Virus record (IMG/VR): IMGVR_UViG_3300044732_000442
Span: 52,116-116,115 of that record
Length of the DNA stretch: 64,000 bases
Direction: 5' to 3' (one strand)
Source of the DNA: a virus
Shown: positions 1 to 64,000 of the stretch, piece by piece
Numbering within the stretch: position 1 is the first letter of the stretch
Layout: each line of letters begins with the position of its first letter
Translations under genes and position numbers: made by a program
The notes under the pieces: generated by a model
What the model saw: the letters and a program-made list of their open reading frames with translations, nothing else
The model's database searches: none
Told to the model about the DNA's origin: nothing

Positions 1-1
1 T

Positions 2-823
2 GGTGGCAAAAAAGTAGGAACTCTATTCAAGGGTAAAAAGACTAGTGTCCCATATGCTAATAGCATCAATGAAAGTGCTGAACTTAGTGAAGCACAACTA
101 GAAGAAGATGATGTTATTGTCGTTCCGGGACAAGGTCGCAAATCAAAAACTGGATTTGTTCCACATGGACAAAGTCGTATAGACCATGAAGTTGAGATGG
201 CACGTAGTGATTTATTCAGTGCCGCAAAGAATGCTCAACAAGTCTATTCAATGATTAAAGATGTTAGTGAAGATGAAGGTCTTGATGGTTGGGTACAAGA
301 AAAGATTATTAAAGCTAATGACTATCTAAACACAATACGTGAATACTTAGAAGGTAAACAAATTCAAGGTGTGAATGAAGGACCCGAGTTTGGTTCAAAG
401 TATGCAGAAAAATTAGCACAATATGTTTATAATGTTAGACCTAATCTTAATAGTGAAGATGATGTTTTAAACATAGGATATAAAGTTGCTGTACAAGATT
501 TAGCCAGTCAAACACGTGCTGTATCGTTGTTTAGCAGAGATCAAGATTTCCCTAGTGACTTTGTAAGTGCTTATAGATTCTTACAAAAAAGACGAGGTGT
601 AACAGAAAACAACCAAAGAGGTGATTCACTTGTTACTGACTCATTAAAAATAATGCGTGGTGCAGAAGTAAGTGATGCTGTAAGAGCACTAACGACCGTA
701 CTAGGAAATAGAGAATACAATAGCCGTCGTGGTTTTTACAATTTCTATATTAAACAAATGATTGATATGTATAGACAACAAGGTGTGAATGAAGGTTCTA
801 AGTCACCTAATAAGAAAGCGTAA
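2..823 (+). CDS. Putative head-packaged modular protein, 5' end outside window
   Basis: The frame is open from base 2, so this is the last 273 residues of a longer protein; a start at 197 would cut off coding sequence of the same character. It holds the motif DGWVQEKIIKANDYLNTIRE (about residues 94-113), a module type I associate with internal head proteins of T4-like phages, and a C-terminal helix-rich part ending in a basic tail. Tripeptides resembling prohead-protease sites recur: INE-S, LSE-A, LEE-D near the start, and GVNE-G twice, the second just before the basic tail. The next gene begins 1 nt after the stop. No enzyme domain is recognised. Virion location is inferred from the neighbours and the site pattern. 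Confidence 0.6.
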   Translation, partial: GGKKVGTLFKGKKTSVPYANSINESAELSEAQLEEDDVIVVPGQGRKSKTGFVPHGQSRIDHEVEMARSDLFSAAKNAQQVYSMIKDVSEDEGLDGWVQEKIIKANDYLNTIREYLEGKQIQGVNEGPEFGSKYAEKLAQYVYNVRPNLNSEDDVLNIGYKVAVQDLASQTRAVSLFSRDQDFPSDFVSAYRFLQKRRGVTENNQRGDSLVTDSLKIMRGAEVSDAVRALTTVLGNREYNSRRGFYNFYIKQMIDMYRQQGVNEGSKSPNKKA

Positions 824-824
824 T

Positions 825-3626
825 ATGAGCAATATTCTTAAAGGTATAATAAACGAAACTAGTCCGCATAATTACGATAGTGATTGGGATTATCAGGATG
901 CTTTAGCACGTAGTGGCAAATCACGTTCTAGCTATCGTTCACAAGAAGATGATACGTCTGATGCTGATATTGCATATTCTAAAAAGATGTATCAATTGGG
1001 TCAACAACAGAAGGCTGCTAAAGAGAAAGCTCAACGTGATAATGACCATGATAGATTAGCAACTGGTACAAATGAAGATGATAGTAATCAAACTAGAATG
1101 AGAATGAATGATTATTACGATTTAGCTGAGGCTCTTCAGGAAAAGCTTAGACAAGCAATTAAGATGGGTAATAACGAACTTGTACATAAATTATCCAAAG
1201 AACGTGCTGAATTAGATGCACGTGTTAAAAAATATGGATTAATGCCTGAATCAGAACAATTAGATGAAATCTCTAATGAGAAATTGGCACAATACAAAAC
1301 AGCTGCCGCCGCCGACGCAGGCAAAGCTGATAAAGAGGGAGACTTTAAGCGTGGTGATAAACGTTTCAGTGGTATTGTTAAAGCAACTAAGAAACAATTT
1401 GCAAATGATACAAAGAAATCTGGTATAGGTCAAGGTATTTCAGAAGATAGATTTAACAGTAAACAAGAAGTTATTAACCATTTTGTTAAAAATGGTAAAA
1501 GTGCGGCAGCAGGTGCGGCAGCATGGGAACGTGGTTATAGAGGTTCAAATCCTAACAAACCAATAGAAATAAAAAAGCCACCTCAAAGAAGTTACCATGA
1601 TGATTTAGATGATAAACGTTATTCTAATACGTTTGAAAATTTAGGTGATCAACTAAAATCACAATCTCTAGAAGCATTACAACAAATCAAACAACAAATT
1701 GAACAAAAACGTGCCGACGAATTAGCTCAATGGGAACAAGATTTTAGAAATAATGTTGCTGGCAAAATGAGAAGCCAACCAATACGTTCACCGGAAGCAA
1801 CACCGGTTGCACAACCTGGTGAGAAGCATTCAGTATTAAAAGCTAGATTAGCACAACTCAATAATGCTATACAAAAACAAGAACTATTGGACAAGTTAAT
1901 TGATAAAATTGACCGTAAAGGTTTGTTGACTCCAGCAATGCAGAACGATGCTGATACTAGAATGCATGTTAAGTATGGTGCAAAAGATAACTATCAATCA
2001 TTGAATAAAAAGTTAGACAATTCTATTTCAATGTTACAGGATAGATTGTATATACGTAAAAAATCAGGTTTAAAAGAATCGCCTAAGAGAATTGATTATG
2101 ATAGTGATACATATGATAATACTAGAATGGGTAGAGAGTATGGCAAGGCTAATCTATTTGTAGATCCGGGGTCAAATGAATTTAAAAAAGAAATACATCC
2201 TGGAGATCCTGAAGGTGAACGTGGTAGACCAAGAAATCTAAAAGGTATTTCAAAAAGGTTACCTGCTGATGCGTTTGGTCGTACTAGCGGAGTTGTTCCT
2301 GATAGTGCAAGACCTAAATCAAAAGAAGATCCTTTTAAAGGAGTAGATGAAGCTGATATGAACCGTAGAGGGTTTTTAGGACAAGCAGGCAAGGCTGCAG
2401 GTGCTGGCGCATTGGCTGCCGCAGGCTTAGGTGGTGCTAGCAATGCTCAAGCATTTAAGGGAACACTTCCTGCTCCTCGTATATCTGAAGATGAGGCTGA
2501 AGCTCAAATTAAAGAATTAAGAAGTAAAGCATATAAAGAGTTAGCAAGTATGATGTGGAATGTATGGCCTAAAATACTAGACACAACATTTGGCGCAAAT
2601 ACTCCTCAAGATAAGCCAGCTACACCCGATGAAATTGGTAAAATGTTAGGCTACAGATTAGCTGAATATGCTGATGACTATAGACAAAAAGTTAGAGCAA
2701 TTAAAATAGCAGCCGGAGTAAGAGATCCTCAAAGTTTAAATAAAACAACTGCCGCAATTTATGTTAATGAACAAGAGATGGATGAGGGTTGGAGTCAAAA
2801 GTACAAGAGTAGTATCAACTGTAGTCATCCTAAAGGTTTTAGTCAAAAAGCTCATTGTGCAGGCAAGAAGAAACACAATGAAAGTATTGACAATGTTATG
2901 GAAATGACATGTCCTGATTGTGGTATGTGTGAAACTCACGTAGACCATGCTAAGTTAGATGAAGCTTGTTGGAAAGGTTATCACAAAGAAGGTAACAAAA
3001 AAATGTTTGGCAAAACATATCCTAACTGTGTAAAGAATACTAACGAAGAACAACTAGATGAAAAATGCTGGGACACACATAAACAAGTTGGAATGAAAAA
3101 CAAAGGTGGACGTATGGTCCCTAACTGTGTGCCTAAAGAAAGTGTAGAAGAACAACATTCACATAGTGAAAGTTGTCCGCATTGTGGTGGCGAGATGGTT
3201 AGTGAAGAACTAATGAATGAAAAGAAAGATGCTTGCTACTACAAAGTAAAGAGCCGTTATAAAGTATGGCCAAGTGCTTATGCATCTGGTGCGTTAGTTA
3301 AGTGCCGCAATAAAGGCGCAAGTAACTGGGGTACAGGCGGAAAGAAAAATGAAAGCTCTATACTAGAAGGTATTGAACAAGCAGACGAAAGTTTACATGA
3401 TTGGTTCAATAAAGAAAAATGGGTTCGCATGGATACTAAAGGAAAGATTAAAGGTCCGTGTGCAAGAGAACCAGGCGAAGGTAAACCAAAATGTTTGCCA
3501 CAAAGTAAAGCACATAGTCTAGGTAAAAAGGGTCGTGCTAGTGCCGCTCAACGTAAGCGTAGAGAAGATCCTAATCCAGAACGTAGTGGCAAAGCCATTA
3601 ATGTTGATACAAAAAAGAAAGATTAA
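825..3626 (+). CDS. Large modular Cys-rich basic protein, putative head-packaged polyprotein
   Basis: I start it at ATG 825 (933 aa, MSNILKGIINETS); an upstream in-frame ATG at 789 lies inside the previous gene. The N-terminus fits a capsid-targeting peptide ending in an I-N-E site. Visible modules are: a QLDEISNEKLAQY segment (about 140) shared with the minus-strand protein at 25544-26917; a twin-arginine-like segment with MNRRGFLG, an Ala/Gly-rich stretch and a SNAQA c-region (about 512-548) directly after GVDE; a WSQKYKSS...CSHPKGFSQKAHC module (about 656); CPDCGMC (about 696); two CW...PNCV modules (about 715 and 748); a DACYYKVKSRYKVWPSAYAS module (about 802); and a basic WFNKEKW...PKCLP C-terminal module resembling DUF5872. 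Nearly every module is preceded by [LMV][DN]E. Function is unknown; DNA association is plausible from the charge. Confidence 0.7.
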   Translation: MSNILKGIINETSPHNYDSDWDYQDALARSGKSRSSYRSQEDDTSDADIAYSKKMYQLGQQQKAAKEKAQRDNDHDRLATGTNEDDSNQTRMRMNDYYDLAEALQEKLRQAIKMGNNELVHKLSKERAELDARVKKYGLMPESEQLDEISNEKLAQYKTAAAADAGKADKEGDFKRGDKRFSGIVKATKKQFANDTKKSGIGQGISEDRFNSKQEVINHFVKNGKSAAAGAAAWERGYRGSNPNKPIEIKKPPQRSYHDDLDDKRYSNTFENLGDQLKSQSLEALQQIKQQIEQKRADELAQWEQDFRNNVAGKMRSQPIRSPEATPVAQPGEKHSVLKARLAQLNNAIQKQELLDKLIDKIDRKGLLTPAMQNDADTRMHVKYGAKDNYQSLNKKLDNSISMLQDRLYIRKKSGLKESPKRIDYDSDTYDNTRMGREYGKANLFVDPGSNEFKKEIHPGDPEGERGRPRNLKGISKRLPADAFGRTSGVVPDSARPKSKEDPFKGVDEADMNRRGFLGQAGKAAGAGALAAAGLGGASNAQAFKGTLPAPRISEDEAEAQIKELRSKAYKELASMMWNVWPKILDTTFGANTPQDKPATPDEIGKMLGYRLAEYADDYRQKVRAIKIAAGVRDPQSLNKTTAAIYVNEQEMDEGWSQKYKSSINCSHPKGFSQKAHCAGKKKHNESIDNVMEMTCPDCGMCETHVDHAKLDEACWKGYHKEGNKKMFGKTYPNCVKNTNEEQLDEKCWDTHKQVGMKNKGGRMVPNCVPKESVEEQHSHSESCPHCGGEMVSEELMNEKKDACYYKVKSRYKVWPSAYASGALVKCRNKGASNWGTGGKKNESSILEGIEQADESLHDWFNKEKWVRMDTKGKIKGPCAREPGEGKPKCLPQSKAHSLGKKGRASAAQRKRREDPNPERSGKAINVDTKKKD

Positions 3627-3635
3627 AGAGTAATT

Positions 3636-4076
3636 ATGTTGTCAGACAATCTAAAAGTATTACTAGCAAGCACACAAAGTTTTGCTATCAAAACACAAAA
3701 CTTTCATTGGAACGTAGAGGGAAGTAACTTTCCACAATATCACGAATTCTTTAATACATTGTACGAAGATGTAAGTGCTACGATTGATCCTATTGCTGAA
3801 TATATAAGAATACTAGGTCACTATACTCCTGGCAGTCTAACACGTTATGCTGAACTAAGTATCATACAAGACCAAATAAAGATTCCACGTGCTGAATTAA
3901 TGTTTGTTGAATCATTACAAGATTGTGAAACAATGCTTCAGTTAGTAACAGCAATGTTTGATGAGGCAGCTGGTGAGAATCAACATGGTATTGAAAACTA
4001 TATGGCTGAACTACAAGACTTGTATGGTAAGAAAGCATGGTTCATTCGTTCTATATTAAAAAGAGAACGTGAATGA
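3636..4076 (+). CDS. Dps/ferritin-like protein
   Basis: The protein is 146 aa, normal for Dps. It carries the Dps signature region with NFHWNVEG, a following H..F...Y and a D..AEYIRILG helix (residues about 20-65), which in the family forms the intersubunit ferroxidase centre; the His and Asp/Glu positions are present. Dps proteins form dodecameric cages that oxidise iron and protect DNA. The gene follows the modular protein by 9 nt and overlaps the GH19 gene by 4 nt (ATGA), so it is co-expressed with likely virion genes. It could be a virion component or act on host iron and oxidative stress; the sequence does not decide this. Confidence 0.8.
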   Translation: MLSDNLKVLLASTQSFAIKTQNFHWNVEGSNFPQYHEFFNTLYEDVSATIDPIAEYIRILGHYTPGSLTRYAELSIIQDQIKIPRAELMFVESLQDCETMLQLVTAMFDEAAGENQHGIENYMAELQDLYGKKAWFIRSILKRERE

Positions 4077-4951
4077 GAGCAACAGAGTTTATTACCGAAC
4101 AAGCAAATCCTAAAGTAGATTTGACTCCAAATTATCCTAACTATCAAGTGTTAGTGGGTGAGTTTGTCGGTATGAAAAAAAACAGAGCAAGATTTTTAAT
4201 TGTAGCCTCTGAACTTAAACCAGGTGTGCGAGAGACTGATAAAATTTTTAGAGCTAGAACTACTAATACACCTATCAGTATTGAGATTGGTAGGGTAAAA
4301 AATCGTAATGTAGTAGATGAAGATTTATCACGTAGAGGCTTCTTAGGTGGTTTAGCTGGTATGGCTGCACTAGGTACTAGAGATACAAAACCTACTGTTA
4401 ATAAAGATACACCAACGGCACCACAAAAAGAACCTACTGTAACTACATTGAGTAACAATCCTCAAATTGAGAGTTTATTACATAAAGCCGCTGTAGCTGC
4501 CGGTATAGTTGGTATTGAATTAGCACAGTTTATGGCTCAAACTAAACATGAATCCTGGAATTTTAGTAGACTAAAAGAAAAGGGTGTAGGTCAAGGCTAT
4601 TTTGCTAAAAAGTATGACCGTCAATATGCACCACGTACTGCTAAGATATTGGGTAATAAGCAGATAGGTGATGGAGAAAAATATCATGGTCGTGGATTTA
4701 TTCAATTGACCGGTCGTGATAACTATCGTATGGCTAGTCAAAGTTTAGGTATTGATTTATTAAATGATCCTGATTTAGCAGAACGACCAGATGTTGCAGC
4801 CAAGATTGCTATATGGTATTGGAAGACACGTGTTAAACCCTATATAAATAACTTCAACGATACGAAGGCAGTAACACAAAAGATTAATCCAGCACTACGT
4901 GGATTACAAGATAGACATGCAAAGTTTATTGACTACAAAAACATATTATAA
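4073..4951 (+). CDS. GH19-type muramidase/endolysin domain protein with capsid-targeting-like N-terminus and Tat-like motif
   Basis: This 292-aa protein starts MRATEFITEQ, resembling a T4 capsid-targeting sequence with an I-T-E cleavage site. A short N-terminal domain follows, then VDEDLSRRGFLGGLAGMAAL (about residues 80-100), a twin-arginine-like signal placed directly behind a V-D-E site. The C-terminal 165 residues are a glycoside hydrolase family 19 (chitinase-like lysozyme) domain, with AQTKHESWNF carrying the probable catalytic Glu, then KYHGRGFIQLTGRDNY and a C-terminal IAIWYWKTRV helix. Such domains cleave peptidoglycan. The gene overlaps the Dps gene by ATGA and lacks an adjacent holin. 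The fusion suggests a virion-delivered muramidase rather than a classical lysis enzyme, which is inference. Confidence 0.82.
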   Translation: MRATEFITEQANPKVDLTPNYPNYQVLVGEFVGMKKNRARFLIVASELKPGVRETDKIFRARTTNTPISIEIGRVKNRNVVDEDLSRRGFLGGLAGMAALGTRDTKPTVNKDTPTAPQKEPTVTTLSNNPQIESLLHKAAVAAGIVGIELAQFMAQTKHESWNFSRLKEKGVGQGYFAKKYDRQYAPRTAKILGNKQIGDGEKYHGRGFIQLTGRDNYRMASQSLGIDLLNDPDLAERPDVAAKIAIWYWKTRVKPYINNFNDTKAVTQKINPALRGLQDRHAKFIDYKNIL

Positions 4952-4959
4952 AGAGAACC

Positions 4960-5397
4960 ATGAAGAAAATAATAACAATCATACTATTAGCAATATCTAC
5001 TATTGCATTTGCACAAAAACAAAAGCCAATGAATGTATATGATTTTACAATCACTAGAGTTATTGATGGAGATACAGTAGCATTTCAAGCAACATTTTTA
5101 CCCCCACCATTAAAGCAAGAATTAAGTATTCGTGTGTTTGGTGTTGACACACCTGAAAAGGGTCATAGAGCAATGTGCCCCAGTGAAGCACAGCGTGGCG
5201 AGGCTGCTTCGGCCTTCACAAAAAATGCCATAGCTAAAGCACAGAAACGTCAAGTAGCTATAGCTGATTGGGATAAGTATGGTGGACGTGTATTGGGTGA
5301 TATATTACTTGATGGACAAAGTTTAAGAATGATGTTAATACAGAATGGATTTGCAAGAGAATACTACGGAGAAGCTAAAACTTCTTGGTGCAACTAA
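4960..5397 (+). CDS. Secreted thermonuclease-like (SNase) protein
   Basis: The 145-aa product has an N-terminal signal peptide (KK followed by a hydrophobic stretch ending IAFAQ) and a staphylococcal-nuclease domain. The catalytic pattern is visible: VIDGDTV with the metal-binding Asp, RVFGVDTPE with the first catalytic Arg and Asp, a Glu in the EAQRGEAA helix, then DKYGGRVLGDI with the second Arg, and the terminal NGFAREYY. SNases hydrolyse DNA and RNA to 3'-phosphate products using Ca2+. The signal peptide implies action in the periplasm or outside, for example on competing DNA. It begins 8 nt after the GH19 gene with a GAGAACC ribosome-binding site. Confidence 0.88.
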   Translation: MKKIITIILLAISTIAFAQKQKPMNVYDFTITRVIDGDTVAFQATFLPPPLKQELSIRVFGVDTPEKGHRAMCPSEAQRGEAASAFTKNAIAKAQKRQVAIADWDKYGGRVLGDILLDGQSLRMMLIQNGFAREYYGEAKTSWCN

Positions 5398-5481
5398 CAC
5401 CCTTAGGACCGTAACTTAGTTACGAGGGTAGGCGGCTTCTGCCTTAAGCAATCCAATTCGCTACTGGACCTTATAAGTGAG
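5398..5481 (+). other. Intergenic stretch with several small inverted repeats
   Basis: About 85 noncoding bases between the nuclease and metalloprotease genes hold local inverted repeats: ACCCT with AGGGT enclosing GTAAC-TTA-GTTAC, and CCA with TGG around CAATTCGCTAC. There is no T-run, so it is not a clear intrinsic terminator, and it does not fold into a tRNA cloverleaf by eye. It could be an mRNA leader, a processing element or a small RNA. Confidence 0.35.
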
Positions 5482-5489
5482 CATAAATA
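5482..5489 (+). promoter_or_regulatory. T4-late-like promoter box CATAAATA
   Basis: CATAAATA lies 5 nt before ATG 5495. In T4 the late box TATAAATA occupies about -13 to -6, which would place +1 at the start codon and make the transcript leaderless. An 8-mer like this also occurs by chance in AT-rich DNA, so the call rests on its position before a likely virion gene. Confidence 0.4.
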
Positions 5490-5494
5490 CTAAT

Positions 5495-6070
5495 ATGAGA
5501 GCAATAGAACTATACGAATCGGCCGCAAGTGAACTAGCTAAGAAACTTCCTAGCTTAGAGAAACACGACTATAATACCATTGATAAGCTAATGAAAAACA
5601 TAGCAAAGAAACATCGTATAACCGGTGATGCATTGCATGATTTGTTTGTTAGAAAATATCATAAGACTCCAGACAGTTGGATTAAAGATAAACTAGATGA
5701 GAGTGAACAAGAAGATTTGAATAACAATCCTATTGTACAGAAGTTTCTTGCTTGGACAAGTAAGAAGTTGAATTTAGAAAATACTCCAAAGATAGAGTTT
5801 AGTTATGATAGTGATGAAGCACAAGAAGGTCATCATACTGGTAGACACAATCCAGAGACGGGTGAAGTATGGGTTTATTGTGCTAATAGAAATCTAGTAG
5901 ATATATTACGTACTGTGTTCCATGAATTAACTCATGTACGCCAGGGTGAATTAAATATGATTAAGCCGGGTGATAGTTATCCAGGTAGTCCAATAGAAGC
6001 AGAAGCGGATGTAATGGCTGGCAAATATATTAAAATATTTGGTAAAGCACATCCAGAAATATTTCAATAA
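5495..6070 (+). CDS. Zinc metalloprotease-like protein with capsid-targeting-like N-terminus
   Basis: I choose ATG 5495 (191 aa, MRAIELYES) because it gives the capsid-targeting-like N-terminus with an L-Y-E site; a GTG at 5477 adds six residues. A DKLDE-S site follows at about residue 69. The C-terminal domain has FHELTHVRQ (HExxH zinc motif, about residues 147-155) and a downstream EAEADVMAGKY helix that can supply the third ligand, as in gluzincin-type peptidases. Such enzymes cut proteins using Zn2+. Placement beside the GH19 cargo protein and the shared N-terminal tag suggest packaging in the head. The substrate is unknown. Confidence 0.75.
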   Translation: MRAIELYESAASELAKKLPSLEKHDYNTIDKLMKNIAKKHRITGDALHDLFVRKYHKTPDSWIKDKLDESEQEDLNNNPIVQKFLAWTSKKLNLENTPKIEFSYDSDEAQEGHHTGRHNPETGEVWVYCANRNLVDILRTVFHELTHVRQGELNMIKPGDSYPGSPIEAEADVMAGKYIKIFGKAHPEIFQ

Positions 6071-6082
6071 AGAGAATAAAAT

Positions 6083-7087
6083 ATGTCAATATCAATAACA
6101 GGTGGAATATCATTTAGTGGTGGAGTAGGAATAACTGCCGCACCACCATCAACTCCAACAGCAGGATGGTTTGCAGGTGGGTCTGACGATTCTGGTGTTA
6201 CTTCAACAGTACAACGAATAACATATGCAACTGATACCGCTACTGCAAGTGTTCGTGGACCATTAAACGGCACCAGATATCAAAATGCCGGTACCGGTAA
6301 TTTAAATTATGGATGGTTTGCTGGTTCACGCATTACAGTTGCTATTAGCTCAGTATCAAGGATCACCTATGCAACAGATACTGATACAGCAAGTAATCGC
6401 GGCCCACTAAGTTATAGTGCTTATAGTATTACTGCGAACGGCACAGATACATATGGATGGTTTGCAGGTGGTAAGGATCAATCACCTAGTGATTATTCTA
6501 CAGTATCCAGAATAACATACGCAACTGATACTGGTACTGCAAGTACAAGGGGATCATTATCCGGTTGTTCATATCAAGGTGCAGCATCTACTGACAGCAC
6601 TACATATGGCTGGATTGCAGTAGGATTTGATAACCCTAGTACTATCGGATACCGTAGTATCGTAACTAGGATAACATATGCCACTGATACAGTAACATCA
6701 ACTATTAGAGGTCCATTAAGTTCAACTAGATCATCAATGGCCGGTACTGGTAGTACAAGTTATGGTTGGTTTGCCGGTGGATTTTTCGTCGGCCCGCCGA
6801 CATGGGAGGGAATTTATTATTCTAGGGTAGATCGTATTGATTATGCAAATGATACCGCTACAGCAAGTGTTCGTGGTCCGTTAACTAGAACTAATCAAGG
6901 TCAAGCAGCATCAACCGATGGAACAACATATGGTTGGTTTGGTGGAGGAAATAATTTTTCAACTCCTGCCGGTCCTTTTTCTTCCGTAGACAGAATAACA
7001 TATGCTACTGATACTGTTACTGCGACTGCACGTGGCCCGTTAAGTTCCGGTAGGAGGGTTTTTGCTGCCTCATCCGGTATACAATAA
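6083..7087 (+). CDS. Kelch-like repeat protein, putative tail fibre/adhesin
   Basis: The 334-aa protein consists of a short Gly-rich N-terminus (MSISITGGISFSGGVGITAA) followed by six repeats of about 50 residues. Each has a YGWFAGG-type block, a variable stretch, a RITYATDTATAS block and RGPLS. The Gly pairs and spacing resemble kelch-type beta-propeller blades; six or more such repeats could close a propeller, but this is a prediction. The N-terminal segment recurs in the next four repeat proteins, suggesting a common attachment or trimerisation element. Likely role: distal tail fibre or surface adhesin. It lies 12 nt after the metalloprotease gene with an AAAGAGAATAAA leader. Confidence 0.65.
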   Translation: MSISITGGISFSGGVGITAAPPSTPTAGWFAGGSDDSGVTSTVQRITYATDTATASVRGPLNGTRYQNAGTGNLNYGWFAGSRITVAISSVSRITYATDTDTASNRGPLSYSAYSITANGTDTYGWFAGGKDQSPSDYSTVSRITYATDTGTASTRGSLSGCSYQGAASTDSTTYGWIAVGFDNPSTIGYRSIVTRITYATDTVTSTIRGPLSSTRSSMAGTGSTSYGWFAGGFFVGPPTWEGIYYSRVDRIDYANDTATASVRGPLTRTNQGQAASTDGTTYGWFGGGNNFSTPAGPFSSVDRITYATDTVTATARGPLSSGRRVFAASSGIQ

Positions 7088-7102
7088 TATAAAGGTTAAA
7101 AA

Positions 7103-7600
7103 ATGTCAATAACAATAACAGGTGGAATAACATTAAATGGTGGTGGTTGGACTATTGAGGCACCACCGGCGGGTATTAGGGCTATATTTGGTTATGGAAA
7201 TGATGGATCAGTAACATCAATAACTAATTTAGTATCAACTACTGGTGTTGTTGCCACAGATACCGCAGGGGTAGGGACTGCTAGATATGGATTGGCAGCC
7301 GCAGGATATGGCACAGATAAAGCTATATTTGGATATGGATATGCCTCTCCAAGCGCACGTTCAATCACCAATCTAGTATCAAATACAGGTGTTGTTGCTA
7401 CTGATACAGCAGGTGTAGGTACTGCTAGATATCAAATAGCCGCCGCAGTGTATGGCACAGATAAGGCTATATTTGGTTATGGATACGGGGTTTCTTGGAC
7501 ATCAATAACTAACCTAGTATCAAACACCGGTGTAGTAGCAACAGATACAACAGGTGTTGGCACTGCTAGAGCTGAAATTGCGGCAGCAGCCTACGGTTAA
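7103..7600 (+). CDS. Short propeller-like repeat protein (3 repeats)
   Basis: This 165-aa product has the N-terminus MSITITGGITLNGGGWTI and only three repeats of about 45 residues. Each repeat has an AIFGYG block, a variable loop, TNLVS, TGVVATDT, TGVGTAR, two variable residues and AAA.YG. Three repeats cannot close a usual propeller alone, so it would have to oligomerise, or it is a contracted relative of the six-repeat genes downstream. It is preceded by AAAGGTTAAAA at ribosome-binding distance. Confidence 0.6.
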   Translation: MSITITGGITLNGGGWTIEAPPAGIRAIFGYGNDGSVTSITNLVSTTGVVATDTAGVGTARYGLAAAGYGTDKAIFGYGYASPSARSITNLVSNTGVVATDTAGVGTARYQIAAAVYGTDKAIFGYGYGVSWTSITNLVSNTGVVATDTTGVGTARAEIAAAAYG

Positions 7601-7622
7601 TTATACAATAAAGGTTTTATAA

Positions 7623-8282
7623 ATGTCAATAACAATAACAGGTGGAATAACATTAAATAATGGTGGTTGGACTATAGTTGCACCACCCGCAGGTAATAAA
7701 GCTATCTTTGGATACGGGACTGATGGTATTTCTCTATTAGCAATGACCAATCTAGTATCAAACACTGGTGTAGTAGCCAATGATACTACAGGTGTTGGTA
7801 CTGCTAGATTATACTTAGCAGCCGCCGGCTATGGAACAGATAAAGCTATTTTTGGATATGGGGTTACATACTCTCCAGGTTTCACTCCTTACTCAATTAC
7901 CAATCTTGTATCAAATACAGGTGTTGTTGCTACTGATACAACAGGTGTTGGAACTGCTAGAGGAACATTAGCAGCCGCAACCTATGGCACTGATAAAGCT
8001 ATATTTGGATACGGGTATAACGGAAGTACTAATGTATCAACTACTAATCTAGTATCAAACACAGGTGTTGTTGCTAGTAATACTACAGGTGTTGGAACTA
8101 TTAGAGGAACATTAGCAGCCTCAGGTTATAGCACTGATAAAGCTATATTTGGATATGGATTTGCCAATAGTGGCATAGTGTCAATGACTAACCTAGTATC
8201 AAACACAGGTGTTGTTGCTACTGATACTACAGGTGTTGGAACTGCTAGAGAGGAATTAGCGGCCGCAAGTTACGGATCTTAA
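7623..8282 (+). CDS. Propeller-like repeat protein (4 repeats)
   Basis: The 219-aa protein is built like its neighbours, with the same MSITITGGITLN start and four KAIFGYG repeats. Repeat scaffolds are nearly identical to those of the flanking genes at both protein and DNA level, while the 5-12 residues after FGYG and the pair after TGVGTAR differ in every repeat. This fits a fixed scaffold with variable surface loops. Likely fibre or adhesin; the repeat count may change by recombination. Confidence 0.6.
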   Translation: MSITITGGITLNNGGWTIVAPPAGNKAIFGYGTDGISLLAMTNLVSNTGVVANDTTGVGTARLYLAAAGYGTDKAIFGYGVTYSPGFTPYSITNLVSNTGVVATDTTGVGTARGTLAAATYGTDKAIFGYGYNGSTNVSTTNLVSNTGVVASNTTGVGTIRGTLAASGYSTDKAIFGYGFANSGIVSMTNLVSNTGVVATDTTGVGTAREELAAASYGS

Positions 8283-8294
8283 CATTATGATTAA

Positions 8295-8302
8295 CATAAA
8301 TA
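8295..8302 (+). promoter_or_regulatory. T4-late-like promoter box CATAAATA
   Basis: CATAAATA lies 23 nt before the small gene at 8326 and is part of the palindrome ATAAATACATTTAT. It matches the T4-type late box, as expected before virion genes, but could be chance. Confidence 0.35.
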
Positions 8303-8325
8303 CATTTATTATAAAGGAAAATAAA

Positions 8326-8541
8326 ATGATAGACTTAGAAAACATGCCTGCTCCAACAGCAGAGGAAATTGCACAAGCAAGAGAAAATGCATTTAATGCA
8401 GAACATCCAGCATCATGGACATGGGATGAGGCAGCAACTACATATGTTGCTCCAGTTGCTATTCCAAGTGATGGTTATCCATACTTATGGGATGAAGCTA
8501 CAACTAATTGGGTACCATTTCCAGATTATCCAAGAGAATAA
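8326..8541 (+). CDS. Small W-x-W-D-E repeat protein between fibre genes
   Basis: The start is placed at ATG 8326 (71 aa, MIDLENMPAP) behind AAAGGAAAATAAA; an ATG at 8287 lies ahead of the box and has no ribosome-binding site. The protein has two related segments, SWTWDEAATTYV and YLWDEATTNWV, separated by a proline-rich linker. Small proteins with duplicated WDE..W motifs are common beside structural genes of T4-like phages. A structural or fibre-assembly role is likely but not shown. Confidence 0.6.
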   Translation: MIDLENMPAPTAEEIAQARENAFNAEHPASWTWDEAATTYVAPVAIPSDGYPYLWDEATTNWVPFPDYPRE

Positions 8542-8544
8542 AGA

Positions 8545-9468
8545 ATGTCGGTAACATTTAGTGGTGGCGGTGTAACAATATCAGGCGGAGGATGGACTCT
8601 TAGTCCTCCACCAGGTGGTAGTAAGGCTATCTTTGGATATGGTTATAACGGGACAAATTTGTCAATTACTAATTTAGTATCAAACACAGGTGTTGTTGCC
8701 AATGATACTACAGGTGTCGGTACTGCTAGATTTGGATTGGCGGCCGCAGGATATGGCACAGATAAAGCTATATTTGGATATGGATTCGGAGCTAGTAGAA
8801 CGTCAATAACTAACCTAGTATCAAATACAGGTGTAGTTGCTACTGATACTTCAGGAGTTGGAACTGTTAGAAGTGATTTAGGAGCCGCAGGATATGGTAC
8901 TGATAAAGCTATATTTGGTTATGGATATACAGGTGGTGTCTCTTTTATATCAATAACCAATCTAGTATCAAATACGGGTGTGGTTTCCGGTGATACTGCA
9001 GGTGTTGGTACTGCTAGAGGTTATCTTGCAGCCGCAGGTTATGGCACTGACAAAGCTATTTTTGGATATGGTAACGGTAGCGGATTGCAATCAATAACCA
9101 ATCTAGTATCAAACACGGGGGTTGTTGGCAACAATGTTACAGGTGTAGGTACTGCTAGAGATAGTCTTGCAGCCGCTAGTTATGGTACTGATAAAGCTAT
9201 ATTTGGTTATGGATCTGGACCAACTGCAATAACTAACTTAGTATCAAACACAGGTGTAGTTGCTACTGATACAACAGGTGTTGGAACTGCTAGATATTAT
9301 CTTGCGGCCGCAGGATATGGGGTAGGTACAGCTATATTTGGATACGGTGAGAATGGTAGTATTAATGTATCAATGACCAACTTAGTATCAAACACCGGTG
9401 TAGTTGCTACAGATACTACAGGTGTCGGTACTGCTAGACAATTATTAGCGGCCGCAAGTTACGGTTAA
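8545..9468 (+). CDS. Propeller-like repeat protein (6 repeats)
   Basis: The 307-aa protein has the N-terminus MSVTFSGGGVTISGGGWTL and six FGYG repeats of 43-48 residues. The last repeat reads VGTAIFGYG instead of TDKAIFGYG. Six blades could form a complete propeller. The loop after FGYG differs in each repeat (for example YNGTNL, FGASRT, NGSGLQ) on a near-constant scaffold. Probable tail fibre tip or adhesin, paralogous to the neighbours on both sides. Confidence 0.65.
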   Translation: MSVTFSGGGVTISGGGWTLSPPPGGSKAIFGYGYNGTNLSITNLVSNTGVVANDTTGVGTARFGLAAAGYGTDKAIFGYGFGASRTSITNLVSNTGVVATDTSGVGTVRSDLGAAGYGTDKAIFGYGYTGGVSFISITNLVSNTGVVSGDTAGVGTARGYLAAAGYGTDKAIFGYGNGSGLQSITNLVSNTGVVGNNVTGVGTARDSLAAASYGTDKAIFGYGSGPTAITNLVSNTGVVATDTTGVGTARYYLAAAGYGVGTAIFGYGENGSINVSMTNLVSNTGVVATDTTGVGTARQLLAAASYG

Positions 9469-9490
9469 TTATACAAAGAAAGAATAAAGA

Positions 9491-10417
9491 ATGTCGGTAA
9501 CATTAAACGGTGGTGTAACATTTGGCGGAGGGTTAACTCTTACTGCCGGACCAGCCGGTAATAAAGCTATATTTGGATACGGGTACATTTCAGCAGTAGG
9601 AGAGACTGCAATAACCAATCTAGTAAGTAATACAGGCGTTGTAGCAACTGATACAGCTGGAGTAGGTACTACCAGAACTAACCTAGCGGCGGCTGGGTAT
9701 GGTACTGATAAAGCCTTATTTGGTTATGGAGAAGGAAATGGTACTTATTTATCAATAACTAACAAAGTAAGTAATACAGGTGTGGTGGCTAATGATACTG
9801 CAGGTGTTGGTACTGGTAGAACTGGAATTGCAGCCGCAGGTTACGGGACTGATAAAGCTATATTTGGATATGGCTACGCCTCTGGCGGCAGAACAGCAAT
9901 AACTAACAAAGTATCAAACACCGGAGTAGTTGCTACTGATACGACAGGTGTAGGTACTATTAGAAATGGACTAGCGGCCGCAGGCTATGGAACCGATAAA
10001 GCTATATTTGGATATGGGCAAAATTATCCCACTTATTATTCGTTAACCAATCTAGTAAGTAATACAGGTGTAGTAGCAACTGATACAACTGGTGTTGGAA
10101 CTATTAGAAGTGAGCTAGCGGCAGCAGGTTATGGTACGGATAAGGCTATATTTGGATATGGATATGCTTCCGACAATTCAAGTGTATCAATGACCAACCT
10201 AGTATCAAACACAGGAGTAGTAGCAACAGATACGACTGGTGTTGGTACTGCTAGGTTTTATCTAGCTGCCGCTGTTTACGGCACTGATAAAGCTATATTT
10301 GGATATGGAGTAACAACAGCAGTAACTAATTTAGTATCAAATACAGGTGTGGTTGCTACAAATACTACTGGTGTTGGTACAGCAAGATATTCACTTGCGG
10401 CGGCCGCCTACGGTTAA
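9491..10417 (+). CDS. Propeller-like repeat protein (6 repeats)
   Basis: This 308-aa protein has N-terminus MSVTLNGGVTFGGGLTLTA and six FGYG repeats, the second reading ALFGYG. It is the last gene of the five-member repeat cluster. TNKVS replaces TNLVS in two repeats, so these two may descend from one duplication. Probable tail fibre or adhesin. Confidence 0.65.
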   Translation: MSVTLNGGVTFGGGLTLTAGPAGNKAIFGYGYISAVGETAITNLVSNTGVVATDTAGVGTTRTNLAAAGYGTDKALFGYGEGNGTYLSITNKVSNTGVVANDTAGVGTGRTGIAAAGYGTDKAIFGYGYASGGRTAITNKVSNTGVVATDTTGVGTIRNGLAAAGYGTDKAIFGYGQNYPTYYSLTNLVSNTGVVATDTTGVGTIRSELAAAGYGTDKAIFGYGYASDNSSVSMTNLVSNTGVVATDTTGVGTARFYLAAAVYGTDKAIFGYGVTTAVTNLVSNTGVVATNTTGVGTARYSLAAAAYG

Positions 10418-10437
10418 ACAATAATTAACCATAATCA

Positions 10438-10466
10438 TTGCAATACAAATCATTATATGCTATAAT
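10438..10466 (+). promoter_or_regulatory. Sigma70 promoter for tilS-like gene
   Basis: TTGCAA, 17-nt spacer, TATAAT with an upstream TGC (extended -10). Only 6 nt separate the -10 box from ATG 10473, so the predicted +1 is the A of the start codon. Confidence 0.75.
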
Positions 10467-10472
10467 GCATAA

Positions 10473-11069
10473 ATGATTAAGCTAACAGTTCCATTACCCA
10501 AAAGTATCATAATCGCATGTAGCGGTGGTGTAGATAGCATGGCAGTAGTTGATTTTCTAAGCCGCAAACATGATATCACTATCGCCCATTTTAATCACAG
10601 AACACAAAACGGTGAAAAAGCCTCTAAGTTTGTTTCCAAATATTGTAGTGATAATAATATTCCTATGCTATATGGAACACCACGTAGTCAAAAAAATAGC
10701 AAAGAAAGCCAAGAAGAATACTGGCGTAGAGAACGCTATGATTTTTTAAGTGAACTTGGTCCAGTAATCACCTGTCATCATTTAGATGATTGTGTTGAAA
10801 CATATATCTGGTCAAGCTTACATGGCACACCCAAAGTTATCCCACTAACACGTAACAATGTTATTAGACCATTTCTAACTACTAGAAAACAAGATTTAAT
10901 ATATTGGTGCGAAAGTCATAATGTACCCTGGATTGAAGACGAATCCAATAAGAATTCCAGATATACCCGTAACTACATTCGCAATGAACTAATGCCACAT
11001 GCATTACATGTAAATCCCGGATTACCTAAATTGGTAAAAAAGATTGTAGAAGGTAAACAAAATACTTGA
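10473..11069 (+). CDS. tilS: Minimal tRNA(Ile)-lysidine synthase-like PP-loop ATPase
   Basis: The 198-aa protein has the PP-loop SGGVDSMA (residues about 17-24), HFNHRTQNGE, a central CHHLDDCVET and the late DESNKNSRYTRNYIRNELMP block. The last is characteristic of TilS rather than QueC, GuaA or TtcA. TilS uses ATP to convert C34 of the CAU anticodon of tRNA-Ile2 to lysidine so that it reads AUA. Bacterial TilS usually has extra C-terminal domains; here only the catalytic N-terminal domain remains. The start lies at the predicted transcription start and no Shine-Dalgarno is present. The closing TGA overlaps the next promoter. No tRNA gene is in the window. Confidence 0.82.
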   Translation: MIKLTVPLPKSIIIACSGGVDSMAVVDFLSRKHDITIAHFNHRTQNGEKASKFVSKYCSDNNIPMLYGTPRSQKNSKESQEEYWRRERYDFLSELGPVITCHHLDDCVETYIWSSLHGTPKVIPLTRNNVIRPFLTTRKQDLIYWCESHNVPWIEDESNKNSRYTRNYIRNELMPHALHVNPGLPKLVKKIVEGKQNT

Positions 11070-11094
11070 CTTCTCTACACAAACCAAGTATACT
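11066..11094 (+). promoter_or_regulatory. Sigma70 promoter upstream of dsbA-like gene
   Basis: TTGACT, 17-nt spacer, TATACT. The -35 box overlaps the tilS stop codon. A strong AAGGAG site follows before ATG 11118. It probably drives dsbA and the DNA polymerase. Confidence 0.8.
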
Positions 11095-11117
11095 AACTAA
11101 TTATTTAAGGAGAAACT

Positions 11118-11384
11118 ATGTCGGATTATAATAGAACGTTTAATGGTGAAGCAAAGATTAAACTAACACAATTAATCAATGAAGGGATGCATGTCCTACA
11201 TGAAATTGATACATTGAATGGTGGATTAAACGACACTATTAAAGCGGTTGCTGAGGAGCTGGAAATCAAAGCTAGTACATTGAAGAAAGCCGTGCGTATT
11301 GCACACAAAGCAAGTCTCGGTCAGACTAACAAAGACCATGATGAACTCAACACAATCCTAGAAACTGTGGGAAAAACGCTTTGA
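11118..11384 (+). CDS. dsbA: DsbA-like dsDNA-binding protein
   Basis: The 88-aa protein has nearly the same length as T4 DsbA (89 aa) and the same helical layout, with an E...L..LI.EG helix, a central LND.IKAVAEEL and a terminal acidic helix (DELNTILETVGK). In T4, DsbA binds double-stranded DNA near late promoters. Its strong AAGGAGAAACT site and promoter support high expression, and it overlaps the polymerase start. The call rests on length, context and general pattern rather than a sharp motif. Confidence 0.6.
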   Translation: MSDYNRTFNGEAKIKLTQLINEGMHVLHEIDTLNGGLNDTIKAVAEELEIKASTLKKAVRIAHKASLGQTNKDHDELNTILETVGKTL

Positions 11385-14098
11385 GTTATGTGGATGCTAT
11401 TCATAGTAGGGATGAGGATCGTATCTATGTAGTAGAACGATCTCCTGAGGGTAAACGATTGTATAAAGAATACCCTACTAACTATGTATTGTATTATCCT
11501 GATAATAAAGGTAAACATCGTAGTATCTATGGCGATCCAGTCAGTCGTTTCAGTACTCGCAAACGACAAGAGTTTGAAAAAGAAAGACGCATACACTCAA
11601 ATAAAAAACTATTTGAGAGTGATGTGCCAGTAGTCTTCCGTTGTCTAAGTGAAAACTATCTTGGCATTGATGCACCTAAACTTCATACATGTTTCTTTGA
11701 CATTGAGGTGGACTTTGATCCTGAAAAGGGATTCAGTCCTACAAGTGATCCATTCAATCCTGTTACAGCTATCAGTTGTTACTTAGATTGGCTAGATCAA
11801 TGTATTACATTAGTGATTGCTCCTAAACATATGTCTAGTGAAACAGCACAAGAAATCACTAATGAGTTTGAGAATACAATGCTATTCACAAACGAAAAAG
11901 AAATGTTTGATGTGTTCTTCCAACTCATTGAAGATGCAGATGTATTAACTGGTTGGAACTCAGAGGGCTATGATATACCCTATATGGTCAATCGTGTTAC
12001 TAGAGTAATGAGTAAAGATGACACACGCAAGTTCTGCTTGATGGGTCAACTACCTAAAGCTAGAGAATACGAACGATTTGGTAAGAGTGAAACAACTTAT
12101 GACTTAGTAGGTCGTATTCACTTAGACTATCTACAACTATACAAAAAGTATAACTATGAATCACGCCATAGTTATAAACTTGATAGTATCGGTGAGATGG
12201 AAGTCGGGGAGAACAAAACACAATATGAAGGTACTCTTGACCAATTGTATAACAAAGACTTTAAAAAGTTCATTGAATATAACAGACAAGATACAATGTT
12301 GTTAGTGAAGATTCACAACAAACTTAAGTTTTTAGAATTAGCTAATCAACTTGCACACGAAAACACAGTACTGCTTCCAACAGTTATGGGTTCAGTAGCA
12401 ATGATTGAGATGGCAATTTTTAATGAAGCACACGAACGTGGCTTAGTGGTTCCAGATAAAAAACGAAAGGTTGAAAATGAAGAAGATGTCCAGCAGGCAG
12501 CAGGTGCCTTTGTTGCTACGCCGAAAAGAGGTATGCATGAATATGTCGGAGCAGTTGACATTAACTCACTCTATCCCTCGGTTATTCGTGCCCTCAACAT
12601 GGCAGGTGAAACCATCGTTGCTCAAGTCAGACAAACAATCACTGACAAATACATGCTTGACAAAGGTGTGCGATTAGCAAGTGAAAAGAAACGTCACAAA
12701 GAAGGTGATGATGCAGTTACAGGATCTATCTTATGGGAGAACCTGTTTGGTGCATTAGAATATACTGCTATTATGAACCAAGAACGTGGTACTATTCTTA
12801 CAGTTGATTTTGAAGATGGTCGTAGTGTAGAAATGTCAGCGGCAGAAATCTGGAAGATGGTCTTTGACAGTCATAAGCCCTGGATGTTAAGTGCTAACGG
12901 TACTATCTTTACTTATGAAAAAGAAGGTGTCGTACCCGGTCTACTAACTCGTTGGTATACAGAACGTAAAGCTATCCAGAAACAAGCTAAAGAAGCATAT
13001 GGTACTGATATGTTTGATTATTATGACAAGCGACAACTTGTTCGTAAGATTTTACTTAACTCAGCATACGGTGCATTGTTAAACGAACATTGCAGATTCT
13101 ATGACAAACGTATCGGTCAAAGTGTTACACTATCTGGAAGACAAATCGTTAAACATATGATGAGTACTATCAATGAAACAGTTGAAGGTATCTATTCACA
13201 TGAAGGTAATGCTATTGTGTATGGTGATACTGACAGTTGTTACTTCACTGCTTATCCAACATTAAAGCCGCAGATTGAATCTGGTCTATTAGATTGGAAT
13301 AAAGAAACTTGTATTGGTTTGTATGATGGTATCGCTGAACAAGCAAATGAAAGTTTCCCAGCATTCATGGAACGTGCCTTTCATGCTCCAAGAAAGAACG
13401 GAGCTATCATTAAAGCTGGTCGTGAACTAATCGGTGATCGGGCGATCTTTATTGTTAAGAAGCGTTATGCTATTAACATCTTTGATAAAGAGGGTAAGCG
13501 CAAAGATAGTGACGGACAACTAGGCGATATCAAAGCTATGGGTCTTGACTTGAAACGTGCTGATACACCTAAGTATGTACAAGAGTTTTTAATGAATGTA
13601 CTACAAATGGTTCTTCAACAAGGTAAAGGTCGTGATGAAGTTATTGAAGCAGTAAAAGACTTCAAGCGGATATTAACTGCACAAGATAGTTGGACAAAAG
13701 GTTCTCCTAAAGGTGTAAACAAACTTACGATGTACGGTGACTTAGAAGCTAAGAGTAGTACGGGCAGAGCTAACATGCCGGGGCATGTACGTGCGGCATT
13801 GAACTACAACTATTTGCGTAGAGTAAACGGTGACCAGTATAGTCAAAAGATTATTGATGGTATGAAGGTTGTAGTATGTAAACTTAAACCCAATCCATTA
13901 GGGTTTACAAGTGTAGCATATCCTGTTGATGAATTACGACTACCCAAATGGTTTACAGAATTGCCATTTGATGATTCGGCAATGGAACAAACGTTAGTAG
14001 ATGAGAAGATTGATAACTTATTGGGTGTATTAGATTGGGATATTCGTAGCAATACAGATACTAACAGTACATTTGATGACTTATTCAGTTTCGGTTAA
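11381..14098 (+). CDS. 43: Family B DNA polymerase (T4 gp43-like)
   Basis: A 905-aa replicative polymerase. The 3'-5' exonuclease has FFDIEVDF (about 106-112), WNSEGYDIPY and YNRQDTML. The polymerase domain has DINSLYPSV (motif A, Asp about 393), KILLNSAYGALL (motif B) and VYGDTDSCYF (motif C, about 614-622); all catalytic carboxylates are present. The C-terminus ends in FDDLFSFG, which may be a clamp-binding tail as in gp43. The start is a TTG at 11381 overlapping the dsbA stop (TTGA); a GTG at 11390 is the alternative. It works with the clamp encoded just downstream. Confidence 0.97.
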   Translation: MSYVDAIHSRDEDRIYVVERSPEGKRLYKEYPTNYVLYYPDNKGKHRSIYGDPVSRFSTRKRQEFEKERRIHSNKKLFESDVPVVFRCLSENYLGIDAPKLHTCFFDIEVDFDPEKGFSPTSDPFNPVTAISCYLDWLDQCITLVIAPKHMSSETAQEITNEFENTMLFTNEKEMFDVFFQLIEDADVLTGWNSEGYDIPYMVNRVTRVMSKDDTRKFCLMGQLPKAREYERFGKSETTYDLVGRIHLDYLQLYKKYNYESRHSYKLDSIGEMEVGENKTQYEGTLDQLYNKDFKKFIEYNRQDTMLLVKIHNKLKFLELANQLAHENTVLLPTVMGSVAMIEMAIFNEAHERGLVVPDKKRKVENEEDVQQAAGAFVATPKRGMHEYVGAVDINSLYPSVIRALNMAGETIVAQVRQTITDKYMLDKGVRLASEKKRHKEGDDAVTGSILWENLFGALEYTAIMNQERGTILTVDFEDGRSVEMSAAEIWKMVFDSHKPWMLSANGTIFTYEKEGVVPGLLTRWYTERKAIQKQAKEAYGTDMFDYYDKRQLVRKILLNSAYGALLNEHCRFYDKRIGQSVTLSGRQIVKHMMSTINETVEGIYSHEGNAIVYGDTDSCYFTAYPTLKPQIESGLLDWNKETCIGLYDGIAEQANESFPAFMERAFHAPRKNGAIIKAGRELIGDRAIFIVKKRYAINIFDKEGKRKDSDGQLGDIKAMGLDLKRADTPKYVQEFLMNVLQMVLQQGKGRDEVIEAVKDFKRILTAQDSWTKGSPKGVNKLTMYGDLEAKSSTGRANMPGHVRAALNYNYLRRVNGDQYSQKIIDGMKVVVCKLKPNPLGFTSVAYPVDELRLPKWFTELPFDDSAMEQTLVDEKIDNLLGVLDWDIRSNTDTNSTFDDLFSFG

Positions 14099-14105
14099 AT
14101 TGGTG

Positions 14106-14134
14106 TTGCAATTCGTAATATATTCCATTATAAT
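14106..14134 (+). promoter_or_regulatory. Sigma70 promoter for sliding clamp gene
   Basis: TTGCAA, 17-nt spacer, TATAAT, the same -35 variant as in front of tilS. It is followed by an AATACGTATT palindrome and an AAAGGAAAAAC ribosome-binding site before ATG 14176. Confidence 0.75.
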
Positions 14135-14149
14135 ACGTATTACAACTAC

Positions 14150-14156
14150 CTAAATA
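14150..14156 (+). promoter_or_regulatory. CTAAATA box before clamp gene
   Basis: A CTAAATA box 19 nt before the clamp ATG. It resembles a variant T4-late box and would give the clamp gene a second promoter. Short and AT-rich, so chance is possible. Confidence 0.25.
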
Positions 14157-14175
14157 GTTAAAACAAAGGAAAAAC

Positions 14176-14907
14176 ATGAAAGATAATTTACAAGATTTAA
14201 TTCAACACACACATGGCTTAGGCTGTATTGATTTGATTAAGGTCAGTGGAACTGACACAGAGACAACTGTAAACGCAGTAGCAGAAGATAAGAGTGTTAT
14301 TGTTAGTGGTGTGCTTAAACATCCTAGCGCAGAGTTTATTGGTGTGTTTGGTATGCCTAACTTAGGTAAACTAAAAACAATTCTAGGCTTTGATGACTAT
14401 GATGAACATAGTAAAATCAATGTTACACGTGTAAACAAAGACGGTGTAAGTGTGCCAGAGTACATTCACTTTGAAACAAAAGCAGGTGATTTCGTTAACG
14501 ATTATCGTTTGATGAGTAAAGCTATTGCTGATGAGAAAGTTAAAACCGTAATGTTCAAAGGCACTACGTGGGGTGTTGAGTTTGAACCTACTATTGCTGG
14601 CATTCAACGACTAAAGCGTCAAGCAAGTGCTAATAGTGAAGAAAAGAATTTTACTACTAAAACGGAAAACGGTAACTTAATGGTTTACTTTGGTGACCCA
14701 TCAACACATTCAGGTAACTTTGTGTTTCATCCCGGTGTTACTGGTACATTGAATAAAGCATGGATGTGGCCTGTTAAAGAGTTCTTAAGCATCATGGATC
14801 TTCCCGGCGATAAAATTATTCGTATCGGTGACGCAGGTGCAACAGAGATTGTAGTTGACAGTGGTCTAGCAGTTTATCGTTATTTACTCCCAGCACAAGC
14901 AAAATGA
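14176..14907 (+). CDS. 45: Sliding clamp (T4 gp45-like)
   Basis: The 243-aa protein lies directly after the polymerase. It has the length and organisation of T4-type trimeric clamps, including a VFGMPNLGKLKTIL segment like the region preceding the interdomain connector and a final VDSGLAVYRYLLP strand. Family role: trimeric ring that tethers the polymerase and, in T4-like phages, activates late transcription. The loader subunits are not in this window. It has its own promoter and a 4-nt overlap with the next gene. Confidence 0.8.
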   Translation: MKDNLQDLIQHTHGLGCIDLIKVSGTDTETTVNAVAEDKSVIVSGVLKHPSAEFIGVFGMPNLGKLKTILGFDDYDEHSKINVTRVNKDGVSVPEYIHFETKAGDFVNDYRLMSKAIADEKVKTVMFKGTTWGVEFEPTIAGIQRLKRQASANSEEKNFTTKTENGNLMVYFGDPSTHSGNFVFHPGVTGTLNKAWMWPVKEFLSIMDLPGDKIIRIGDAGATEIVVDSGLAVYRYLLPAQAK

Positions 14908-15272
14908 TTAAGAGCATTCACTCTAGTAGTCCATTCTTAACTGTATCAGGTGGTAATCCAGGTTCTACTTATATTGGTAATTTTAATGGTACTGGTGTGG
15001 GTAATATGCGATATAACCCTAACAGTCAGAACACAGAAGTATATGATGGTAGTACTTGGATTATTCTCTCGGCACATCACGCTACTATAAACTTAAGTGA
15101 TGAAGCAGTTGGTTTGTTACAGTGGGCACGACAAAAGCGTGATGAGGAACTTGAGATAGAAAAATTAGTACTAACTAATTCAACTATCAAAGACCTCGTT
15201 ATGCAAATTAAAGACAAACAAGAACAAATTAAAGTAGTTCAAACATTGATAAAAGAAGAAGTAAAAGTTTAA
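14904..15272 (+). CDS. Conserved phage protein with fibre-like N-terminus
   Basis: The 122-aa product has an N-terminal Gly/Asn-rich part with NMRYNPNSQNTEVYDGSTW, a motif often seen in phage structural proteins, and a C-terminal charged coiled-coil-like helix (residues about 70-122, rich in Glu, Lys and Leu heptads). It overlaps the clamp gene by 4 nt (ATGA) and the next gene by 1 nt, so it is translated with replication genes although its N-terminus looks structural. Function unknown. Confidence 0.6.
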   Translation: MIKSIHSSSPFLTVSGGNPGSTYIGNFNGTGVGNMRYNPNSQNTEVYDGSTWIILSAHHATINLSDEAVGLLQWARQKRDEELEIEKLVLTNSTIKDLVMQIKDKQEQIKVVQTLIKEEVKV

Positions 15273-16846
15273 TGGAACAAGATAATCTATCACAAAAACA
15301 AAACCCAGATTGGGCATTGTTCTTACCCGCAGTCAGTAGTTTTTATATCTCTGGCTTGGGTAAACAACGTAAAGGTGAAGAGTACTTTGATCCTGCACGT
15401 ATCCCTGCTCAATTCAACGGTGATGTAGAGAAACTAAACTTTCTTAATAGTAAAGAAGGTCTCTATTATTACAAATGGGGCTTGTACAGTGCTGGTCATG
15501 CTAACTTAGATACTACTAAAGACGATCCTAGTGAATCAATCATTAGAGAACGTGAAGAAGGTACATTTATGTTAGGTGACTCTGGTGGATTTCAAATTCT
15601 TAAAGGTCAATGGCCAGCTGATTGGAAAGATCCTAATTGCCCTAAAGCTATGATTAAGCGTAAAGCAGTATTGAACTGGATGGACACGTACATGGACTAT
15701 GGCATGGTCCTTGATATTCCTTCACAATCAATAACTACTTTTAATATGAAGGATAAGAATGGTGTAAGTCTTCATGGTATCAGTACTATCCAAGAAGCAA
15801 TTACTGCTACCCATATTAACAATGAATACTTTATCAACAATCGTTCGGGCAAATGTAAGTTCTTAAATGTATTACAAGGTCGTACACATACCCAGTCAGA
15901 TGAGTGGTACGATGAAATGAAGAAGTATTGTGATCCAAAACAATACCCAGACAATCACTTTAATGGTTGGGCTTTCGGTGGACAGAATAAGATTGATGTA
16001 CACTTGATGTTAACAAGAATGATTGATATTATCCATGATGGGTTATTAGTAGAAGGTAAGCATGATTTAATTCACTGTTTGGGTACAAGTATTTTAGAAT
16101 ATGCTGTATTGTTTACTGATATTCAACGTGCTATTCGCAAGTATCACAACCCTAAACTTAAAATTACATTTGATTGTGCAAGCCCATTCTATAGTGCGGC
16201 TAAGGGTTTAGCATATTTCAATACTAATATTGAGCATAACAAGAAATGGTCATACAGTATGGAAAAGACTGCTGAAAAGAAAAGTTATGCTAATGACACC
16301 CGTAAATATAGGGATGCTGTATTAGCTGAAGGAATCCATAAACTCTTTACAGATAGTCCAGTAACTGATAAACTAGTGCTTAAGGACTTGTGTTATCGTG
16401 GTCAAGGGTTCTTAGGACAACATGGTAAAGAAACTAAGACCAGTTGGGATACATTAAGTTATACATTGCTTCAAAGTCATAATGTATGGATGCACATGAA
16501 TGCCGTACAAGAGGCTAACCGTCAATATGATATAGGTATTGTACCTAAGATGTTGATGAATGAACAATTTGAACGTGTATTGTTTAAAGATGTTATTGAC
16601 GAAATTTTCAGTAAGAAAACTAAACAGGAAGCAATTGATTTAATTGATGCTAACAGTAGATTATGGATGCAGTTTCAATCAGGTAGTCAGGGTATTAGTG
16701 GTAAACGAACAGTTAATGCATTGAGTAAGTTTGAAGAACTATTTGAAGTTCAGAATGAAATAGAGTTTGAAGAAGTAATAGAAGATAGTGATGATGCTAT
16801 GAATGAAGTATTACATGAAAAGGTAGATTTAGATGATGACAATTAA
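15272..16846 (+). CDS. dpdA: DpdA-like tRNA-guanine-transglycosylase family protein
   Basis: The 524-aa protein has both catalytic aspartates expected of a TGT-fold base-exchange enzyme: FMLGDSGGFQIL (Asp about 103) and ITFDCASPFYSA (Asp about 301), with GWAFGG between them matching the TGT GYAIGG loop. The zinc-binding C-x-C..C..H cluster of bacterial Tgt is not evident. In DpdA proteins this fold exchanges guanine in DNA for a 7-deazaguanine. FolE, QueD and QueE homologues within 8 kb supply the precursor, which favours DNA over tRNA modification. It overlaps the following gene by 14 nt. QueC, needed for preQ0, is not in the window. Confidence 0.75.
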   Translation: MEQDNLSQKQNPDWALFLPAVSSFYISGLGKQRKGEEYFDPARIPAQFNGDVEKLNFLNSKEGLYYYKWGLYSAGHANLDTTKDDPSESIIREREEGTFMLGDSGGFQILKGQWPADWKDPNCPKAMIKRKAVLNWMDTYMDYGMVLDIPSQSITTFNMKDKNGVSLHGISTIQEAITATHINNEYFINNRSGKCKFLNVLQGRTHTQSDEWYDEMKKYCDPKQYPDNHFNGWAFGGQNKIDVHLMLTRMIDIIHDGLLVEGKHDLIHCLGTSILEYAVLFTDIQRAIRKYHNPKLKITFDCASPFYSAAKGLAYFNTNIEHNKKWSYSMEKTAEKKSYANDTRKYRDAVLAEGIHKLFTDSPVTDKLVLKDLCYRGQGFLGQHGKETKTSWDTLSYTLLQSHNVWMHMNAVQEANRQYDIGIVPKMLMNEQFERVLFKDVIDEIFSKKTKQEAIDLIDANSRLWMQFQSGSQGISGKRTVNALSKFEELFEVQNEIEFEEVIEDSDDAMNEVLHEKVDLDDDN

Positions 16847-17060
16847 TCCATCACTTACACTGAAGTCAACAATGACCGGTGATACTCAGGAATCTGTTAT
16901 TACCTTTACCGGTGGTTCAGATGAGATGTTACGTATAGCAAAAGACGGGTTTTATATACGTGGTAAACGGGTACCTCAAGATGACAAAGAAGCTGAAGTA
17001 GTGTATAATACATTTCATCAGTGGTTAACATGGGCAACACTTAATAGGGATTATAAATGA
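16833..17060 (+). CDS. Conserved small phage protein
   Basis: The 75-aa product begins MMTINPSLTLKSTMTG and is beta-rich in its first half (SVITFTGG, MLRIAKDGFYIRG), followed by a C-terminal helix with aromatic residues. No domain is recognised. It overlaps both neighbours (14 and 4 nt), so it belongs to the dpdA operon. Confidence 0.55.
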   Translation: MMTINPSLTLKSTMTGDTQESVITFTGGSDEMLRIAKDGFYIRGKRVPQDDKEAEVVYNTFHQWLTWATLNRDYK

Positions 17061-17512
17061 TAGAACAACATGAACATGCAATGCACGAAAAACGTGTACG
17101 TATTAAACAACATGCATTACGTACAATCTTTGTACGTTTTCAAAAAGAAGGTATTCATAAATACCCAGCGGCAGCAACAGATCCAGCACTTGCTACAGGT
17201 GATGAGTATGATGTTAGCTTTTTAGGATCTCCACATAGACACATCTTTCATTTTGAAGTGTCTATTGAAGTATTTCACAACGACCGTGATATTGAGTTTA
17301 TTCAGTTTAAAAGATGGTTAGAGAAACAATATTCTCAAGGCATACTAGAATTGAATTACAAAAGTTGTGAAATGATTAGTGATGACCTCTATGATGTTAT
17401 TGCAACTCGGTATCCAGATCGTAATATCGCTATTCAAGTATCGGAAGATAATGAGAATGGTGCTACTATTGTCTATAACACAAACAAACCTTATCAACAA
17501 CTAGCTATTTAA
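17057..17512 (+). CDS. Probable T-fold (QueD/PTPS-like) protein
   Basis: This 151-aa protein shows the layout of 6-pyruvoyl-tetrahydropterin synthase/QueD folds. It has GSPHRHIFHFEVSIEVFH (a possible His zinc site on a strand), then DIEFIQFKRWL in the place of the family's FGDLK helix, SCEMISDDLYDVI in place of TAENLA, and a late IAIQVSED strand with a Glu where QueD binds the pterin. A separate, clearer QueD is at 21629. It could be an accessory enzyme of the deazaguanine pathway or a diverged structural homologue. The assignment is by pattern only. Confidence 0.5.
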   Translation: MIEQHEHAMHEKRVRIKQHALRTIFVRFQKEGIHKYPAAATDPALATGDEYDVSFLGSPHRHIFHFEVSIEVFHNDRDIEFIQFKRWLEKQYSQGILELNYKSCEMISDDLYDVIATRYPDRNIAIQVSEDNENGATIVYNTNKPYQQLAI

Positions 17513-17523
17513 AGGAATATAAA

Positions 17524-17727
17524 ATGGCAAAACAACAACAATCTAACCCACGTGTTCAACAAATCTTTGAGGACCTAGAAAACTATCTAATGTTCTGTCA
17601 GGACTATGGATACAAGTTTGATGAATCAACTCTATACGATATGCGTAGCTTTGCATATCGTCAGTTTACTAAGGCAGTAACTGGCAAGTGGGCTAAAGAT
17701 CAGTGGCAGGAAGACGCACGTCCATGA
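17524..17727 (+). CDS. Conserved small phage protein
   Basis: A 67-aa, aromatic- and Gln-rich helical protein with QIFEDLENYLMFCQDYGYKF and YRQFTKAVTGKWAKDQW. I recognise the type as recurrent in T4-like phages but no function is known to me. It has an AAAGGAATATAAA leader and overlaps the next gene by 4 nt. Confidence 0.6.
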   Translation: MAKQQQSNPRVQQIFEDLENYLMFCQDYGYKFDESTLYDMRSFAYRQFTKAVTGKWAKDQWQEDARP

Positions 17728-18485
17728 ACGTTGTGTTAGTCACTGGTGGTTTTGATCCGCTACATAGTGGTCATATTGAATATTTCAAGGCTGCTAAGGC
17801 ATTAGGATTTTTACTAATAGTAGGAATCAATAGTGACGCATGGTTGACCCGTAAAAAAGGACAACCTTTTATGCCTGTACAGGAAAGAAAAGCTATCATT
17901 GAGAATCTATACCAAGTACATAAGGTAATAGAATTTGATGATAGTGACGATACTGCTATTGATGCTATTCGTAAAGTCAAAGAGATGCACCCACAAGCAA
18001 AGATAATATTTGCTAATGGGGGAGATAGAACTAAAGATAACATTCCCGAAATGGTTTTTCATGATGTTGAATTTGTTTTTGGAGTAGGTGGTGAAAACAA
18101 ACTAAACAGTAGTAGTTGGATACTAGATGAATGGAAACATCCAAAAACATTGCGTGAGTGGGGGTATTATCGTATACTACATGATGTAGATGGTTGTAAA
18201 GTTAAAGAATTAACTGTAGAGCCAGATAAAAGTTTAAGTATGCAACGACATTTTAAACGAAGTGAATACTGGTTAGTAACTGACGGTTCTTGCATTGTTT
18301 ATAGACAAATGAATGGCGGGTATGCATTACCTCCCATGCAGTTAAGTAAACATCAAGAGTTTAAGATACCAGCTGATTCCTGGCATCAACTATCTAATCC
18401 TTTTGATGAACCATGTAGTATTATAGAAATTCAATATGGTGAAAAATGTATTGAAGAAGATATTGAAAGAAAAACAAATGCGTAA
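17724..18485 (+). CDS. Cytidylyltransferase-like domain fused to a cupin
   Basis: ATG 17724 (ATGA overlap) is chosen, giving 253 aa. Residues 1-130 are a nucleotidyltransferase of the TagD/RfaE type, with VTGGFDPLHSGHIEYFKAAK (HxGH signature) and a ISSS-like element seen as LNSSSWI. Residues about 150-250 form a cupin like the mannose-6-phosphate isomerase domain of bifunctional sugar enzymes, with MQRHFKRSEYWLVTDG and PADSWHQLSNP. Such enzymes would make an activated sugar or polyol. Glycosyltransferases follow immediately, so it likely supplies a glycan or base-modification pathway. Confidence 0.72.
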   Translation: MNVVLVTGGFDPLHSGHIEYFKAAKALGFLLIVGINSDAWLTRKKGQPFMPVQERKAIIENLYQVHKVIEFDDSDDTAIDAIRKVKEMHPQAKIIFANGGDRTKDNIPEMVFHDVEFVFGVGGENKLNSSSWILDEWKHPKTLREWGYYRILHDVDGCKVKELTVEPDKSLSMQRHFKRSEYWLVTDGSCIVYRQMNGGYALPPMQLSKHQEFKIPADSWHQLSNPFDEPCSIIEIQYGEKCIEEDIERKTNA

Positions 18486-19656
18486 ATTATTTTATATGGG
18501 GCTAGAACCCTACAAAGCACGTTATACTCTACAACTACAAGAATGGAATGAACGTGTCTTTAAACGTAGAGGTATTAACTATGTTATCGTTCCAGGCGAA
18601 ACATTAAGTAATGACCAAGCTATTGTGACGGGACAAGTATTAGATGCACATGGTCGTACATACTTTGGTATGTCACAACTTATGAATTTAGTTAAAATGA
18701 TGAAGGCGGGTGAGTGTAGTGATGAAGATATTGTCTATTTTGAAGATATGTTTCAACCGGGTATTGAGAGTTTGCCGTATATACTTAAGCAAGTTCCTGC
18801 TAATCTCCGTCCTCGTATATTTGTCCGTTGTCTTGCTCAGTCAATCGATCCGGATGATTTCGTACATGTATGGGGAATGAGTGAATTCATGGGTCACTAT
18901 GAAAAGATGGTTGATTCATTCGTTGATGGCGTACTAGCTACAAATGAAGAAATGATTATGCATATGAAGATTGCGGGATGGAAGGCACCATTATATAACA
19001 TTAGCGGTCTAGCATTTGGTAAAGATGAAGTGCGTGGTCGTATTGATGGTCCATTAAAACCCTTCAATCAACGTAAGATGCGTGTAGCATTTAGTGCAAG
19101 ATGGGATCAAGAAAAACAACCAGACTTCTATATGGATTTGATTGAAACATTTCATTCTAGGTCTAATACTAAGGTAGAGTTCTGCGTGTTCAGTGGTAGT
19201 AAACTGAAAAGCAATAACGAAAGTTATATGGAACGTACACGTAAACTTCAAAGTGAAGGTAAACTAGTTATCTATGAAGATTTGGAAAAGAATGATTACT
19301 ATCAACTATTAAATGATACTAGAGTATTGTTTAACTGTGCTTTGCAAGACTGGGTAAGTAATACAGTTAGTGAAGCAGATACATTGGGTTGTAATGTATT
19401 ATATCCGGCATATCGTTCATTCCCAGAAACGTTTGCTAATGATAATACACGATTATATATTCCTTGGAGTATTGATGATGCTATGTCTAAATTACAAAAT
19501 TTATTGATGGCACCACATAACTATCAAGGACGTATTAGTAAATACAATGATGGGACTATTGACCGTATCTGTGATATTATGGAAGGCAATGGAGAACAAT
19601 ATTTACGCATGACTAGTGATTATCGTAAATACACAAGAGAAACAAAATACTCATAA
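18478..19656 (+). CDS. Glycosyltransferase-like protein (GT-B type)
   Basis: ATG 18478 lies 8 nt inside the previous gene and gives 392 aa. The C-terminal half has the GT-B layout: MRVAFSARWDQEKQPDFYMD, a KVEFCVFSG strand, LEKNDYYQLLNDTRVLFNCA and VSNTVSEADTLGCNVLYP, matching the E-x7-E-like acceptor-side region of GT4 enzymes. The donor sugar is unknown. It sits between two nucleotidyltransferases, suggesting modification of host surface polysaccharide, the virion or DNA. Confidence 0.65.
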   Translation: MRKLFYMGLEPYKARYTLQLQEWNERVFKRRGINYVIVPGETLSNDQAIVTGQVLDAHGRTYFGMSQLMNLVKMMKAGECSDEDIVYFEDMFQPGIESLPYILKQVPANLRPRIFVRCLAQSIDPDDFVHVWGMSEFMGHYEKMVDSFVDGVLATNEEMIMHMKIAGWKAPLYNISGLAFGKDEVRGRIDGPLKPFNQRKMRVAFSARWDQEKQPDFYMDLIETFHSRSNTKVEFCVFSGSKLKSNNESYMERTRKLQSEGKLVIYEDLEKNDYYQLLNDTRVLFNCALQDWVSNTVSEADTLGCNVLYPAYRSFPETFANDNTRLYIPWSIDDAMSKLQNLLMAPHNYQGRISKYNDGTIDRICDIMEGNGEQYLRMTSDYRKYTRETKYS

Positions 19657-19671
19657 CATAAAGGAAATAAA

Positions 19672-19866
19672 ATGAGCGCACAAAATGATATTGAAACAAG
19701 CTTGGCAGCATATAATACTGAGAATGATAAGTTTAACAAAGGTAATGCAGCCGCTGGTACACGGGCTCGTAAGGCATTAGCAGAACTAGCTAAAGCGGTT
19801 AAAGCACGCCGTAATGAAATTACAGCAGAAAAAGCCGCACGTGCAGAAGCAAAAGCTAAGGCTTAA
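19672..19866 (+). CDS. Histone H1-like (Hc1-type) protein
   Basis: The 64-aa protein contains GNAAAGTRARKALAELAK followed by KARRNEIT and an Ala/Lys/Glu-rich tail, closely resembling the N-terminal helical part of the bacterial/chlamydial Hc1 nucleoprotein family. Hc1 compacts DNA. It has an AAAGGAAATAAA ribosome-binding region. A chromatin-like role on phage or host DNA is plausible. Confidence 0.62.
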   Translation: MSAQNDIETSLAAYNTENDKFNKGNAAAGTRARKALAELAKAVKARRNEITAEKAARAEAKAKA

Positions 19867-19868
19867 CC

Positions 19869-20096
19869 ATGGCTCGCAAGAAAATTCAACTTGCAGAAGT
19901 TAGTTCATTGCCAGACTCAGTACAAAAAGGTAGTCACTTAACGGTGACTACTTATCCTGATGGCAAAACAGAATTAGAATGGGATTGGGACGCATTAGTT
20001 AATGAGGTACGTGAAGCCTGCGCTAGTGTTGAACTTGCCAATACAAAGCCGGCAGTTAAGGCTAAATCAAAAAAATCAGTTGCTAAAACAAAGTGA
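19869..20096 (+). CDS. Small protein with basic tail
   Basis: A 75-aa protein with a beta-rich, acidic core (HLTVTTYPDGKTELEWDWDA) and a lysine-rich C-terminus (KPAVKAKSKKSVAKTK). It begins 2 nt after the Hc1-like gene. The tail suggests nucleic-acid contact. No family recognised. Confidence 0.5.
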   Translation: MARKKIQLAEVSSLPDSVQKGSHLTVTTYPDGKTELEWDWDALVNEVREACASVELANTKPAVKAKSKKSVAKTK

Positions 20097-20102
20097 TAAA
20101 TA
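20095..20102 (+). promoter_or_regulatory. T4-late-like box GATAAATA before folE leader
   Basis: GATAAATA overlaps the stop of the previous gene and is followed after one base by a perfect 9-bp hairpin. Position 60 nt before the folE start suits a promoter, but FolE is not an obvious late function. Confidence 0.35.
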
Positions 20103-20103
20103 C

Positions 20104-20127
20104 TTGTGTTACACAACGGTAACACAA
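20104..20127 (+). promoter_or_regulatory. Perfect stem-loop in folE leader
   Basis: TTGTGTTAC and GTAACACAA pair over 9 bp around the loop ACAACG. No T-run follows, so it is not an intrinsic terminator. It may stabilise the 5' end of the transcript or be a regulator site. Confidence 0.55.
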
Positions 20128-20162
20128 TATCAAAACAAAACCATCACAAAGGAAGGTTATCT

Positions 20163-20846
20163 ATGAGTTATAATAAAACAAAAACCGATCCAGTACTGGG
20201 TCTACAAGTACACGAACACTTAGTTAGAATGGGTGTTGAGACTCCTACAATCAAGTCTTTGGTTCCGGATCGTAAAGATAAGATTGCGGTCATTGAGCCG
20301 TTATTTGCCGAGATTATGAAAACACTTGGTTTAGATTTATCTGATGATAGTCTTATTGAAACACCTAAACGTGTTGCCAAGATGTATGTCAATGAAATAT
20401 TTTGGGGTCTCGATTATGAAGCATTCCCTAAATGTACAACAGTTGACAATAAGATGCAATACAACGAAATGGTTGTAGAGCGTAATGTTAATGTTCAATC
20501 TAACTGCGAACATCATTTTGTAGTCATTGATGGATTGGCTACAGTAGCTTATGTCCCTAAACAAAAGGTGTTAGGGCTTAGTAAGATAAACCGTATTGTA
20601 GAATATTTTAGCAAAAGACCTCAAATTCAAGAGAGGTTAACAGAGCAAATTTTTCACACCTTACAGTTCATCCTTGATACAGAAGATGTTGCAGTTATGA
20701 TTGACGCACAACACTATTGTGTAAAATCACGCGGCGTAGAAGATACAGGTAGTAGCACTGTTACTTGTCGTTTAGGTGGTGGTTTCAAAACTGATCCATC
20801 AGCACGACAAGAGTTCTTACAAATTGCTAACAAAGGTTGCAAATAA
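20163..20846 (+). CDS. folE: GTP cyclohydrolase I
   Basis: ATG 20163 follows AAAGGAAGG and gives 227 aa. Family motifs are complete: [18 protein letters not shown], the zinc ligand region [54 protein letters not shown] and the second Cys. The enzyme converts GTP to dihydroneopterin triphosphate, the first step to 7-deazaguanines as well as folate. With QueD and QueE downstream and a DpdA-like protein upstream, deazaguanine synthesis is the likely purpose. Confidence 0.95.
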
Positions 20847-21082
20847 TGGGCTTTCGTAAACAAATGGACTATAACAGTGTTCATCATCAAATCTATATGA
20901 GTGGTGTAGAACTACATAGTAACTATAATGACGGATTTAATCAATTTGAAATCAAAAAAGACTTACATCGGATCAAATGGCTATTGGATGAGATTATAGC
21001 CGATAGTCCTACATTTGCCGGTGAAGATGAATTCTTAAAAGAACACGAACAAACTAAGATGTGGAGAACTCTTTCAAAATGA
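20846..21082 (+). CDS. Conserved small phage protein
   Basis: ATG 20846 shares a base with the folE stop (TAATG), giving 78 aa. The sequence holds FEIKKDLHRIKWLLDEIIA, a long helix, and a polar C-terminus. No domain recognised. Overlaps the next gene by ATGA, so it is co-translated with folE and the nucleotidyltransferase. Confidence 0.55.
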   Translation: MGFRKQMDYNSVHHQIYMSGVELHSNYNDGFNQFEIKKDLHRIKWLLDEIIADSPTFAGEDEFLKEHEQTKMWRTLSK

Positions 21083-21552
21083 TTTTCAATCACATTAAAG
21101 AACTAAAAGCACAAGGTAAAAAGATTGGTATCACTTTCAGTACATTTGACTTGCTACATGCAGGGCATGTTGCTATGTTAAGTGAAGCTAAGAATCATTG
21201 TGACTATTTGATTTGTGGGTTGCAAACTGATCCTACTATTGATAGACCTGACACTAAGAATAAACCCATTCAAAGTATTGTAGAGCGACAGATTCAACTT
21301 GCGGCTTGTCGTTATGTTGATGAAGTTGTTGTCTATCAAACTGAACAGGACCTTATTGACCTATTACTTATTCTACCATTAGATGTTCGCATTTTGGGTG
21401 TAGAGTATGCAGATAAAGAGTTTACTGGAAGATGGGAGGGCGGTGAGCGTGGCATTGAACTTGTGTTCAATGGTCGTGACCATAGTTTCAGTAGCAGTAG
21501 TTTACGTAAACGGGTAGCTGATGCCCAAATCATTAACACTCTTAATAAATAA
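21079..21552 (+). CDS. TagD-like cytidylyltransferase
   Basis: ATG 21079 overlaps the previous stop (ATGA). The 157-aa protein has GITFSTFDLLHAGHVAML (HxGH), IQSIVERQIQLAACRYVDEV and a late DHSFSSSSLRKRV loop corresponding to the ISST/S signature. Enzymes of this fold join CTP to glycerol-3-phosphate or sugar phosphates. It is the second such domain in the cluster (see 17724) and lies next to glycosyltransferases. Confidence 0.78.
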   Translation: MIFNHIKELKAQGKKIGITFSTFDLLHAGHVAMLSEAKNHCDYLICGLQTDPTIDRPDTKNKPIQSIVERQIQLAACRYVDEVVVYQTEQDLIDLLLILPLDVRILGVEYADKEFTGRWEGGERGIELVFNGRDHSFSSSSLRKRVADAQIINTLNK

Positions 21553-21559
21553 GATAACC

Positions 21560-21626
21560 GGTCTCTTTGGGCTCATCCCGGTATACAAACTCTGCGTCCT
21601 ATGCTATAATATAACATAGGAGAACA
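21560..21626 (+). promoter_or_regulatory. Structured intergenic region with extended -10 promoter before queD
   Basis: ACCGG...CCGGT forms an inverted repeat at about 21557-21583. Downstream, TGCTATAAT (TATAAT 21605-21610) lies between the arms of CCTATG/CATAGG. The -35 position reads TATACA, a weak match. Placing a dyad across the -10 box suggests an operator. AGGAG precedes ATG 21629. Confidence 0.5.
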
Positions 21627-21628
21627 CA

Positions 21629-22111
21629 ATGGCAAACAAAAAATTCTTTTCAACAAAAACATACAGACAAATAGGTCCTGTCGCATATCGTCAATGGCGT
21701 GCTGACAGTCATTGTAACTTAATTCATGGCTATGCTATGAGTTTTCACTTTGAATTTGAAGCAGATACATTAGATGCCCGTAACTGGGTAACTGACTTCG
21801 GTGGATTACGACCACTTAAAGATAAACTAGAAGAATGGTTTGACCATACATTATTAGTCGCACAAGATGACCCAATGCGTGAACATCTATTAGAACTAGG
21901 TCGTTTAAAACTAGCAAAGATTACAGAAGTAGAACGTACTGGTTGTGAGGGTATTGCTGACTTCTTATATGAATACATTAACACAATCTTTTTACCTAAC
22001 TGCGGTAGTGAAGAAGCAAAACGTGTATGGTGCTGTAGAGTAGAGGTCCGTGAGACTGATAGTAACATGGCAGGACGAGGTGGTCACAGGGAAGACGGAG
22101 AGTTTGCATAA
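21629..22111 (+). CDS. queD: 6-carboxytetrahydropterin synthase (QueD-like)
   Basis: The 160-aa T-fold protein has ADSHCNLIHGYAMSFHFEF (Cys and His of the active and zinc sites), NWVTDFGGLRPLKDKLEEWFDHTLLV (FGxL and DH) and a late CRVEVRETDSNMA with the pterin-binding Glu. QueD converts dihydroneopterin triphosphate to 6-carboxy-tetrahydropterin. The C-terminus overlaps queE by one base. Strong context: folE upstream and queE downstream. Confidence 0.85.
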   Translation: MANKKFFSTKTYRQIGPVAYRQWRADSHCNLIHGYAMSFHFEFEADTLDARNWVTDFGGLRPLKDKLEEWFDHTLLVAQDDPMREHLLELGRLKLAKITEVERTGCEGIADFLYEYINTIFLPNCGSEEAKRVWCCRVEVRETDSNMAGRGGHREDGEFA

Positions 22112-22959
22112 TGGCACAACTAAAAATTTCAGAACTATTCTATAGTATACAAGGAGAAGGCCGATATATGGGAGTTCCCTCCGTGTTCCTAAGAACATTT
22201 GGTTGTAACTTTACATGTGCAGGCTTTGGCATGCCTAAAGGTGAAGTAAGTAAAGAAGTAGAAGATATTGCCGCAAGGGTTCACTATTATGATGATTATA
22301 AAAAACTACCGTTGGTCAGTACAGGGTGTGACAGTTATGCTTCATGGGATCCTAGGTTTAAGCATCTTAGTCCTGTTCGCCCCACCGATGATATTGTTGA
22401 CGACATTATGGCTATGCTTCCTCACAATCGCTGGATGGATGAGCACCTTGTCATCACTGGCGGTGAACCTCTTCTTGGATGGCAAAGAGCGTATCCAGAA
22501 CTGCTTTCAAACGAGAAGATGAGGTCATTGAAAGAGATTACATTTGAAACTAATGGTACACAAGAACTAAGTCAAGACCTCTCTATCTATCTACAACAAT
22601 GGAAGATTAACAGAGAAAAGAATGCACTTACATTTAGTGTTAGCCCTAAACTAAGTATCAGTGGTGAGAAGTGGGAAGAAGCAATTTGTCCTAGTATTAT
22701 TCGTCAATATGAAAGTATTGGCTTTGTATATTTAAAGTTTGTTATCGCTACTAAAGAAGATGCATTAGAAGCTGATAAGGCAGTACAAGAGTTTCGTAAT
22801 GGTGGATTTAGAGGCCCTGTATACTTTATGCCATGTGGTGGTGTAGAAAGTATCTATAGTTTGAATGCTAAGAATGTTGCTATTGAAGCAATGAATCGTG
22901 GTTATCGTTATAGTGATAGACTTCAAGTCCCACTGTTTAAAAACGAGTGGGGCACATAA
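22111..22959 (+). CDS. queE: 7-carboxy-7-deazaguanine synthase (QueE-like radical SAM)
   Basis: The 282-aa protein starts like QueE, with SELFYSIQGEGRYMGVPSVF and FLRTFGCNFTC. The usual CxxxCxxC becomes C32-x3-C36, with Phe at the third place; the next cysteine is C73 in STGCDSY, after an insertion. ITGGEPLL and ITFETNGTQ match SAM and substrate regions. The family rearranges carboxy-tetrahydropterin to CDG. If C73 completes the 4Fe-4S site this is an unusual cluster spacing; otherwise activity would be lost. Co-translated with queD. Confidence 0.85.
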   Translation: MAQLKISELFYSIQGEGRYMGVPSVFLRTFGCNFTCAGFGMPKGEVSKEVEDIAARVHYYDDYKKLPLVSTGCDSYASWDPRFKHLSPVRPTDDIVDDIMAMLPHNRWMDEHLVITGGEPLLGWQRAYPELLSNEKMRSLKEITFETNGTQELSQDLSIYLQQWKINREKNALTFSVSPKLSISGEKWEEAICPSIIRQYESIGFVYLKFVIATKEDALEADKAVQEFRNGGFRGPVYFMPCGGVESIYSLNAKNVAIEAMNRGYRYSDRLQVPLFKNEWGT

Positions 22960-22971
22960 AATAGTCTCTAC

Positions 22972-23205
22972 ATGTTAGATTATCCAATAGATGATGATGT
23001 ATTTTACAACAATGCATTAATGAGAGGTCTAGGATCAACTCTTAAGTTTGCATGGTTGCCTAAAAGATGTGTGTTAACCGGTAAGTTGATTTGGTTAACA
23101 TATGGTTATAGGGTTACAGCAATGTGGTCAGGGCCAGGTGAGTCCATATTTGAACACAAATGGCATTCTAAGAATGCCCACATTATGTGGTTATTAAAAA
23201 GGTAA
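22972..23205 (+). CDS. Conserved small phage protein
   Basis: A 77-aa Trp/Tyr-rich protein (FAWLPKRCVLTGKLIWLTYGYR, EHKWHSKNAH) starting 12 nt after queE. No domain is recognised. A single Cys and His pair do not suffice to call a metal site. Confidence 0.55.
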   Translation: MLDYPIDDDVFYNNALMRGLGSTLKFAWLPKRCVLTGKLIWLTYGYRVTAMWSGPGESIFEHKWHSKNAHIMWLLKR

Positions 23206-23209
23206 ATAT

Positions 23210-23383
23210 ATGTATGAATTAAGATATCTTGTCCGAAACGGTTATGACGGACCAGAAAAAGTGTTACAATATAGAACACAAAGTGAAGTAACTGATTATA
23301 GTACAACTACCCTTAACGGCAGTTTTACTAAAAAGCGTGAGTGGACTGAATGGCAAGATGTACCTACTGTAAAAGATAAATGA
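23210..23383 (+). CDS. Small protein, 57 aa
   Basis: ATG 23210 opens a 57-residue frame (MYELRYLVRNGYDGPEKVLQ..., ending VPTVKDK) that fills the gap between neighbours and ends with an ATGA overlap onto the glycosyltransferase. The strand-rich pattern with EWTEWQDVP is reminiscent of small phage proteins that begin by repeating Tyr/Arg/Gln. Function unknown. Confidence 0.6.
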   Translation: MYELRYLVRNGYDGPEKVLQYRTQSEVTDYSTTTLNGSFTKKREWTEWQDVPTVKDK

Positions 23384-24717
23384 GAACATACGATAAACGA
23401 ATTGGCTTCTTAGTAAGCTATCAAACATTAATACCACATGGTGGGATAGGGCAATTTACAAAAAGCTTCTGTGAACTAATGGACCAACATAATATTAAAG
23501 TTGATATCATTACCGATAAAGAACCACAAGATACTGAGTTTGTTAAATCTATCAAAGCAAATGTTATTGCCCCATTAGAATCACTAAAATATACTGACCA
23601 CAGCAATATCTTTATGTATGGGGATACATTCTGTTATGAACGAATGGCTAATTTCCGTACAGCAATTGTAGAAGCACTGGAACATAATTTGTATGATGTA
23701 CTGATATGCAACACATATGAAACTGTGCAGGTAGCTAGTACTATGGGACTTGAAGATGTGATTCAAATCATTGCATATACTCATTTAGAAAGTCAGATAT
23801 TCACAGACACCAAGAATCCCTTCTTGTCTAACACTAATGTAGCAATGCGTCACCAATTAAGCTTAACGAATATTGATGTGGGTACACAGAGTAAATTCAA
23901 TCAAGTACATTTAGATGAATCTTCATATCACTTGCCTATTCCTATTACAGAACGTGGATTACTGGAAGAACATCATAAGACACGTGAAGGTATATTGTTT
24001 GTTGGACGATGGGAAGAAGGTAAGAATCCTGAGTTGTTCTTAGACTTGATTGAACAAACAAACCTTCCAGCAAAAGTAATGACTAGTGCAAATGGTGCAA
24101 AGAAGTTTGAAGATAGACTACAGAAGATAGGTGTACCTTACGAAATTCGTGTAGGTATCATTGGTCAAGAGAAAGTTAACTTTATGACAAGTGCTAGAAT
24201 TGCATTCAATCCTAGTATTGTTGAGAGTTATGGTATGGCATTCTATGAACAACATATTCAAATGCCTACATTAGTGTTAGAACATCAACGTTGGACTAAT
24301 AACTTTAACAAAGATTTCTTTTATACTTGTACTAAAAAAGACATGGCAAGTAAAGCAAAAGAATTGTACGATATTTTTGAAAAAGCAGAAAGATGGTATA
24401 ACTTGGGAGCATTGCAACATGCACAAGAACAAGAAGCTACTGTCTTTCATAAATGGAACAACTGTTTTAATGATTTTGAACCTAGAAAATCTAACAGTAA
24501 TACAGCAAAAATATGCAATGAGACTACAATTAAACACGTTGATTTTATCAGTGATTTGAACCGTAGTATTATTTGTATTGATGATGTACGTAGTGTTTTA
24601 ACCAATAAACATAAATTTAGGGTTATCTATACAGATGACGATACATACTTAACAAAAGATCCAAACTTTGAACCAATAGAAGAAGCAGAAGGTCTATCAT
24701 TATTTGAGGGTTTATGA
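23380..24717 (+). CDS. Glycosyltransferase family 4-like protein
   Basis: The 445-aa protein has a GT-B fold signature: N-terminal GFLVSYQTLIPHGGIGQFTK, FVGRWEEGKNPELFLDLIE opening the nucleotide-binding domain, and FNPSIVESYGMAFYEQHIQMP, the E-x7-E region of GT4. The last 80 residues form an extra domain. It overlaps the epimerase gene by ATGA, so donor sugar synthesis and transfer are likely linked. Confidence 0.78.
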   Translation: MRTYDKRIGFLVSYQTLIPHGGIGQFTKSFCELMDQHNIKVDIITDKEPQDTEFVKSIKANVIAPLESLKYTDHSNIFMYGDTFCYERMANFRTAIVEALEHNLYDVLICNTYETVQVASTMGLEDVIQIIAYTHLESQIFTDTKNPFLSNTNVAMRHQLSLTNIDVGTQSKFNQVHLDESSYHLPIPITERGLLEEHHKTREGILFVGRWEEGKNPELFLDLIEQTNLPAKVMTSANGAKKFEDRLQKIGVPYEIRVGIIGQEKVNFMTSARIAFNPSIVESYGMAFYEQHIQMPTLVLEHQRWTNNFNKDFFYTCTKKDMASKAKELYDIFEKAERWYNLGALQHAQEQEATVFHKWNNCFNDFEPRKSNSNTAKICNETTIKHVDFISDLNRSIICIDDVRSVLTNKHKFRVIYTDDDTYLTKDPNFEPIEEAEGLSLFEGL

Positions 24718-25547
24718 AAAAGATTTTAATTACAGGATGCTCAGGATACATTGGCAGTCATCTATGCAAAATGCTTGAGAATGAATATGAAGTTCATGGC
24801 TTAGATATTGATGAACCACAAGCGCCATTGAATGAGTTTTATCGTTGCGATATCAATAGACAATTTGCTATTCCGGGTGATATTGAATATGATTGTGTAA
24901 TCCATTTAGCGGCATTAGTTCGTGTAGGTGAAAGCGAGCAGATGCCTATCAAATACTATATCACTAACTTGAATGGTACAATGAATGTAGTTAACAAGAT
25001 AAAGACAAAGAACTTTATCTTTGCTAGTACAGGTGCCGCACAAGATTGTGCTAGTGCTTATGGTATCAGCAAACGTGCCGCAGAAGATGTGGTCAGAGAA
25101 TATTGTACAACCCATCGTCAAACACCATATACAATCTTTAGATTTTATAATGTTATTGGAAGCACCGTCGTGGCTCCCACTAACCCCGATGGGTTAATGT
25201 ACAATTTAATTAAAGCTAAAGAGTCGGGTGAGTTTACTATTTACGGTAATGATTATGATGTGTCCGTTATTGATGGTACATGTATACGTGATTATGTACA
25301 TGTTAATGAGATATGTGATGCATTGATGCAAGCAATTGAAAAGCCTAGCAATAGCTTTGAATGCTTAGGACATGGTGTAGGATATACTGTACAGGAGATT
25401 GTTGATTTATTTCAAAAAGTCAATGAGTGTAGTTTTGATGTAAAATACGGCCCAAGGAGAAAGGGTGATTTACCTAGTTCTGTACTAGCTAATGTATCAC
25501 CCTATATGCGTAATCTATACACTATGGAAGATTTATTGAAGGTTTAG
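24714..25547 (+). CDS. NAD-dependent sugar epimerase/dehydratase (GalE-like)
   Basis: A 277-aa extended SDR. The Rossmann motif is GCSGYIGSH (residues about 8-16), followed by D33-type acidic residues (GLDIDE), a VIHLAALVRVGES block, FASTGAA, and the catalytic Tyr-x3-Lys in SAYGISKRAAE. RDYVHVNEICDA and a typical C-terminal substrate domain follow. GalE-type enzymes interconvert UDP-sugars. The exact substrate cannot be told. Convergent with the minus-strand gene that begins 4 nt inside its end. Confidence 0.88.
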   Translation: MKKILITGCSGYIGSHLCKMLENEYEVHGLDIDEPQAPLNEFYRCDINRQFAIPGDIEYDCVIHLAALVRVGESEQMPIKYYITNLNGTMNVVNKIKTKNFIFASTGAAQDCASAYGISKRAAEDVVREYCTTHRQTPYTIFRFYNVIGSTVVAPTNPDGLMYNLIKAKESGEFTIYGNDYDVSVIDGTCIRDYVHVNEICDALMQAIEKPSNSFECLGHGVGYTVQEIVDLFQKVNECSFDVKYGPRRKGDLPSSVLANVSPYMRNLYTMEDLLKV

Positions 25548-26917
25548 TGTTTCAATAATAATGTAGACAATACATCTTGTCTATTAGCACTGATATCACC
25601 CTCACCTGGTGCAATGATAACATTCCATTTCTTAATGTTATTCTTTTGTGGAGTAGCCATCATCTCATTATAATCAATGATACTATCACGTTTTAAATTA
25701 TATTGATTTGCCAATCTGTCTTTTAATTCTTCTAATGCGGCTGCGTCTTTTGGTTGCCAAGCACCATCAGCGGTCTTATCTAACTTACCATCCTTATCCT
25801 TCTTCAATAAGTCATAGAATAACTTACTTGGAACAATACGACTATTCTTAGTTACATCTAGTTGTGGATCTTGTTGTTTAACTTGTTTCTCTTGACTAGT
25901 ACTTGCACCCTCACTCCAATTAACAATAAAGTTACTTGGCTTTTGACCTAAGGCTGCATCCGCTATTTTTGTATAAGCATAGAACTTAACATCAGGATGT
26001 GATGCCGCTAATTTGAATGCCAAATCCATATATTCTGGACTAAAGAAATCACCAGCATCATGCCAACGAATAGTTAGATTGTAACCACCCTTTTGTGCTA
26101 GCTTTTCTTCTTTTGTGATTTCTGCACTTAGTTGATTAAAGAATCCATCTGGATCATTCAATAAGAAAGTAAGAATTCTTCCGTCACTTAACCAAGGACC
26201 TTCAAACTGAACCTTACCACCCTTCATAGCGAAACAATCTACTTTACATGATCCAGCACCCGGACATGTATTAACTACTATGAGTTCGTTTGTACCTTCA
26301 TCTAATGCTATACCGACTAGTGCGGCAAAACCAATGTTATAGAATTGTTCTAGTTCACCATTAGAATGTTTCATCTTCTCATTTTGTTTAAGAAGTTTCT
26401 TTGGGCGAACACCTAATGCTGTTTTGATTTGGTCTGTATCGTAGCGTTTACCTTCTTCATTGTAGTATTTGACTACACTTGAGCGATGGATGTAAGGAAG
26501 TTTATATTTGTCTGTTTTACCCTTTTCACGATTACGAATTCTATCTAAGTAATCATCTAGTTCTTGGCCTTTTAGTTCACGTGTTTGTGCTGGTAGTTTT
26601 GTTGCTTCTGCTACAGGTTGTTGTTTAGTAGCAGGTTCCATTGTAGCACGAATCTTGCCGATAGCTTGACCTATACCAGCGGCTCTTTTTTCAGCCTTTT
26701 TAAATTGATTTTTAGGATCTTGTTTAAGTCTATCTCTAGCATCTGTATTAGATTTTCTAACATAGCTTGCTAATGTTTGAGGAGACAATTCATCTAATTG
26801 TTCATCGGGCAAATCATCAGATTGAGCCAGAAACTGATCCATGCTCATAACTTTGATGCCACCTACAGCACCCGGTAATTTGGGTGTTGCACCCTCAAAT
26901 AGTTCTACAAAATTCAT
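25544..26917 (-). CDS. GP88-like domain protein with capsid-targeting-like N-terminus
   Basis: The 457-aa product starts MNFVELFEGA (L-F-E site, close to the start of T4 Alt). EEQLDELSPQTLASY (about residues 37-52) matches the QLDEIS module of the protein at 825-3626. The main domain has NTCPGAGSCKVDCFAMKGG, IRWHDAGDFFSPEYMDLAF and HPDVKFYAYTK, the pattern of the phage GP88 family (first named in mycobacteriophages), whose activity is not known to me. The clustered Cys suggest metal binding. The ATG overlaps the end of the gene behind it by 4 nt. Packaging in the head is inferred from the N-terminus. Confidence 0.68.
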   Translation of the reverse strand: MNFVELFEGATPKLPGAVGGIKVMSMDQFLAQSDDLPDEQLDELSPQTLASYVRKSNTDARDRLKQDPKNQFKKAEKRAAGIGQAIGKIRATMEPATKQQPVAEATKLPAQTRELKGQELDDYLDRIRNREKGKTDKYKLPYIHRSSVVKYYNEEGKRYDTDQIKTALGVRPKKLLKQNEKMKHSNGELEQFYNIGFAALVGIALDEGTNELIVVNTCPGAGSCKVDCFAMKGGKVQFEGPWLSDGRILTFLLNDPDGFFNQLSAEITKEEKLAQKGGYNLTIRWHDAGDFFSPEYMDLAFKLAASHPDVKFYAYTKIADAALGQKPSNFIVNWSEGASTSQEKQVKQQDPQLDVTKNSRIVPSKLFYDLLKKDKDGKLDKTADGAWQPKDAAALEELKDRLANQYNLKRDSIIDYNEMMATPQKNNIKKWNVIIAPGEGDISANRQDVLSTLLLKH

Positions 26918-27810
26918 TTCTTAAGATTCCTAATATATTGTTCAGCTAGCATTACTAATTCTTCCATTTGCTCTACACTCTCGCAATTCCATCTACGTAG
27001 TGCTAATGCTTTAGGGGTAGGTTTACCATTAGGCTTTTTCATAGGACCTTTGTTACCACTCATACGAGCACAAAAACTCTTGCGGCGTTTGGCAGCTTTT
27101 GATCCAGGCTTTAATTTACTAGGTTTGGTAGTAACTGCTGTTTGCAATTTGCTGCCTGGATTTTCCCTACGATATGCTTTCACTGCTTTACGGCTCATGC
27201 CGGACGTTTTGTCTTTCTTATTGACTTTGTTCCAGTCTTCATCGATACCTTGCTGAGGTGTTGTACCATAATGGCTCATATTATCATAGGTTGACCTACC
27301 TAAATGTGTGTTGATTAAAAACATCTGAGCATCCTTAAGACTCTTATGATTCATTTGTTTTATAAAATTACCATCTTTTCTTCTAGTTGTAAAGGGAGGT
27401 TGACCTGTCCTACTATATATATGTCCTATTTTTTGACCATCGTATATAAATTCATATTCTTTCCATGGATCTTTTGCTTCATTCATACCCTGTTGACCTA
27501 GTGGAATATTAGCAATATCATTTACAGTAATATTAACTAAATTAGTTGTTCCATTTGCTATACGGGCAAAGTGTCCCTGATTGTGTAAATTCATCATTGC
27601 GTAATAAAGATAGTTTGGGTCAATAACATCAGTTTTTACAACTTTAATGCCAATCCTTGATGGATCAAATTCTTTGAGAGGCTTACCCACAGTCTTATCA
27701 CTACCCTTACGCACTAACCAAAAGTCAGCGTCTGGCATATTAGTAGCAATTTTTGCTATGTCTTTTAGTCTGGTTCCTGAACTCTCTGATATAATTTCGG
27801 TAAATCTCAT
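26914..27810 (-). CDS. Modular packaged-type protein with S-subunit-like segment and basic Cys module
   Basis: A 298-aa protein starting MRFTEIISESS (I-S-E site). Residues about 25-105 (DADFWLVRKGSDKTVGKP, YYAMMNLHNQGHF, ANGT...NITVNDIANIPL) resemble half of a type I restriction specificity (HsdS) target-recognition domain. After a QQGMNE site comes a middle domain (DPWKEYEFIYDG...). After QQGIDE comes a strongly basic segment (KKDKTSGMSRKAVKAYRREN) and a KRRKSFCARMSG...RRWNC module similar to DUF6321. The three domains are each bounded by [IM][DN]E sites. Likely head-packaged. Specific function unknown. Confidence 0.65.
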   Translation of the reverse strand: MRFTEIISESSGTRLKDIAKIATNMPDADFWLVRKGSDKTVGKPLKEFDPSRIGIKVVKTDVIDPNYLYYAMMNLHNQGHFARIANGTTNLVNITVNDIANIPLGQQGMNEAKDPWKEYEFIYDGQKIGHIYSRTGQPPFTTRRKDGNFIKQMNHKSLKDAQMFLINTHLGRSTYDNMSHYGTTPQQGIDEDWNKVNKKDKTSGMSRKAVKAYRRENPGSKLQTAVTTKPSKLKPGSKAAKRRKSFCARMSGNKGPMKKPNGKPTPKALALRRWNCESVEQMEELVMLAEQYIRNLKK

Positions 27811-27828
27811 TTTGTTATCCGTAAATAG

Positions 27829-27857
27829 TTGACTTTATTGTGTAAATATGTTACACT
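27829..27857 (+). promoter_or_regulatory. Sigma70 promoter for UV endonuclease gene
   Basis: TTGACT, 17-nt spacer, TACACT. An in-frame ATG at 27848 lies within the spacer, so it cannot be transcribed from this promoter, which moves the start downstream. Confidence 0.72.
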
Positions 27858-27865
27858 ACATCTAT

Positions 27866-27873
27866 TATTTATC
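27866..27873 (-). promoter_or_regulatory. T4-late-like box GATAAATA (minus strand)
   Basis: On the minus strand GATAAATA lies 55 nt before the start of the gene ending at 27810. It is the best promoter candidate for the two minus-strand packaged-type genes and sits inside the 5' leader of the divergent uvsE gene. Confidence 0.35.
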
Positions 27874-27889
27874 ACTTTGGACTATTACT

Positions 27890-28915
27890 TTGACAAATCA
27901 ATCTATCAAACGCATCGGCTTTGCTTGTAAATGGGCAGAAATCAACAGTAAAGGCGAGATTGTCTCTGCTGAAGGCCTTAACACAGGCGGTACAACTCAA
28001 GCATGGGCAAAACGTAATAACCGTAGTGTAGTGGAAGAAAAGATTATGGATGTTGCTAAACGCAATATTATGAATACTCACGCATTGGTTAAGCGTGTTG
28101 CTACATTAGAACCCGAATTGCGTATGGTTCGTCTTACTAGTGATATGCTTAGTTTTTATACTATGGATGGATACAAAGAATTTTGGCAAAGTACTGATGT
28201 ACAAAATAGTTTACAACGATGGTTTGCACCCATCGGTGAGACAGCTAGAGCAAATGATGTACGTCTTTCATTTCATCCCGATCAATTTGTAGTTTTAGCA
28301 AGCGACCGTGATGAGGTAGTAAATAAGAGTATAGAGGAGTTTGAATATCATGCAGATATGGCCAGATGGATGGGGTTCGGTAGAAATTTCCAGGATTTTA
28401 AGATTAATATACACATATCTGGGCGTAGAGGCCCACAAGGAATCAGAGATGTTTACGGAAGACTCAGCCCCGAAGCAAGAAACACACTAACACTAGAAAA
28501 TGAGGAATACACACATGGACTTACAGACTGCTTATCATTATCTGATCTCGTACCTACAGTCATGGACATACACCATAATTGGATACGTGAAGGAGAATAT
28601 ATTTCCGCAAATGATGACCGGGTTAAGATGGTTATTGATAGTTGGCGCGGTGTTAGGCCTACTTTACATTACTCCGTCAGCCGTGAAGATATACTTGTCG
28701 GACATCCCGGATCACAATTACCCTCTCATGGTGCGTTGATTGAAGCAGGACATAGTAAACAGAAGCTTCGGGCACATTCCGACTACTATTGGAACGATGC
28801 TGTGAACGATTGGGCATTGACATTTATTGATAACTTTGATATGATGTGTGAATCAAAGGCAAAGAATCTTGCCAGCTTTAAACTATACGAAAGATACAAA
28901 TGTTTGAAAAATTAA
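27890..28915 (+). CDS. uvsE: UV damage endonuclease (UvsE/UVDE-like)
   Basis: I place the start at TTG 27890 (341 aa, TNQSIKRIGFACKW), because ATG 27848 lies inside the promoter spacer. The TIM-barrel UVDE family is recognised by IGFACKW near the start, VRLSFHPDQFVVLAS, LTLENEEY, MDIHHNWI and the late HSDYYW region; these supply the metal-binding His, Asp and Glu. The enzyme nicks DNA 5' of UV photoproducts in ATP-independent excision repair. It overlaps the next gene by 16 nt. Useful to a phage in sunlit water. Confidence 0.88.
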   Translation: MTNQSIKRIGFACKWAEINSKGEIVSAEGLNTGGTTQAWAKRNNRSVVEEKIMDVAKRNIMNTHALVKRVATLEPELRMVRLTSDMLSFYTMDGYKEFWQSTDVQNSLQRWFAPIGETARANDVRLSFHPDQFVVLASDRDEVVNKSIEEFEYHADMARWMGFGRNFQDFKINIHISGRRGPQGIRDVYGRLSPEARNTLTLENEEYTHGLTDCLSLSDLVPTVMDIHHNWIREGEYISANDDRVKMVIDSWRGVRPTLHYSVSREDILVGHPGSQLPSHGALIEAGHSKQKLRAHSDYYWNDAVNDWALTFIDNFDMMCESKAKNLASFKLYERYKCLKN

Positions 28916-29325
28916 AGAACTTATTTAAGAAACAAGAGGATGCCCCTGTTGTTAAGAAAGAGCCTAAGCCTAAACAAGTTAAAGCTAAGACTGAACTTAC
29001 TGAAAAAGAAAAAGCAACGGCGGCAGGTGAACCATACATTGCTATTACTAAGGTAGAAATCAATCCTGAGAATATCAATGATGGTGCATTTGATTTAGAT
29101 TTCAATGACAAGTTTGTATTGAATCTTATCAAAGCAGGTTATAGACAACGTGAAGATGATACAGATGTAATCATAGTTGATAGATGGTTTCAGACAGTAT
29201 GTCGGAATGTAGCATTAGAGATGTATGAACAGCAGGTAGCTGATCCGGAGAACCGTACAGAAAGCCGTGATGCAAGAGTTATTCGTACAAAAGATTTAGG
29301 TAACGGTAGAACAGAGGTAAGTTAA
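28900..29325 (+). CDS. Conserved phage protein with basic N-terminus
   Basis: The 141-aa protein has a Lys/Pro-rich N-terminal 45 residues and a conserved domain with GEPYIAITKVEINPENINDG, FDLDFNDKFVLNLIKAGY and VDRWFQTVCRNVALEMYEQQ. I recognise this as a recurrent hypothetical of T4-like phages of marine and freshwater hosts. Role unknown. The stop is directly followed by the next start. Confidence 0.68.
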   Translation: MFEKLKNLFKKQEDAPVVKKEPKPKQVKAKTELTEKEKATAAGEPYIAITKVEINPENINDGAFDLDFNDKFVLNLIKAGYRQREDDTDVIIVDRWFQTVCRNVALEMYEQQVADPENRTESRDARVIRTKDLGNGRTEVS

Positions 29326-29907
29326 ATGTTAAAAAATATTGATTTGTTTAATCCAGATTTTGTGATAGATTGCTCAAAATTAAAAAATTGTAGAGATATC
29401 TATGCAATTATGAGACACAATGGCATTGTGAAATCATATGTTTACGGTATGTGTTTTAAGCCAGGTCCATTGTCATATGACTTTTCAAAGGTTGGAATGA
29501 GTTCACCTAGTCTTGGTAATAAGAGACAATATCAAGTTGGTGAGCGTATTACTCGACAATTAAGTTGGGTACCTGGATGGGAAGAACTACATGTCCGTAG
29601 TTCACATGGTGCTGATTTTTGGGGAGGCATTGAAAATTATTTAATTCCACAAGGACTTTTGCCAGCATCATTCAACAAGAATGATGTAACTATTGCAGTT
29701 TGGGATGTTTCTACAAGAATGGTTTTTTCAAATGTCCATGAAAGTGATGAATTGAAGGCTACTACCTGGGCCGAGGGTGAATTAGCAAAGCAATACAAAG
29801 CTACGTTTGGTAGATTACCTTATCTCAATGTACAAGACCCTACTAATACCAAGCACTATAGAGGTGGATATATACCTAAATCTGTGTATAATTTGTTTGG
29901 AATGTAG
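29326..29907 (+). CDS. Hypothetical protein, possible GIY-YIG-like fold
   Basis: A 193-aa protein. The order KSYVYGMCF, then FSKVGMSS, then YQVGERITRQLSWVPGW, and an HGADFWGGIENYL helix with a Glu loosely follows the GIY-YIG nuclease pattern (Y...Y, KVG, R, E). The match is weak, and no zinc or HNH motif accompanies it. If real it would be a stand-alone nuclease or homing-type enzyme. Confidence 0.4.
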   Translation: MLKNIDLFNPDFVIDCSKLKNCRDIYAIMRHNGIVKSYVYGMCFKPGPLSYDFSKVGMSSPSLGNKRQYQVGERITRQLSWVPGWEELHVRSSHGADFWGGIENYLIPQGLLPASFNKNDVTIAVWDVSTRMVFSNVHESDELKATTWAEGELAKQYKATFGRLPYLNVQDPTNTKHYRGGYIPKSVYNLFGM

Positions 29908-29929
29908 TAAAAATACAACATTCTCATAG

Positions 29930-29958
29930 TTGACAATAAATGGAAAAGGTGCTATAAT
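29930..29958 (+). promoter_or_regulatory. TTGACAATAAATGG-type promoter, copy 1
   Basis: TTGACA, 17 nt beginning ATAAATGG, TATAAT. It drives the gene at 29989. Its leader differs from the other copies. Confidence 0.88.
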
Positions 29959-29988
29959 TAACTATTAAATCGCATAACGGACTATATT

Positions 29989-30780
29989 ATGGCAGCTATA
30001 TCATTCAAACTGTTCAAAAACTCATGTGAGGAACGTGGGTATACCGAACGTGTTTACGAGGAACAAAACAACTGCGTACTATATACCAACAACGGTGTAA
30101 AGTGTGAAATTAAAAAGAACCACTATACTGTGGGCTGGCTTGCACTTCCAGAAGATGTTGCCGAAATGCGTAAACAAATCCTAGGTCAAGGATTTACTGA
30201 GAAAACAGGTAAACGTTCCGAATCACGCAAAGATGCAAAGGACTTTATTAATATCCCTTTTGATGGTGATATACTTGAAAACTTTTGGGTCATTGTCGGT
30301 ACCATTGAAGCTATTGAAACTATTGTACGTAAGGTACGTGGTCAAGCTATCAAACCGATTCCACGTGAAGTATCCGAACGTAATATCTTTGAAAAGATTG
30401 CCAAACGTTTCAAGTATTTTATTGATAATGAAGATGGGTTTGGTTTAGAAAATACTAGAGCATTACTTGAGGGCGATAGTATTGACCACTTAATTACCAT
30501 CGGTCAAAGTATTAAACGCACTAAAGAAAATACTTATCGTGAACATATCGTTCCTTGTATTTTAATTTATAATCAAGCGGTTACAATGACTATGGAAAAA
30601 CGTAGTGTAACTGAAGTAGCACAAATGATTAAAAACAATTTGGCTATTGTATTGATTACTAATGAGGAAGCTGAATTGCTTGACAATGAACTGGACATGC
30701 AAACAAGTATGCCCGACGGATGGACATTCGGCAATGATGTTTTTGCTCGATTAACAACTGCCCAAATACAATTGAAATAA
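29989..30780 (+). CDS. Conserved phage protein of unknown function
   Basis: A 263-aa protein with an N-terminal LFKNSCEERGYTERVYEEQN region, and a C-terminal half with YREHIVPCILIYNQ, SVTEVAQMIKNNLAIVLITN and MPDGWTFG. The REHIVP string recalls nuclease active-site regions, but no second HNH half is visible. It has a strong promoter of its own. Its last codons contain the -35 box of the next promoter. Confidence 0.55.
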   Translation: MAAISFKLFKNSCEERGYTERVYEEQNNCVLYTNNGVKCEIKKNHYTVGWLALPEDVAEMRKQILGQGFTEKTGKRSESRKDAKDFINIPFDGDILENFWVIVGTIEAIETIVRKVRGQAIKPIPREVSERNIFEKIAKRFKYFIDNEDGFGLENTRALLEGDSIDHLITIGQSIKRTKENTYREHIVPCILIYNQAVTMTMEKRSVTEVAQMIKNNLAIVLITNEEAELLDNELDMQTSMPDGWTFGNDVFARLTTAQIQLK

Positions 30781-30800
30781 TCTAAATAGTAGTATATAAT
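30772..30800 (+). promoter_or_regulatory. Sigma70 promoter for RNase H gene
   Basis: TTGAAA (spanning the preceding stop), 17-nt spacer, TATAAT. ATG 30807 lies 6 nt beyond the -10 box, so the predicted transcript is leaderless. Confidence 0.72.
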
Positions 30801-30806
30801 AAACAT

Positions 30807-31805
30807 ATGAAATACGCACTAATTGACACAGCTAACACATTCTTTCGTGCCCGGCACGTTGCTTCCCGAAACTCAGATACATGGGAAAAAATCGGGATGG
30901 CACTACATCTTACACTTGCATCATGCAATCAAATAGTTCGCAAATTTGGCATTGACCACGTTGTGTTCTGTCTCGAAGGCAGAAGCTGGCGCAAAGACTA
31001 TTACGAGCCATATAAGAAAAATCGTGTTGTGGATACACAAGCACAGACTCAAGCTGAAAAAGAAGAAAATGAAATGTTCTGGGAAACATATGAAAAATTC
31101 ACAACTTTTTTGCGTGAGAAAACTAACGTATCAGTATTGCGTGATCCTAAAGCAGAAGCTGATGACTTGATTGCTAGATTTATTCACTTGCACCCTGATG
31201 ATGAACATTTCATTATCAGTAGCGATAGTGATTACATTCAACTGATTACAGAAAATGTAAAACAGTATAATGGCATTAGCAATCAATTAATTACACTTGA
31301 GGGTTATTTTGACGATAAAGGCAAAATTGTCAAGGATAAGAAAACTAGTGAGCCAAAACTGTTAGGTGACCCACAATATATTCTATTTGAGAAATGTATG
31401 CGTGGTGATAGTACTGACAATGTGTTTAGTGCATATCCCGGTGTACGTAGTAAAGGTACACAAAAGAAAGCAGGATTGATGGAAGCTTATGCTGACCGTA
31501 ACAAACAGGGCTTTGATTGGAATAACATGATGTTACAAAGATGGGTAGACCATAATGATGTGGAACATCGTGTACGTGACGATTATGAACGCAATCGGGT
31601 ATTGATTGATTTGACTAGACAACCTGATCAAGTTAAACTATCAGTAGATACAAACATTCGTGAGGGTGTACGTACAACGATTACTCCTCAGGTTGGCATT
31701 CATTTTATGAAATTCTGTGGTAAGTATGAATTGACTAAGATTAGTGAACAAGCAGATACATATGCTAAATGGTTGAACAATCCTTATAAGGGTAATTTGG
31801 CATGA
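30807..31805 (+). CDS. rnh: RNase H / 5'-3' exonuclease (T4 Rnh, FEN type)
   Basis: The 332-aa protein has the FEN acidic motifs: YALIDTANTFFRARH, DHVVFCLEGRSWRKDYYEPY, PKAEADDLIARF and FIISSDSDYIQLI, followed by a RGDSTDNV helix-hairpin-helix entry. T4 RNase H removes RNA primers and flaps on the lagging strand with the clamp and ligase, both present in this window. There is no ribosome-binding site. The start coincides with the predicted +1. Confidence 0.88.
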   Translation: MKYALIDTANTFFRARHVASRNSDTWEKIGMALHLTLASCNQIVRKFGIDHVVFCLEGRSWRKDYYEPYKKNRVVDTQAQTQAEKEENEMFWETYEKFTTFLREKTNVSVLRDPKAEADDLIARFIHLHPDDEHFIISSDSDYIQLITENVKQYNGISNQLITLEGYFDDKGKIVKDKKTSEPKLLGDPQYILFEKCMRGDSTDNVFSAYPGVRSKGTQKKAGLMEAYADRNKQGFDWNNMMLQRWVDHNDVEHRVRDDYERNRVLIDLTRQPDQVKLSVDTNIREGVRTTITPQVGIHFMKFCGKYELTKISEQADTYAKWLNNPYKGNLA

Positions 31806-32029
31806 ACTTTACTAAACCGGACAAAACTATTAAAACAATTCGTCCAGGCGATCCGGACTTTATGATTTACAATGGAAACTTTATGGCTGCACGTGCTGGA
31901 TTTGAGATTAGCCAACAATGCCCGAACAGTTACAAAAAAATAATACAAGAATGTATCAGTCATGGGTGGTTAAAGCCTGTGGCATATATAAAAGAAGTTG
32001 ATTATACTTGGGAAAAATTAGGAGAATAA
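31802..32029 (+). CDS. Conserved small phage protein
   Basis: A 75-aa protein (PGDPDFMIYNGNFMAARAGF, then a helical CPNSYKKIIQECISHGWLKPV) overlapping rnh by ATGA. It recurs near replication genes in T4-like phages, but the function is not known to me. Confidence 0.6.
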   Translation: MNFTKPDKTIKTIRPGDPDFMIYNGNFMAARAGFEISQQCPNSYKKIIQECISHGWLKPVAYIKEVDYTWEKLGE

Positions 32030-32030
32030 A

Positions 32031-32228
32031 ATGACAAGAGATTACAAAAACCTTCAATATATCTTAAACAAGAATCCACAAGAATTGTTTGAGTGGTGGA
32101 ACTCATTGAATGATGAGGATCAAGCTTATGCTTTGGAAATCATTACAGAATATCGTAAAATCCTAGAAGAACCAGTGGTAGAGGACTTGTCTTTAGCATA
32201 TGATTTGCTAAAACAATTTATGTTATAA
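32031..32228 (+). CDS. Small helical protein
   Basis: A 65-aa acidic helical protein, with EWWNSLNDEDQAYALEIITEY and a second helix. Shine-Dalgarno AGGAG lies before ATG. Overlaps the next gene by one base (TAATG). No family recognised. Confidence 0.58.
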   Translation: MTRDYKNLQYILNKNPQELFEWWNSLNDEDQAYALEIITEYRKILEEPVVEDLSLAYDLLKQFML

Positions 32229-32467
32229 TGGCAAGTTTAGCTGAGTATTTTAATGCAAACCGATACATGGGTAAATACAGTATAGGTGACCGTGTTATTG
32301 GTAAATGGAATAAGATTCCATTTGTCGGTACTGTGGGAAATGACACATTAATTAATGAGATTGAAGGACCAAGAATTAGTGTGTGTTTGGATTTACCTAT
32401 TAAATATAAAGATAATATACATCGTGTTATAATTGTCAAACACAAGGATGTGAAATTATTTAAATAA
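32228..32467 (+). CDS. Small SH3/KOW-like hypothetical protein
   Basis: 79 aa. YSIGDRVIGKWNKIPFVGTV with later strand pairs (ISVCLDLPI, VIIVKHKDVKLF) suggests a small SH3-like beta barrel, as in proteins reading RVxGxWxxxPFVGTV. This is pattern-based. It is co-translated with its neighbours. Confidence 0.5.
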   Translation: MASLAEYFNANRYMGKYSIGDRVIGKWNKIPFVGTVGNDTLINEIEGPRISVCLDLPIKYKDNIHRVIIVKHKDVKLFK

Positions 32468-32476
32468 AGGATAAAC

Positions 32477-32692
32477 ATGGATAATGAAAAACTAACAAAA
32501 TTAGCAGAACAATGTATTACTGACGATCAATTTGCGGTAGGTGCATTTGCAAAGATATTAATAGATGAATGTATATTAGCATTAGATAGTACGGAGAAAC
32601 CGCATGTACATACTACATTTGACCAATCACAACATGAAAGTAGTATTGCAGAAGCAAAGAAAGCAATTAAGAAGCATTTTGGATTTGAATGA
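32477..32692 (+). CDS. Small paralogous family protein (KHFG type), member 1
   Basis: 71 aa, with N-terminal MDNEKLTKLAEQC, central FAKILIDECILAL and C-terminal AIKKHFGFE. It shares this three-part plan with genes at 38030, 38250, 39766 and 41348: an amphipathic start, an F..(L/I)IV.EC helix and a terminal hydrophobic-HFG-E. Function unknown. The AAAGGATAAAC site precedes the ATG. Confidence 0.6.
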   Translation: MDNEKLTKLAEQCITDDQFAVGAFAKILIDECILALDSTEKPHVHTTFDQSQHESSIAEAKKAIKKHFGFE

Positions 32693-32973
32693 ATAAGATA
32701 TCTACCCCCACTCCTTTGCTTAATTATACCTTACGGTATAATATGTTAAAAGATGCTATGGAATTATCAAAGGTCCGAGATATTGCAACGGCTCAAGATT
32801 TAGAAAAAGAAAAGATATTAAAAGCACAATCCTCAAGACGATTAGAACAAGATAGAGATTTCCAACATCATGTTGAAGAAATAAAACGTTACGAATCATT
32901 AAAACTTACCCGAGAATACCAAGAGTACCAATATCTGTATAATCTTGGTAAAACGGTTGACATGTACATTTAA
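32689..32973 (+). CDS. Small coiled-coil protein
   Basis: A 94-aa, highly charged protein, predominantly helical and probably coiled coil (residues about 20-85, with DLEKEKILKAQSSRRLEQD and EIKRYESLKL). Overlaps the previous gene by ATGA. Its C-terminal codons contain the next promoter's -35 box. No family recognised. Confidence 0.55.
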   Translation: MNKISTPTPLLNYTLRYNMLKDAMELSKVRDIATAQDLEKEKILKAQSSRRLEQDRDFQHHVEEIKRYESLKLTREYQEYQYLYNLGKTVDMYI

Positions 32974-32985
32974 ACATAGTATACT
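32957..32985 (+). promoter_or_regulatory. Sigma70 promoter before 33003 gene
   Basis: TTGACA, 17-nt spacer, TATACT, then an AGAGGAATAAAA site. The spacer is unlike the AATAAATGG family. Drives the 33003-34521 gene group. Confidence 0.82.
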
Positions 32986-33002
32986 TACACAGAGGAATAA
33001 AA

Positions 33003-33464
33003 ATGACTAAAACACTAATTGCAAAACCCGTAGTAAAGAATCAATTCTGGATTGTTACTGATGGTAAAGAAAAAGTTGGTAACGTGCTAGCAGACGGTTC
33101 AGGATTTGAAGTTAAATTGAATGGCAATAAGAGCCATTATAAAAATACTACAGCTATTAAACGTAAGACAAATATTGAGTTTGAAACTGTACAAAAAGCA
33201 GATAAAACTAAACATGATTTACCCTTTAAAGTATATCCTACCACTGATAAAGTCTTTAATAGTATGTTAGATATTAAACGTAAACTACATTTATTTACAA
33301 CTGGAGCTAAAAGCAAATGTTATCATGCGGCAGGTTGGTTTATAATCCAACAAGGACATGAAAAAGAAACAGTTTTTTGCCCTAAATATATCTTTATTCA
33401 GCGTTATCCATATCAAGGACCATATAAAACTGAAAATGAGGCTAAAAAAGCGATAAATACTTGA
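33003..33464 (+). CDS. Conserved phage protein
   Basis: 153 aa. An N-terminal beta domain (NQFWIVTDGKEKVGNVLADG, FEVKLNGNKSHYKN) is followed by KVFNSMLDIKRKLHLFTTG, KCYHAAGWFIIQ and FCPKYIFIQRYPYQGPY. The Cys/His pair plus the later Cys could bind metal. I recognise the layout from T4-like phages of aquatic bacteria. Role unknown. Confidence 0.6.
   Translation: MTKTLIAKPVVKNQFWIVTDGKEKVGNVLADGSGFEVKLNGNKSHYKNTTAIKRKTNIEFETVQKADKTKHDLPFKVYPTTDKVFNSMLDIKRKLHLFTTGAKSKCYHAAGWFIIQQGHEKETVFCPKYIFIQRYPYQGPYKTENEAKKAINT
33452..33459 (+). promoter_or_regulatory. T4-late-like box GATAAATA, 4 nt before ATG
   Basis: GATAAATA-CTTG-ATG: the box lies within the last codons of the previous gene and 4 nt before the start at 33464, the same geometry as at 5482, 43128, 47844 and (minus) 35005. 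Confidence 0.35.
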
Positions 33465-33664
33465 TGTTACATATTAAACGATTTATAGACAAAGTATCCG
33501 TTATGGAGAGTAGACAGGGAAAAGATGTGGTCATTCCCATTAGTGAGGCTAGGATATTGCGTGATGAATTAAGTAAATTAATTATTGATAACTATGAATT
33601 GTTGCAAAATAAGGTTGTAGCAGAACCTGTATTACAGGTAGAATTAAACGGCGGTAGATTTTAA
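33464..33664 (+). CDS. Small conserved protein
   Basis: 66 aa from ATG 33464 (TGATG overlap). SEARILRDELSKLIIDNYELL is a helix and LQVELNGGRF a terminal strand. Similar short proteins with IPLSEA...LR.EI...L and a C-terminal VELxGGxF occur in many T4-like phages. Function unknown. Confidence 0.58.
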   Translation: MLHIKRFIDKVSVMESRQGKDVVIPISEARILRDELSKLIIDNYELLQNKVVAEPVLQVELNGGRF

Positions 33665-33957
33665 TGAGTAGAACACAACCCAAGGTACTACTTGAACTAG
33701 TAGACAAAGTAACATATAAATGTGATCAAATTGTAGAAGCCGCTGGCATATGGGCTGTGTTTTATGATGGTCAACCTATTAATCTAAAAAGCCAACATTA
33801 CTTAGATAATGAAGCAACACCTAAGTACAAAAAGACAAGTTTTAGTAATCCGGGACATGCACGTAATCTATGTCGCAAATTAAATGTACAATTTAAAACC
33901 GATAAGTTTACTGTGGTGTTTATGAATTCAGGTAGAGTTGTCTACCCAGATGAGTAA
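33664..33957 (+). CDS. Conserved small phage protein
   Basis: 97 aa, mixed alpha/beta, with YKCDQIVEAAGIWAVFYDGQ, YKKTSFSNPGHARNLCRKLN and FTVVFMNSGRVV. The start shares a base with the previous stop. No domain recognised. Confidence 0.55.
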   Translation: MSRTQPKVLLELVDKVTYKCDQIVEAAGIWAVFYDGQPINLKSQHYLDNEATPKYKKTSFSNPGHARNLCRKLNVQFKTDKFTVVFMNSGRVVYPDE

Positions 33958-34357
33958 ACGTAAGACCCTTAAAGAAACTATTACAGAAGTTGTATTGGCT
34001 CAACTTCCTGACTCTCTCAATCAAGAAAAAATTATACCGATAGATAAACTGTTGTTCAAGTGGTGGATGACTGGTCGCCAAGATGGATTACGTTTAACGG
34101 ACACCGGGGATTTAGCATTTAGAATGGCAGAGATAGAATTTTATCAATATGAGTTAAAATTACAGCCAGAAACTCAATATCATGCTTATATATTAGAACT
34201 TAATAAAAAAATCAAATGCCCCTATTATATGGGGGTAAATAAAGATGGGAAGAAAAGCTTTCCTTATATACGATTTTATGATAGCAAAATAGCTATGATG
34301 GTAAGTTTATATGGAAACGTTAATGAATATTTAGATAGCATAAAGGTGAAAAGATGA
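33950..34357 (+). CDS. Conserved phage protein
   Basis: 135 aa from ATG 33950, which overlaps the previous gene by 8 nt; a TTG at 33938 adds only four residues. Contains LLFKWWMTGRQDGLRLTDTGDLAFR, a helix-rich segment, and CPYYMGV...FPYIRFYDSKIAMMVSLYG. A recurrent hypothetical of T4-like phages, perhaps a winged-helix-like protein. Function unknown. Confidence 0.58.
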   Translation: MSKRKTLKETITEVVLAQLPDSLNQEKIIPIDKLLFKWWMTGRQDGLRLTDTGDLAFRMAEIEFYQYELKLQPETQYHAYILELNKKIKCPYYMGVNKDGKKSFPYIRFYDSKIAMMVSLYGNVNEYLDSIKVKR

Positions 34358-34521
34358 CAGAAGAAAAGAAAAGTAAGAATCCATTTATTAATTTAGCTAA
34401 TGCCGCTAAGAAAGATAATAAGCATCCTGGATTAGGTAAAGCACCAAAATCACAAGGTCCTAAACCTACTAAGGGTAATGGTGGTGCAAGTGTTGTACGT
34501 AGAACAGGTAGGGGTGGTTAA
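34354..34521 (+). CDS. Small basic Gly/Lys-rich protein, 55 aa
   Basis: ATG 34354 overlaps the previous stop (ATGA) and reads MTEEKKSKNPFINLANAAKK, then a Pro/Lys/Gly-rich stretch ending ASVVRRTGRGG. The NPF.N...A.K opening and the terminal VRRTGRGG motif are seen in short proteins of T4-like phages. Probably disordered and nucleic-acid or protein binding. It meets a minus-strand gene end to end. Confidence 0.65.
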   Translation: MTEEKKSKNPFINLANAAKKDNKHPGLGKAPKSQGPKPTKGNGGASVVRRTGRGG

Positions 34522-35000
34522 TACCACTCACCCTCATTACGCATACGTTTAATGAAGGTTAAATAGGTGCTACATACACCGTAGCATCTTAATTGTACAG
34601 TACTAAACAATGCTCTGTCTTTTATTTCAGGTAGAACAATAATACTAGTATTGTTAACCGGGACTGTCCCGGGTGTCCATAACTTATCGCTACTAGTTAA
34701 TGCATTGACCATGCTGTTGGGCTGATAAAAGTAGTTAGGATATAGTTTTATTGATTGTGTAGTAAACCAATCATATGTGTCCTGATTACCACATTTAATC
34801 CAAAAACGATTACCCTGTAGATATTTGTCAGTTACCGGAATAGGAGCAGCTTCTGGTCCAACACAAAGTGTATTATTTATTCTCCAAACATCTACCATAC
34901 AAGCAAATCCATTGTTAAAGGATTTACCTATTTGGTCAGGCGTATTGGCATATTCATAGTTTTGCCCGTCGTAAATTCCCTGATAAGATATATATAACAT
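34518..35000 (-). CDS. Degenerate glycerophosphodiesterase-like protein
   Basis: 160 aa. The opening ISYQGIYDG...YANTPDQIGKSFNNGFACMVDVW follows the GDPD plan (SHRG..., ENT..., ...VEIDVW), and the later RFWIKCGNQDTYDWF and LWTPGTVP regions follow the short phage/giant-virus version. The catalytic His-Arg is replaced by Tyr-Gln and the Glu of ENT by Ala, so catalysis is unlikely. The start lies 4 nt after a minus-strand CATAAATA box. Possibly a binding pseudoenzyme. Confidence 0.5.
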   Translation of the reverse strand: MLYISYQGIYDGQNYEYANTPDQIGKSFNNGFACMVDVWRINNTLCVGPEAAPIPVTDKYLQGNRFWIKCGNQDTYDWFTTQSIKLYPNYFYQPNSMVNALTSSDKLWTPGTVPVNNTSIIVLPEIKDRALFSTVQLRCYGVCSTYLTFIKRMRNEGEWY

Positions 35001-35004
35001 AATG

Positions 35005-35012
35005 TATTTATG
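35005..35012 (-). promoter_or_regulatory. T4-late-like box CATAAATA, 4 nt before ATG (minus strand)
   Basis: On the minus strand CATAAATA-CATT-ATG opens the GDPD-like gene. The geometry matches the other boxes found 4-5 nt before starts and predicts a leaderless message. Confidence 0.4.
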
Positions 35013-35089
35013 TCAACGAAACAGTTGGCTACCGCGTTATATATATGTAGACTGTAAAATCTACTTCATTAACTTAAAGGAAACTTAAA

Positions 35090-35338
35090 ATGAAAACATT
35101 AGCAATCGTAATCCTATCAGCATTGTCATTAACAGCATTTGCCCAAACCGCAACTCCTGCCGCTAAGCCAGCGACCCCTGCTCCGGCTGCTACTGCACCT
35201 GCTAAAGCAGAGGCGCCAAAAGAAGAAATGAAATTGGCTAAGAAAAAGGATGCTCCCAAGGCAGATACCAAAAGTGAAACCAAGCCTGCTAGTCCTGCAA
35301 AAGCCGACGATAAAAAAGCCGAAGCTTCTAAGAAGTAA
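35090..35338 (+). CDS. Secreted Ala/Pro/Lys-rich protein
   Basis: 82 aa, with a clear signal peptide (MKTLAIVILSALSLTAFAQ, AFA cleavage) and a mature part made of Ala, Pro, Lys, Glu and Asp (ATPAPAATAPAKAEAPKEEM). Low complexity indicates a disordered periplasmic protein. A hairpin GTAGA/TCTAC and an AAAGGAAAC site precede it. Function unknown. Confidence 0.65.
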   Translation: MKTLAIVILSALSLTAFAQTATPAAKPATPAPAATAPAKAEAPKEEMKLAKKKDAPKADTKSETKPASPAKADDKKAEASKK

Positions 35339-35555
35339 TCCATACAGACTCATAGCAATTAGGACCTGGGGACTTGATCCTAATCAGGTTCTAGTTAGTG
35401 ATGAGGATATATTAGTTAATTCCCGTCGTATTATATTAAAGATTGAAACCTCTTTAAATAACGATGAGGAATTGACTGATTATGTCAAGTTAAGATTATT
35501 TCTAGCCAGAGAATTGGCTATGTCAAAATATAGAGAAATCTATCAGACGGCATAA
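35250..35555 (+). CDS. Hypothetical protein with unclear start
   Basis: The segment after about 35342 looks like real protein: AIRTWGLDPNQVLVSDEDIL, RRIILKIETSLNN, LTDYVKLRLFLARELAMSKY. The only ATG/GTG starts in frame (35250, 35274) lie inside the upstream gene, and the residues they would add mirror its low-complexity sequence. Translation may begin at a non-standard codon soon after 35338, or by +1 shift from the upstream gene. The protein type (about 70 aa, helix-rich) is unassigned. Confidence 0.45.
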   Translation: MLPRQIPKVKPSLLVLQKPTIKKPKLLRSNPYRLIAIRTWGLDPNQVLVSDEDILVNSRRIILKIETSLNNDEELTDYVKLRLFLARELAMSKYREIYQTA

Positions 35556-35558
35556 ATA
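35551..35558 (+). promoter_or_regulatory. T4-late-like box CATAAATA before 35617 gene
   Basis: CATAAATA lies 58 nt before ATG 35617 and is followed within 3 nt by the stem-loop at 35561. An ATG at 35562 opens only an 11-codon frame. Confidence 0.38.
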
Positions 35559-35560
35559 TA

Positions 35561-35583
35561 TATGAAGTTACGGGTTCTTCATA
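35561..35583 (+). promoter_or_regulatory. Perfect stem-loop in leader
   Basis: TATGAAG and CTTCATA pair over 7 bp around TTACGGGTT. An alternative pairing GGGTT/AACCC overlaps it (35572-35590). No T-run; it is likely a 5' leader structure. Confidence 0.5.
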
Positions 35584-35616
35584 AAAACCCACTTTAAACA
35601 CACACAGGAGAAAATT

Positions 35617-35904
35617 ATGTTTAACACAGCAACTTACGCCTTTATTGACGGCGTTTCAGACTTTAAAAAGAAATTCGTAGAACAAACAGTTCAACACGAA
35701 GGCATCAAAACAGCAATGAATACATTTGTTGATGCACAATCAAAATACACAAAAGCAGCCGCAGATGCAGGAATGCAATCTATGATGGCTTTGGGTATGA
35801 TTTTCACAAGCAAAACATTCTATGATGAAATGAGCAGCCAGTTCAAGACAATGGTTCCTGCTTTCAACACTGCTAAAACTGCAAAATCTACAAAGGCTAA
35901 GTAA
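35617..35904 (+). CDS. Phasin-like small helical protein
   Basis: 95 aa, starting MFNTATYAFIDGVSDFKKKF, with TFVDAQSKYTKAAADAG and a Lys/Ala/Thr-rich end. Length, amphipathic helices and the FVD.Q..YTK..AD segment resemble proteobacterial phasins, which coat polyhydroxyalkanoate granules. Weak evidence. Preceded by AGGAGAAAATT. It might alternatively be a DNA- or membrane-associated helix bundle. Confidence 0.45.
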   Translation: MFNTATYAFIDGVSDFKKKFVEQTVQHEGIKTAMNTFVDAQSKYTKAAADAGMQSMMALGMIFTSKTFYDEMSSQFKTMVPAFNTAKTAKSTKAK

Positions 35905-35905
35905 T

Positions 35906-36073
35906 ATGAAGAAACTTCTAGGGATGCTATTAGTGTTCCTAGGTTTCTCTACAGATACCTATGGCACTGAGTTAGAAAGATATATTGTTGGCCGAAATCC
36001 AAAAGATGCAGGCGACATTGAGCGATTGACCTACGAGTTCCATCGCAAACAATCAGATTGGAGATTTCTATGA
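35906..36073 (+). CDS. Small secreted protein, 55 aa
   Basis: MKKLLGMLLVFLGFSTDTYG forms a short signal peptide or membrane anchor, followed by GTELERYIVGRNPKDAGDIE and RLTYEFHRKQSDWRFL. It starts 1 nt after the previous stop and ends with ATGA overlap. Similar short proteins with a R.P.DAGDIERLT.EYHRK motif are frequent in T4-like phages. Role unknown. Confidence 0.65.
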   Translation: MKKLLGMLLVFLGFSTDTYGTELERYIVGRNPKDAGDIERLTYEFHRKQSDWRFL

Positions 36074-36153
36074 ACACACTTAAACAACTATTCAACAGCC
36101 TACTAGAGGCAATACAGTCTATCAAAGACTACAAAGCGAGTAAAATGAAATGA
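36070..36153 (+). CDS. Very small amphipathic protein, 27 aa
   Basis: ATG 36070 (ATGA overlap) encodes MNTLKQLFNSLLEAIQSIKD followed by YKASKMK. A single amphipathic, basic-tailed helix. The tight coupling supports translation, but at this size it may be chance. Confidence 0.4.
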   Translation: MNTLKQLFNSLLEAIQSIKDYKASKMK

Positions 36154-36169
36154 CATTTTCCCGAAAGAT

Positions 36170-36198
36170 TTGAACAACTTAAAAAAATGTTTTATACT
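36170..36198 (+). promoter_or_regulatory. Sigma70 promoter before 36229 gene
   Basis: TTGAAC, 17-nt spacer, TATACT, with AAGGAAATATA before ATG 36229. The transcript would end at the terminator 36515-36543, making a single-gene unit. Confidence 0.7.
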
Positions 36199-36228
36199 AT
36201 ATAAACATTAACACACTAAGGAAATATA

Positions 36229-36501
36229 ATGTCAGACTATACACCAAAACTACCCGAAGTTAAATTTAATAAAAATGGCTATGAACTGCGTACTGATATT
36301 TTAGCTATGGCTAAAGACATGGTACAACAAGAATACTCAAGTAAATTTGCTGGTTGGGAACTAACAGCAAAACGTGATGAAAAAACGGGTCAACTTGTTT
36401 CAACAGTCACAATGCCAGAGTTTCCCGGTCTAGACAAAATCCTTGAAACTGCTGAAAAAATGTACGGTTTTGTTAATCAAAGTACTAATACTAAAAAGTA
36501 A
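36229..36501 (+). CDS. Conserved phage protein, single-gene unit
   Basis: 90 aa, with FNKNGYELRTDILAMAKDMV, FAGWELTAKRDEKTGQ and FPGLDKILETAEKMYGFVN. I recognise it as a widespread hypothetical in T4-like phages. It is flanked by its own promoter and terminator, indicating independent and probably abundant expression. Possibly DNA-associated, but no evidence is visible. Confidence 0.68.
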   Translation: MSDYTPKLPEVKFNKNGYELRTDILAMAKDMVQQEYSSKFAGWELTAKRDEKTGQLVSTVTMPEFPGLDKILETAEKMYGFVNQSTNTKK

Positions 36502-36514
36502 TACTTTTAGTTCT

Positions 36515-36543
36515 CAAAAATGCCCCGTTTTTGGGGCTTTTTT
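36515..36543 (+). terminator. Intrinsic terminator
   Basis: AAAAATGCCCC-GTTTTT-GGGGC followed by six T: a 5-bp GC stem extended by A/T pairs. It closes the 36229 unit just before promoter copy 2. Confidence 0.9.
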
Positions 36544-36554
36544 ACACCCAAAAT

Positions 36555-36583
36555 TTGACAATAAATGGATCTTCTGCTACAAT
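36555..36583 (+). promoter_or_regulatory. TTGACAATAAATGG-type promoter, copy 2
   Basis: TTGACA, 17 nt starting ATAAATGG, TACAAT, leader AGAATCTTATACAGTTA. Drives 36616. Confidence 0.9.
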
Positions 36584-36615
36584 AGAATCTTATACAGTTA
36601 GATAAAGGACACGAA

Positions 36616-36951
36616 ATGACTACATTCATCAAAGGCAACTTCTACGGTACTGAGTACGTTGATTACACAAACCCAGTTGACGGTACTACAAAATTTGTAG
36701 CCCGTTTCAAGTATGCTAAAAGTAGCAAAAATAGTTTCCTTACATTCCTTACAAAGAACTTTACAGTTGAGGAATACTTTGGTCGCTTGGAAAAGAGTGA
36801 ATCCCCACTTGAAATCTTGAAATCCAAAGGCTTTATTCAACCCCATATCAAAAAAATGCTCAAAGCACAGGGTTACCCGATTACTCTTGCTGGATTTGAG
36901 CAATTAGTACAAGATAATGTTGCAAAAACGCAACAAAGATTAGCCGCTTAA
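36616..36951 (+). CDS. Putative early protein
   Basis: 111 aa, with MTTFIKGNFYGTEYVDYTNP, a strand-rich N-terminal half, and LEILKSKGFIQPHIKKMLKA then a Gln/Ala helix. It lies behind a copy of the repeated strong promoter, as do the genes at 37016 and 55564-57323. No family recognised. A host-takeover role is possible from its expression class. Confidence 0.58.
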   Translation: MTTFIKGNFYGTEYVDYTNPVDGTTKFVARFKYAKSSKNSFLTFLTKNFTVEEYFGRLEKSESPLEILKSKGFIQPHIKKMLKAQGYPITLAGFEQLVQDNVAKTQQRLAA

Positions 36952-36953
36952 AT

Positions 36954-36982
36954 TTGACAATAAATGGCTTTGGGTATATAAT
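36954..36982 (+). promoter_or_regulatory. TTGACAATAAATGG-type promoter, copy 3
   Basis: TTGACA, 17 nt (ATAAATGGCTTTGGGTA), TATAAT, leader AGAATCTTAAACAGTTAAA. The -35 begins 3 nt after the previous stop. Confidence 0.92.
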
Positions 36983-37015
36983 AGAATCTTAAACAGTTAA
37001 ACAACGGAGTTAAAC

Positions 37016-37282
37016 ATGAAAGCATTACAAAAATTCATTGACCAGAAGAATCACTGGAACAGTATTTTCAAAGGTGAGCAGTACGAAATCACCACTCATG
37101 CTGGTCGTCAACGTGTTGCAGATATGATTGATTCGGCTTTGAGTCCAGAGAATCTTACTTGCGATGGTGAACTGCCCCGTGCAGAAGTTAACCGTCGCTA
37201 CAAAGAATTGATGACTGCCGCTAAACAACTAAAACAGTTGGATCCATCTGTTAAGTTTTACGAATACGAAACTGAAGTTTAA
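37016..37282 (+). CDS. Putative early protein
   Basis: 88 aa, mainly helical, with FIDQKNHWNSIFKGEQYEIT, AGRQRVADMIDSAL and YKELMTAAKQLKQLDP. It has its own promoter copy and leads into the 37293 gene with an AAGGAGAAG site. Function unknown. Confidence 0.58.
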   Translation: MKALQKFIDQKNHWNSIFKGEQYEITTHAGRQRVADMIDSALSPENLTCDGELPRAEVNRRYKELMTAAKQLKQLDPSVKFYEYETEV

Positions 37283-37292
37283 GGAGAAGAAC

Positions 37293-38033
37293 ATGCACGG
37301 ATTTGCTAACGTATCAAATATGACTAGTCGTCAAATTCAACGTATGGGTCATGCTGATGATTCTACTCCATATCGTGCTAAAACTAGAACGCAAAAGGTT
37401 ACGGTTAATCACAATGCCGATGATGTGTGGAGTGCGGCATGTGCGGCTCAACGTATCAATGGTAGTTATATCAAGTTTACTATGATTAGCGAATCAGATC
37501 CTGCAGTGACAAAACTATCCAATCGTATGATTGTTGAACAATTATTGGCTGATACATTTATTATTACCGATCAGGATCGTGAGCAAGGTAAAAAGGTTCG
37601 TGCGTTTTATCAGGCATACACATTCAAAATCTTGCAAGGTAAACAACTAAATGATTTTGACAACACCACAATGTTGATTGCTAATCGTGATGTTATTACT
37701 AGCACCTATGATATTGCTGTTATTGCTAGTTTGCCATCATGCTATGAGCGTGGTGTTGTACGTCAATCGGCAGATCAACGTATTAACTTTGCTACAGGTG
37801 GTTTTATTGGTAAAGCTAATGATAAGGTAACGGCTTCTATTGAAGTATTGAAATCAGTATTTTCAATGAAATGGAATACAAACTATGTTACTGGTATTAC
37901 TACTGATGACCAAGTAGTGTTCTTTGCTTATAAAGAAGCATTGGATATTGGTAAAGTGTTAAACATTACAGGTACTGTTAAAGCACATAGAGATAACAGT
38001 ACCCAACTTAATCGTGTAAAGGTAATTGCGTGA
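37293..38033 (+). CDS. Conserved phage protein of unknown function
   Basis: 246 aa. Conserved-looking elements are VWSAACAAQRINGSYIK, FSMKWNTNYVTGITTDDQVV and a C-terminal LNITGTVKAHRDNSTQLNRV, which could be an OB-like strand set. Such proteins occur in several T4-like phages near DNA-metabolism genes. A single-strand nucleic-acid role is conceivable, without direct support. Confidence 0.55.
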   Translation: MHGFANVSNMTSRQIQRMGHADDSTPYRAKTRTQKVTVNHNADDVWSAACAAQRINGSYIKFTMISESDPAVTKLSNRMIVEQLLADTFIITDQDREQGKKVRAFYQAYTFKILQGKQLNDFDNTTMLIANRDVITSTYDIAVIASLPSCYERGVVRQSADQRINFATGGFIGKANDKVTASIEVLKSVFSMKWNTNYVTGITTDDQVVFFAYKEALDIGKVLNITGTVKAHRDNSTQLNRVKVIA

Positions 38034-38257
38034 ATACAGAATTGATTCAAAAGTTAAAGGCACAATGTATCTTCCGTGAAATGCGTGGTACTAATGCGTT
38101 TGACAATTATATGGTAGATCGGTTCGATAGTGAGAAGTTTGCAGAACTGATTGTACGTGAGTGTGACCGTTATGCCCGTAGTGTATGGGAACATGGTCCG
38201 TTGTTAGGTAGAGACTTGTTAATACATTTTGGAGTTGAGGAGATGAGTGATGAATAA
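38030..38257 (+). CDS. Small paralogous family protein (HFG type), member 2
   Basis: 75 aa. FAELIVRECDRYARSV and LIHFGVEEM define the family seen at 32477, 38250, 39766 and 41348. The start overlaps the previous stop (GTGA at 38030, a GTG start). Extra residues lie between start helix and core. Function unknown. Confidence 0.6.
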   Translation: MNTELIQKLKAQCIFREMRGTNAFDNYMVDRFDSEKFAELIVRECDRYARSVWEHGPLLGRDLLIHFGVEEMSDE

Positions 38258-38480
38258 AGATATTGAAAAACTTTTTAAAGAAGCCAAAGGTTATGTTGAA
38301 GTAGACGGTGAAGGTAATCGTTCTACATATACATATGATTTTGACCCTGACGCTTTTGCTAGTTTGATTGTAGAAAAGTGTATTCAAACATTAGTCAATC
38401 ATGGCTATACAGATGCGGCAACTGTTTTAAAAACAGAGTATGCTGAAGATTGGCAAAAATTAGAATTTCCGGAAATTTAA
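38250..38480 (+). CDS. Small paralogous family protein, diverged member 3
   Basis: 76 aa from ATG 38250 behind GAGGAG; a GTG lies one codon earlier. It has MNKDIEKLFKEA and FASLIVEKCIQTLVNHGY, matching the family core, but the terminal HFGVE is replaced by TEYAEDWQKLEFPEI. Overlaps member 2 by 8 nt, which suggests tandem duplication. Confidence 0.55.
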   Translation: MNKDIEKLFKEAKGYVEVDGEGNRSTYTYDFDPDAFASLIVEKCIQTLVNHGYTDAATVLKTEYAEDWQKLEFPEI

Positions 38481-38481
38481 A

Positions 38482-38610
38482 ATGACAAATTTATTAATAG
38501 GCTTTGTTCTTGGCATTGTAGTATCAACCGTGGGCTTTAGTGGCATTGCTAAAATAGCTGACAGCGGTGTAGAGAAAGTTAAACAGGTAACTGTTGATCA
38601 GGCTAAGTGA
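38482..38610 (+). CDS. Small membrane protein, 42 aa
   Basis: ATG 38482 encodes MTNLLIGFVLGIVVSTVGFS then GIAKIADSGVEKVKQVTVDQ and AK. One membrane segment with an amphipathic C-terminal helix. This type (LxGFxxGxVVxTxGFSG) is common in T4-like phages of cyanobacteria and other aquatic hosts. Function unknown. Confidence 0.68.
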   Translation: MTNLLIGFVLGIVVSTVGFSGIAKIADSGVEKVKQVTVDQAK

Positions 38611-38639
38611 AATATAAACGTAAAAAAGTGGAGAATATT

Positions 38640-39068
38640 ATGGGACTAGATATGTATGCGTATGTTGCTAAAAAAAGAGGGCAATATAATGACTTCTACG
38701 ACACCGCAGAGTTGGATGCCAATGGTGATGAGTTTGTGAGTCAGACGGTCACCAAGCCACATGAACTTGCTTATTGGCGTAAGCATCCTAACTTACATGG
38801 TTGGATGGAACAACTTTGGGTTAGTAAAGGTCGTCCAAGGCAAAGTGTTGGTTGGCCTATATTCAACGGCATTGAGTTAGAACTAACTTGGGATGATTTA
38901 GATAACCTTGAACGAGCTATTCGTACCGGACAACTTCCGGATACTGAGGGTTTCTTCTTTGGTAGTCCGGCAGACAATCATTACTATGAACAAGACCTTG
39001 AGTTTGTCAACAACGCTAAGGCAGAAGTGTTCTTGGGGTTGAAAGTATTTTATAATAGTAGCTGGTAG
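38640..39068 (+). CDS. Conserved phage protein (MGLDMYAY family)
   Basis: ATG 38640 follows GTGGAG and gives 142 aa; an upstream GTG lacks a site. Contains MGLDMYAYVAKK, ELAYWRKHPNLHGWMEQLW, LTWDDLDNLERAIRTGQLP, GFFFGSPADN and a terminal VFYNSSW. This is a widespread phage family, sometimes misannotated as phosphoglycerate kinase. The real function is unknown. Confidence 0.72.
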   Translation: MGLDMYAYVAKKRGQYNDFYDTAELDANGDEFVSQTVTKPHELAYWRKHPNLHGWMEQLWVSKGRPRQSVGWPIFNGIELELTWDDLDNLERAIRTGQLPDTEGFFFGSPADNHYYEQDLEFVNNAKAEVFLGLKVFYNSSW

Positions 39069-39089
39069 CTAAATACCCCGTAAGGGGTA
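39069..39089 (+). promoter_or_regulatory. CTAAATA box with overlapping TACCCC/GGGGTA hairpin
   Basis: CTAAATA at 39069-39075 runs into the 6-bp hairpin TACCCC-GTAA-GGGGTA (39074-39089), 5 nt before ATG 39095. The hairpin contains the only purine-rich stretch that could serve as ribosome-binding site, so folding could limit translation. Confidence 0.45.
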
Positions 39090-39094
39090 ACATC

Positions 39095-39277
39095 ATGGAC
39101 ACAATTAAAACAATAATTATAACAATACTGGTAGTCGTAGGAATGGTTTGGTTTGTAAGAGAAGGTACAGACGATCCTGATTATGTTGTCATAGAATATC
39201 AATGTTCCAAACTAGATACATATGAACATGTACCCAATGAAGTAACTGAAGAATGTAATAAACGTAAGGCAAAATAA
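39095..39277 (+). CDS. Small membrane protein, 60 aa
   Basis: One N-terminal membrane segment (TIIITILVVVGMVWFV), then a polar tail with two Cys (YQCSKLDTYEHVPNEVTEECN) that could form a disulphide outside. Starts behind the hairpin at 39074. Function unknown. Confidence 0.6.
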   Translation: MDTIKTIIITILVVVGMVWFVREGTDDPDYVVIEYQCSKLDTYEHVPNEVTEECNKRKAK

Positions 39278-39762
39278 TGGCTATCTTATATCGTATCAAA
39301 CCCTCTGATAAAAAATCAGTAGAAGCATACTATGATGTTTTCAGTAAAGATGAACAAGGCAATGTACGTGGTTGGAGTGTAACTGAACTGTATCGTTGGG
39401 GTCAAGGGTTTGTTGAAGATGAATCTGAGTTACCCTTTAGTGATGATAGGTATCATTGTGTCGATCCTACAATTGGTTGGGGTTGTGAACTTGAGGACCT
39501 TTGTGCAGTAGACTTTGAGTTTGATGATAGTTTTACCGATGAAGAAAAAGAAGAAATTGAACAACTTTGGGCAGACGGTGGCGCGGGTTGGCTCTATGAC
39601 GGTGAACATAATTGGGAAGTTGAAGAAGATACTATTACTATTTTGGGTCCGTTTACTGTTGACAAAATTGACGAGGACGTGTATAATGAGAGTATTGAAA
39701 CAGTAGAACTTAAACCCCGTCCACCTTTTGTCGCAACAACGGCGTGGCCATTCTCAGGATAA
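39277..39762 (+). CDS. Acidic hypothetical protein
   Basis: 161 aa, strongly acidic, with VDFEFDDSFTDEEKEEIEQL then WADGGAGWLYDGEHNWEVEE. The combination resembles acidic phage proteins that mimic DNA or bind host factors, but no family is recognised. The start shares a base with the previous stop (TAATG). Confidence 0.58.
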   Translation: MAILYRIKPSDKKSVEAYYDVFSKDEQGNVRGWSVTELYRWGQGFVEDESELPFSDDRYHCVDPTIGWGCELEDLCAVDFEFDDSFTDEEKEEIEQLWADGGAGWLYDGEHNWEVEEDTITILGPFTVDKIDEDVYNESIETVELKPRPPFVATTAWPFSG

Positions 39763-39765
39763 AAT

Positions 39766-39984
39766 ATGAACGAACGATTTAAAACATTGTGCAAAGAAGC
39801 ATTTACTGAAGCACACGAATCTAGGATAGGACCCGATGGTCTAATTAGATCCGATGGAAATCCATATATCTTTTATGAAAAGTTAGCCAAGTTGATTGTT
39901 CTTAAATGTGCCGAGATTGCTGATACTGCGGAACCATTCCTTGCTTCGGATTTGATTAAAGAACATTTTGGAGTTGAAGAATGA
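39766..39984 (+). CDS. Small paralogous family protein (HFGVE type), member 4
   Basis: 72 aa, with MNERFKTLCKEAF, a linker carrying GPDGLIRSDG, YEKLAKLIVLKCAEIADT and the terminal IKEHFGVEE. A clear member of the five-gene family. ATGA overlap to the ligase gene. Confidence 0.65.
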   Translation: MNERFKTLCKEAFTEAHESRIGPDGLIRSDGNPYIFYEKLAKLIVLKCAEIADTAEPFLASDLIKEHFGVEE

Positions 39985-41315
39985 GTGCAAGTTGGATTAA
40001 TAAACTAAACGAATCAGATAGCCGCCTGCACAAGGAAGATGTCATTTTACAGGCGCTTGAGGCAAGTGTCCTAGGTAGCACTAATGCTCAGATTTTTCTG
40101 GGTTTGACAAAAGCTTGTTACAATCCTTATGTGACATTCGGTGTGCGAAAAGTTTCTGATACAGTAGGTATCATTGATGCTGAAAATCCTTGGAGTGATT
40201 TTAATACATTACTGACTATGTTATCACACCGTGATTTGTCAGGTAATGCCGCACTTGATGCTATCAATGAAATGAGTGAACGTTTTGATAGTATAGAATG
40301 GAATACATTCTGTGCTCCTGTTATTCGTAGAGATTTACGTGCAGGTATTTCAGACAAAACAATTAATAAAATCTGTAAGAAAACAGAATATGAAATTCCA
40401 ATCTTTGGTTGTCAACTAGCAACTAATAGTGAGGGTCGTCCTGAGATGAAAGGCACTAAACGTCTAGAGCCTAAACTTGATGGTGTACGTGTATTGTTGA
40501 TGGTTATCCCTGGTGCGAGTGAGGGTGTAACTACTATATGTTTCAGTCGTAATGGTAAAGTGTTTGATAACTTTACACATATTGAACAACAGGTTAGCGA
40601 CAACTTTGTTAAGATTGCTAGAGGACATCAGAACGCATTGATTAACGGATTTGTATTAGATGGAGAAGTGATCGGTAATACATTTCAAGAACTTATGCGA
40701 CAAGCACGCCGTAAGACTGATGTACAAGCAGATGATAGTGTATTCAACATATTTGATATTATTCCATTAAGTGATTTCCGTGAAGGTCATTGGAATGCTC
40801 AACTACGTAAACGTATTGCTATACTTGAACATATTCGTCATGTAGTTGACACTATGCCTAACGTTGAACTACTACCACATATTATGGTTGATTTAGATAC
40901 AGCCGCAGGTAAGGATCAACTTGAACGTTATGCTAAGGATCAAGTTAATGCAGGATTTGAAGGCATTATGATTAAAGAATTAGAAGCTCCATACATCTGT
41001 AAACGTAGTACTGATTGGATGAAATGGAAGCCAACGTTAACTGTAGACTTGGAGGTCGTAGGTGTTGAAGAAGGTACTGGTAGAAATTTGGGAAGACTTG
41101 GAGCATTGGTTTGTCATGGAGTTGACGACGGGAAAGAAATTACAGTCAATGTGGGTAGTGGCTTTAGTGATGATGATAGAGATGACTATTGGAATAATCG
41201 TAATTTGGTCATTGGTCGTACTGCTGAAGTCTTATGTGATGTGATTACACAGAACCAAGATGGTACTTACAGTTTGCGTTTCCCACGCTTTGTTAGATTT
41301 AGGGATGACAAATGA
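39981..41315 (+). CDS. ATP-dependent DNA ligase
   Basis: 444 aa. The nucleotidyltransferase core has motif I EPKLDGVRVL (active Lys), motif III-like SVFNIFDIIPL, motif IV FEGIMIKEL and motif V WMKWKP. An all-helical N-terminal domain and a C-terminal OB domain are as in T4 gp30-type ligases. It seals nicks after RNase H action. Overlaps the family gene before it by ATGA and the one after it by 4 nt if the earlier start is used. Confidence 0.93.
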   Translation: MSASWINKLNESDSRLHKEDVILQALEASVLGSTNAQIFLGLTKACYNPYVTFGVRKVSDTVGIIDAENPWSDFNTLLTMLSHRDLSGNAALDAINEMSERFDSIEWNTFCAPVIRRDLRAGISDKTINKICKKTEYEIPIFGCQLATNSEGRPEMKGTKRLEPKLDGVRVLLMVIPGASEGVTTICFSRNGKVFDNFTHIEQQVSDNFVKIARGHQNALINGFVLDGEVIGNTFQELMRQARRKTDVQADDSVFNIFDIIPLSDFREGHWNAQLRKRIAILEHIRHVVDTMPNVELLPHIMVDLDTAAGKDQLERYAKDQVNAGFEGIMIKELEAPYICKRSTDWMKWKPTLTVDLEVVGVEEGTGRNLGRLGALVCHGVDDGKEITVNVGSGFSDDDRDDYWNNRNLVIGRTAEVLCDVITQNQDGTYSLRFPRFVRFRDDK

Positions 41316-41347
41316 ATGATTTAAAATTTACCACCGCAGGTGATTAT

Positions 41348-41545
41348 ATGAACACTAACGAACGAATTAGAGAACTTGCTGAACATGCTGGCTGGGACAA
41401 TCATCACTCAAAATTTGATACTAGGATTAAAAAGTTCGCCGAGTTGATTGTGGCAGAAATGTTGCAGACTTGTGAGGATCATCCAGGATGGTCGGGTCGA
41501 ATGATTGGTGAGCAGATTAAACAACATTTCGGAGTTAAAGAATGA
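41348..41545 (+). CDS. Small paralogous family protein (HFGVKE type), member 5
   Basis: 65 aa from ATG 41348 (MNTNERIRELAEHAG), chosen because the paralogues begin this way; ATG 41312 overlaps the ligase stop and would add MNDLKFTTAGDY. Core FAELIVAEMLQTCED and end IKQHFGVKE. Two such genes flank the ligase. Confidence 0.6.
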   Translation: MNTNERIRELAEHAGWDNHHSKFDTRIKKFAELIVAEMLQTCEDHPGWSGRMIGEQIKQHFGVKE

Positions 41546-41685
41546 CATTCAATGATTGGGTTTATTTTATTAGTGGTATAATTTGGGGCGGATGGATGGT
41601 TCGTCCTCTAGTAGATACAGTAGTAGATATAGTAAAGAAAATTTACCAGAACGCTAAGGAGGCACAAAATGGTAACAATAGTTAA
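41542..41685 (+). CDS. Small membrane protein, 47 aa
   Basis: ATG 41542 (ATGA overlap) encodes MTFNDWVYFISGIIWGGWMV, then RPLVDTVVDIVKKIYQNAKE and AQNGNNS. One likely membrane segment and an amphipathic helix. It ends 17 nt inside the next gene, whose ribosome-binding site AAGGAGG lies within it. Function unknown. Confidence 0.6.
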   Translation: MTFNDWVYFISGIIWGGWMVRPLVDTVVDIVKKIYQNAKEAQNGNNS

Positions 41686-42922
41686 ACACGAATGGCATCA
41701 ACATGATAGACAATATGCTATTGAAATTGATGAAGCATTACTCAGTGAAATCTATCCTGACAAGGAAGAAGATGAGATTAAAGTAATACTAGATGGTATT
41801 ATTGATGGTACATATGATTATGAAGATGTTATCAATGATGCTTATGAGAATGATGTAGAAATTGAATGGGAGTTTCAGTATGATGATTGTTGGACTGACC
41901 GCAAAGGTGGTTACGATGTTACCTACGAACTAGGCGATGAATCTAGTTGGCATAGTGAACCCGAGCCTCCACCACATACTCATAAATGTACTAAATGTAA
42001 ATGGACAGGTCAAAGTTATGATACTGAATGGTTATGGCCTGAAGATGACGAGACTGGTGAGAAAGAAGCCAAAAAAGTTTGTCCAATGTGTGATAGTGAC
42101 ACTGAATTAACAGAAGCCGGCGTTAAAGAAGAACAAGAACGTAAAGAGCGTATGGCACGTTGGGATAAAGAAAATATCATTAATGAAGAAGATGAAGAAC
42201 TAGTTGATGAAAATGAACTAGAAGAAGCATTGGAAGAACTTAAGGCAGAGTTTGAGACACTTATTGCAGAACCAGATTTATTGCCTAACTATCCAGCTGG
42301 CGAATATACAATACGTATCTGGGGTCGTACACGTGAGATTGGCGTACACAAGATTAAGAAAGCTCAATACGAGTATTGGAGTGATGAGGACCACGAAGAT
42401 GATTTGAGTGATGCTCTTAATGAGAGTTATGACTACGATGAGAATGAAACTCCCAAAGCGGCACGATTTGATTTGCCATACTATGAGTATCAAGGTAAAC
42501 ATTCATTCTGGGGCTTTGACCAAGATGATACTCACATGACTATCACCAATAGTGAGGGTGAAGAAATCTATGAAGGTGATTTAGAATCATTTATTGCTGA
42601 AGCACACGGAGAAGAAGATAGTCGTTGGGAAGCTACAGAAGAATTAGAAGAACTATATCCTGAATACTTAGGTAAAGGTTATTGGCTGATGTGGACACAA
42701 GGTGGTAAAGGATCATGTATTCAAACTACCATTGAGATTGCTGAAGGTGAGGAGTTTGATCCTCGCAAACTTAAAGTATTGAACTGGGATGTTCAAGGTA
42801 CAAGTGTTGTCACCCGATTAGTATATGATGGTGAAGAACTTGATGATGAAGGAATGGACAGTGAGCATGATAACTGGCGAGGTCAATGGGCACAGTTTGA
42901 TGTACACCATAATACAAAATGA
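41669..42922 (+). CDS. Large acidic protein with zinc-ribbon-like region
   Basis: 417 aa, very acidic. Residues about 105-155 carry CTKCKWTGQ and CPMCDSD, a plausible four-Cys zinc ribbon. Downstream come long Glu-rich helices (EEDEELVDENELEEALEELK) and a domain with YWLMWTQGGKGSCIQTT. A strong AAGGAGG site precedes ATG 41669. Function unknown. High acidity suits a DNA mimic or a chaperone-like scaffold. Confidence 0.58.
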   Translation: MVTIVKHEWHQHDRQYAIEIDEALLSEIYPDKEEDEIKVILDGIIDGTYDYEDVINDAYENDVEIEWEFQYDDCWTDRKGGYDVTYELGDESSWHSEPEPPPHTHKCTKCKWTGQSYDTEWLWPEDDETGEKEAKKVCPMCDSDTELTEAGVKEEQERKERMARWDKENIINEEDEELVDENELEEALEELKAEFETLIAEPDLLPNYPAGEYTIRIWGRTREIGVHKIKKAQYEYWSDEDHEDDLSDALNESYDYDENETPKAARFDLPYYEYQGKHSFWGFDQDDTHMTITNSEGEEIYEGDLESFIAEAHGEEDSRWEATEELEELYPEYLGKGYWLMWTQGGKGSCIQTTIEIAEGEEFDPRKLKVLNWDVQGTSVVTRLVYDGEELDDEGMDSEHDNWRGQWAQFDVHHNTK

Positions 42923-43131
42923 ACGCATATACCTTAGTAGGACAATCCTATGTATTTGAAGATGGCAATAAGATTGAAATAATACAGGTAAAAAAGACTG
43001 ATGAGGATCGTGGTGATTATTTAGTTACATATCACGTTACTCACGGACCCAGTATACCTCAAAAACTAGTTTTACCTGTAAAAGAATTTCTTAGTTATTA
43101 TAGTCACTTATTTGATGTAGATATAGACTAA
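42919..43131 (+). CDS. Small hypothetical protein
   Basis: 70 aa, beta-rich: LVGQSYVFEDGNKIEIIQVK and YLVTYHVTHGPSIPQKLVLP, then a terminal helix. Overlaps the previous gene by ATGA. No family recognised. Confidence 0.55.
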   Translation: MNAYTLVGQSYVFEDGNKIEIIQVKKTDEDRGDYLVTYHVTHGPSIPQKLVLPVKEFLSYYSHLFDVDID

Positions 43132-43134
43132 ATA
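43128..43134 (+). promoter_or_regulatory. CTAAATA box, 4 nt before ATG
   Basis: CTAAATA-TTAG-ATG leads into the 43139 membrane-protein gene. Same spacing as the GATAAATA and CATAAATA boxes at other starts. Confidence 0.33.
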
Positions 43135-43138
43135 TTAG

Positions 43139-44680
43139 ATGCGCCTTAAATTTTTATCATTCTCAAATCTCACACTATTAGTAGCACTCTGTCTTAGTTC
43201 GGTAGCTGCCTGGTATAGTATTATTGGCTTAACCGCTATCTTTGCAGGTGCGGTTATTCCTGTTATCATCATGGGTGGTATCCTTGAAATAGGAAAGATT
43301 ACCACCACTGTTTGGCTACGTAAGTATTGGCACCGAGCAGGTTGGTTATTAAAACTATATCTTGTGCCTGCTGTGATTGCACTAGCATTACTTACTAGCA
43401 TGGGTATATTCGGCTTCTTAAGTAAAGCACACATGGAGCATGGTATCAGTACCGGTGATAGTCAAGCCAAACTGTCATTATACGATGAGAAGATTAAAAC
43501 ACAACGAGACAATATTGAGTTAGCACGTAAAGCATTAACTCAAATGGACAATCAAGTTGACCAACGTTTAAGTCGTGGTGATAGTGAGAATAGTGCTGAA
43601 CGTGCTGTTCAAATTCGTAGGCAACAAGCCGGTGAACGTACTAAACTACAAAAAGATATTGGTAATGCTCAGAAAGAAATTGCTAAACTTAATGAAGAAC
43701 GAGCACCTATTGCGGCTGAAAATCGTAAAGTAGAAGCAGAAGTTGGACCTATCAAGTATATTGCCGCATTGATATATGGTGATACTGCTGATAACAATAC
43801 ATTAGAATCTGCCGTTCGCTGGGTTATTATCTTATTAGTTATTGTATTTGATCCGTTAGCTATTGCATTAGTGTTAGCTGCCAATGCTAGTAGAGAATGG
43901 GATAAAGAAAAAGAAGATGAGGAGGGTGACAGCCCTCTAGGGACCGAAATAGCGGCGACTCCCACTGTCACTGAACCTGCATATGAACCTGATGATGGTC
44001 CATTAACTGATGAACAGATTAACCAGATTATTGCAACTGCTGAATCTCCCAAAGAACCCATTAACTGTTATATGTGTGGTACCGAGTTAGTTAATGCCCC
44101 TGGTATAGGTCCTTTCTGCCCAAACAAATTATGTGATGTTCGTGATGGTCCGTTTGAAGAACCAGAAGAAGAACCAAAATCTTTATTAGAAAAGTATCCA
44201 TATTTAGCTAAACCATTTGTTAATTTTGATACTAAACCAATGGTTGCTAAAAAAGAATCTGATGGTACAGAAGTAATAGTTAATACCTTTGAGAAACCTT
44301 ATAAGGAATTAGATGGCGGTTATGTAATGTTTGAGGATAAGCATTACAAAGTAGATGCATTAAAGAGTTTGCGTCCAGATGTATTCCTGGCAACGGCAGA
44401 TAATCAACGTTCTATTAGTACAAATTTTGGTAGCAAGTTTCCGGATGAGGCTAATAAAGGTGATGTATTTGTACGTGTAGATTCCTTACCAAACCGTGTC
44501 TATAAGTATGATGGACGTAAATGGATTGAGGTTCAAAAGGGACAGTCGGATACCTATCTACATAACCAAAATTATATTAAATATTTGGTTGAAAAGATAG
44601 AAAAGGGCGAATACGATTTGGATTTATTGTCCGAAACTGAAAAAGAACAGATAGAATTGTTCCTAAAGAACCAAAAATAA
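43139..44680 (+). CDS. Membrane protein with coiled coil and zinc-ribbon-like segment
   Basis: 513 aa. Three N-terminal membrane segments (about residues 10-28, 30-50, 75-95), then a long periplasm- or cytoplasm-exposed coiled coil (about 110-200), a further membrane segment (about 225-250, VRWVIILLVIVFDPLAIALV), and a cytoplasmic part with CYMCGTELVN...CPNKLCD (about 305-335). The overall plan is known from T4-like phages of aquatic hosts, where it is a hypothetical membrane protein. It may respond to or remodel the host envelope. Confidence 0.65.
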   Translation: MRLKFLSFSNLTLLVALCLSSVAAWYSIIGLTAIFAGAVIPVIIMGGILEIGKITTTVWLRKYWHRAGWLLKLYLVPAVIALALLTSMGIFGFLSKAHMEHGISTGDSQAKLSLYDEKIKTQRDNIELARKALTQMDNQVDQRLSRGDSENSAERAVQIRRQQAGERTKLQKDIGNAQKEIAKLNEERAPIAAENRKVEAEVGPIKYIAALIYGDTADNNTLESAVRWVIILLVIVFDPLAIALVLAANASREWDKEKEDEEGDSPLGTEIAATPTVTEPAYEPDDGPLTDEQINQIIATAESPKEPINCYMCGTELVNAPGIGPFCPNKLCDVRDGPFEEPEEEPKSLLEKYPYLAKPFVNFDTKPMVAKKESDGTEVIVNTFEKPYKELDGGYVMFEDKHYKVDALKSLRPDVFLATADNQRSISTNFGSKFPDEANKGDVFVRVDSLPNRVYKYDGRKWIEVQKGQSDTYLHNQNYIKYLVEKIEKGEYDLDLLSETEKEQIELFLKNQK

Positions 44681-44709
44681 TTGACAATAATTGGATATCG
44701 TGTTAATAT
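44681..44709 (+). promoter_or_regulatory. TTGACAATAA-type promoter, copy 4
   Basis: TTGACA, 17 nt (ATAATTGG...), TAATAT. A diverged member of the repeated family. Drives the lipoprotein pair. Confidence 0.8.
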
Positions 44710-44738
44710 ACACATATCTTAACTTATTGGAGATTGAA

Positions 44739-45374
44739 ATGAATTTCAAATTATTAGCTTTAGTAACTGCTCTTTCATTAGCGGGCTGTTCTGGAATGAA
44801 ACGTGGTGAAGGAGAATTTGAACAGATTCGTAACCAAAAACTATCTACATCATTTAAACAGGATACAATCCGTATTGAAACTGATTGTTCTTGGTATACA
44901 TTAGATAAATCAAACTGTGATATTACAAGTATTGAATCGGTTGGTACAGCTAGTTCTAATGGCAATAGTGATAACAATCGCCGAACAGCGTTAATTCGTG
45001 CAGGTGATCGTGCCCGTGCTAATGTTCGTCACTTTATTCAGGAAGATGTATCAAGTACACGTGTAACTAATACTCTTGCTAAAAACGTTGAGAAGGCAAG
45101 TGACCGAATGAAATCACGTACTACAACCGGAGAAGTTGTTGCAATGAGTGACACCGATGCTGAAAAAGATACAAATCATTCGGTACGTGAAAACAGCAAT
45201 GATACTGCTTATCAATTAAATGAAACCATTCGTGTTAATGCCCAAGGCATATTACGTGGATTCAAGGTAATTAAACAAGAGGTAGTTGGACCACAAGAAG
45301 TTTCAGTAACGATTCGTTGGGATAAAGAATCTGCACAAGTTTCTAATCAATTGCGTAAAAAATTCGGTAACTAA
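44739..45374 (+). CDS. Lipoprotein
   Basis: ATG 44739 follows TTGGAGATTGAA, giving 211 aa. MNFKLLALVTALSLAGCSG is a lipoprotein signal with lipobox LAGC. The mature part has a charged helix (RVTNTLAKNVEKASDRMKSR) and a C-terminal strand-rich region ending in SVTIRWDKESAQ, resembling the partner proteins of LPP20-type lipoproteins. Acts in the host envelope. Paired with the next lipoprotein. Confidence 0.75.
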   Translation: MNFKLLALVTALSLAGCSGMKRGEGEFEQIRNQKLSTSFKQDTIRIETDCSWYTLDKSNCDITSIESVGTASSNGNSDNNRRTALIRAGDRARANVRHFIQEDVSSTRVTNTLAKNVEKASDRMKSRTTTGEVVAMSDTDAEKDTNHSVRENSNDTAYQLNETIRVNAQGILRGFKVIKQEVVGPQEVSVTIRWDKESAQVSNQLRKKFGN

Positions 45375-45376
45375 TT

Positions 45377-46384
45377 ATGCGGTTATTATTACTAGCGGTA
45401 TGTTTAGTACTTACCGCATGTGCTTCTACCACTAAACCAGATACTTATTTTCGTTCTACTGGTATAGGTAATACCTACGAAGAGGCTAAACACAATGCTT
45501 TTAAAGAAGCTATTGAGTATCAAGTAGGTGTAGTGATTGCTAGTGAACGTGAGTCATACAACGAGAAACTAGTAAAGAATGAAATCCTAGCATATAGTTC
45601 AGCCTTTGTTGATGAATATAAAATTATCTCACAACAAAATGTTGGTAATAAGGTTCAGGTGGTAGTAGATGTTAAGTTATCTTTACTTAGATTAAGTGAT
45701 AGGATCCTATCTAAGGGTAAGGATAGCAAAAACCTTGACGGTGCTAAACATGATAATCAATATAAATCATTCTTAGAAAATAAACAGAATGGTGATAAGA
45801 TACTTGCTAGTGTATTAAATGATTACCCTAGACGGGCATATGATATTAAACAAAGTGATTATGTTGTTAAGATAGATGCTTACCGAAATTTAACATTGAC
45901 TATTCCATATGAATTGAGTTGGAATCCTAACTATATTGCATCATTACATGATGCTATACGATTAGTATCAGACGGGAAACCATCATTGTGGACAAAAGAA
46001 AAGGGAATTGCACAACAGTATCCTTCTACAGTTAGAGTAGGTACTGAGAAATATTATTTTAATGAATTTATTATTACAAATAAAATACTTGATTCCATCA
46101 CTGATTGGAATGAGGTTAGAATTAATATGGAAATTAAAGATTTATATAATAGGACACATTATAGTGAATGCTTTGTACCTAAACAATTACATCGGAGAGT
46201 AGGTGATTATTATGATGTTAACTATATAAAAACTATTAATATCGGTATTAATGCAAAAGCCGGTGAGAGAAACACGATTGAGATGAAAATTCAAAACAAT
46301 AGTAAATTAGCAAACATAATGTATAATCTATCTAAAATTGAGTTATCAGTTGTGCCTAAAAAAGTATGTGTGAAAAATAATTAA
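45377..46384 (+). CDS. LPP20-like lipoprotein
   Basis: 335 aa. Signal MRLLLLAVCLVLTACAS with lipobox LTAC. Residues about 30-110 match the LPP20-like pattern: GIGNTYEEAKHNAFKEAIEY, then SAFVDEYKIISQQ and VVVDVKLSL. The C-terminal 200 residues are unassigned. Two consecutive lipoproteins suggest a system acting at the inner face of the outer membrane, for example superinfection exclusion or lysis timing. That is inference. Confidence 0.72.
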   Translation: MRLLLLAVCLVLTACASTTKPDTYFRSTGIGNTYEEAKHNAFKEAIEYQVGVVIASERESYNEKLVKNEILAYSSAFVDEYKIISQQNVGNKVQVVVDVKLSLLRLSDRILSKGKDSKNLDGAKHDNQYKSFLENKQNGDKILASVLNDYPRRAYDIKQSDYVVKIDAYRNLTLTIPYELSWNPNYIASLHDAIRLVSDGKPSLWTKEKGIAQQYPSTVRVGTEKYYFNEFIITNKILDSITDWNEVRINMEIKDLYNRTHYSECFVPKQLHRRVGDYYDVNYIKTINIGINAKAGERNTIEMKIQNNSKLANIMYNLSKIELSVVPKKVCVKNN

Positions 46385-46397
46385 GATAAGTAATAGT

Positions 46398-47603
46398 ATG
46401 TCAACAGAAACAAAATTAAGCCATTGCTCATTCTGCGGTAATCACAAAGATGTAGTAAACAAACTCATTGTAGGGGAAGATGTAGCTATATGTAGCGATT
46501 GTATTGAGTTATGTACTCAATTAATGCACGATGATAAAAATCTTGAAGAAGAAAAGATTGAAAAAGATTATATTAGATTTGATCCAGAAACTATCAAAGA
46601 GTTTTTAGACCAACATATCATTGGGCAAGATAATGCAAAAATGGTACTCAGTGTAGCTATTGCTAATCATTACAAACGTATTAATTCTCCTCCTAAGGAT
46701 CTTGAAATCCAAAAAGGTAATGTATTATTAATCGGACCTACAGGATCTGGTAAAACATTACTAGCAAAGACTGTAGCAAAATATTTAGAAGTGCCCTTTA
46801 TTGTTGCTGATGCTACAAGTTTAACAGAAGCTGGTTACGTAGGTGATGATGTAGAATCCATGATTAGTATGCTATTAAATGCCGCAGGTGGTGATGTTAA
46901 ACTAGCAGAACGTGGTATTGTCTTTGTTGATGAGATTGACAAGATTGCCCGTAAAAGTGAAGGTTCAAGTATCACCCGTGATGTATCAGGTGAAGGTGTT
47001 CAACAAGCATTATTAAAAATGGTTGAAGGAACTACATGTCGTATTCCAGCCGGCGGAGGACGTAAGCATCCCGGTGGCGATATGTTAGAAGTTAATACTA
47101 AAAATATCTTATTCATTGCCGGTGGTGCGTTTGTTGGATTAAAAGATATTGTTAACAATAGGTTAAACGGTACAAGTATTGGCTTTGGGGCTGATATTAA
47201 AGATGCACGTAAAGAGGGTGATTTGTCTATGGTTAGTCCAGATGATTTAACACGATTCGGAATGATTCCTGAATTTATTGGACGATTCACTACTACAGTT
47301 AGTGTAGAGAATTTGACTAAAATTGAAATGGTTCAGGTTCTGACAAAAGTTAAAAATAACTATATTGACCAATATAAGTATTTGCTTAGTTTAGATGACA
47401 TTCAGTTAGAATTTAGTGAAGATGCTATCTCACAACTAGCTGAAAACACAATGAAATTAAAGACCGGGGCACGTGGATTACATACTGAAATTGAAAAGGC
47501 CTTGATGCCACATATGTATAACACTAAGAAATACCGTGAAAATAACATTAAAAAGATAAATATTAATCAGGAGCAAATTTTAAAGCCAAAAGCCGCAATA
47601 TGA
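46398..47603 (+). CDS. clpX: ClpX ATP-dependent unfoldase
   Basis: 401 aa, full length. N-terminal zinc domain CSFCGNHK...CSDCIELC, Walker A GPTGSGKTLLAKT (about 112-124), GYVGDDVE pore loop, Walker B FVDEIDKIARK, sensor and arginine regions (FIGRF, GARGLHTEIEKAL), and an SIGFGAD loop matching the ClpP-docking IGF tripeptide. It should unfold substrates and dock on ClpP, which the phage also encodes at 54317. The last 4 nt overlap rpsU. Confidence 0.95.
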   Translation: MSTETKLSHCSFCGNHKDVVNKLIVGEDVAICSDCIELCTQLMHDDKNLEEEKIEKDYIRFDPETIKEFLDQHIIGQDNAKMVLSVAIANHYKRINSPPKDLEIQKGNVLLIGPTGSGKTLLAKTVAKYLEVPFIVADATSLTEAGYVGDDVESMISMLLNAAGGDVKLAERGIVFVDEIDKIARKSEGSSITRDVSGEGVQQALLKMVEGTTCRIPAGGGRKHPGGDMLEVNTKNILFIAGGAFVGLKDIVNNRLNGTSIGFGADIKDARKEGDLSMVSPDDLTRFGMIPEFIGRFTTTVSVENLTKIEMVQVLTKVKNNYIDQYKYLLSLDDIQLEFSEDAISQLAENTMKLKTGARGLHTEIEKALMPHMYNTKKYRENNIKKININQEQILKPKAAI

Positions 47604-47818
47604 TTAGAGGACGTAAAGTTTTAGTTAATGACGGAAATACAGAAAAGGCCCTACGTAAATTTAAAAAATTGATTACGGATTATGGTACTTTACAAGAAGT
47701 CCGTGACCGACAAGAATTTGTGAAACCTACTGTTAAACGTAAACTAGCTAAAAGTCAGGCCAAAAGACGTTGGGACAAACATTTGCGTGAACAAACTTTA
47801 CCTAAAAAGTTGTTCTAA
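47600..47818 (+). CDS. rpsU: Ribosomal protein bS21
   Basis: 72 aa, the family's length. The bS21 plan is clear: N-terminal strand, then EKALRKFKKLITDYGTLQEV, RQEFVKPTVKRKLAKSQAKR and a basic helical end. bS21 sits near the anti-Shine-Dalgarno sequence of the 30S subunit. Phage copies are thought to replace host S21 and bias initiation. Translationally coupled to clpX through ATGA. Confidence 0.9.
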   Translation: MIRGRKVLVNDGNTEKALRKFKKLITDYGTLQEVRDRQEFVKPTVKRKLAKSQAKRRWDKHLREQTLPKKLF

Positions 47819-47843
47819 AATACTAGGATTTGTCTTAGGTATA

Positions 47844-47850
47844 CTAAATA
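47844..47850 (+). promoter_or_regulatory. CTAAATA box, 5 nt before HNH gene ATG
   Basis: CTAAATA-GAAGT-ATG opens the homing-type endonuclease gene, with the same spacing as other boxes near starts. Confidence 0.33.
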
Positions 47851-47855
47851 GAAGT

Positions 47856-48599
47856 ATGCTTAAAATTAATTCATCATTTAATACCTACCAAAATTGTGCT
47901 AGTTGTAATAATATTATTACAGTAAAAACATATGCTCATCCAAATAATCCTAATTACGGCAAACCAATTGTTGCCCACAAAACAAAAATAACATGTAGTC
48001 GTAAATGCCATAAAGAATGGCAAAAAACAATTTCTTGGGAAGAACGAATAGGATTAGAAAGAGCCAATCAAATTAGAGAAGAACGACGGGAACAACTGTT
48101 GTCCAATAACCCTAGTACTGATCCTGAGGTGGCTAAAAAAATAGGTACCAGCTTGTCAGACTATCTAACAAAAAATCCAGAAGTTAGGCAAGGGAAAAAT
48201 AATCCATTCTTCGGTCATTCACACGATCCTGCCCAAATTGAAAAATGGAAAAACGATAAATCAGGTAAGTGGTCGTACTCACCTGAACAAAAAGAAAAAC
48301 AAACTAAGAATACCCCAAAGAAAGAATCTCATCCAAATTGGAAAGGCGGAATTTCAAATGGCGAATATGGTCCGGAATTTAATAAAGAACTTAAAGAAAG
48401 TATTAAAAAAGATTACAGATATGTTTGTCAGATGTGCAATGCACCTAAGGTTAAATTAGATGTACATCATATTGATTACAATAAGAAAAACAATGCCAAT
48501 AACAATCTTATTCCGTTATGTAAACATTGTCACGCAAAAACAAATTTCAAGAGAGAAGAATGGGAAACTCTTTTTAAGAATAGGTTGAATAAAAATTAA
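47856..48599 (+). CDS. HNH homing-type endonuclease
   Basis: 247 aa from ATG 47856; an ATG at 47787 lies inside rpsU. An N-terminal Cys pair region (CASCNN...CSRKCHKEW) looks like a zinc element, followed by a NUMOD-like NNPFFGHSHDP segment and a C-terminal HNH: CQMCNAP, LDVHHIDYNKKNNANNNLIP, LCKHCHAKT. Free-standing HNH enzymes of this kind spread between phages. It separates rpsU from dnaK. Confidence 0.88.
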   Translation: MLKINSSFNTYQNCASCNNIITVKTYAHPNNPNYGKPIVAHKTKITCSRKCHKEWQKTISWEERIGLERANQIREERREQLLSNNPSTDPEVAKKIGTSLSDYLTKNPEVRQGKNNPFFGHSHDPAQIEKWKNDKSGKWSYSPEQKEKQTKNTPKKESHPNWKGGISNGEYGPEFNKELKESIKKDYRYVCQMCNAPKVKLDVHHIDYNKKNNANNNLIPLCKHCHAKTNFKREEWETLFKNRLNKN

Positions 48600-48613
48600 A
48601 AATAAAGTATAAT
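48585..48613 (+). promoter_or_regulatory. Sigma70 promoter for dnaK
   Basis: TTGAAT, 17-nt spacer, TATAAT at the end of the HNH gene, about 75 nt before dnaK. A GATAAATA box follows at 48616. Confidence 0.65.
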
Positions 48614-48615
48614 AT

Positions 48616-48623
48616 GATAAATA
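48616..48623 (+). promoter_or_regulatory. T4-late-like box GATAAATA before dnaK leader
   Basis: GATAAATA 65 nt before the dnaK ATG, directly after the sigma70-like -10 box; dual early/late control is possible. Confidence 0.35.
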
Positions 48624-48625
48624 AA

Positions 48626-48688
48626 GATGTAAGTGCTGAATGAGTCAGGCTTACTAATTATACATCTTGCTTATTAAAGGAGAAAAAT
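48626..48688 (+). promoter_or_regulatory. Structured dnaK leader
   Basis: Two mutually exclusive pairings are visible: GTAAG with CTTAC, and GATGTA with TACATC. The latter ends next to CTTGCTTATTA and the AAAGGAG site. The CTTGCTTATTA string and GGAGAAAAA recur in the hsp20 leader. A shared regulatory or thermosensor role is possible. Confidence 0.4.
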
Positions 48689-50587
48689 ATGTCAAAGCAT
48701 GTTATTGGCGTGGACTTAGGAACAACTAATTCCTGTGTAGCCATTATTGAAAACGGAATCCCCAAAATAATTGAAAATTCAGAAGGTGCTAGAACTACAC
48801 CCTCAATCGTTGCCTATGCTAATGATGAGATTCTAGTAGGTGCTAGTGCTAAACGTCAATCAGTTACAAATCCAAAGAATACAATCTATGCTGCCAAGCG
48901 ATTAATTGGACGTAAGTTTACAGAACAAGCTGTACAAAAAGATATTGACCTTATGCCTTATTCTATTGTCAAAGCTGATAATGGTGATGCATGGGTAGAA
49001 GTAAATGGACAAAAGCTAGCCCCACCTCAGATTAGTGCTGAGGTATTACGTAAAATGAAAAAGACTGCGGAAGACTATTTGGGTACTTCAGTTACTCAGG
49101 CAGTTATCACAGTACCAGCTTACTTCAATGACAGTCAACGTCAAGCTACTAAAGATGCAGGACGCATTGCTGGTCTAGAAGTATTACGTATTATCAACGA
49201 ACCAACAGCGGCTGCTCTAGCTTATGGTGTAGATAAACAAGATAAGAAGGATCGTAAGATTGCGGTATATGACTTGGGTGGTGGTACATTTGACGTATCT
49301 ATCATTGAACTAGCAGACGTTGAAGGTGAAACTCAAATTGAAGTACTATCAACAAATGGTGATACATTCTTGGGCGGTGAAGACTTTGACCAACGTATTA
49401 TGGATTTCTTAGTTGATGAGTTTAAGAAAGACAATGCGGTTGATCTTAAGAAAGATATGTTAGCATTGCAACGCTTGAAAGAAGCGGCTGAGAAAGCTAA
49501 GATTGAATTGTCCAGTTCAGCACAAACAGATGTTAACTTACCATATATTACTGCTGATGCTAATGGTCCTAAACATTTGAACGTTAAGTTAAGTCGTGCT
49601 AAATTAGAATCATTAGTTGATGAATTAATTCAACGTAGTATCAAACCATGTAAACAAGCCATGACAGATGCAGGTGTTTCAACATCTGATATTGATGAGG
49701 TTATACTTGTTGGTGGTATGACACGTATGCCTAAAGTACAGGAAACTGTTGAAGCATTGTTTGGCAAAGCACCACGTAAAGATGTTAATCCAGATGAAGC
49801 AGTGGCAGCAGGTGCCGCACTTCAAGGTAGCGTATTAGCCGGTGAACGTACTGATGTATTGTTATTAGATGTAACACCATTAAGTTTAGGTATTGAAACA
49901 TCCGGTGGTGTATTTACTAAGTTGATTAAGAAGAATACAACTATTCCAACTAAACATAGTCAAGTGTTCAGTACAGCAGATGATAATCAACCGGCAGTAA
50001 CTATTAAAGTTGCACAAGGTGAGCGTGATTTGTTTACATATAACAAGTTATTAGGTGAGTTTAATTTAGAAGGAATTCCGCCAGCAATGCGTGGAGTACC
50101 ACAAATTGAAGTTACATTAGATGTTGATGCTAATGGTATTCTTAATGTAAGTGCCAAAGACAAAGGTACAGGCAAAGAGAATAAGATTACTATTAAATCT
50201 GATTCAGGATTGACTGAACGTGAAATTCAACAGATGGTTAATGATGCTGAAGAAAATGCAGAAGCTGATGCTAAACAAGTTAAATTCATTCAAGCAAAAA
50301 ATACTGGTGAATCAACATTAAACAGTTTCCGTAAAGATTATGAGAAGTACGGTGACAAAGTAACAGCAGAAGAAAAAGAAAAAGTATCAAATGCTATTGA
50401 TGCATTAGAAGTTGCGTTAGCCGGAACTGAAGTTGAAGAAATTGACAACAAAGTTAAAGAACTATATGAAGCTATTGGTCCTATTACTAAACTCAAGTAT
50501 GAAGAGGAACAAAAAGCCAAAGAAACATCTCAATCACAAAAGTCTGATGACAATGTGGTAGATGCAGAGGTTAAGGAAGCACCTTAA
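48689..50587 (+). CDS. dnaK: DnaK (Hsp70) chaperone
   Basis: 632 aa, complete. ATPase domain: [15 protein letters not shown] at the start, [51 protein letters not shown]. Substrate domain with [14 protein letters not shown] and the lid, ending in an acidic [13 protein letters not shown] tail like proteobacterial DnaK. No DnaJ or GrpE lies in the window, so it would use host partners. Folding of capsid or fibre proteins, or protection under stress, is likely. Confidence 0.97.
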
Positions 50588-50597
50588 TCTAAACAAA

Positions 50598-50625
50598 ATC
50601 GGGTGCCGCATTCGGCGGGCCCGAT
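50598..50625 (+). promoter_or_regulatory. GC-rich hairpin between dnaK and hsp20
   Basis: ATCGGG/CCCGAT enclosing GCCG-CATT-CGGC, with small bulges. No T-run follows, so termination is unlikely. It may be a leader structure for hsp20 or an RNA-processing or stability element. Confidence 0.5.
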
Positions 50626-50657
50626 ATCGTCATAAACTTGCTTATTAGGAGAAAAAC

Positions 50658-51107
50658 ATGACAACAAAAACATTAACCCTTCGTGCCATTGATATTCCAT
50701 CAATACACAAATTCGGAATCGGATTTGATTCTATGTTAGATGAATTAATGCGTCTAACAGCTGGACAAACAAACACCAACTATCCACCTCACAATGTTAT
50801 TAAAACAGGTGATGAGACTGTAACTATAGAGGTTGCTGTAGCTGGTTTCGGAGAAAATGATTTAGATATAAAATTAGATAACAATGCTTTAATTATATCC
50901 GGGTCCAAAGCACGTGAAGAAATGCTTAACTATGAATATTTACATAGAGGATTAAGCAGTAGAGATTTCACACAAACATTCCCATTAGCTGAACATGTTG
51001 AAGTAATACATGCTGAAGTAAAGAACGGAATTCTTTCTGTTTATTTAGAACGTAAAGTTCCAGAAGAAAAGAAACCAAAATCTATTGCAATTACTTATAC
51101 TAAGTGA
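50658..51107 (+). CDS. Small heat-shock protein (Hsp20/alpha-crystallin)
   Basis: 149 aa. N-terminal arm with FGIGFDSMLDELMRL, then the alpha-crystallin domain: YPPHNVIKTGDETVTIEVAV, FGENDLDIKLDNNALIISG, FTQTFPLAEHVEV and the GILSVYLER strand, with a short C-terminal extension (KSIAITYTK, I-x-I). Holdase for unfolding proteins. It shares leader sequence with dnaK, so the two are probably regulated alike. Confidence 0.92.
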   Translation: MTTKTLTLRAIDIPSIHKFGIGFDSMLDELMRLTAGQTNTNYPPHNVIKTGDETVTIEVAVAGFGENDLDIKLDNNALIISGSKAREEMLNYEYLHRGLSSRDFTQTFPLAEHVEVIHAEVKNGILSVYLERKVPEEKKPKSIAITYTK

Positions 51108-51121
51108 TATAATAAATTTTA

Positions 51122-51129
51122 TATAAATA
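51122..51129 (+). promoter_or_regulatory. T4-late box TATAAATA before clpS
   Basis: An exact T4-consensus TATAAATA in the hsp20-clpS gap, 41 nt before ATG 51170 and one base before a perfect hairpin. Confidence 0.5.
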
Positions 51130-51130
51130 A

Positions 51131-51152
51131 GTGTGCGGGGTAACTCGCACAC
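51131..51152 (+). promoter_or_regulatory. Perfect stem-loop in clpS leader
   Basis: GTGTGCG and CGCACAC pair over 7 bp around GGGTAACT. No T-run. Resembles the box-plus-hairpin arrangement at 20095 and 35551. Confidence 0.55.
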
Positions 51153-51169
51153 ATAACTAAACTAAAACA

Positions 51170-51478
51170 ATGTCTAAAACAGAAATTAAAACTACCATTA
51201 AACCTAACTTGAGTTTAACAGAGCCTCCGTTATTTAAAATCATTTATTTAAATGATGAGGTAACGAGCATGGAATTTGTCGTAGGTAGTTTAATTGAATA
51301 TTTCAATTACACTGATGACACAGCGGCACATATTACAGAAAATATTCATAGTCAAGGTAGTGCAGTTGTTGCTGTGTTACCATATGAAATTGCTGAACAA
51401 AAAGGTATTGAAGTAACAGTATCGGCACGTAGTCAAGGCTATCCTCTACAAGTTAAAGTAGAGTCTGAAGCTAATTAA
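51170..51478 (+). CDS. clpS: ClpS N-degron adaptor
   Basis: 102 aa. The ClpS core is complete: FKIIYLNDEVTSMEFVVGSL (N-D-E and Met of the N-end pocket), HITENIHSQGSAVVAVLPYE (the pocket His) and EIAEQKG...SARSQGYPLQV. ClpS normally hands N-degron substrates to ClpA. The phage carries ClpX and ClpP but no ClpA in this window, so ClpS may use host ClpA or work differently. There is no clear Shine-Dalgarno. It is convergent with the minus-strand gene. Confidence 0.92.
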   Translation: MSKTEIKTTIKPNLSLTEPPLFKIIYLNDEVTSMEFVVGSLIEYFNYTDDTAAHITENIHSQGSAVVAVLPYEIAEQKGIEVTVSARSQGYPLQVKVESEAN

Positions 51479-52167
51479 ACTTCTATTCTTTTAGCCCAAT
51501 ATGGGTTTCTTTTATAATAACTGTTGTTGATATAGTTAATACCATCTAACACAATATCAACACTTTTATTATATTGACCATACACCCAATGAGTTACTTT
51601 ACCCTCTGAATCTTTAATCAAGGATAATTTTAACGGTGGTATGGAATATATGTCATCTGGTTCTTCTCCGAATAATAATTCATGTCCGGGAGCAGAATGA
51701 CTAACAATTAAGATTTTTGTTACATCTAAATGAAGCTGTAGTTTTTCAATAGAATTACCTAAATAACCTATATCTTCATATCGTTCATTTTCTATGTGTA
51801 CAGGACTTAGTAAAGGATATGCATATTCATTATGAAACCAACCATTGGTTCCTACAATAGCAATACCATCTATGATAACTACATGGTTATGTAAATATGC
51901 TACATTGCGTATACTTTTAGATATAGTAACCAGTTCATTAGTACGTACAGTTATATTAGCTACACCTTCATACTCTAATGATCCTGCGGTGTAGAACACG
52001 CCTTGATAAAAATGTGATAAATGTAATAGGATTTGATGTATAGTACGTAAATCATTACTGATGTTACCTGCTATAATACAATAGAGACTTGTTGCTTTTC
52101 CTTCCCAATCAAATTGTTCGGTCGGGCCAAGATTTAGGTCACTTATTACATCAAATCCTATTTTCAT
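51475..52167 (-). CDS. Degenerate metallophosphoesterase-like protein
   Basis: 230 aa following the calcineurin-type plan, but with each metal motif altered: ISDLN for SDLH, AGNIS for SGDI, AGSLEYEG for AGNHEFY, VSHSAPG for VGHHAP, and a YGQYN element where GHMH is expected. The intact version at 58145 shows the comparison directly. Catalysis by the usual two-metal mechanism seems impossible. Probably a structural or binding pseudoenzyme. Follows the TM protein gene on the minus strand. Confidence 0.6.
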   Translation of the reverse strand: MKIGFDVISDLNLGPTEQFDWEGKATSLYCIIAGNISNDLRTIHQILLHLSHFYQGVFYTAGSLEYEGVANITVRTNELVTISKSIRNVAYLHNHVVIIDGIAIVGTNGWFHNEYAYPLLSPVHIENERYEDIGYLGNSIEKLQLHLDVTKILIVSHSAPGHELLFGEEPDDIYSIPPLKLSLIKDSEGKVTHWVYGQYNKSVDIVLDGINYINNSYYKRNPYWAKRIEV

Positions 52168-52178
52168 TAATCGGGTAG

Positions 52179-52493
52179 TTACTTAGCTACTGTAACTTTT
52201 GGCTTGGCTGTTTTTGCAGGTGCTTTAGCTTTAGCCGGGGCTTTAGCGGCTGTTTTTGCCGGCGCCTTTGGCTTTGCTGGGGCTCTAGCTTTTTTAACAG
52301 GTGCTACAATTGATGAAGCTTCTGTTCCGGCAGGTAGTGCTTCTACGTTAGGTGCCTCAACCTTAACTGGCTCTGCTACCGGAGCAGATGCTTCTACCTT
52401 ATAAGGTGCCGCTACTTCTGTTGTTTTATCATTACGCATGAAAAAGAACCAAGCTATACCAGCCAAAATAACCAATCCTATAATAATTTCCAT
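52179..52493 (-). CDS. Membrane-anchored Ala/Pro/Lys-rich protein
   Basis: 104 aa: one N-terminal membrane segment (EIIIGLVILAGIAWFFFM), an acidic linker, and a histone-H1-like tail of Lys-Ala-Pro repeats (APAKPKAPAKTAAKAPAKAK). TTAGGAGAAATTAA precedes the ATG. The tail could bind DNA or peptidoglycan. Placing a DNA-binding tail on a membrane anchor is notable. Function unknown. Confidence 0.62.
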   Translation of the reverse strand: MEIIIGLVILAGIAWFFFMRNDKTTEVAAPYKVEASAPVAEPVKVEAPNVEALPAGTEASSIVAPVKKARAPAKPKAPAKTAAKAPAKAKAPAKTAKPKVTVAK

Positions 52494-52555
52494 TTAATTT
52501 CTCCTAAACATATATTTACTCTAGGACGTTAAATTGGTTATTTTTTCCTAATATA

Positions 52556-52583
52556 TTGCTAGATTGCAGGGTCCTGCTACAAT
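52556..52583 (+). promoter_or_regulatory. Sigma70-like promoter before SprT-like gene
   Basis: TTGCTA, 16-nt spacer, TACAAT with an upstream TGC. The -10 ends 9 nt before ATG 52593, leaving almost no leader and no ribosome-binding site. Confidence 0.55.
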
Positions 52584-52592
52584 AAATACAGT

Positions 52593-53084
52593 ATGACAAA
52601 AAAATCCGAACTTTCCAAATTAATGCGTGAACCGCTACCAAGTATCGGTTACCAAAAACGTCTAAGCTACCGAACGAATAACGCTGAAGTAGTAGAACTA
52701 TATAAACTAATCAATCAGGCATGCTTTAACAATAAGTTGAACATGCCTGAAATTGAGGTTACAGCCCGTTGTAGAAAATACTGGGGTATGTGTTTTGGCA
52801 GTTTTGAGATTGTTAAATATCGCAAAACCTATTGTAAAATCCGTCTCATGGACAAGTGGTTCTGTAAACAGTGGTTAATCACTACTTTAGCACATGAAAT
52901 GGTGCATCAATATCAATGGGATATTGACGGAGCTAAACGTGAACGTGAAGGTAAAGATAGAATAATGAGTCATGGTCCTAGCTTCTATGCTCATAGAGAA
53001 AGACTAGCTAAACATGGGATTTCATTAAAAGTAGGCCATGGTCAAAAGCGTTGGCTTAAACATCAAAGCTTTGCTAAATGTTAA
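52593..53084 (+). CDS. SprT-like zinc metalloprotease
   Basis: 163 aa. The SprT pattern is present: VVELYKLINQACFNNKLNMP at the start, RCRKYWGMCFGSFE, LITTLAHEMVHQYQWDIDG (HExxH, about residues 108-115) and a later His in MSHGPSFYAHRERL. The C-terminal GHGQKRWLK lacks a clear zinc ribbon. SprT/Spartan-type proteases act near DNA, for example on DNA-protein crosslinks. Convergent with the next, minus-strand gene. Confidence 0.82.
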   Translation: MTKKSELSKLMREPLPSIGYQKRLSYRTNNAEVVELYKLINQACFNNKLNMPEIEVTARCRKYWGMCFGSFEIVKYRKTYCKIRLMDKWFCKQWLITTLAHEMVHQYQWDIDGAKREREGKDRIMSHGPSFYAHRERLAKHGISLKVGHGQKRWLKHQSFAKC

Positions 53085-54238
53085 GCTCGTCCGACTGCCC
53101 TAGCCCCTACATAATCTTTGTATGATTTTGAGATAGACTTATCGTGCTGTGCTTGATCCACTGCTTTTTGATTAGGATTATCTATAACGTTACCGTGTTG
53201 ATCCACTAAGATAACATCCTTATTACCCTTTTTACCTATGCCACGAGTTAATGTAACTCCTAAGGGACGAATACCTGCAACACCCAAACTACCACCATTA
53301 CGTGTACTATCATTACGCAACAACCAAACCATTAAATGGCTTTCTGGTATGTCGGCTGCACTAGTAATAACAGCATGTGCATCAACTGTTACAGTAGCAC
53401 CATCTTGTACAAAATGCTCTGGCTTGAATGTCTGTATAACAATTCCACCTTTAGGATTTAAATCACTTCCAAAGATAGCATTCAATGCTTCTTCTTCAGT
53501 AGGCTCCATAACAATTTCTTTACTTAATTCGTATACAGGAACAGTACCTGTCTTTAATTTACGTTCGCCAATTTGGTTAAGTTTGACATAACCCTTTTTG
53601 ACTAACTTATCTAATATTTTTCGTGCCCGCTCACCAAACAAATTATCAGCACTTTCCCACATATCGGCATCTAATTTCTTAATACTAATTGGTAAAAATC
53701 CTTTAGGACTTTGTAATACAACATCTGCTTTCTTACGGTTACCCGTATCACGTCCTGCAACGTCAACATTAATGCAGTTCTTAATGGTCATCTTCTTACC
53801 ACGTGGATCAACAAACGTTACATTGGCTGAACCATATGTCTCAACTACTGATTGAATAATACTAGCTAACTCTAGTTCATTAGCTACACCTGCACTTTTC
53901 TCACCCTGTTTACCGCTATCTTTTACAACAACTTGCACTGCACTATTAGCAAATATTACACCGCCCAAACTACTTATACCAGGATCACGTGAATATTCAA
54001 CCCCATCCTGAGGGTATGCTTTTTTCAATACAGCCAATACTTCTCGTAAGATATCATTACGGAATTCAGCTTTTTTAGCACCATCGGGTATCTGTACCAA
54101 AACATTGATTTTGTTCCCGTTAATTTTGAAATCTTCATACCCAGCTTTACGCAGAGTCTGTTCCACATCATGTTTGGTAACAGTCTTTAATTGGTCAACA
54201 GCTTCAACCAAAGTTCTTGTAAATTCAGTATATCTCAT
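53081..54238 (-). CDS. Putative packaged nuclease-like protein with capsid-targeting-like N-terminus
   Basis: 385 aa, starting MRYTEFTRTLVEAV (L-V-E site). Residues about 100-200 carry VANELELASIIQSVVETYG, then GRDTGNRKKADVVLQSPKG and LPISIKKLDADMWESAD: an E...D-x-n-[SIK]-x-K order typical of PD-(D/E)XK nucleases (Asp of KADVVL, Lys of SIKK). The C-terminal half holds a second domain (HLMVWLLRNDSTRNGG...). Nuclease activity is inferred. Packaging is inferred from the N-terminus. The gene is alone on the minus strand between sprT-like and clpP. Confidence 0.6.
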   Translation of the reverse strand: MRYTEFTRTLVEAVDQLKTVTKHDVEQTLRKAGYEDFKINGNKINVLVQIPDGAKKAEFRNDILREVLAVLKKAYPQDGVEYSRDPGISSLGGVIFANSAVQVVVKDSGKQGEKSAGVANELELASIIQSVVETYGSANVTFVDPRGKKMTIKNCINVDVAGRDTGNRKKADVVLQSPKGFLPISIKKLDADMWESADNLFGERARKILDKLVKKGYVKLNQIGERKLKTGTVPVYELSKEIVMEPTEEEALNAIFGSDLNPKGGIVIQTFKPEHFVQDGATVTVDAHAVITSAADIPESHLMVWLLRNDSTRNGGSLGVAGIRPLGVTLTRGIGKKGNKDVILVDQHGNVIDNPNQKAVDQAQHDKSISKSYKDYVGARAVGRA

Positions 54239-54280
54239 GTATAATATCTCAAATAATATGCTAATTATAGCACCATTAAG

Positions 54281-54288
54281 TATTTATC
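54281..54288 (-). promoter_or_regulatory. T4-late-like box GATAAATA (minus strand)
   Basis: GATAAATA on the minus strand 42 nt before the packaged-type gene ending at 54238; a minus-strand GCTATAATT also lies between. The region is shared with the clpP leader on the other strand. Confidence 0.38.
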
Positions 54289-54316
54289 GCAAAACATTTT
54301 TAAACAAGGAAACAAT

Positions 54317-54910
54317 ATGAGCTTAGTCCCAATGGTATTAGAACAAACAAGTAAAGGCGAACGTAGTTATGACATTTATAGTCGTTTACTACGTGACCGT
54401 GTTATTTTACTTGAAGGTGAGGTACATGACCAAATGGCAAATCTAATCGTTGCACAACTACTATATTTGGAAAGTGAAAATTCAGATAAGGACATCAGTC
54501 TATATGTCAATAGCCCGGGCGGATCAGTTACTGCTGGTATGGCAATATATGATTGTATGCAGTTTATCAGACCTGACGTACAAACTATTGTTATGGGTCA
54601 AGCTTGTTCAATGGGTAGTTTGTTAGGTCAAGCTGGTGCAAAAGGTAAACGAATGATTCTTCCTAACGCACGACATATGATTCATCAACCAAGTGGTGGA
54701 GCACGTGGTCAGGCCACTGATATGGAAATTCAAGTTAAAGAGATTTTGGCTATGAAAAAGTCTCTAACACAAATCTATGTTGACCACAATAGTGCTGGAA
54801 AGTCGTTTGAGGAACTTGCAAAAGACATGGAACGTGACTTTTTTATGAGTGCTAACGAGGCCGTAGCGTATGGCCTAGCTGATAGTGTGTTGCAAAAACG
54901 CAACAGTTAA
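54317..54910 (+). CDS. clpP: ClpP serine protease
   Basis: 197 aa, complete. [20 protein letters not shown], the nucleophile in QACSMGSLL (about Ser 98), the His in [11 protein letters not shown] (about 123) and the Asp in [12 protein letters not shown] (about 172) form the triad. It would form a tetradecamer driven by the phage ClpX, whose docking loop is present. Leader AAGGAAACAAT. The gap before it holds a divergent promoter region. Confidence 0.96.
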
Positions 54911-54914
54911 TAAT

Positions 54915-54943
54915 TTGACAATAAATGGAATTCCTGTTAAACT
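54915..54943 (+). promoter_or_regulatory. TTGACAATAAATGG-type promoter, copy 5
   Basis: TTGACA, 17 nt (ATAAATGG...), TAAACT, drives 54978. First of seven copies in 2.4 kb; its leader is the most diverged of this array. Confidence 0.82.
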
Positions 54944-54977
54944 TACATCTTGTTTGTAACTTTAATAGGAATTTTTT

Positions 54978-55505
54978 ATGTCTAAAAATGCAGTATTGTT
55001 CCGTGAAGTAATTTTCAAATATCACCCTGCATTCAAACGCAGTCAGGACTTGTGTAATTGGGCTTACAAGAATCCTGATATGTTTAACGTTACTAGGTTA
55101 ATAGAGGAAAGTTTTGCGGCAGTAGGATCTTATAAATTTATTGATGGTAGCCATTGTGATTTTTCAGATGGTACCGATAGTAAAACAGCTAGTATTGGTG
55201 TTAATTCGTCAGGTGCATCAAACACTAGTTTTACAGGGGCAGTACATAGTGTAGTCACATCTGCCGGTACACTTAAAGAAGGTGGGTTAAGAGTTATAGT
55301 TTACAACCCACACACTGATTCTTTAATGTATTATTTCTTACCCAAAAGCTTTTGGAGTAAACATATCACAATGCATAATAAAAAGAATTGTGGATTAATT
55401 ACATATTCTTACAATATTAAAAAAGACAATATTAAAAAATTTGAAAACTTTAGATTTCGGTCTTTTCGTCAACTAGCGTTATGTCCCTATAATTGGGAAA
55501 TTTGA
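54978..55505 (+). CDS. Hypothetical protein behind repeated promoter
   Basis: 175 aa. FIDGSHCDFSDGTDSKTASI followed by GGLRVIVYNPHTDSLMYYFL and KSFWSK suggests a compact alpha/beta enzyme-like domain, perhaps nuclease-like (D...D..T then a strand), but no family is certain. The stop overlaps the -35 box of the next promoter. Confidence 0.52.
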   Translation: MSKNAVLFREVIFKYHPAFKRSQDLCNWAYKNPDMFNVTRLIEESFAAVGSYKFIDGSHCDFSDGTDSKTASIGVNSSGASNTSFTGAVHSVVTSAGTLKEGGLRVIVYNPHTDSLMYYFLPKSFWSKHITMHNKKNCGLITYSYNIKKDNIKKFENFRFRSFRQLALCPYNWEI

Positions 55506-55530
55506 CAATAAATGGGCTTTCTGCTACAAT
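55502..55530 (+). promoter_or_regulatory. TTGACAATAAATGG-type promoter, copy 6
   Basis: TTGACA, 17 nt, TACAAT, leader AGAATCTTAGACAGTTAACT with AAAGGACTACGAA before ATG 55564. The -35 overlaps the preceding stop codon. Confidence 0.92.
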
Positions 55531-55563
55531 AGAATCTTAGACAGTTAACTAAAGGACTACGAA

Positions 55564-55830
55564 ATGGCAAAGAAAATCTCTATCAAAGTATTCGGTGACC
55601 CAGGACACGCTTGGGCACGTTTCCCTAAAGCTAAGTTGGTTAGTCTTGGTATTGCCGACAAGATTACTCCCTACAGCTATCAAAATGGTACTAATGCTTT
55701 CCTTGAGGAAGATTGTGACCTGTCAACATTGTTGACGGCTCTTAAAGCCAAGGGTTATGAAATAAAATTCAACGAAAGCTTTACCAATAAACAAAGCAAA
55801 ATCCGTGGTTATTGCACATACCAAATTTGA
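55564..55830 (+). CDS. Putative early protein
   Basis: 88 aa, starting MAKKISIKVFGDPGHAWARF, with KLVSLGIADKITPYSYQNGT and a C-terminal strand. The GDPGHAW start recalls small phage proteins seen elsewhere, function unknown. A stand-alone unit in the promoter array. Confidence 0.6.
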   Translation: MAKKISIKVFGDPGHAWARFPKAKLVSLGIADKITPYSYQNGTNAFLEEDCDLSTLLTALKAKGYEIKFNESFTNKQSKIRGYCTYQI

Positions 55831-55855
55831 CAATAAATGGGTTTGGGTCTATAAT
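55827..55855 (+). promoter_or_regulatory. TTGACAATAAATGG-type promoter, copy 7
   Basis: TTGACA, 17 nt (ATAAATGGGTTTGGGTC), TATAAT, leader AGAGTCTTATTCAGTCAAAA. Same leader subtype as copy 9. Overlaps the preceding stop. Confidence 0.92.
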
Positions 55856-55885
55856 AGAGTCTTATTCAGTCAAAAGGAGTTAGCA

Positions 55886-56173
55886 ATGAGTTTACGATAC
55901 GATACAGTGGGCGAGATGATTACCATGAACGAAAGCCAAAAACGTGACATTCGTATGTATGGATGCACCGAGGCGCAAATGCGTGAGGCTGTAGAACAAA
56001 GTATTACTTTTCGTCATTCTGGTCCTGCTATGATGGCCGCTAGTCTTATGTCCGATGCCCAAGAGATGATTAATACCGAGTACGGTGACATTGACTATAT
56101 GCGAGCCGAAGACGCCCGTCAAGCCCTCAATCGTGCAAAATGGATCCTTTTTGAGTATTGCGACAAACGTTAA
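55886..56173 (+). CDS. Putative early protein
   Basis: ATG 55886 follows AAAAGGAGTTAGCA, giving 95 aa; the longer frame from 55805 would run through the promoter. Helical protein: VGEMITMNESQKRDIRMYGC, MREAVEQSITFRHSGPAMMA, SDAQEMINTEYG. No family recognised. Confidence 0.6.
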   Translation: MSLRYDTVGEMITMNESQKRDIRMYGCTEAQMREAVEQSITFRHSGPAMMAASLMSDAQEMINTEYGDIDYMRAEDARQALNRAKWILFEYCDKR

Positions 56174-56176
56174 AAT

Positions 56177-56205
56177 TTGACAATAAATGGATTTGGGTAT
56201 ATAAT
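56177..56205 (+). promoter_or_regulatory. TTGACAATAAATGG-type promoter, copy 8
   Basis: TTGACA, 17 nt (ATAAATGGATTTGGGTA), TATAAT, leader AGAATCTTAGACAGTCAACT. Confidence 0.92.
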
Positions 56206-56237
56206 AGAATCTTAGACAGTCAACTAAAGGACACGAA

Positions 56238-56498
56238 ATGAAAGAAGTTACAGCAATCAAAGTTATCCAAAAAGATGCAGAGTTTTTGGGCATGAGTTTT
56301 ATATCAATGGTTAAGTTTATTGAAACTAACCCTTTGGCACAAACCAGTAAGACTTTGGAAGCTTTCAAGGTTCTTAATCCCGGATTCGTATTCCCCAAGA
56401 AAACAGTCACTAATTTAATGACCGGCAAGAAAATAGAGATTGATGCTGATACCCCACACTGTTGTAATCCTGCAACAGAGACTTATTGGTCAATGTAA
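56238..56498 (+). CDS. Putative early protein
   Basis: 86 aa: KEVTAIKVIQKDAEFLGMSF, a helical middle and LMTGKKIEIDADTPHCCNPA with adjacent Cys near the C-terminus. No domain. One gene, one promoter. Confidence 0.58.
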   Translation: MKEVTAIKVIQKDAEFLGMSFISMVKFIETNPLAQTSKTLEAFKVLNPGFVFPKKTVTNLMTGKKIEIDADTPHCCNPATETYWSM

Positions 56499-56502
56499 AA
56501 AT

Positions 56503-56531
56503 TTGACAATAAATGAGTTTGGGTATATAAT
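56503..56531 (+). promoter_or_regulatory. TTGACAATAAATGG-type promoter, copy 9
   Basis: TTGACA, 17 nt (ATAAATGAGTTTGGGTA), TATAAT, leader AGAGTCTTATTCAGTCAAAA as in copy 7. Confidence 0.92.
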
Positions 56532-56560
56532 AGAGTCTTATTCAGTCAAAAGGAAACAAA

Positions 56561-56908
56561 ATGTTGTTAGTTAACAAATCTCTCAAAACTTCAGGTAACG
56601 GTCTCTGGTCAATTGCAGTTAAAAGTGTTAAGGTTACAGGTTTGGACCTCTCTTATATAAATGACGAAGGTGAATTCGGTGAGTTGCGTGTGTACTTTGA
56701 TACTACATCTTGGAACGTTGACAAAGACGGATTGATCTATACTGACAAACAATTCATTAAGGAAGTGAAAAAATTGTTGGCCGAACAACATCTCGGTACT
56801 GACGTTTCATATTCCGAGCAAGGTATGCAAGGTGATACTTTTGTATCACTGGATTGCGGATCCGAATTCATCAAATCTTTCCAAAATTTGCTTGTTGTAG
56901 AACTATAA
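56561..56908 (+). CDS. Putative early protein
   Basis: 115 aa, beta-rich start (LLVNKSLKTSGNGLWSIAVK), acidic DLSYINDEGEFGELRVYFDT, then a helix QFIKEVKKLLAEQHLG. No family recognised. Preceded by AAAGGAAACAAA. Confidence 0.58.
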   Translation: MLLVNKSLKTSGNGLWSIAVKSVKVTGLDLSYINDEGEFGELRVYFDTTSWNVDKDGLIYTDKQFIKEVKKLLAEQHLGTDVSYSEQGMQGDTFVSLDCGSEFIKSFQNLLVVEL

Positions 56909-56921
56909 AAATAGCCAAAAT

Positions 56922-56950
56922 TTGACAATAAATGGCTTTGGGTATATAAT
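56922..56950 (+). promoter_or_regulatory. TTGACAATAAATGG-type promoter, copy 10
   Basis: TTGACA, 17 nt (ATAAATGGCTTTGGGTA, identical to copy 3), TATAAT, leader AGAATCTTAGACAGTAAAGA. Confidence 0.92.
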
Positions 56951-56983
56951 AGAATCTTAGACAGTAAAGAAAAGGACTAAAAA

Positions 56984-57256
56984 ATGCGTACAAAAACTAT
57001 CATTGACGGCTTCAAAAATTCACAAAAATTCCGTGTAATTTTCAAGGGTGACGGATCCGAAAACGATATCGGTATGTATATGACAATCCAGCAAATGACG
57101 GAAATGTTTGCTACCGTTAACGCCCGTGCTACTTGCTGGGATGCATTGATTAAATTGTCTTATTTGCGTTATGAAGCTAACCGCACAAATCAACCGATTC
57201 CGACAGGTCTCGGTCACACAATCCGGGGCAAACAAGTCCAAGTAGACTTGGTGTAA
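56984..57256 (+). CDS. Putative early protein
   Basis: 90 aa: TIIDGFKNSQKFRVIFKGDG, then MTIQQMTEMFATVNARATCW and a Arg/Gln-containing end with GLGHTIRGKQVQVDLV. No family recognised. Stand-alone unit in the array. Confidence 0.58.
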   Translation: MRTKTIIDGFKNSQKFRVIFKGDGSENDIGMYMTIQQMTEMFATVNARATCWDALIKLSYLRYEANRTNQPIPTGLGHTIRGKQVQVDLV

Positions 57257-57259
57257 AAT

Positions 57260-57288
57260 TTGACATTAAATGGCATTTGTGCTATAAT
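57260..57288 (+). promoter_or_regulatory. TTGACATTAAATGG-type promoter, copy 11
   Basis: TTGACA, 17 nt (TTAAATGG...), TATAAT with upstream TGC, leader ATATTCTTAGACAGTTAAAT. Drives 57323-58993. Confidence 0.9.
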
Positions 57289-57322
57289 ATATTCTTAGAC
57301 AGTTAAATAAAGGACTTACAAA

Positions 57323-57814
57323 ATGGCTACTCGCTCTACAATTGCATTAGAATTCGCTGATGGTACTATCGGTCAGGTGTACAGTCACTGGGATGGTTAT
57401 TTGGCTCACAACGGTAAAATGTTGATGGAGTATTATTCTAATCCCTTTATCTTGCGTGACTTGATTGACCTCGGTGACTTGTCTAGTTTGCGTCCACAAA
57501 TTGGTACAAAGCATCCCTTCAGTCACTATGATGTGGAAGACATGACATTGGTTGAATATTCTCATTTGTATAAAGACATGACTACATTCTATGGTCGTGA
57601 TCGTGGTGAAGTAGGTTCCGAGGCTCGCTATTACAATGATATCAATGATTATTTTAATAAGTGCGAACATCAGGAATATGATTATATCCTGCGCAACATT
57701 GATGGCAAAGCTGTTTGGTTTGTTTGTGACCACGACGGAGCCTTTGTTACATTAGAGTCTGCAATTAAAGACGAACAAGACCGTATTGCACAAGAAGAAA
57801 CAGAGGTAGCTTAA
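57323..57814 (+). CDS. Conserved phage protein (MATRSTIALE family)
   Basis: 163 aa. MATRSTIALEFADGTIGQVY, then SHWDGYLAHNGKMLMEYYSN and DLIDLGDLSSLRP form a pattern found in many phages and some plasmids. No catalytic role is known to me. The C-terminal part contains VWFVCDHDGAFVTLESAI. It heads the last unit of the promoter array. Confidence 0.7.
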   Translation: MATRSTIALEFADGTIGQVYSHWDGYLAHNGKMLMEYYSNPFILRDLIDLGDLSSLRPQIGTKHPFSHYDVEDMTLVEYSHLYKDMTTFYGRDRGEVGSEARYYNDINDYFNKCEHQEYDYILRNIDGKAVWFVCDHDGAFVTLESAIKDEQDRIAQEETEVA

Positions 57815-57815
57815 T

Positions 57816-58148
57816 ATGGAAGCAGTAGTAGAAACAACAGTTTGGAATGATAGTAACAATGCTAATCATACTTACTTACTTGACGGATCCAAAATGGTTG
57901 CGTACATCAAGGTTGGTTCTACTACTCCTCATTACTTTAAAAACCCGATCACAATAGATAAACGTGGTCGTAAGTTTGTAACAGCAAAGCCAAATCCTTT
58001 CAAAGAAGTAAAAGAAAAGAGTACAATCATCAAAGTGTCAGGTAGTAAAGGCAATGTCTATTCTATTGATACTGATGAAAAAACTTGTACGTGCCCGGGA
58101 TGGACATATCGTGGTACGTGTAAACATATAACAGAATTGGTTAAATGA
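57816..58148 (+). CDS. SWIM-type zinc-binding protein
   Basis: 110 aa. The C-terminal CTCPGWTYRGTCKHI (C-x-C-x8-C-x-H) is a SWIM zinc finger, a module that binds DNA or proteins. The N-terminal 70 residues form strands (SKMVAYIKVGSTTPHYFKNP). It starts 1 nt after the previous stop and overlaps the phosphoesterase by ATGA. Confidence 0.75.
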   Translation: MEAVVETTVWNDSNNANHTYLLDGSKMVAYIKVGSTTPHYFKNPITIDKRGRKFVTAKPNPFKEVKEKSTIIKVSGSKGNVYSIDTDEKTCTCPGWTYRGTCKHITELVK

Positions 58149-58993
58149 AAATCGCATTGTGCAGTGACCTGCATTTAGAGTTTGAAGATATTGACCTCAA
58201 GAATAGTGAAGATGCTGAGGTCCTTATCCTATCGGGCGATATTATGTTAGCAGAAGATTTACATAATCATCCCCCAACTGTAATTAGTCCATATGAATCT
58301 TATACTGAATTAGGCACAAGACAAAAAGCCGCACAAAGGTTTCGTGCTTTCCTTACTAGAGTAAGCAATGAATTCCCTCATGTTGTTTATATTGCAGGTA
58401 ATCATGAATTCTATCACGGACGCTGGAGTGCTAGCTTAGATCACCTGCGTGAAGCATGTGCGGCTTATCCTAATGTTTACTTCCTTGAAAACGACATTAA
58501 GGTTATCAATGAAGTGTCCTTTATTGGTGCTACGTTGTGGACTGATTGTAATAAAGGTGATCCATTAACACTACATTCGTTAAGTGATATGATGAATGAT
58601 TATAGGGTAATTCGTAATGATGAGCATGGATATACTAAGTTACGTCCAGCACATACTGTACACCGTCATCAACAAACACTAAGTTACTTGAAACAAGTGT
58701 TAGCTGATATGAAGGATAAGAAAGTTGTATTTGTAGGACATCATGCACCTAGTGCAATGAGTACCCATGACAGATATAAACATAATGTTCATTATGTAAT
58801 GAATGGTGGTTATCATAGTGAATTGAGTGAATTCATGTTAGATCATCCACAAATTACCCTATGGACTCATGGACACATGCATGACCCATTTGATTATAAT
58901 ATTGGCACTACCAGAGTGGTATGTAATCCTCGTGGTTACAAGGGTGCTGATCCTCAAGCCGATGTGTTTGAGTTAAAGTTTTTGGACATCTAA
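58145..58993 (+). CDS. Calcineurin-type metallophosphoesterase
   Basis: 282 aa with all motifs: ALCSDLHLEFE (D-x-H), LILSGDIML (G-D), YIAGNHEFYHG (G-N-H-E), VFVGHHAPS (G-H-H) and LWTHGHMHDPFDY (G-H-x-H). Substrate unknown; such phage enzymes can be cyclic-nucleotide or nucleic-acid phosphodiesterases. It is the intact counterpart of the degenerate protein at 51475. Confidence 0.9.
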   Translation: MKIALCSDLHLEFEDIDLKNSEDAEVLILSGDIMLAEDLHNHPPTVISPYESYTELGTRQKAAQRFRAFLTRVSNEFPHVVYIAGNHEFYHGRWSASLDHLREACAAYPNVYFLENDIKVINEVSFIGATLWTDCNKGDPLTLHSLSDMMNDYRVIRNDEHGYTKLRPAHTVHRHQQTLSYLKQVLADMKDKKVVFVGHHAPSAMSTHDRYKHNVHYVMNGGYHSELSEFMLDHPQITLWTHGHMHDPFDYNIGTTRVVCNPRGYKGADPQADVFELKFLDI

Positions 58994-59017
58994 ATTAAAC
59001 TAGGTGACCAAAAGATA

Positions 59018-59046
59018 TTGTATATAACTACTAGTTGTTATACAAT
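59018..59046 (+). promoter_or_regulatory. Sigma70-like promoter before wHTH gene
   Basis: TTGTAT, 17-nt spacer, TACAAT; then an AAAGGAAAATAAA site before ATG 59091. The gene ends at the terminator 59376, forming a single-gene unit. Confidence 0.6.
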
Positions 59047-59090
59047 AGTAACACGTTGTGAGAACAGCGAAATTTTTAAAGGAAAATAAA

Positions 59091-59351
59091 ATGACATTAA
59101 CTAAACAAGCACGCCTTATTCAGGCATTTGAGCAAGGTGCAGAATTGACTGCAAAGCAAATTACCCAACGTTTTGGATTTGCTAACCCAACAGCTACAGT
59201 AAGCGATTTGCGCTTGCGTGGCGGTTTGGCAATCTACGCTAACAAGCGTACAAACAAACTTGGTGGTACTTACACTAAGTATCGTTTGGGTACACCAAGT
59301 CGTGAAGTTGTAGCCGCTGGTTACAAGGCCATGGCAATGGGCCTTGTTTAA
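59091..59351 (+). CDS. Small winged-helix DNA-binding-like protein
   Basis: ATG 59091 gives 86 aa; a GTG at 59058 has no site. LTKQARLIQAFEQGAELTAK, QITQRFGFANPTATVSDLRL and RGGLAIYANKR follow a helix-turn-helix with a wing, and YRLGTPSREVVAAGYKAMA ends the protein. This family is widespread in T4-like phages. Probably a DNA-binding regulator. It has its own promoter and terminator. Confidence 0.7.
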   Translation: MTLTKQARLIQAFEQGAELTAKQITQRFGFANPTATVSDLRLRGGLAIYANKRTNKLGGTYTKYRLGTPSREVVAAGYKAMAMGLV

Positions 59352-59366
59352 TCTCAAATTTGAGAT
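59351..59366 (+). repeat. 16-bp perfect palindrome
   Basis: ATCTCAAATTTGAGAT overlaps the end of the wHTH gene, just upstream of the terminator. It could be an operator for the wHTH protein or an additional transcript-end hairpin. Confidence 0.6.
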
Positions 59367-59375
59367 GTGAATAAA

Positions 59376-59396
59376 GGGTGATTCGTCACCCTTTTT
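59376..59396 (+). terminator. Intrinsic terminator with TTCG loop
   Basis: GGGTGA-TTCG-TCACCC followed by five T. Perfect 6-bp stem with a stable UUCG tetraloop. Confidence 0.93.
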
Positions 59397-59408
59397 CTGC
59401 CTTTAGCC

Positions 59409-59437
59409 TTGTGTTTAATTCAATTGTATGTTATAAT
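59409..59437 (+). promoter_or_regulatory. Sigma70-like promoter before 59461 gene
   Basis: TTGTGT (weak -35), 17-nt spacer, TATAAT, then AGGAG before ATG 59461. Probably starts the 59461-62690 operon. Confidence 0.65.
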
Positions 59438-59460
59438 AGTCTATCAGATAGGAGATAGTA

Positions 59461-59976
59461 ATGAGTTTATTTCACAAAATTATGAATAAGTTAGGTCGTT
59501 ATCGTTTGATCCCTGATCGTAGGACAGGACTAGATTACATGCATAGGTATTATTTGTTTCTTAAAGACCGTAATTGGTTCCCCTTCAACATTACATTACA
59601 TAAGATTGTTCGTAGTGATGATCCTATATTTCATGACCATCCATGGTCTTATATGACTATCGTTCTTAAGGGTGGTTATTGGGAGCATACCCCAGTGTTT
59701 GATGATAACGGTAAAATGCTTACAGAATTTCAAACGTGGCGTGGTCCAGGTAGTATTATCAAACGTGGCGCAGGCGAATATCATTGGCTTGAACTAGATG
59801 GTGAAGAACCAGCAACAACATTATTTTTCATGGGAAAACAACAACGTGAATGGGGCTTTCTAGTACAAGCAAAGAAGGGCATACATCGTTGGATTAAACA
59901 TGAACATTACTTGACTGATTGGAAACCCTATCACGAAAAATACGTAATGAGTAAGGCAAATAGGAAACAAAAATGA
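59461..59976 (+). CDS. Cupin-like conserved phage protein
   Basis: 171 aa. DDPIFHDHPWSYMTIVLKGG, then RGPGSIIKRGAGEYHWLELD and TLFFMGKQQREWGFL follow a cupin barrel with His residues positioned as metal ligands. Often seen in phages with unknown substrate. First gene of an operon coupled through ATGA overlaps. Confidence 0.65.
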   Translation: MSLFHKIMNKLGRYRLIPDRRTGLDYMHRYYLFLKDRNWFPFNITLHKIVRSDDPIFHDHPWSYMTIVLKGGYWEHTPVFDDNGKMLTEFQTWRGPGSIIKRGAGEYHWLELDGEEPATTLFFMGKQQREWGFLVQAKKGIHRWIKHEHYLTDWKPYHEKYVMSKANRKQK

Positions 59977-60134
59977 TTTTATTAAACATAGGAGTGGTAT
60001 TGTTCTTTGGTTATTTACTAATAACTAAGGATTATACTAACAGTCCTAAATGGATGTATTACATGGATGGGTTAGTTTTTGCAGTTAATTTTGCAATAGT
60101 TTTTTTATATATAACTAATATGATTGGATTTTAA
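59973..60134 (+). CDS. Small membrane protein, 53 aa
   Basis: ATG 59973 (ATGA overlap) encodes two hydrophobic segments, LLNIGVVLFFGYLLI and GLVFAVNFAIVFLYI, joined by a polar loop with DYTNSPKWMYYM. A two-span membrane protein. A holin-like role is possible but no lysis context is present. Confidence 0.6.
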   Translation: MILLNIGVVLFFGYLLITKDYTNSPKWMYYMDGLVFAVNFAIVFLYITNMIGF

Positions 60135-60136
60135 TA

Positions 60137-60367
60137 ATGTTTATCTCTCTTACAAATGCCAGTGATGCACACAAAGGCAATAAAATTGCAATCAATATTG
60201 ATTTGATTGCAACAGTGTATAATACTCCCAATCTTGCTAAAAAAGAAGATGGGATAATTGAAAATATTACTTATGTTTTCTGTCCTCCCCATGGTATTTG
60301 GGAAGTACAAGAATCATTAGATGAAGTGGTAGCAGAATTAAATAACTACAGATGGAATAACAAATGA
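60137..60367 (+). CDS. Conserved small phage protein
   Basis: 76 aa, with MFISLTNASDAHKGNKIAIN and YVFCPPHGIWEVQESLDEVV. Similar in plan to FlbD-like small proteins (IxLT... with a terminal helix) and common in T4-like phages. ATGA overlap to the MazG-like gene. Confidence 0.62.
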   Translation: MFISLTNASDAHKGNKIAINIDLIATVYNTPNLAKKEDGIIENITYVFCPPHGIWEVQESLDEVVAELNNYRWNNK

Positions 60368-60645
60368 ACGAAGATACAAGAGAAATTCTTTTAATCTTAC
60401 AGGAAGAATGTGCTGAAGTTACACAGGCTGTAAGCAAGTGTTTTAGATTTGGACCAGATCAAATAAAACCAAATAAACCAATGACTAATATCCAAATGCT
60501 TGAAGAAGAATTGGGTGATCTATTGGCTATGGTTGAGTTGATTACAGATAACAATGTGGGTATTACAGTTCAAGGTTTAGAGACGGCCAAAAAGAATAAA
60601 TTTAAGAAATTAAAGAAGTGGTCTAACTTAACTATTAATAAATAA
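60364..60645 (+). CDS. MazG-like NTP pyrophosphohydrolase
   Basis: 93 aa, a minimal all-alpha MazG domain: ILQEECAEVTQAVSKCFRFG (E-E-x-x-E) and MLEEELGDLLAMVELI (E-x-x-D). MazG proteins hydrolyse NTPs or dNTPs to monophosphates. Phage versions adjust nucleotide pools or alarmone levels. No fused domain. Confidence 0.8.
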   Translation: MNEDTREILLILQEECAEVTQAVSKCFRFGPDQIKPNKPMTNIQMLEEELGDLLAMVELITDNNVGITVQGLETAKKNKFKKLKKWSNLTINK

Positions 60646-60649
60646 CATT

Positions 60650-60976
60650 ATGACATTACTTGATATCATTCTTATTTTAGCCTTAGGTTGGGTTATGGGC
60701 GAGTTCTATACCATGTATAAATTACGCAAAAACATTCGTTCATATCTTATCATACAAGAAGAAACTAGACCCACTGTTTTTAAATTAGAGACAGAACTAG
60801 TGGACAATACAATATTGTTATATGACCGTGACACAAATGATTTTATTTGTCAAGGAAATTCACTAGAGCAACTAGCACAACTAAGTAGAGAATACAAGAA
60901 AATTGAATATGCTACAGTAAAGCACGGAGATTATTTTGTTGCATTTATTGAAGGCAAGGTAACTGAAAAAGTATGA
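60650..60976 (+). CDS. Small membrane-anchored protein
   Basis: 108 aa. One N-terminal membrane segment (LLDIILILALGWVMGEFYTM), then a soluble beta-rich domain (VFKLETELVDNTILLYDRDT). Common plan for phage hypotheticals encoded next to MazG and deaminase genes. ATGA overlap downstream. Confidence 0.6.
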   Translation: MTLLDIILILALGWVMGEFYTMYKLRKNIRSYLIIQEETRPTVFKLETELVDNTILLYDRDTNDFICQGNSLEQLAQLSREYKKIEYATVKHGDYFVAFIEGKVTEKV

Positions 60977-61509
60977 AAATAAATATTGGCAAGTATCCTA
61001 AAAAAGGAACTCGCAGAAAAATCAATGTACAAGTTGATAGATTTGATACATGGGGACTAGACCACACTCTAGCTACTATTATCTATCCAGCATTGATTCA
61101 ATTGAAACAAACCAAACAGGGTATCCCTCATGATTTCGTAGATGTTGGTGGCGAGGAATATAGTACACAACAAAGCTTTGATTTCTATATTGAATCACAC
61201 GATGAAGCATGGAATGACGGTGCTAAACGTTGGGATGAAACATTAGATAAAATGATTTGGAGTTTTCAACAAATAGCATTTGAAGATTATGGTGACAAAT
61301 ATCATCATGGTAAAAGTGACTATGATTGGGTCAAAAGTGATAAAACATACCCTAATCCTATGACAGGTAAAGTAGAAGATACATGGCAAATGGTTGATAA
61401 AAATCCCGATGACCACTTCTATGATGCTGAAGGTCATCAACTACATGAGGAACGTATCCAAGAAGGTTTGGATTTATTTGGAAAATACTTTAGAGCTTTA
61501 TGGGATTAA
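60973..61509 (+). CDS. Conserved phage protein
   Basis: 178 aa, with MKINIGKYPKKGTRRKINVQ, VDRFDTWGLDHTLATIIYPA and WSFQQIAFEDYGDKYHHG. A recurrent family in tailed phages, without known function. The many Asp/His residues suggest a metal-binding fold. Two bases after its stop lies the next gene. Confidence 0.68.
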   Translation: MKINIGKYPKKGTRRKINVQVDRFDTWGLDHTLATIIYPALIQLKQTKQGIPHDFVDVGGEEYSTQQSFDFYIESHDEAWNDGAKRWDETLDKMIWSFQQIAFEDYGDKYHHGKSDYDWVKSDKTYPNPMTGKVEDTWQMVDKNPDDHFYDAEGHQLHEERIQEGLDLFGKYFRALWD

Positions 61510-61512
61510 TTG

Positions 61513-61752
61513 ATGTTTGATAAAATGGCGCAACAACTAGACTTACAAACTTTAGGTAAAGGACAAAAAGAGTTTAAAATTACAAAGGAAGAATTTGACG
61601 ATTTTTGCAAAGAGTTTCTATTTGAACAACTCAAAGGTGAGTACAGATTAGGTGAAGTTTTTTGCAAAAAATATAATGAATCAAATTATGTACTAAGTAT
61701 CTTACCCGATAGTAGTGCAAAAATACATATTAAGAAATTCTACGTTAAATGA
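61513..61752 (+). CDS. Small hypothetical protein
   Basis: 79 aa from ATG 61513. FKITKEEFDDFCKEFLFEQL is an acidic helix, followed by a strand-rich half with CKKYNESNYVLSILPDSSAK. ATGA overlap with the deaminase. No family recognised. Confidence 0.55.
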   Translation: MFDKMAQQLDLQTLGKGQKEFKITKEEFDDFCKEFLFEQLKGEYRLGEVFCKKYNESNYVLSILPDSSAKIHIKKFYVK

Positions 61753-62249
61753 AATCTAAGTTTATAGACTATTACATGGATATAGCTGAACTGACAAGTA
61801 AATTAAGTTCAGCAATCAGATTAAATGTTGGTGCAGTTATCGTTAAAGGTAATAAGATTCTAGGTACAGGATATAATGGCATGCCAACTGGATGGACTAA
61901 CGAATGTGAATATAAAGAATATATGCCCGGTGATGTTTGGGATGGACAACTATATCCACATGAAGAATATGACAGTACCGTTGAGAGTAATCGTAGATAT
62001 CGGTTAGTTACTAAGGATGAGGTCCTTCACGCTGAGATGAACGTAATTTCAAAAGTGTCCGCAAGTACAGAATCTAGTGAGGGTGCTACATTATTTGTTA
62101 CACATGCTCCTTGCATACATTGTGCTAAAGCCATTTATCAATCTGGTATCAAACAAGTTTATTACCGAGATGCATATAGAGATGCAAGAGGATTAGAATT
62201 TTTAGAACAAGGTGGTGTGAATGTCACCCGATACCCAATACAAAACTGA
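61749..62249 (+). CDS. dCMP deaminase
   Basis: 166 aa zinc-dependent deoxycytidylate deaminase: RLNVGAVIVKGNKILGTGYN, GMPTGWTNECEY, then the zinc motif VLHAEMNVISK (H-A-E) and THAPCIHCAKAI (P-C-x-x-C). It yields dUMP for dTMP synthesis, as T4 gpcd does. Thymidylate synthase is not in the window. The next gene begins inside its 3' end. Confidence 0.92.
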   Translation: MKSKFIDYYMDIAELTSKLSSAIRLNVGAVIVKGNKILGTGYNGMPTGWTNECEYKEYMPGDVWDGQLYPHEEYDSTVESNRRYRLVTKDEVLHAEMNVISKVSASTESSEGATLFVTHAPCIHCAKAIYQSGIKQVYYRDAYRDARGLEFLEQGGVNVTRYPIQN

Positions 62250-62424
62250 AATATCAATCGGCTACGGAGAATTAAAACCTGTCATTGAATGGTGTCAGAG
62301 AAACTGCGCCAATGATTGGGGATATAATTGCCTAGAATTTGCAGGCGGCAGTGATGGTGGATTATATGATTTCTATTTTGAAACAGAATCCGATTACATA
62401 AACTTTATACTTTGGAAAAAATGA
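62221..62424 (+). CDS. Small conserved protein overlapping dCMP deaminase
   Basis: 67 aa: ISIGYGELKPVIEWCQRNCA, YNCLEFAGGSDGGLYDFYFE and FILWKK. It overlaps the deaminase by 29 nt in another frame. The composition looks genuine, and similar proteins with LKP(V)IEWC and a terminal ILWKK occur in T4-like phages. Confidence 0.62.
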   Translation: MSPDTQYKTEISIGYGELKPVIEWCQRNCANDWGYNCLEFAGGSDGGLYDFYFETESDYINFILWKK

Positions 62425-62690
62425 AATACTATACTTTTTACCGTGAAAACAATAACTTCACAGATATACTAACAGACAACAACATTAAGAAAGTGGTTGA
62501 TATGAAAATATCATGGCATAGACATTTAATGATTGGGATGCAAGCAACTACTAATAGCGGCACGTTTAGCTATATTACATTGAAGTATGGTGATGAGATG
62601 ATACCTAGTTTAACAAAAGACTATAGTCCAGTACCCGGGGTTGATTATGTACCTAAGAAAGATATCACTAAGTTTGAAAATAAAGATTAA
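62421..62690 (+). CDS. Small hypothetical protein
   Basis: 89 aa from ATG 62421 (ATGA overlap). Contains MKYYTFYRENNNFTDILTDN, a KISWHRHLMIGM element and a C-terminal polar tail. No family recognised. It ends convergently with the minus-strand carboxypeptidase gene. Confidence 0.55.
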   Translation: MKYYTFYRENNNFTDILTDNNIKKVVDMKISWHRHLMIGMQATTNSGTFSYITLKYGDEMIPSLTKDYSPVPGVDYVPKKDITKFENKD

Positions 62691-63418
62691 TAAAGCATAG
62701 ATAGCATCTTAGCTTCTGGGATACGAGTTTTAGTATTCTTTGAACCCAACAGGACTACGGTCCTGATTCCATTTACAGTATTAATCATCATAACAATACA
62801 TCCACCTGATTTAGTAATCCATCCTGTCTTGCTTACTATAAACGAATTGTTTGGTCCTACTAGTGTATTAGTATTTCTAAACTCTATATTTTTCTTCTTA
62901 TTGATACTCCAACGTACTGCGTCCATATTACTAGCTTCTACTATCAATGGATACTTGCTGGCTGCGAATACAAGTTTAATTAAATCTTGTGCTGTACTAA
63001 CGTTTGTAGCTAACAATCCAGTAGGGTCGGTAAAGGTACTGTTAATCATTTGTAATGACGTTGCTTTAGTGTTCATTGCACTGATACAGTTATCATATCC
63101 TCCCGGATAGTAATCGCATAATAGTTTGGCAGCGGAATTATCTGATTTAACGATTGCCAAATCAATAAGTATTTCTCTAGTAAGTTGTTTGTTGTAGAGT
63201 TTTTTTGGAATGATTTCTGTAAGTGATTGACCACTATCTAGCACAACCATTGCAGTCATTAGTTTAGTGATACTAGCTATGCTACGTATTTCGGACATAT
63301 TAGAAGCTTCAAATATTCTACCATTACTATCAGCGACTATCCAAGCTTGTGCAGTTAATGGTGTAGCGTATGCAGATGAAGCTGTTAGTGCCAGTACTGT
63401 AATTAATTTTTTAATCAT
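62687..63418 (-). CDS. D-alanyl-D-alanine carboxypeptidase (peptidase S11-like)
   Basis: 243 aa with a signal peptide (MIKKLITVLALTASSAYA). Penicillin-binding motifs: SITKLMTAM (S-x-x-K), VKSDNSAAK (S-x-N) and SKTGWITKSGG (K-T-G). PBP5-type enzymes trim the terminal D-Ala of peptidoglycan stem peptides. The C-terminal anchoring domain of PBP5 is absent. It would act in the host periplasm. Its start overlaps the preceding minus-strand gene by ATGA. A phage-borne DD-carboxypeptidase may alter the wall against rival lysins or aid lysis. Confidence 0.9.
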   Translation of the reverse strand: MIKKLITVLALTASSAYATPLTAQAWIVADSNGRIFEASNMSEIRSIASITKLMTAMVVLDSGQSLTEIIPKKLYNKQLTREILIDLAIVKSDNSAAKLLCDYYPGGYDNCISAMNTKATSLQMINSTFTDPTGLLATNVSTAQDLIKLVFAASKYPLIVEASNMDAVRWSINKKKNIEFRNTNTLVGPNNSFIVSKTGWITKSGGCIVMMINTVNGIRTVVLLGSKNTKTRIPEAKMLSMLY

Positions 63419-63732
63419 ATTGATGTTCCTGTCTTATAATTAATTAATTTAATATCAGTACCCATTCCAACGATACAGCTTATATCTTTTGAAGTAGCAA
63501 CGATTGTCCAATTCTTATCAGTGGGGTTCATCCAAACACTGAGAGTTGATTTAGCTATATCTGTTACCTTGCCTGTTAGTAGAGGCAGTTCTTTATATTT
63601 TTCTCTAAGATTTTTAAATAGGTCTGTTGTGTTGTAGCAGGGTAGTTCTGCTTCTATGGTTTCTTTTAGTTCTTGTGAATAGGAGCAGGTTGATATTCCT
63701 AAAGTTAGTAGTATTAGATAAAGTGATTTCAA
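63415..63732 (-). CDS. Periplasmic protein, partner of DD-carboxypeptidase
   Basis: 105 aa with a TTG start behind GGAGAATATA. Signal peptide MKSLYLILLTLGISTCSYSQ. The mature part has CYNTTDLFKNLREKYKELPL, then KSTLSVWMNPTDKNWTIVAT and CIVGMGTDIKL, with two Cys likely forming a disulphide. Small secreted proteins of this plan recur in T4-like phages. Translationally coupled to the carboxypeptidase. Confidence 0.65.
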   Translation of the reverse strand: MKSLYLILLTLGISTCSYSQELKETIEAELPCYNTTDLFKNLREKYKELPLLTGKVTDIAKSTLSVWMNPTDKNWTIVATSKDISCIVGMGTDIKLINYKTGTSI

Positions 63733-63794
63733 TATATTCTCCTATTCGTTATAGTATATCATACAACTAGAGAATATACTAATCAGATTTACCC

Positions 63795-64000
63795 TTAGAA
63801 GGTGATTGAACCACTAGTGGTCCAGGTATATACTCTATATCCGCCTGCTACAGTTATTGTTGGACTACCAGTTGTACTTGTTGCCGCGGGATAACTATCT
63901 GCATAACGAATTATTACTATACCGGAACCACCTGGGCCGCCATAAGAAGTTGGTCCACCGTTGCCGCCCCCTCCACCCCCTCCACCACCAGAGTTTGCTC
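63795..64000 (-). CDS. Glycine-rich structural protein, C-terminal part only
   Basis: An open minus-strand frame enters from the window end and stops at 63795. It encodes a poly-Gly stretch, then GGPGGSGIVIIRYADSYPAA and TITVAGGYRVYTWTTSGSIT before a final Phe. The Gly-rich region followed by GIVIIRY and YRVYTFT-type ends is typical of phage fibre or baseplate-associated proteins. The N-terminus is outside the window. Confidence 0.8.
   Translation of the reverse strand, partial: ANSGGGGGGGGGNGGPTSYGGPGGSGIVIIRYADSYPAATSTTGSPTITVAGGYRVYTWTTSGSITF

Follow-up and report, generated by a model that had tools for sequence, protein, structure and literature searches.

What does a twin-arginine (Tat) export signal do in the middle of a phage protein? 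The question is raised by two genes within the window, i.e., the whole 64,000-nucleotide stretch analysed, which comprises positions 52116-116115 of a 116,115-base IMG/VR virus record and encodes T4-like replication and structural genes. The original prediction held that both gene products carry a Tat-like segment immediately behind a VDE motif, that cleavage at this motif exposes the signal, and that the mature fragment, once delivered into the cytoplasm, is exported by the host Tat system. Both segments proved to be present as described. Moreover, comparison with relatives, collected from IMG/VR as homologues of the GH19 protein and by pattern scans, confirms at the sequence level that the combination of a capsid-targeting sequence (CTS), a [VIL]xE site, and a Tat segment in the window proteins is part of a recurrent design. 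The reading preferred here, to which we assign a probability of roughly 0.6, is that these proteins are precursors of effectors packaged in the heads of large T4-like phages: the CTS would direct packaging, an S77 prohead protease would unmask the Tat signal, and the injected product would be exported by the host Tat system.

Tat segments in two proteins of the window

The first gene (825-3626, plus strand) encodes a 933-amino-acid mosaic protein with 21 [ILVM]xE sites. It is probably a head polyprotein of shuffled cassettes, and its modules recur in relatives in a changed order. The predicted prohead-protease site before the Tat segment is GVDE (2340-2351, plus strand; E509 is encoded by 2349-2351), with LKE/ or VDE/ at the equivalent junction of the orthologues L289 and L293 (slashes mark cut sites, predicted unless stated otherwise, or segment ends). 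The site is directly followed by the Tat signal cassette (residues 510-543; 2352-2453, plus strand), and the local order reads PFKGVDE/ADMNRRGFLGQAGKAAGAGALAAAGLGGASNAQA/FKG. The cassette begins with ADMNRRGFLG, terminates in an AxA signal-peptidase site (SNAQA), and is matched above cut-off by the curated Tat model TIGR01409 (19.6 bits, E 2e-4). Behind it lies the predicted exported cargo (residues 544-649; 2454-2771, plus strand), which reaches the next sites, VNE/ and MDE/. A single-sequence AlphaFold2 model of this cargo, which is moderately confident only, predicts two long helices (pLDDT 82-92 for most helix residues; pTM 0.47).

The second gene (4073-4951, plus strand) encodes a 292-amino-acid protein with the order MRATEFITE/QANPK...KNRNVVDE/DLSRRGFLGGLAGMAALG, followed by a GH19 domain. 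The predicted prohead-protease site, VVDE (4310-4321, plus strand), ends at residue 83 (4319-4321) and is represented by VLE/ or VVE/ in relatives. The Tat segment (4322-4375, plus strand) opens with DLSRRGFLGG, which shows only synonymous changes in most relatives; it is unmatched by Tat HMMs, and an AxA motif was not found after its core, though many relatives have one (e.g., VAQA/K). The assignment of the GH19 domain (about residues 132-292; 4466-4951, plus strand) is well supported by the match to PF00182 (61 bits) and by matches to the phage endolysin structures 9ms7 and 4ok7 and to the putative phage protein 7r6s. A Dps-like protein without a CTS is encoded between the two Tat-bearing genes (3636-4076).

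Predicted packaging tags at the N-termini

New with respect to the original prediction is the beginning of the two proteins. The GH19 protein opens with a T4-type CTS, MRATEFITE/ (4073-4099, plus strand), and the 825-3626 protein with a CTS-like N-terminus, MSNILKGIINE (825-857, plus strand), which ends at an INE/ site and is kept in L289 and L293. The T4 tag, which MRATEFITE resembles, has a sequence close to MKTYQEFIAE. In T4, the CTS is a short N-terminal tag by which internal proteins enter the prohead; gp21 then cleaves it off (PMC7411985, PMC3012670).

The MRAxEFIxE start is shared with more than 80 other phage proteins. A scan of IMG/VR for this pattern yielded at least 91 distinct proteins; among the matches listed, the sequence following the tag is highly diverse and a Tat segment is present in only 1 of 91. 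Tat is thus a special cargo label, separate from the CTS. The window's record itself encodes about 10 proteins with CTS-like starts, such as MRFTEIISE (26914, minus strand), MNFVELFE (25544, minus strand), and MRAIELYE (5495, plus strand). The last of these proteins (5495-6070) also contains a zinc-peptidase-like motif, HELTHVRQGE, and its listed GTG start is probably six codons too early.

Spacing between the site and the twin arginine

A scan for the Tat core RRGFLG[AG][LIVMF][AG][AG], which sets no upstream requirement, returned 50 distinct proteins. An [ILV]xE motif ending 2-4 residues before the RR was found in 24 of 24 proteins with a CTS vs 2 of 26 without one (Fisher p = 2.7e-12), a comparison that is not free of dependence since the first count includes proteins whose CTS and site share one and the same glutamate. 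Internal segments were therefore counted separately: the site occurs in 14 of 19 independent upstream contexts vs 6.5% in the background (binomial 2e-13), a count that is slightly inflated by a few loci drawn from an E-requiring pattern and that gives an unchanged picture without them. Chance RRGFLG matches without a hydrophobic tail (the L047 group, L059, and L071) were set aside as background. The two proteins with a site that were scored as CTS-less are L120 and L068; the latter starts with MRATDFIIE, which falls outside the CTS pattern used, and both phages look like the same kind as the CTS-bearing ones. The N-terminus of L120 resembles a PA5oct virion protein detected by mass spectrometry, an indirect hint that proteins of this type may occur in virions. 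Most of the remaining CTS-less proteins have a Tat signal of the ordinary N-terminal kind (M plus 0-6 residues). On these counts, the position of the Tat segment behind [ILV]xE is more than chance.

Layouts, cargo, and cassette shuffling in relatives

The relatives follow two layouts. In layout (a), found in about 10 distinct relatives, the CTS is joined directly to the Tat segment and the RR lies at residue 12-13; examples are MRATEFISE/DISRRGFLGG (L012), MRASEIIAE/DLTRRGFLG (L014-L019), MRSYEFISE/IDRRGFLGALGAGAMAAAGVPAAQA/G (L026), MRANEFVTE/DMSRRGFLGALGAGAMAASGVAQA/K (L056), and MLIKEVTE/DLSRRGFLGALGAAGAAAVAPGMAQA/K (L051). In layout (b), the CTS is followed by at least one module, an [ILV]xE/Tat junction, and the cargo (L050, L078, L079, L084, L039, L054, and L041); in many relatives with an internal Tat segment, the RR is found at residues 86-629. 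Deviating forms are L080, which has TNE/, and L117, which has VEE seven residues before the RR. TIGR01409 or PF10518 also matches L051, L078, L079, L120, and L041, and an AxA motif follows the Tat core in most relatives. The commonest cargo behind the Tat segment is GH19; an M48 peptidase is found in L126 and L083, and a GP88-like domain in L041. The latter protein is homologous to the product of window 25544-26917, which has no Tat segment, so a given cargo may occur with or without the label. One 331-kb phage record, which has an S77 protease, encodes two adjoining CTS-like proteins with one Tat cassette apiece (L148:1007-2895).

The family of the 825-3626 protein points to shuffling of cassettes. 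In L289, KKSGLKE/ leads straight into the Tat cassette with its cargo, whereas in the window protein this site lies about 90 residues upstream of the cassette and has another sequence behind it. In L293, a different sequence, ending in VDE/, precedes the cassette. Each time, the junction is a protease site by sequence. Between these relatives, the cassette differs by 8-10 synonymous vs 2-4 replacement codon differences. A Tat segment was not found in the orthologues L061 and L074, in which the module order differs.

The prohead protease

An S77 (gp21-type) protease, Pfam PF03420, is encoded in all seven family-bearing records above 150 kb that were tested, five of them with Tat (G017, G018, G019, G032, and G036) and two with the family but no Tat (G008 and G012). 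Where the neighbourhood was examined, its gene adjoins gp22- and gp23-like genes. In G017-G019, the N-termini of the major capsid proteins carry LAE/ and LKE/ at the expected place, which presumably are the capsid-protein cut sites. PF03420 was unmatched in the shorter records, including the window's own, all of which are fragments, so that this negative is uninformative; in the 116-kb fragment that holds the window, the portal-protease-capsid region is absent.

A model of signal unmasking, and its alternatives

From T4 knowledge and the sequence resemblance, the CTS would carry the precursor into the prohead core. There, the S77 protease would cut after [ILV]xE, remove the CTS together with any upstream modules, and create a new N-terminus 2-4 residues before the twin-arginine motif. 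On ejection, the trimmed protein would enter the next cell together with the DNA; host TatABC there would export it in folded form to the periplasm, and signal peptidase I would trim it where AxA is present. In the periplasm, GH19 would act on peptidoglycan; in relatives, the delivered cargo would be an M48 peptidase or GP88-like. With the signal hidden until maturation, the producing cell would not export the wall hydrolase. As to the early role of a few exported GH19 molecules, our first guess is local wall remodelling beneath the attached phage.

This model is preferred because of the CTS, the fixed E-to-RR spacing, the shuffling at the glutamate, the presence of S77 in like genomes, and the types of cargo, which together lend strong comparative support to the idea that a protease exposes the signal and that the injected fragment is exported. 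Also in its favour is that, even with Tat replaced, GH19 relatives retain the CTS, the site, and a segment of membrane-targeting type. Against it stand the window's GH19 Tat segment, which has no AxA and is missed by Tat HMMs, the Tat-less orthologues L061 and L074, the scarcity of Tat among MRAxEFIxE proteins (1 of 91), the deviating L080 and L117, and the fragmentary record of the window. The architecture of CTS, site, Tat segment, and cargo is well supported in the sequences compared, while cleavage, ejection, Tat export, and the benefit to the phage are what we infer from it. The further claim that the segment can serve as a signal only after removal of what precedes it goes too far for N-terminal extensions as short as about nine residues, as in the CTS-Tat fusions of several relatives. 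Tat tolerates some N-terminal extension, and export in the producing cell is possible for layout (a), because a 12-residue n-region is normal for Tat. For the internal segments, such export would need processing or an unusual tolerance of N-terminal extensions.

In one alternative explanation, nothing is packaged: GH19, a common endolysin domain, would be a Tat-exported endolysin for late lysis, with the CTS as a tolerated n-region of normal length in the direct fusions. However, this is quite unlikely given the RR at residues 86-629 in many relatives, the fact that the CTS is common to all of them and also to many unrelated proteins, and the non-lytic cargos (GP88-like, M48) that bear the same Tat cassette. 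It is also unlikely, if less so, that the proteins are packaged and cut but that the RR-hydrophobic segment serves as a membrane anchor or inserting helix at ejection, or as a portal or tail contact, with no Tat export. Some GH19 relatives have an RR-less hydrophobic segment at the same place (GWKDWVAGGAMALGALG), and the window GH19 protein lacks AxA; yet RRGFLG fits the Tat consensus S/T-R-R-x-F-L-K with G replacing K (PMC3383694), several members pass the cut-off of Tat HMMs, most have AxA after the core, and the alternative segment of L034 looks like a Sec signal.

Two further explanations were considered. Bacterial Tat proteins might have been captured in frame behind CTS modules, leaving the signal as an unused fossil. 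Cassettes do move between proteins, and Met is common two residues before the RR, like an old start codon; nevertheless, we regard disuse as very unlikely, as the segment changes mostly at synonymous positions, stands at a constant distance from the site in many different contexts, and accompanies more than one type of cargo. An internal translation start, which would yield an additional product that begins with the Tat signal, is highly improbable and was rejected because the start is not conserved. The 825-3626 gene does have an ATG (2358) before NRRGFLG, with GGAG 14 bases upstream, but GGAG is not kept in L289 and L293, the GH19 gene has TTA (Leu) at this place, and L or I occurs there in many relatives; moreover, such a start leaves the [ILV]xE site unexplained.

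Other possible signals behind protease-type sites

The unmasking model can be extended to segments other than Tat. Tat-less GH19 relatives keep the CTS and the [VIL]xE/ site, which is then followed by another hydrophobic segment; in L027, E/GWKDWVAGGAMALGALGANA stands at the Tat position. L034:3224-4504 has ISE/SFKKKAAGLALGALSLGAQATA/P, followed by LysM-like sequence and GH19, and SFKKKAAGLALGALSLGAQATA looks like a Sec signal. In the same record, a Sec-like signal peptide, GLGKHVAGAALAGAMALGGAGAHAQ, lies behind GVAE/ (L034:3-1379). These Sec-like signals behind protease-type sites suggest that several export labels exist, Tat among them. It is possible, though we hold this only tentatively, that prohead proteolysis is a general means of address-labelling CTS-led polyproteins, in which interchangeable signals (Tat, Sec-like, and perhaps lipoprotein) would sort injected effectors among cytoplasm, membrane, and periplasm. 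A possible lipoprotein signal behind a protease-type site, NVDE/DWKSSLGAAAAAACIAGTPGCATTN, occurs at about residue 53 of L060:1-3375. In the GH19 relatives L020-L025 and L027-L033, Tat is replaced by [VIL][DE]E/GWK[DE] and a hydrophobic stretch; an ejection protein of SPN3US reads AQE/GWKETLK at its reported cut site (PMC7411985).

Relation to known systems

Known T4 internal proteins act in the cytoplasm, and we know of no T4 ejection protein with an export signal exposed by the gp21 cut. T4 IPI-III and Alt share with the present proteins a short N-terminal CTS ending in E, S77-protease cleavage, and ejection with the DNA, whereas packaging, cleavage, and ejection are predicted here. Signal-peptide and SAR endolysins are likewise phage muralytic enzymes using a host export route, but they take the Sec route by an N-terminal signal and do so in the producing cell, for lysis. 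The SufI Tat signal starts with MSLSRRQFIQ; bacterial Tat substrates share the twin-arginine motif, the weakly hydrophobic Ala/Gly-rich core, and AxA, whereas the signal of the present proteins lies internally or follows a packaging tag and would depend on a viral protease.

Ejection proteins bearing a CTS and head-packaged multidomain proteins with lysozyme domains have already been described (PMC3012670, PMC5512222, PMC5694885). Polyvalent proteins of phages and conjugative elements (Iyer et al. 2017, PMC5512222) are, like the present ones, multidomain and head-packaged, sometimes contain lysozyme domains, and need processing. This is credited to an embedded metallopeptidase, a type that Pfam did not reveal in the window proteins, and the lysozyme is assigned a role in entry; neither 'signal peptide' nor 'twin-arginine' is mentioned in that paper. 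The ejection proteins of the giant phages SPN3US and phiKZ (PMC5694885) also have long N-terminal propeptides removed by the prohead protease after xxE; however, no export signal behind the site is described, and 'signal peptide' is absent from that paper as well. No earlier account of a prohead protease that unmasks an export signal was found in the literature searched, with most subscription journals outside its scope. In a 2026 screen in Klebsiella, tatC was linked to some phages, one of them a drexlervirus, and SignalP-6.0 found no phage Tat signal (PMC13412088); a direct link to the present phages is not claimed.

No match in cultured phages was obtained by megablast of the window or by tblastn of a CTS-Tat peptide, in which the low-complexity filter may hide matches. 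GH19 matches in cultured phages begin behind the signal; those in the cyanophages S-CREM2 and S-B68 were set aside, as baseplate genes surround them and they probably encode tail proteins. For the M48 and GP88-like cargo, no cultured isolate with a Tat signal was found.

If the model is true, head maturation not only trims the capsid but arms injected proteins with a host export signal, and delivery occurs in two stages, from the virus head to the cytoplasm and from there to the periplasm, so that folded enzymes reach the wall after DNA entry. Predictors of N-terminal signals run on annotated genes would miss such internal signals. The claim is directly testable, and the design could also serve as a means of directing cargo to the periplasm.

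Further genes of the window

A D-alanyl-D-alanine carboxypeptidase-like protein (62687-63418) has an ordinary N-terminal Sec-like signal; the phage therefore also has a conventional periplasmic wall enzyme. Homologues of ClpX, DnaK, a small heat-shock protein, and ClpP are encoded at 46398-51107 and 54317-54910. At 6083-10417 lies a row of adjoining paralogues with short repeats (TNLVSNTGVVATDTTGVGTAR; YGWFAGG), which are probably virion surface proteins.

Follow-up and report, generated by a model that had tools for sequence, protein, structure and literature searches.

A predicted PBP7-like peptidase and its secreted partner: a candidate wall-remodelling gene pair in a clade of jumbo phages

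Introduction

As a rule, phages cut the cell wall with endolysins or virion lysins. Among the families collected in PHROGs, the phage peptidase family phrog_5304 is already known, and the enzyme analysed here matches it by profile. E. coli PBP7 is bound by the scaffold protein NlpI, which left PBP7 activity unchanged (PMC7049810). In phage T4, Spackle is a periplasmic, disulphide-bearing inhibitor of the gp5 lysozyme (PMC7677548). Adaptor and inhibitor roles thus both have precedents. Here we analyse a pair of coupled phage genes, brought to attention by an earlier note on the same DNA, in which an enzyme of the penicillin-binding type is joined to a small protein with a predicted signal peptide.

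Results

A coupled gene pair in a jumbo-phage group

The window, a stretch of 64,000 nucleotides, spans bases 52116-116115 of a virus record that is 116,115 bases long (IMG/VR record IMGVR_UViG_3300044732_000442), and the pair consists of two minus-strand open reading frames near the end of the window (Table 1). The DNA polymerase of the record belongs to the T4 superfamily, its closest relatives being those of the jumbo phages Phosso, Atu_ph07 and RaK2 at 43-48% identity, and contigs related to the record reach 349, 352 and 524 kb, sizes that therefore point to a jumbo-phage group. The window also carries a phage-encoded HSP70/DnaK (PF00012, E=2.7e-258; 48689-50587, plus strand), with up to 69.5% identity to phage-labelled records and about 52-55% to metagenomic huge phages.

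The stop of the partner gene and the start of the enzyme gene have an ATGA in common at 63415-63418. The earlier note had described this coupling to a small secreted disulphide protein, as well as a signal peptide on the enzyme, and the description holds in its particulars: signal peptides can be read by eye in the enzyme (MIKKLITVLALTASSAYA) and in the 105-aa partner (MKSLYLILLTLGISTCSYS), and the mature partner has two cysteines, C32 and C86.

The enzyme is carried by 25 virus records (24 IMG/VR contigs and the window's record), many of them near-identical and making up about 16 distinct groups, and the partner adjoins it in 22 of the 25. Thirteen of 16 distinct pairs overlap by ATGA, one overlaps by a single base and two are separated by a 7-base gap; when ten records were searched whole, all 11 copies of the partner adjoined an S11 gene. 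The exception is one subgroup of three near-identical contigs of 15-38 kb, where the enzyme lies directly behind a DUF4337 protein and no partner was found elsewhere on these contigs, and the partner is therefore not obligatory. Two pairs are present in the 524-kb record, as a result of either duplication or chimeric assembly; on this contig (L161, 4000-7116; also the contig of L009) at least one copy of the pair keeps the window's neighbouring genes. Purifying selection acts on both genes: among 55 pairs, all of which gave a usable dS for the enzyme and 53 for the partner, the median dN/dS is 0.10 and 0.27, respectively.

In some relatives, small unknown proteins are encoded upstream of the pair, and in one (L011, 5679-7733, plus strand) a 684-aa protein with CHASE2 and adenylate/guanylate cyclase domains ends at the start of the partner gene. 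A consensus promoter scan, which yielded no more promoters than it did on shuffles, did not list the extended -10-like element ahead of the partner gene (TGATATACT, Table 1). Ahead of this element, a block like GGGTAAATCTGATTAGTAT is conserved in L004, L007, L011, L041, L057 and the window (63762 upward); it is a possible operator or activator site.

Table 1. Features of the gene pair and the GH19 gene, in window coordinates
Feature	Position	Strand	Remarks
PBP7/PbpG-like Peptidase_S11, probable periplasmic DD-endopeptidase	62687..63418	-	243 aa; ATG start; signal peptide by eye; without C-terminal domain
SITK (SxxK) catalytic motif, residues 49-52	63263..63274	-	S49 and K52 invariant in 16/16 copies compared
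SDN (SxN) motif, residues 92-94	63137..63145	-	39 residues past SxxK lysine vs 53 in bacterial PbpG
KTG motif, residues 197-199	62822..62830	-	invariant in 16/16 phage copies
C101-C111 cysteine pair around YPGG loop	63086..63118	-	16/16 phage copies, 0/13 bacterial S11; putative disulphide
Partner, phrog_25396 by profile, predicted secreted, two cysteines, 105 aa	63415..63732	-	TTG start; stop overlaps enzyme start (ATGA)
AGGAGA, likely ribosome-binding site of partner gene	63738..63743	-	by eye
TGATATACT, extended -10-like element	63753..63761	-	by eye; TGnTATA[AC]T here, upstream of the partner, in 10/15 related pairs shown
GH19 (PF00182) protein, likely canonical endolysin	4073..4951	+	~58 kb from pair

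The enzyme falls on the PbpG side of Peptidase_S11

The enzyme scores 123.2 bits against Peptidase_S11 (PF00768; E=1.5e-35, residues 18-216), for which the gathering cut-off is 27.6 bits, and the match is therefore not due to chance; ten related virus records, when searched, all exceeded the cut-off as well. The three motifs of a serine enzyme of this kind, which the earlier note had pointed out, are indeed present (SITK, SDN and KTG), and SxxK, SxN and KTG are invariant in all 16 phage copies.

The same note had taken the enzyme for a PBP5-like DD-carboxypeptidase, and here the evidence leads elsewhere. The best NCBIfam model is PRK11669, a D-Ala-D-Ala endopeptidase, at 156 bits, with DacD reaching 46 and DacA 32, although this score falls short of the PRK11669 equivalog cut-off of 294 bits. 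The best PDB chains are likewise DD-endopeptidases, 6azi (130 bits) and 6muq (125 bits), while the chains named PBP5 (3a3j, 1hd8, 1nzo) score 33 bits or less. In a midpoint-rooted tree of 29 rows, in which some long branches were flagged, the 16 copies from phages fall together with five bacterial PbpG-type proteins at a support of 100/100, apart from eight PBP5/6/DacD-type and Rhodobacterales S11 proteins; the bacterial set is small, its 13 proteins having been drawn from six genomes or records. C207 of the enzyme is common to all five bacterial PbpG-type proteins and to none of the eight PBP5-type proteins. Only 44 residues follow KTG in the window enzyme (44-46 across the 16 phage copies), as compared with 154-163 in four gammaproteobacterial PBP5/6/DacD-type proteins, and a C-terminal domain of the PBP5 type is lacking. 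The lack of a membrane anchor domain had been seen correctly, and it is normal here: PBP7/PbpG is a class of soluble periplasmic DD-endopeptidases, in which the absence of an anchor is expected.

By NCBIfam, PDB and tree, the enzyme is thus classed as PBP7-like, on the PbpG side of S11, and the PBP5/DacA class is ruled out by the NCBIfam and PDB scores, the tree branch and the missing C-terminal domain and anchor. Some S11 enzymes have both activities, and family membership and motifs would also suit a DD-carboxypeptidase of PBP5 type, which would alter sensitivity to endopeptidase lysins by trimming stem pentapeptides; we nevertheless consider this function unlikely, because sequence, PDB and tree all place the enzyme with PBP7 and the PBP5 C-terminal domain is missing.

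Two changes set the phage enzymes apart from bacterial S11 proteins

All 16 phage copies have 39 residues between the lysine of SxxK and SxN, where bacterial proteins have 53 (five of five PbpG-type) or 56-62 (eight of eight others). The shortfall corresponds to a 14-residue stretch between the two motifs that is absent from every phage copy, a loss shared by none of the 13 bacterial S11 proteins. In addition, two cysteines, C101 and C111, flank the YPGG loop in every one of the phage copies (16 of 16) but in none of the 13 bacterial proteins. Loop loss and cysteine pair together probably change access to the active site.

A loss of 14 residues beside the active-site motifs could impair catalysis, and one might picture an enzyme that has ceased to be catalytic and whose role towards beta-lactams or wall proteins is that of a decoy or scaffold. 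Such a fate is very improbable given that all catalytic residues tested are invariant among the 16 phage copies and that the median dN/dS is 0.10.

Enzymes of this type are rare in phages

A search of 50,697 phage records returned 30 matches at E<=1e-3, all below 60% identity, and thus no near relative of the enzyme; the rarity of phage-encoded penicillin-binding proteins, which the earlier note had asserted, is borne out to this extent. The best two of the 30 matches belong to Acinetobacter phage MD-2021a and the other 28 to unannotated faecal or Listeria contigs. We discounted the MD-2021a matches as phage genes, as they are probably host DNA: the one of the two that we viewed lies among gpmI, atoC/atoS and feoB. 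Literature searches yielded no paper describing a phage PBP7 or S11 endopeptidase; PMC10305713 deals with M15 enzymes.

The partner belongs to a widespread, unnamed family

Pfam and NCBIfam gave no family for the partner at a meaningful score. Sequence searches with the window partner gave no match in phages and three matches at E=3 in plasmids, two of which are one Alloyangia protein that was later shown to be a member of the family. Phage relatives were found via a divergent member of the same clade (in L055), which matches the phrog_25396 profile at 9.4e-8, as compared with a weak 2.6e-3 for the window member. When ten jumbo-phage members were compared with five other phage members, profile to profile, the match reached 96.5% (E=9.5e-10). 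By these profile matches the partner family is phrog_25396, which has no name. In 59 of 59 aligned members both cysteines are invariant, as are E48, G54, W75 and G91.

A search of PDB sequences with the partner profile gave nothing under E 0.35. A first model, built from 10 sequences, reached a pLDDT of 60 and had no useful fold match. The AlphaFold2 model built from 59 sequences has a mean pLDDT of 82, with a core above 90, and predicts a mature part of one helix and four strands. For this model Foldseek found no match with E<=0.001 and the best VIA Z was 5.3, a level that the tool calls common, so we claim no fold family.

The partner is small, predicted to be exported and endowed with two cysteines, and the T4 inhibitor of gp5 lysozyme bears a disulphide too (PMC7677548), so that the partner might be an inhibitor that guards the wall in the manner of Spackle, for instance from the tail lysozyme when another phage superinfects, and be tied to the enzyme by shared expression only. 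We regard this as improbable: Spackle is a helical bundle, unlike the predicted one helix and four strands of the partner, and the regularity with which the partner is coupled to the enzyme speaks for a shared function.

In other phages, the partner family often lies close to wall hydrolases

In Rhodobacterales chromosomes, relatives of the partner occupy a fixed site near citE-like, TauE-like, mdh and sucC genes (80 loci of the 291 relatives found; gene names by eye), and 29 of 299 genomes from the phylum of one Rhodobacterales carrier have phrog_25396 relatives, some in tandem. Tandem paralogues were observed in the bacterial genomes L208, L209, L211 and L212. The surroundings in 25 of 30 further bacterial regions (23 whole, 2 partly) look metabolic, and one copy adjoins a terminase-like gene. 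No recognised wall genes were seen by eye near the chromosomal relatives in the loci examined.

Among other phages, which we divided by eye, not from a tree, into 13 groups, a wall hydrolase adjoins the family or lies at most two genes away in seven: R26L/L069, ThpS-P1, Nsp-JY21 with Sc-Yong805-1, L071, L073, L076, and L077-L079, where the hydrolase was seen in L079 only. The enzymes concerned are a PF11860 muramidase, an amidase (in two groups), a GH108 protein with a holin, a phrog_7 endolysin, a Peptidase_M15_3 and a Hydrolase_2. Four groups have replication or unknown genes around the family instead (RDJL1/L072, L070, the Rhodobacter phages, and the Ruegeria phages with L075; 1 of 16 Rhodobacter and 2 of 10 Ruegeria records were viewed), and two count neither way, L074 standing at a contig end and L080 having a weak holin only. 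The count leaves out the Alloyangia plasmid copy and the jumbo clade itself. A rough binomial for seven of 13 gives 2e-5 to 1e-3 at an assumed chance of 0.077 to 0.15 per group, and under these assumed chances the hydrolase neighbourhood is unlikely to be accidental. Since members of the family have hydrolases of other types as neighbours elsewhere, the partner is not confined to the S11 enzyme.

These neighbourhoods would also accord with a late lysis accessory, in which the enzyme provides a second lytic activity at the end of infection, next to that of the GH19 endolysin, and the partner belongs to the lysis cassette. What the window shows makes this alternative look doubtful to us: 58 kb separate the pair from the GH19 gene, and by eye we recognised no holin, endolysin or spanin among its immediate neighbours. 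The element upstream of the partner gene, moreover, resembles an extended -10 and not a T4 late promoter, although this is weak evidence. Since the GH19 protein is the probable endolysin, the pair does not provide the main lysis enzyme. In related records GH19 was found in four of nine, three of them over cut-off, SLT in 0 of nine, PF00959 in one of ten and M15_4 in one of nine, both of the latter inside frames of over 900 aa.

The genes on either side of the GH19 gene encode a ferritin-like protein (PF00210; 3636-4076, plus strand) and a protein that resembles staphylococcal nuclease and has a signal peptide (PF00565; 4960-5397, plus strand). Well behind their N-termini, the GH19 protein and a 945-aa protein (789-3626, plus strand) have an internal RRGFLG that resembles a twin-arginine signal.

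Discussion

Homology to PBP7, intact motifs, two phage-specific changes, coupling and conservation can be read from the sequences directly, and from them we infer endopeptidase activity, its timing, a physical interaction of the two proteins and an effect on the wall. Our preferred reading, which we consider about as likely as not, is that the pair is a periplasmic wall-remodelling module of a T4-superfamily jumbo phage, in which the PBP7-type enzyme cuts DD-cross-links and the partner is a general wall or lysis accessory. The enzyme would descend from bacterial PBP7/PbpG and, once exported to the periplasm, would cut DD-cross-links of the host peptidoglycan during infection. The wall might thereby be loosened so that the infected cell can enlarge, or primed for the separate GH19 endolysin. 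The partner, exported with the enzyme, could act as an adaptor, an activator or a brake that is not tied to one kind of hydrolase.

A broader proposal, which we put forward only tentatively, is that phrog_25396 may be a general phage factor for lysis or wall remodelling, shared with alphaproteobacterial chromosomes and paired with muramidase, GH108, amidase, M15 and SleB-type enzymes, which in the jumbo clade became coupled to a trimmed, cysteine-stapled PBP7 that controls cross-linking of the host wall through a long infection. If the preferred reading is true, a conserved, secreted endopeptidase of the penicillin-binding type would mean that a jumbo-phage clade manages the wall cross-linking of a living infected cell, and phrog_25396, unnamed and widespread, would gain a functional lead that is open to simple assays.

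How does the pair compare with known systems? With PBP7/PbpG (PRK11669; 6azi, 6muq) the window enzyme shares the S11 family, the SxxK, SxN and KTG motifs, YPGG, C207, a signal peptide and the lack of a C-terminal anchor domain; it differs in being phage-encoded, 14 residues shorter between SxxK and SxN, supplied with the added C101 and C111, coupled to a partner and under the equivalog cut-off. It also matches phrog_5304, a family annotated as phage 'peptidase' (E=3.3e-19), but only in part, the profile being longer (386 positions), and it is closer to PbpG. T4 Spackle resembles the partner as a small periplasmic phage protein with a disulphide and a link to peptidoglycan hydrolysis, but is an alpha-helical bundle, as opposed to the one helix and four strands of the partner model. 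With other members of phrog_25396, from Roseobacter, Rhodobacter and other phages and from alphaproteobacterial chromosomes, the partner has in common the invariant C, E, G, W, C and G; what distinguishes the window member is that it is paired with an S11 enzyme, not with a muramidase, amidase, M15 or SleB-type hydrolase.
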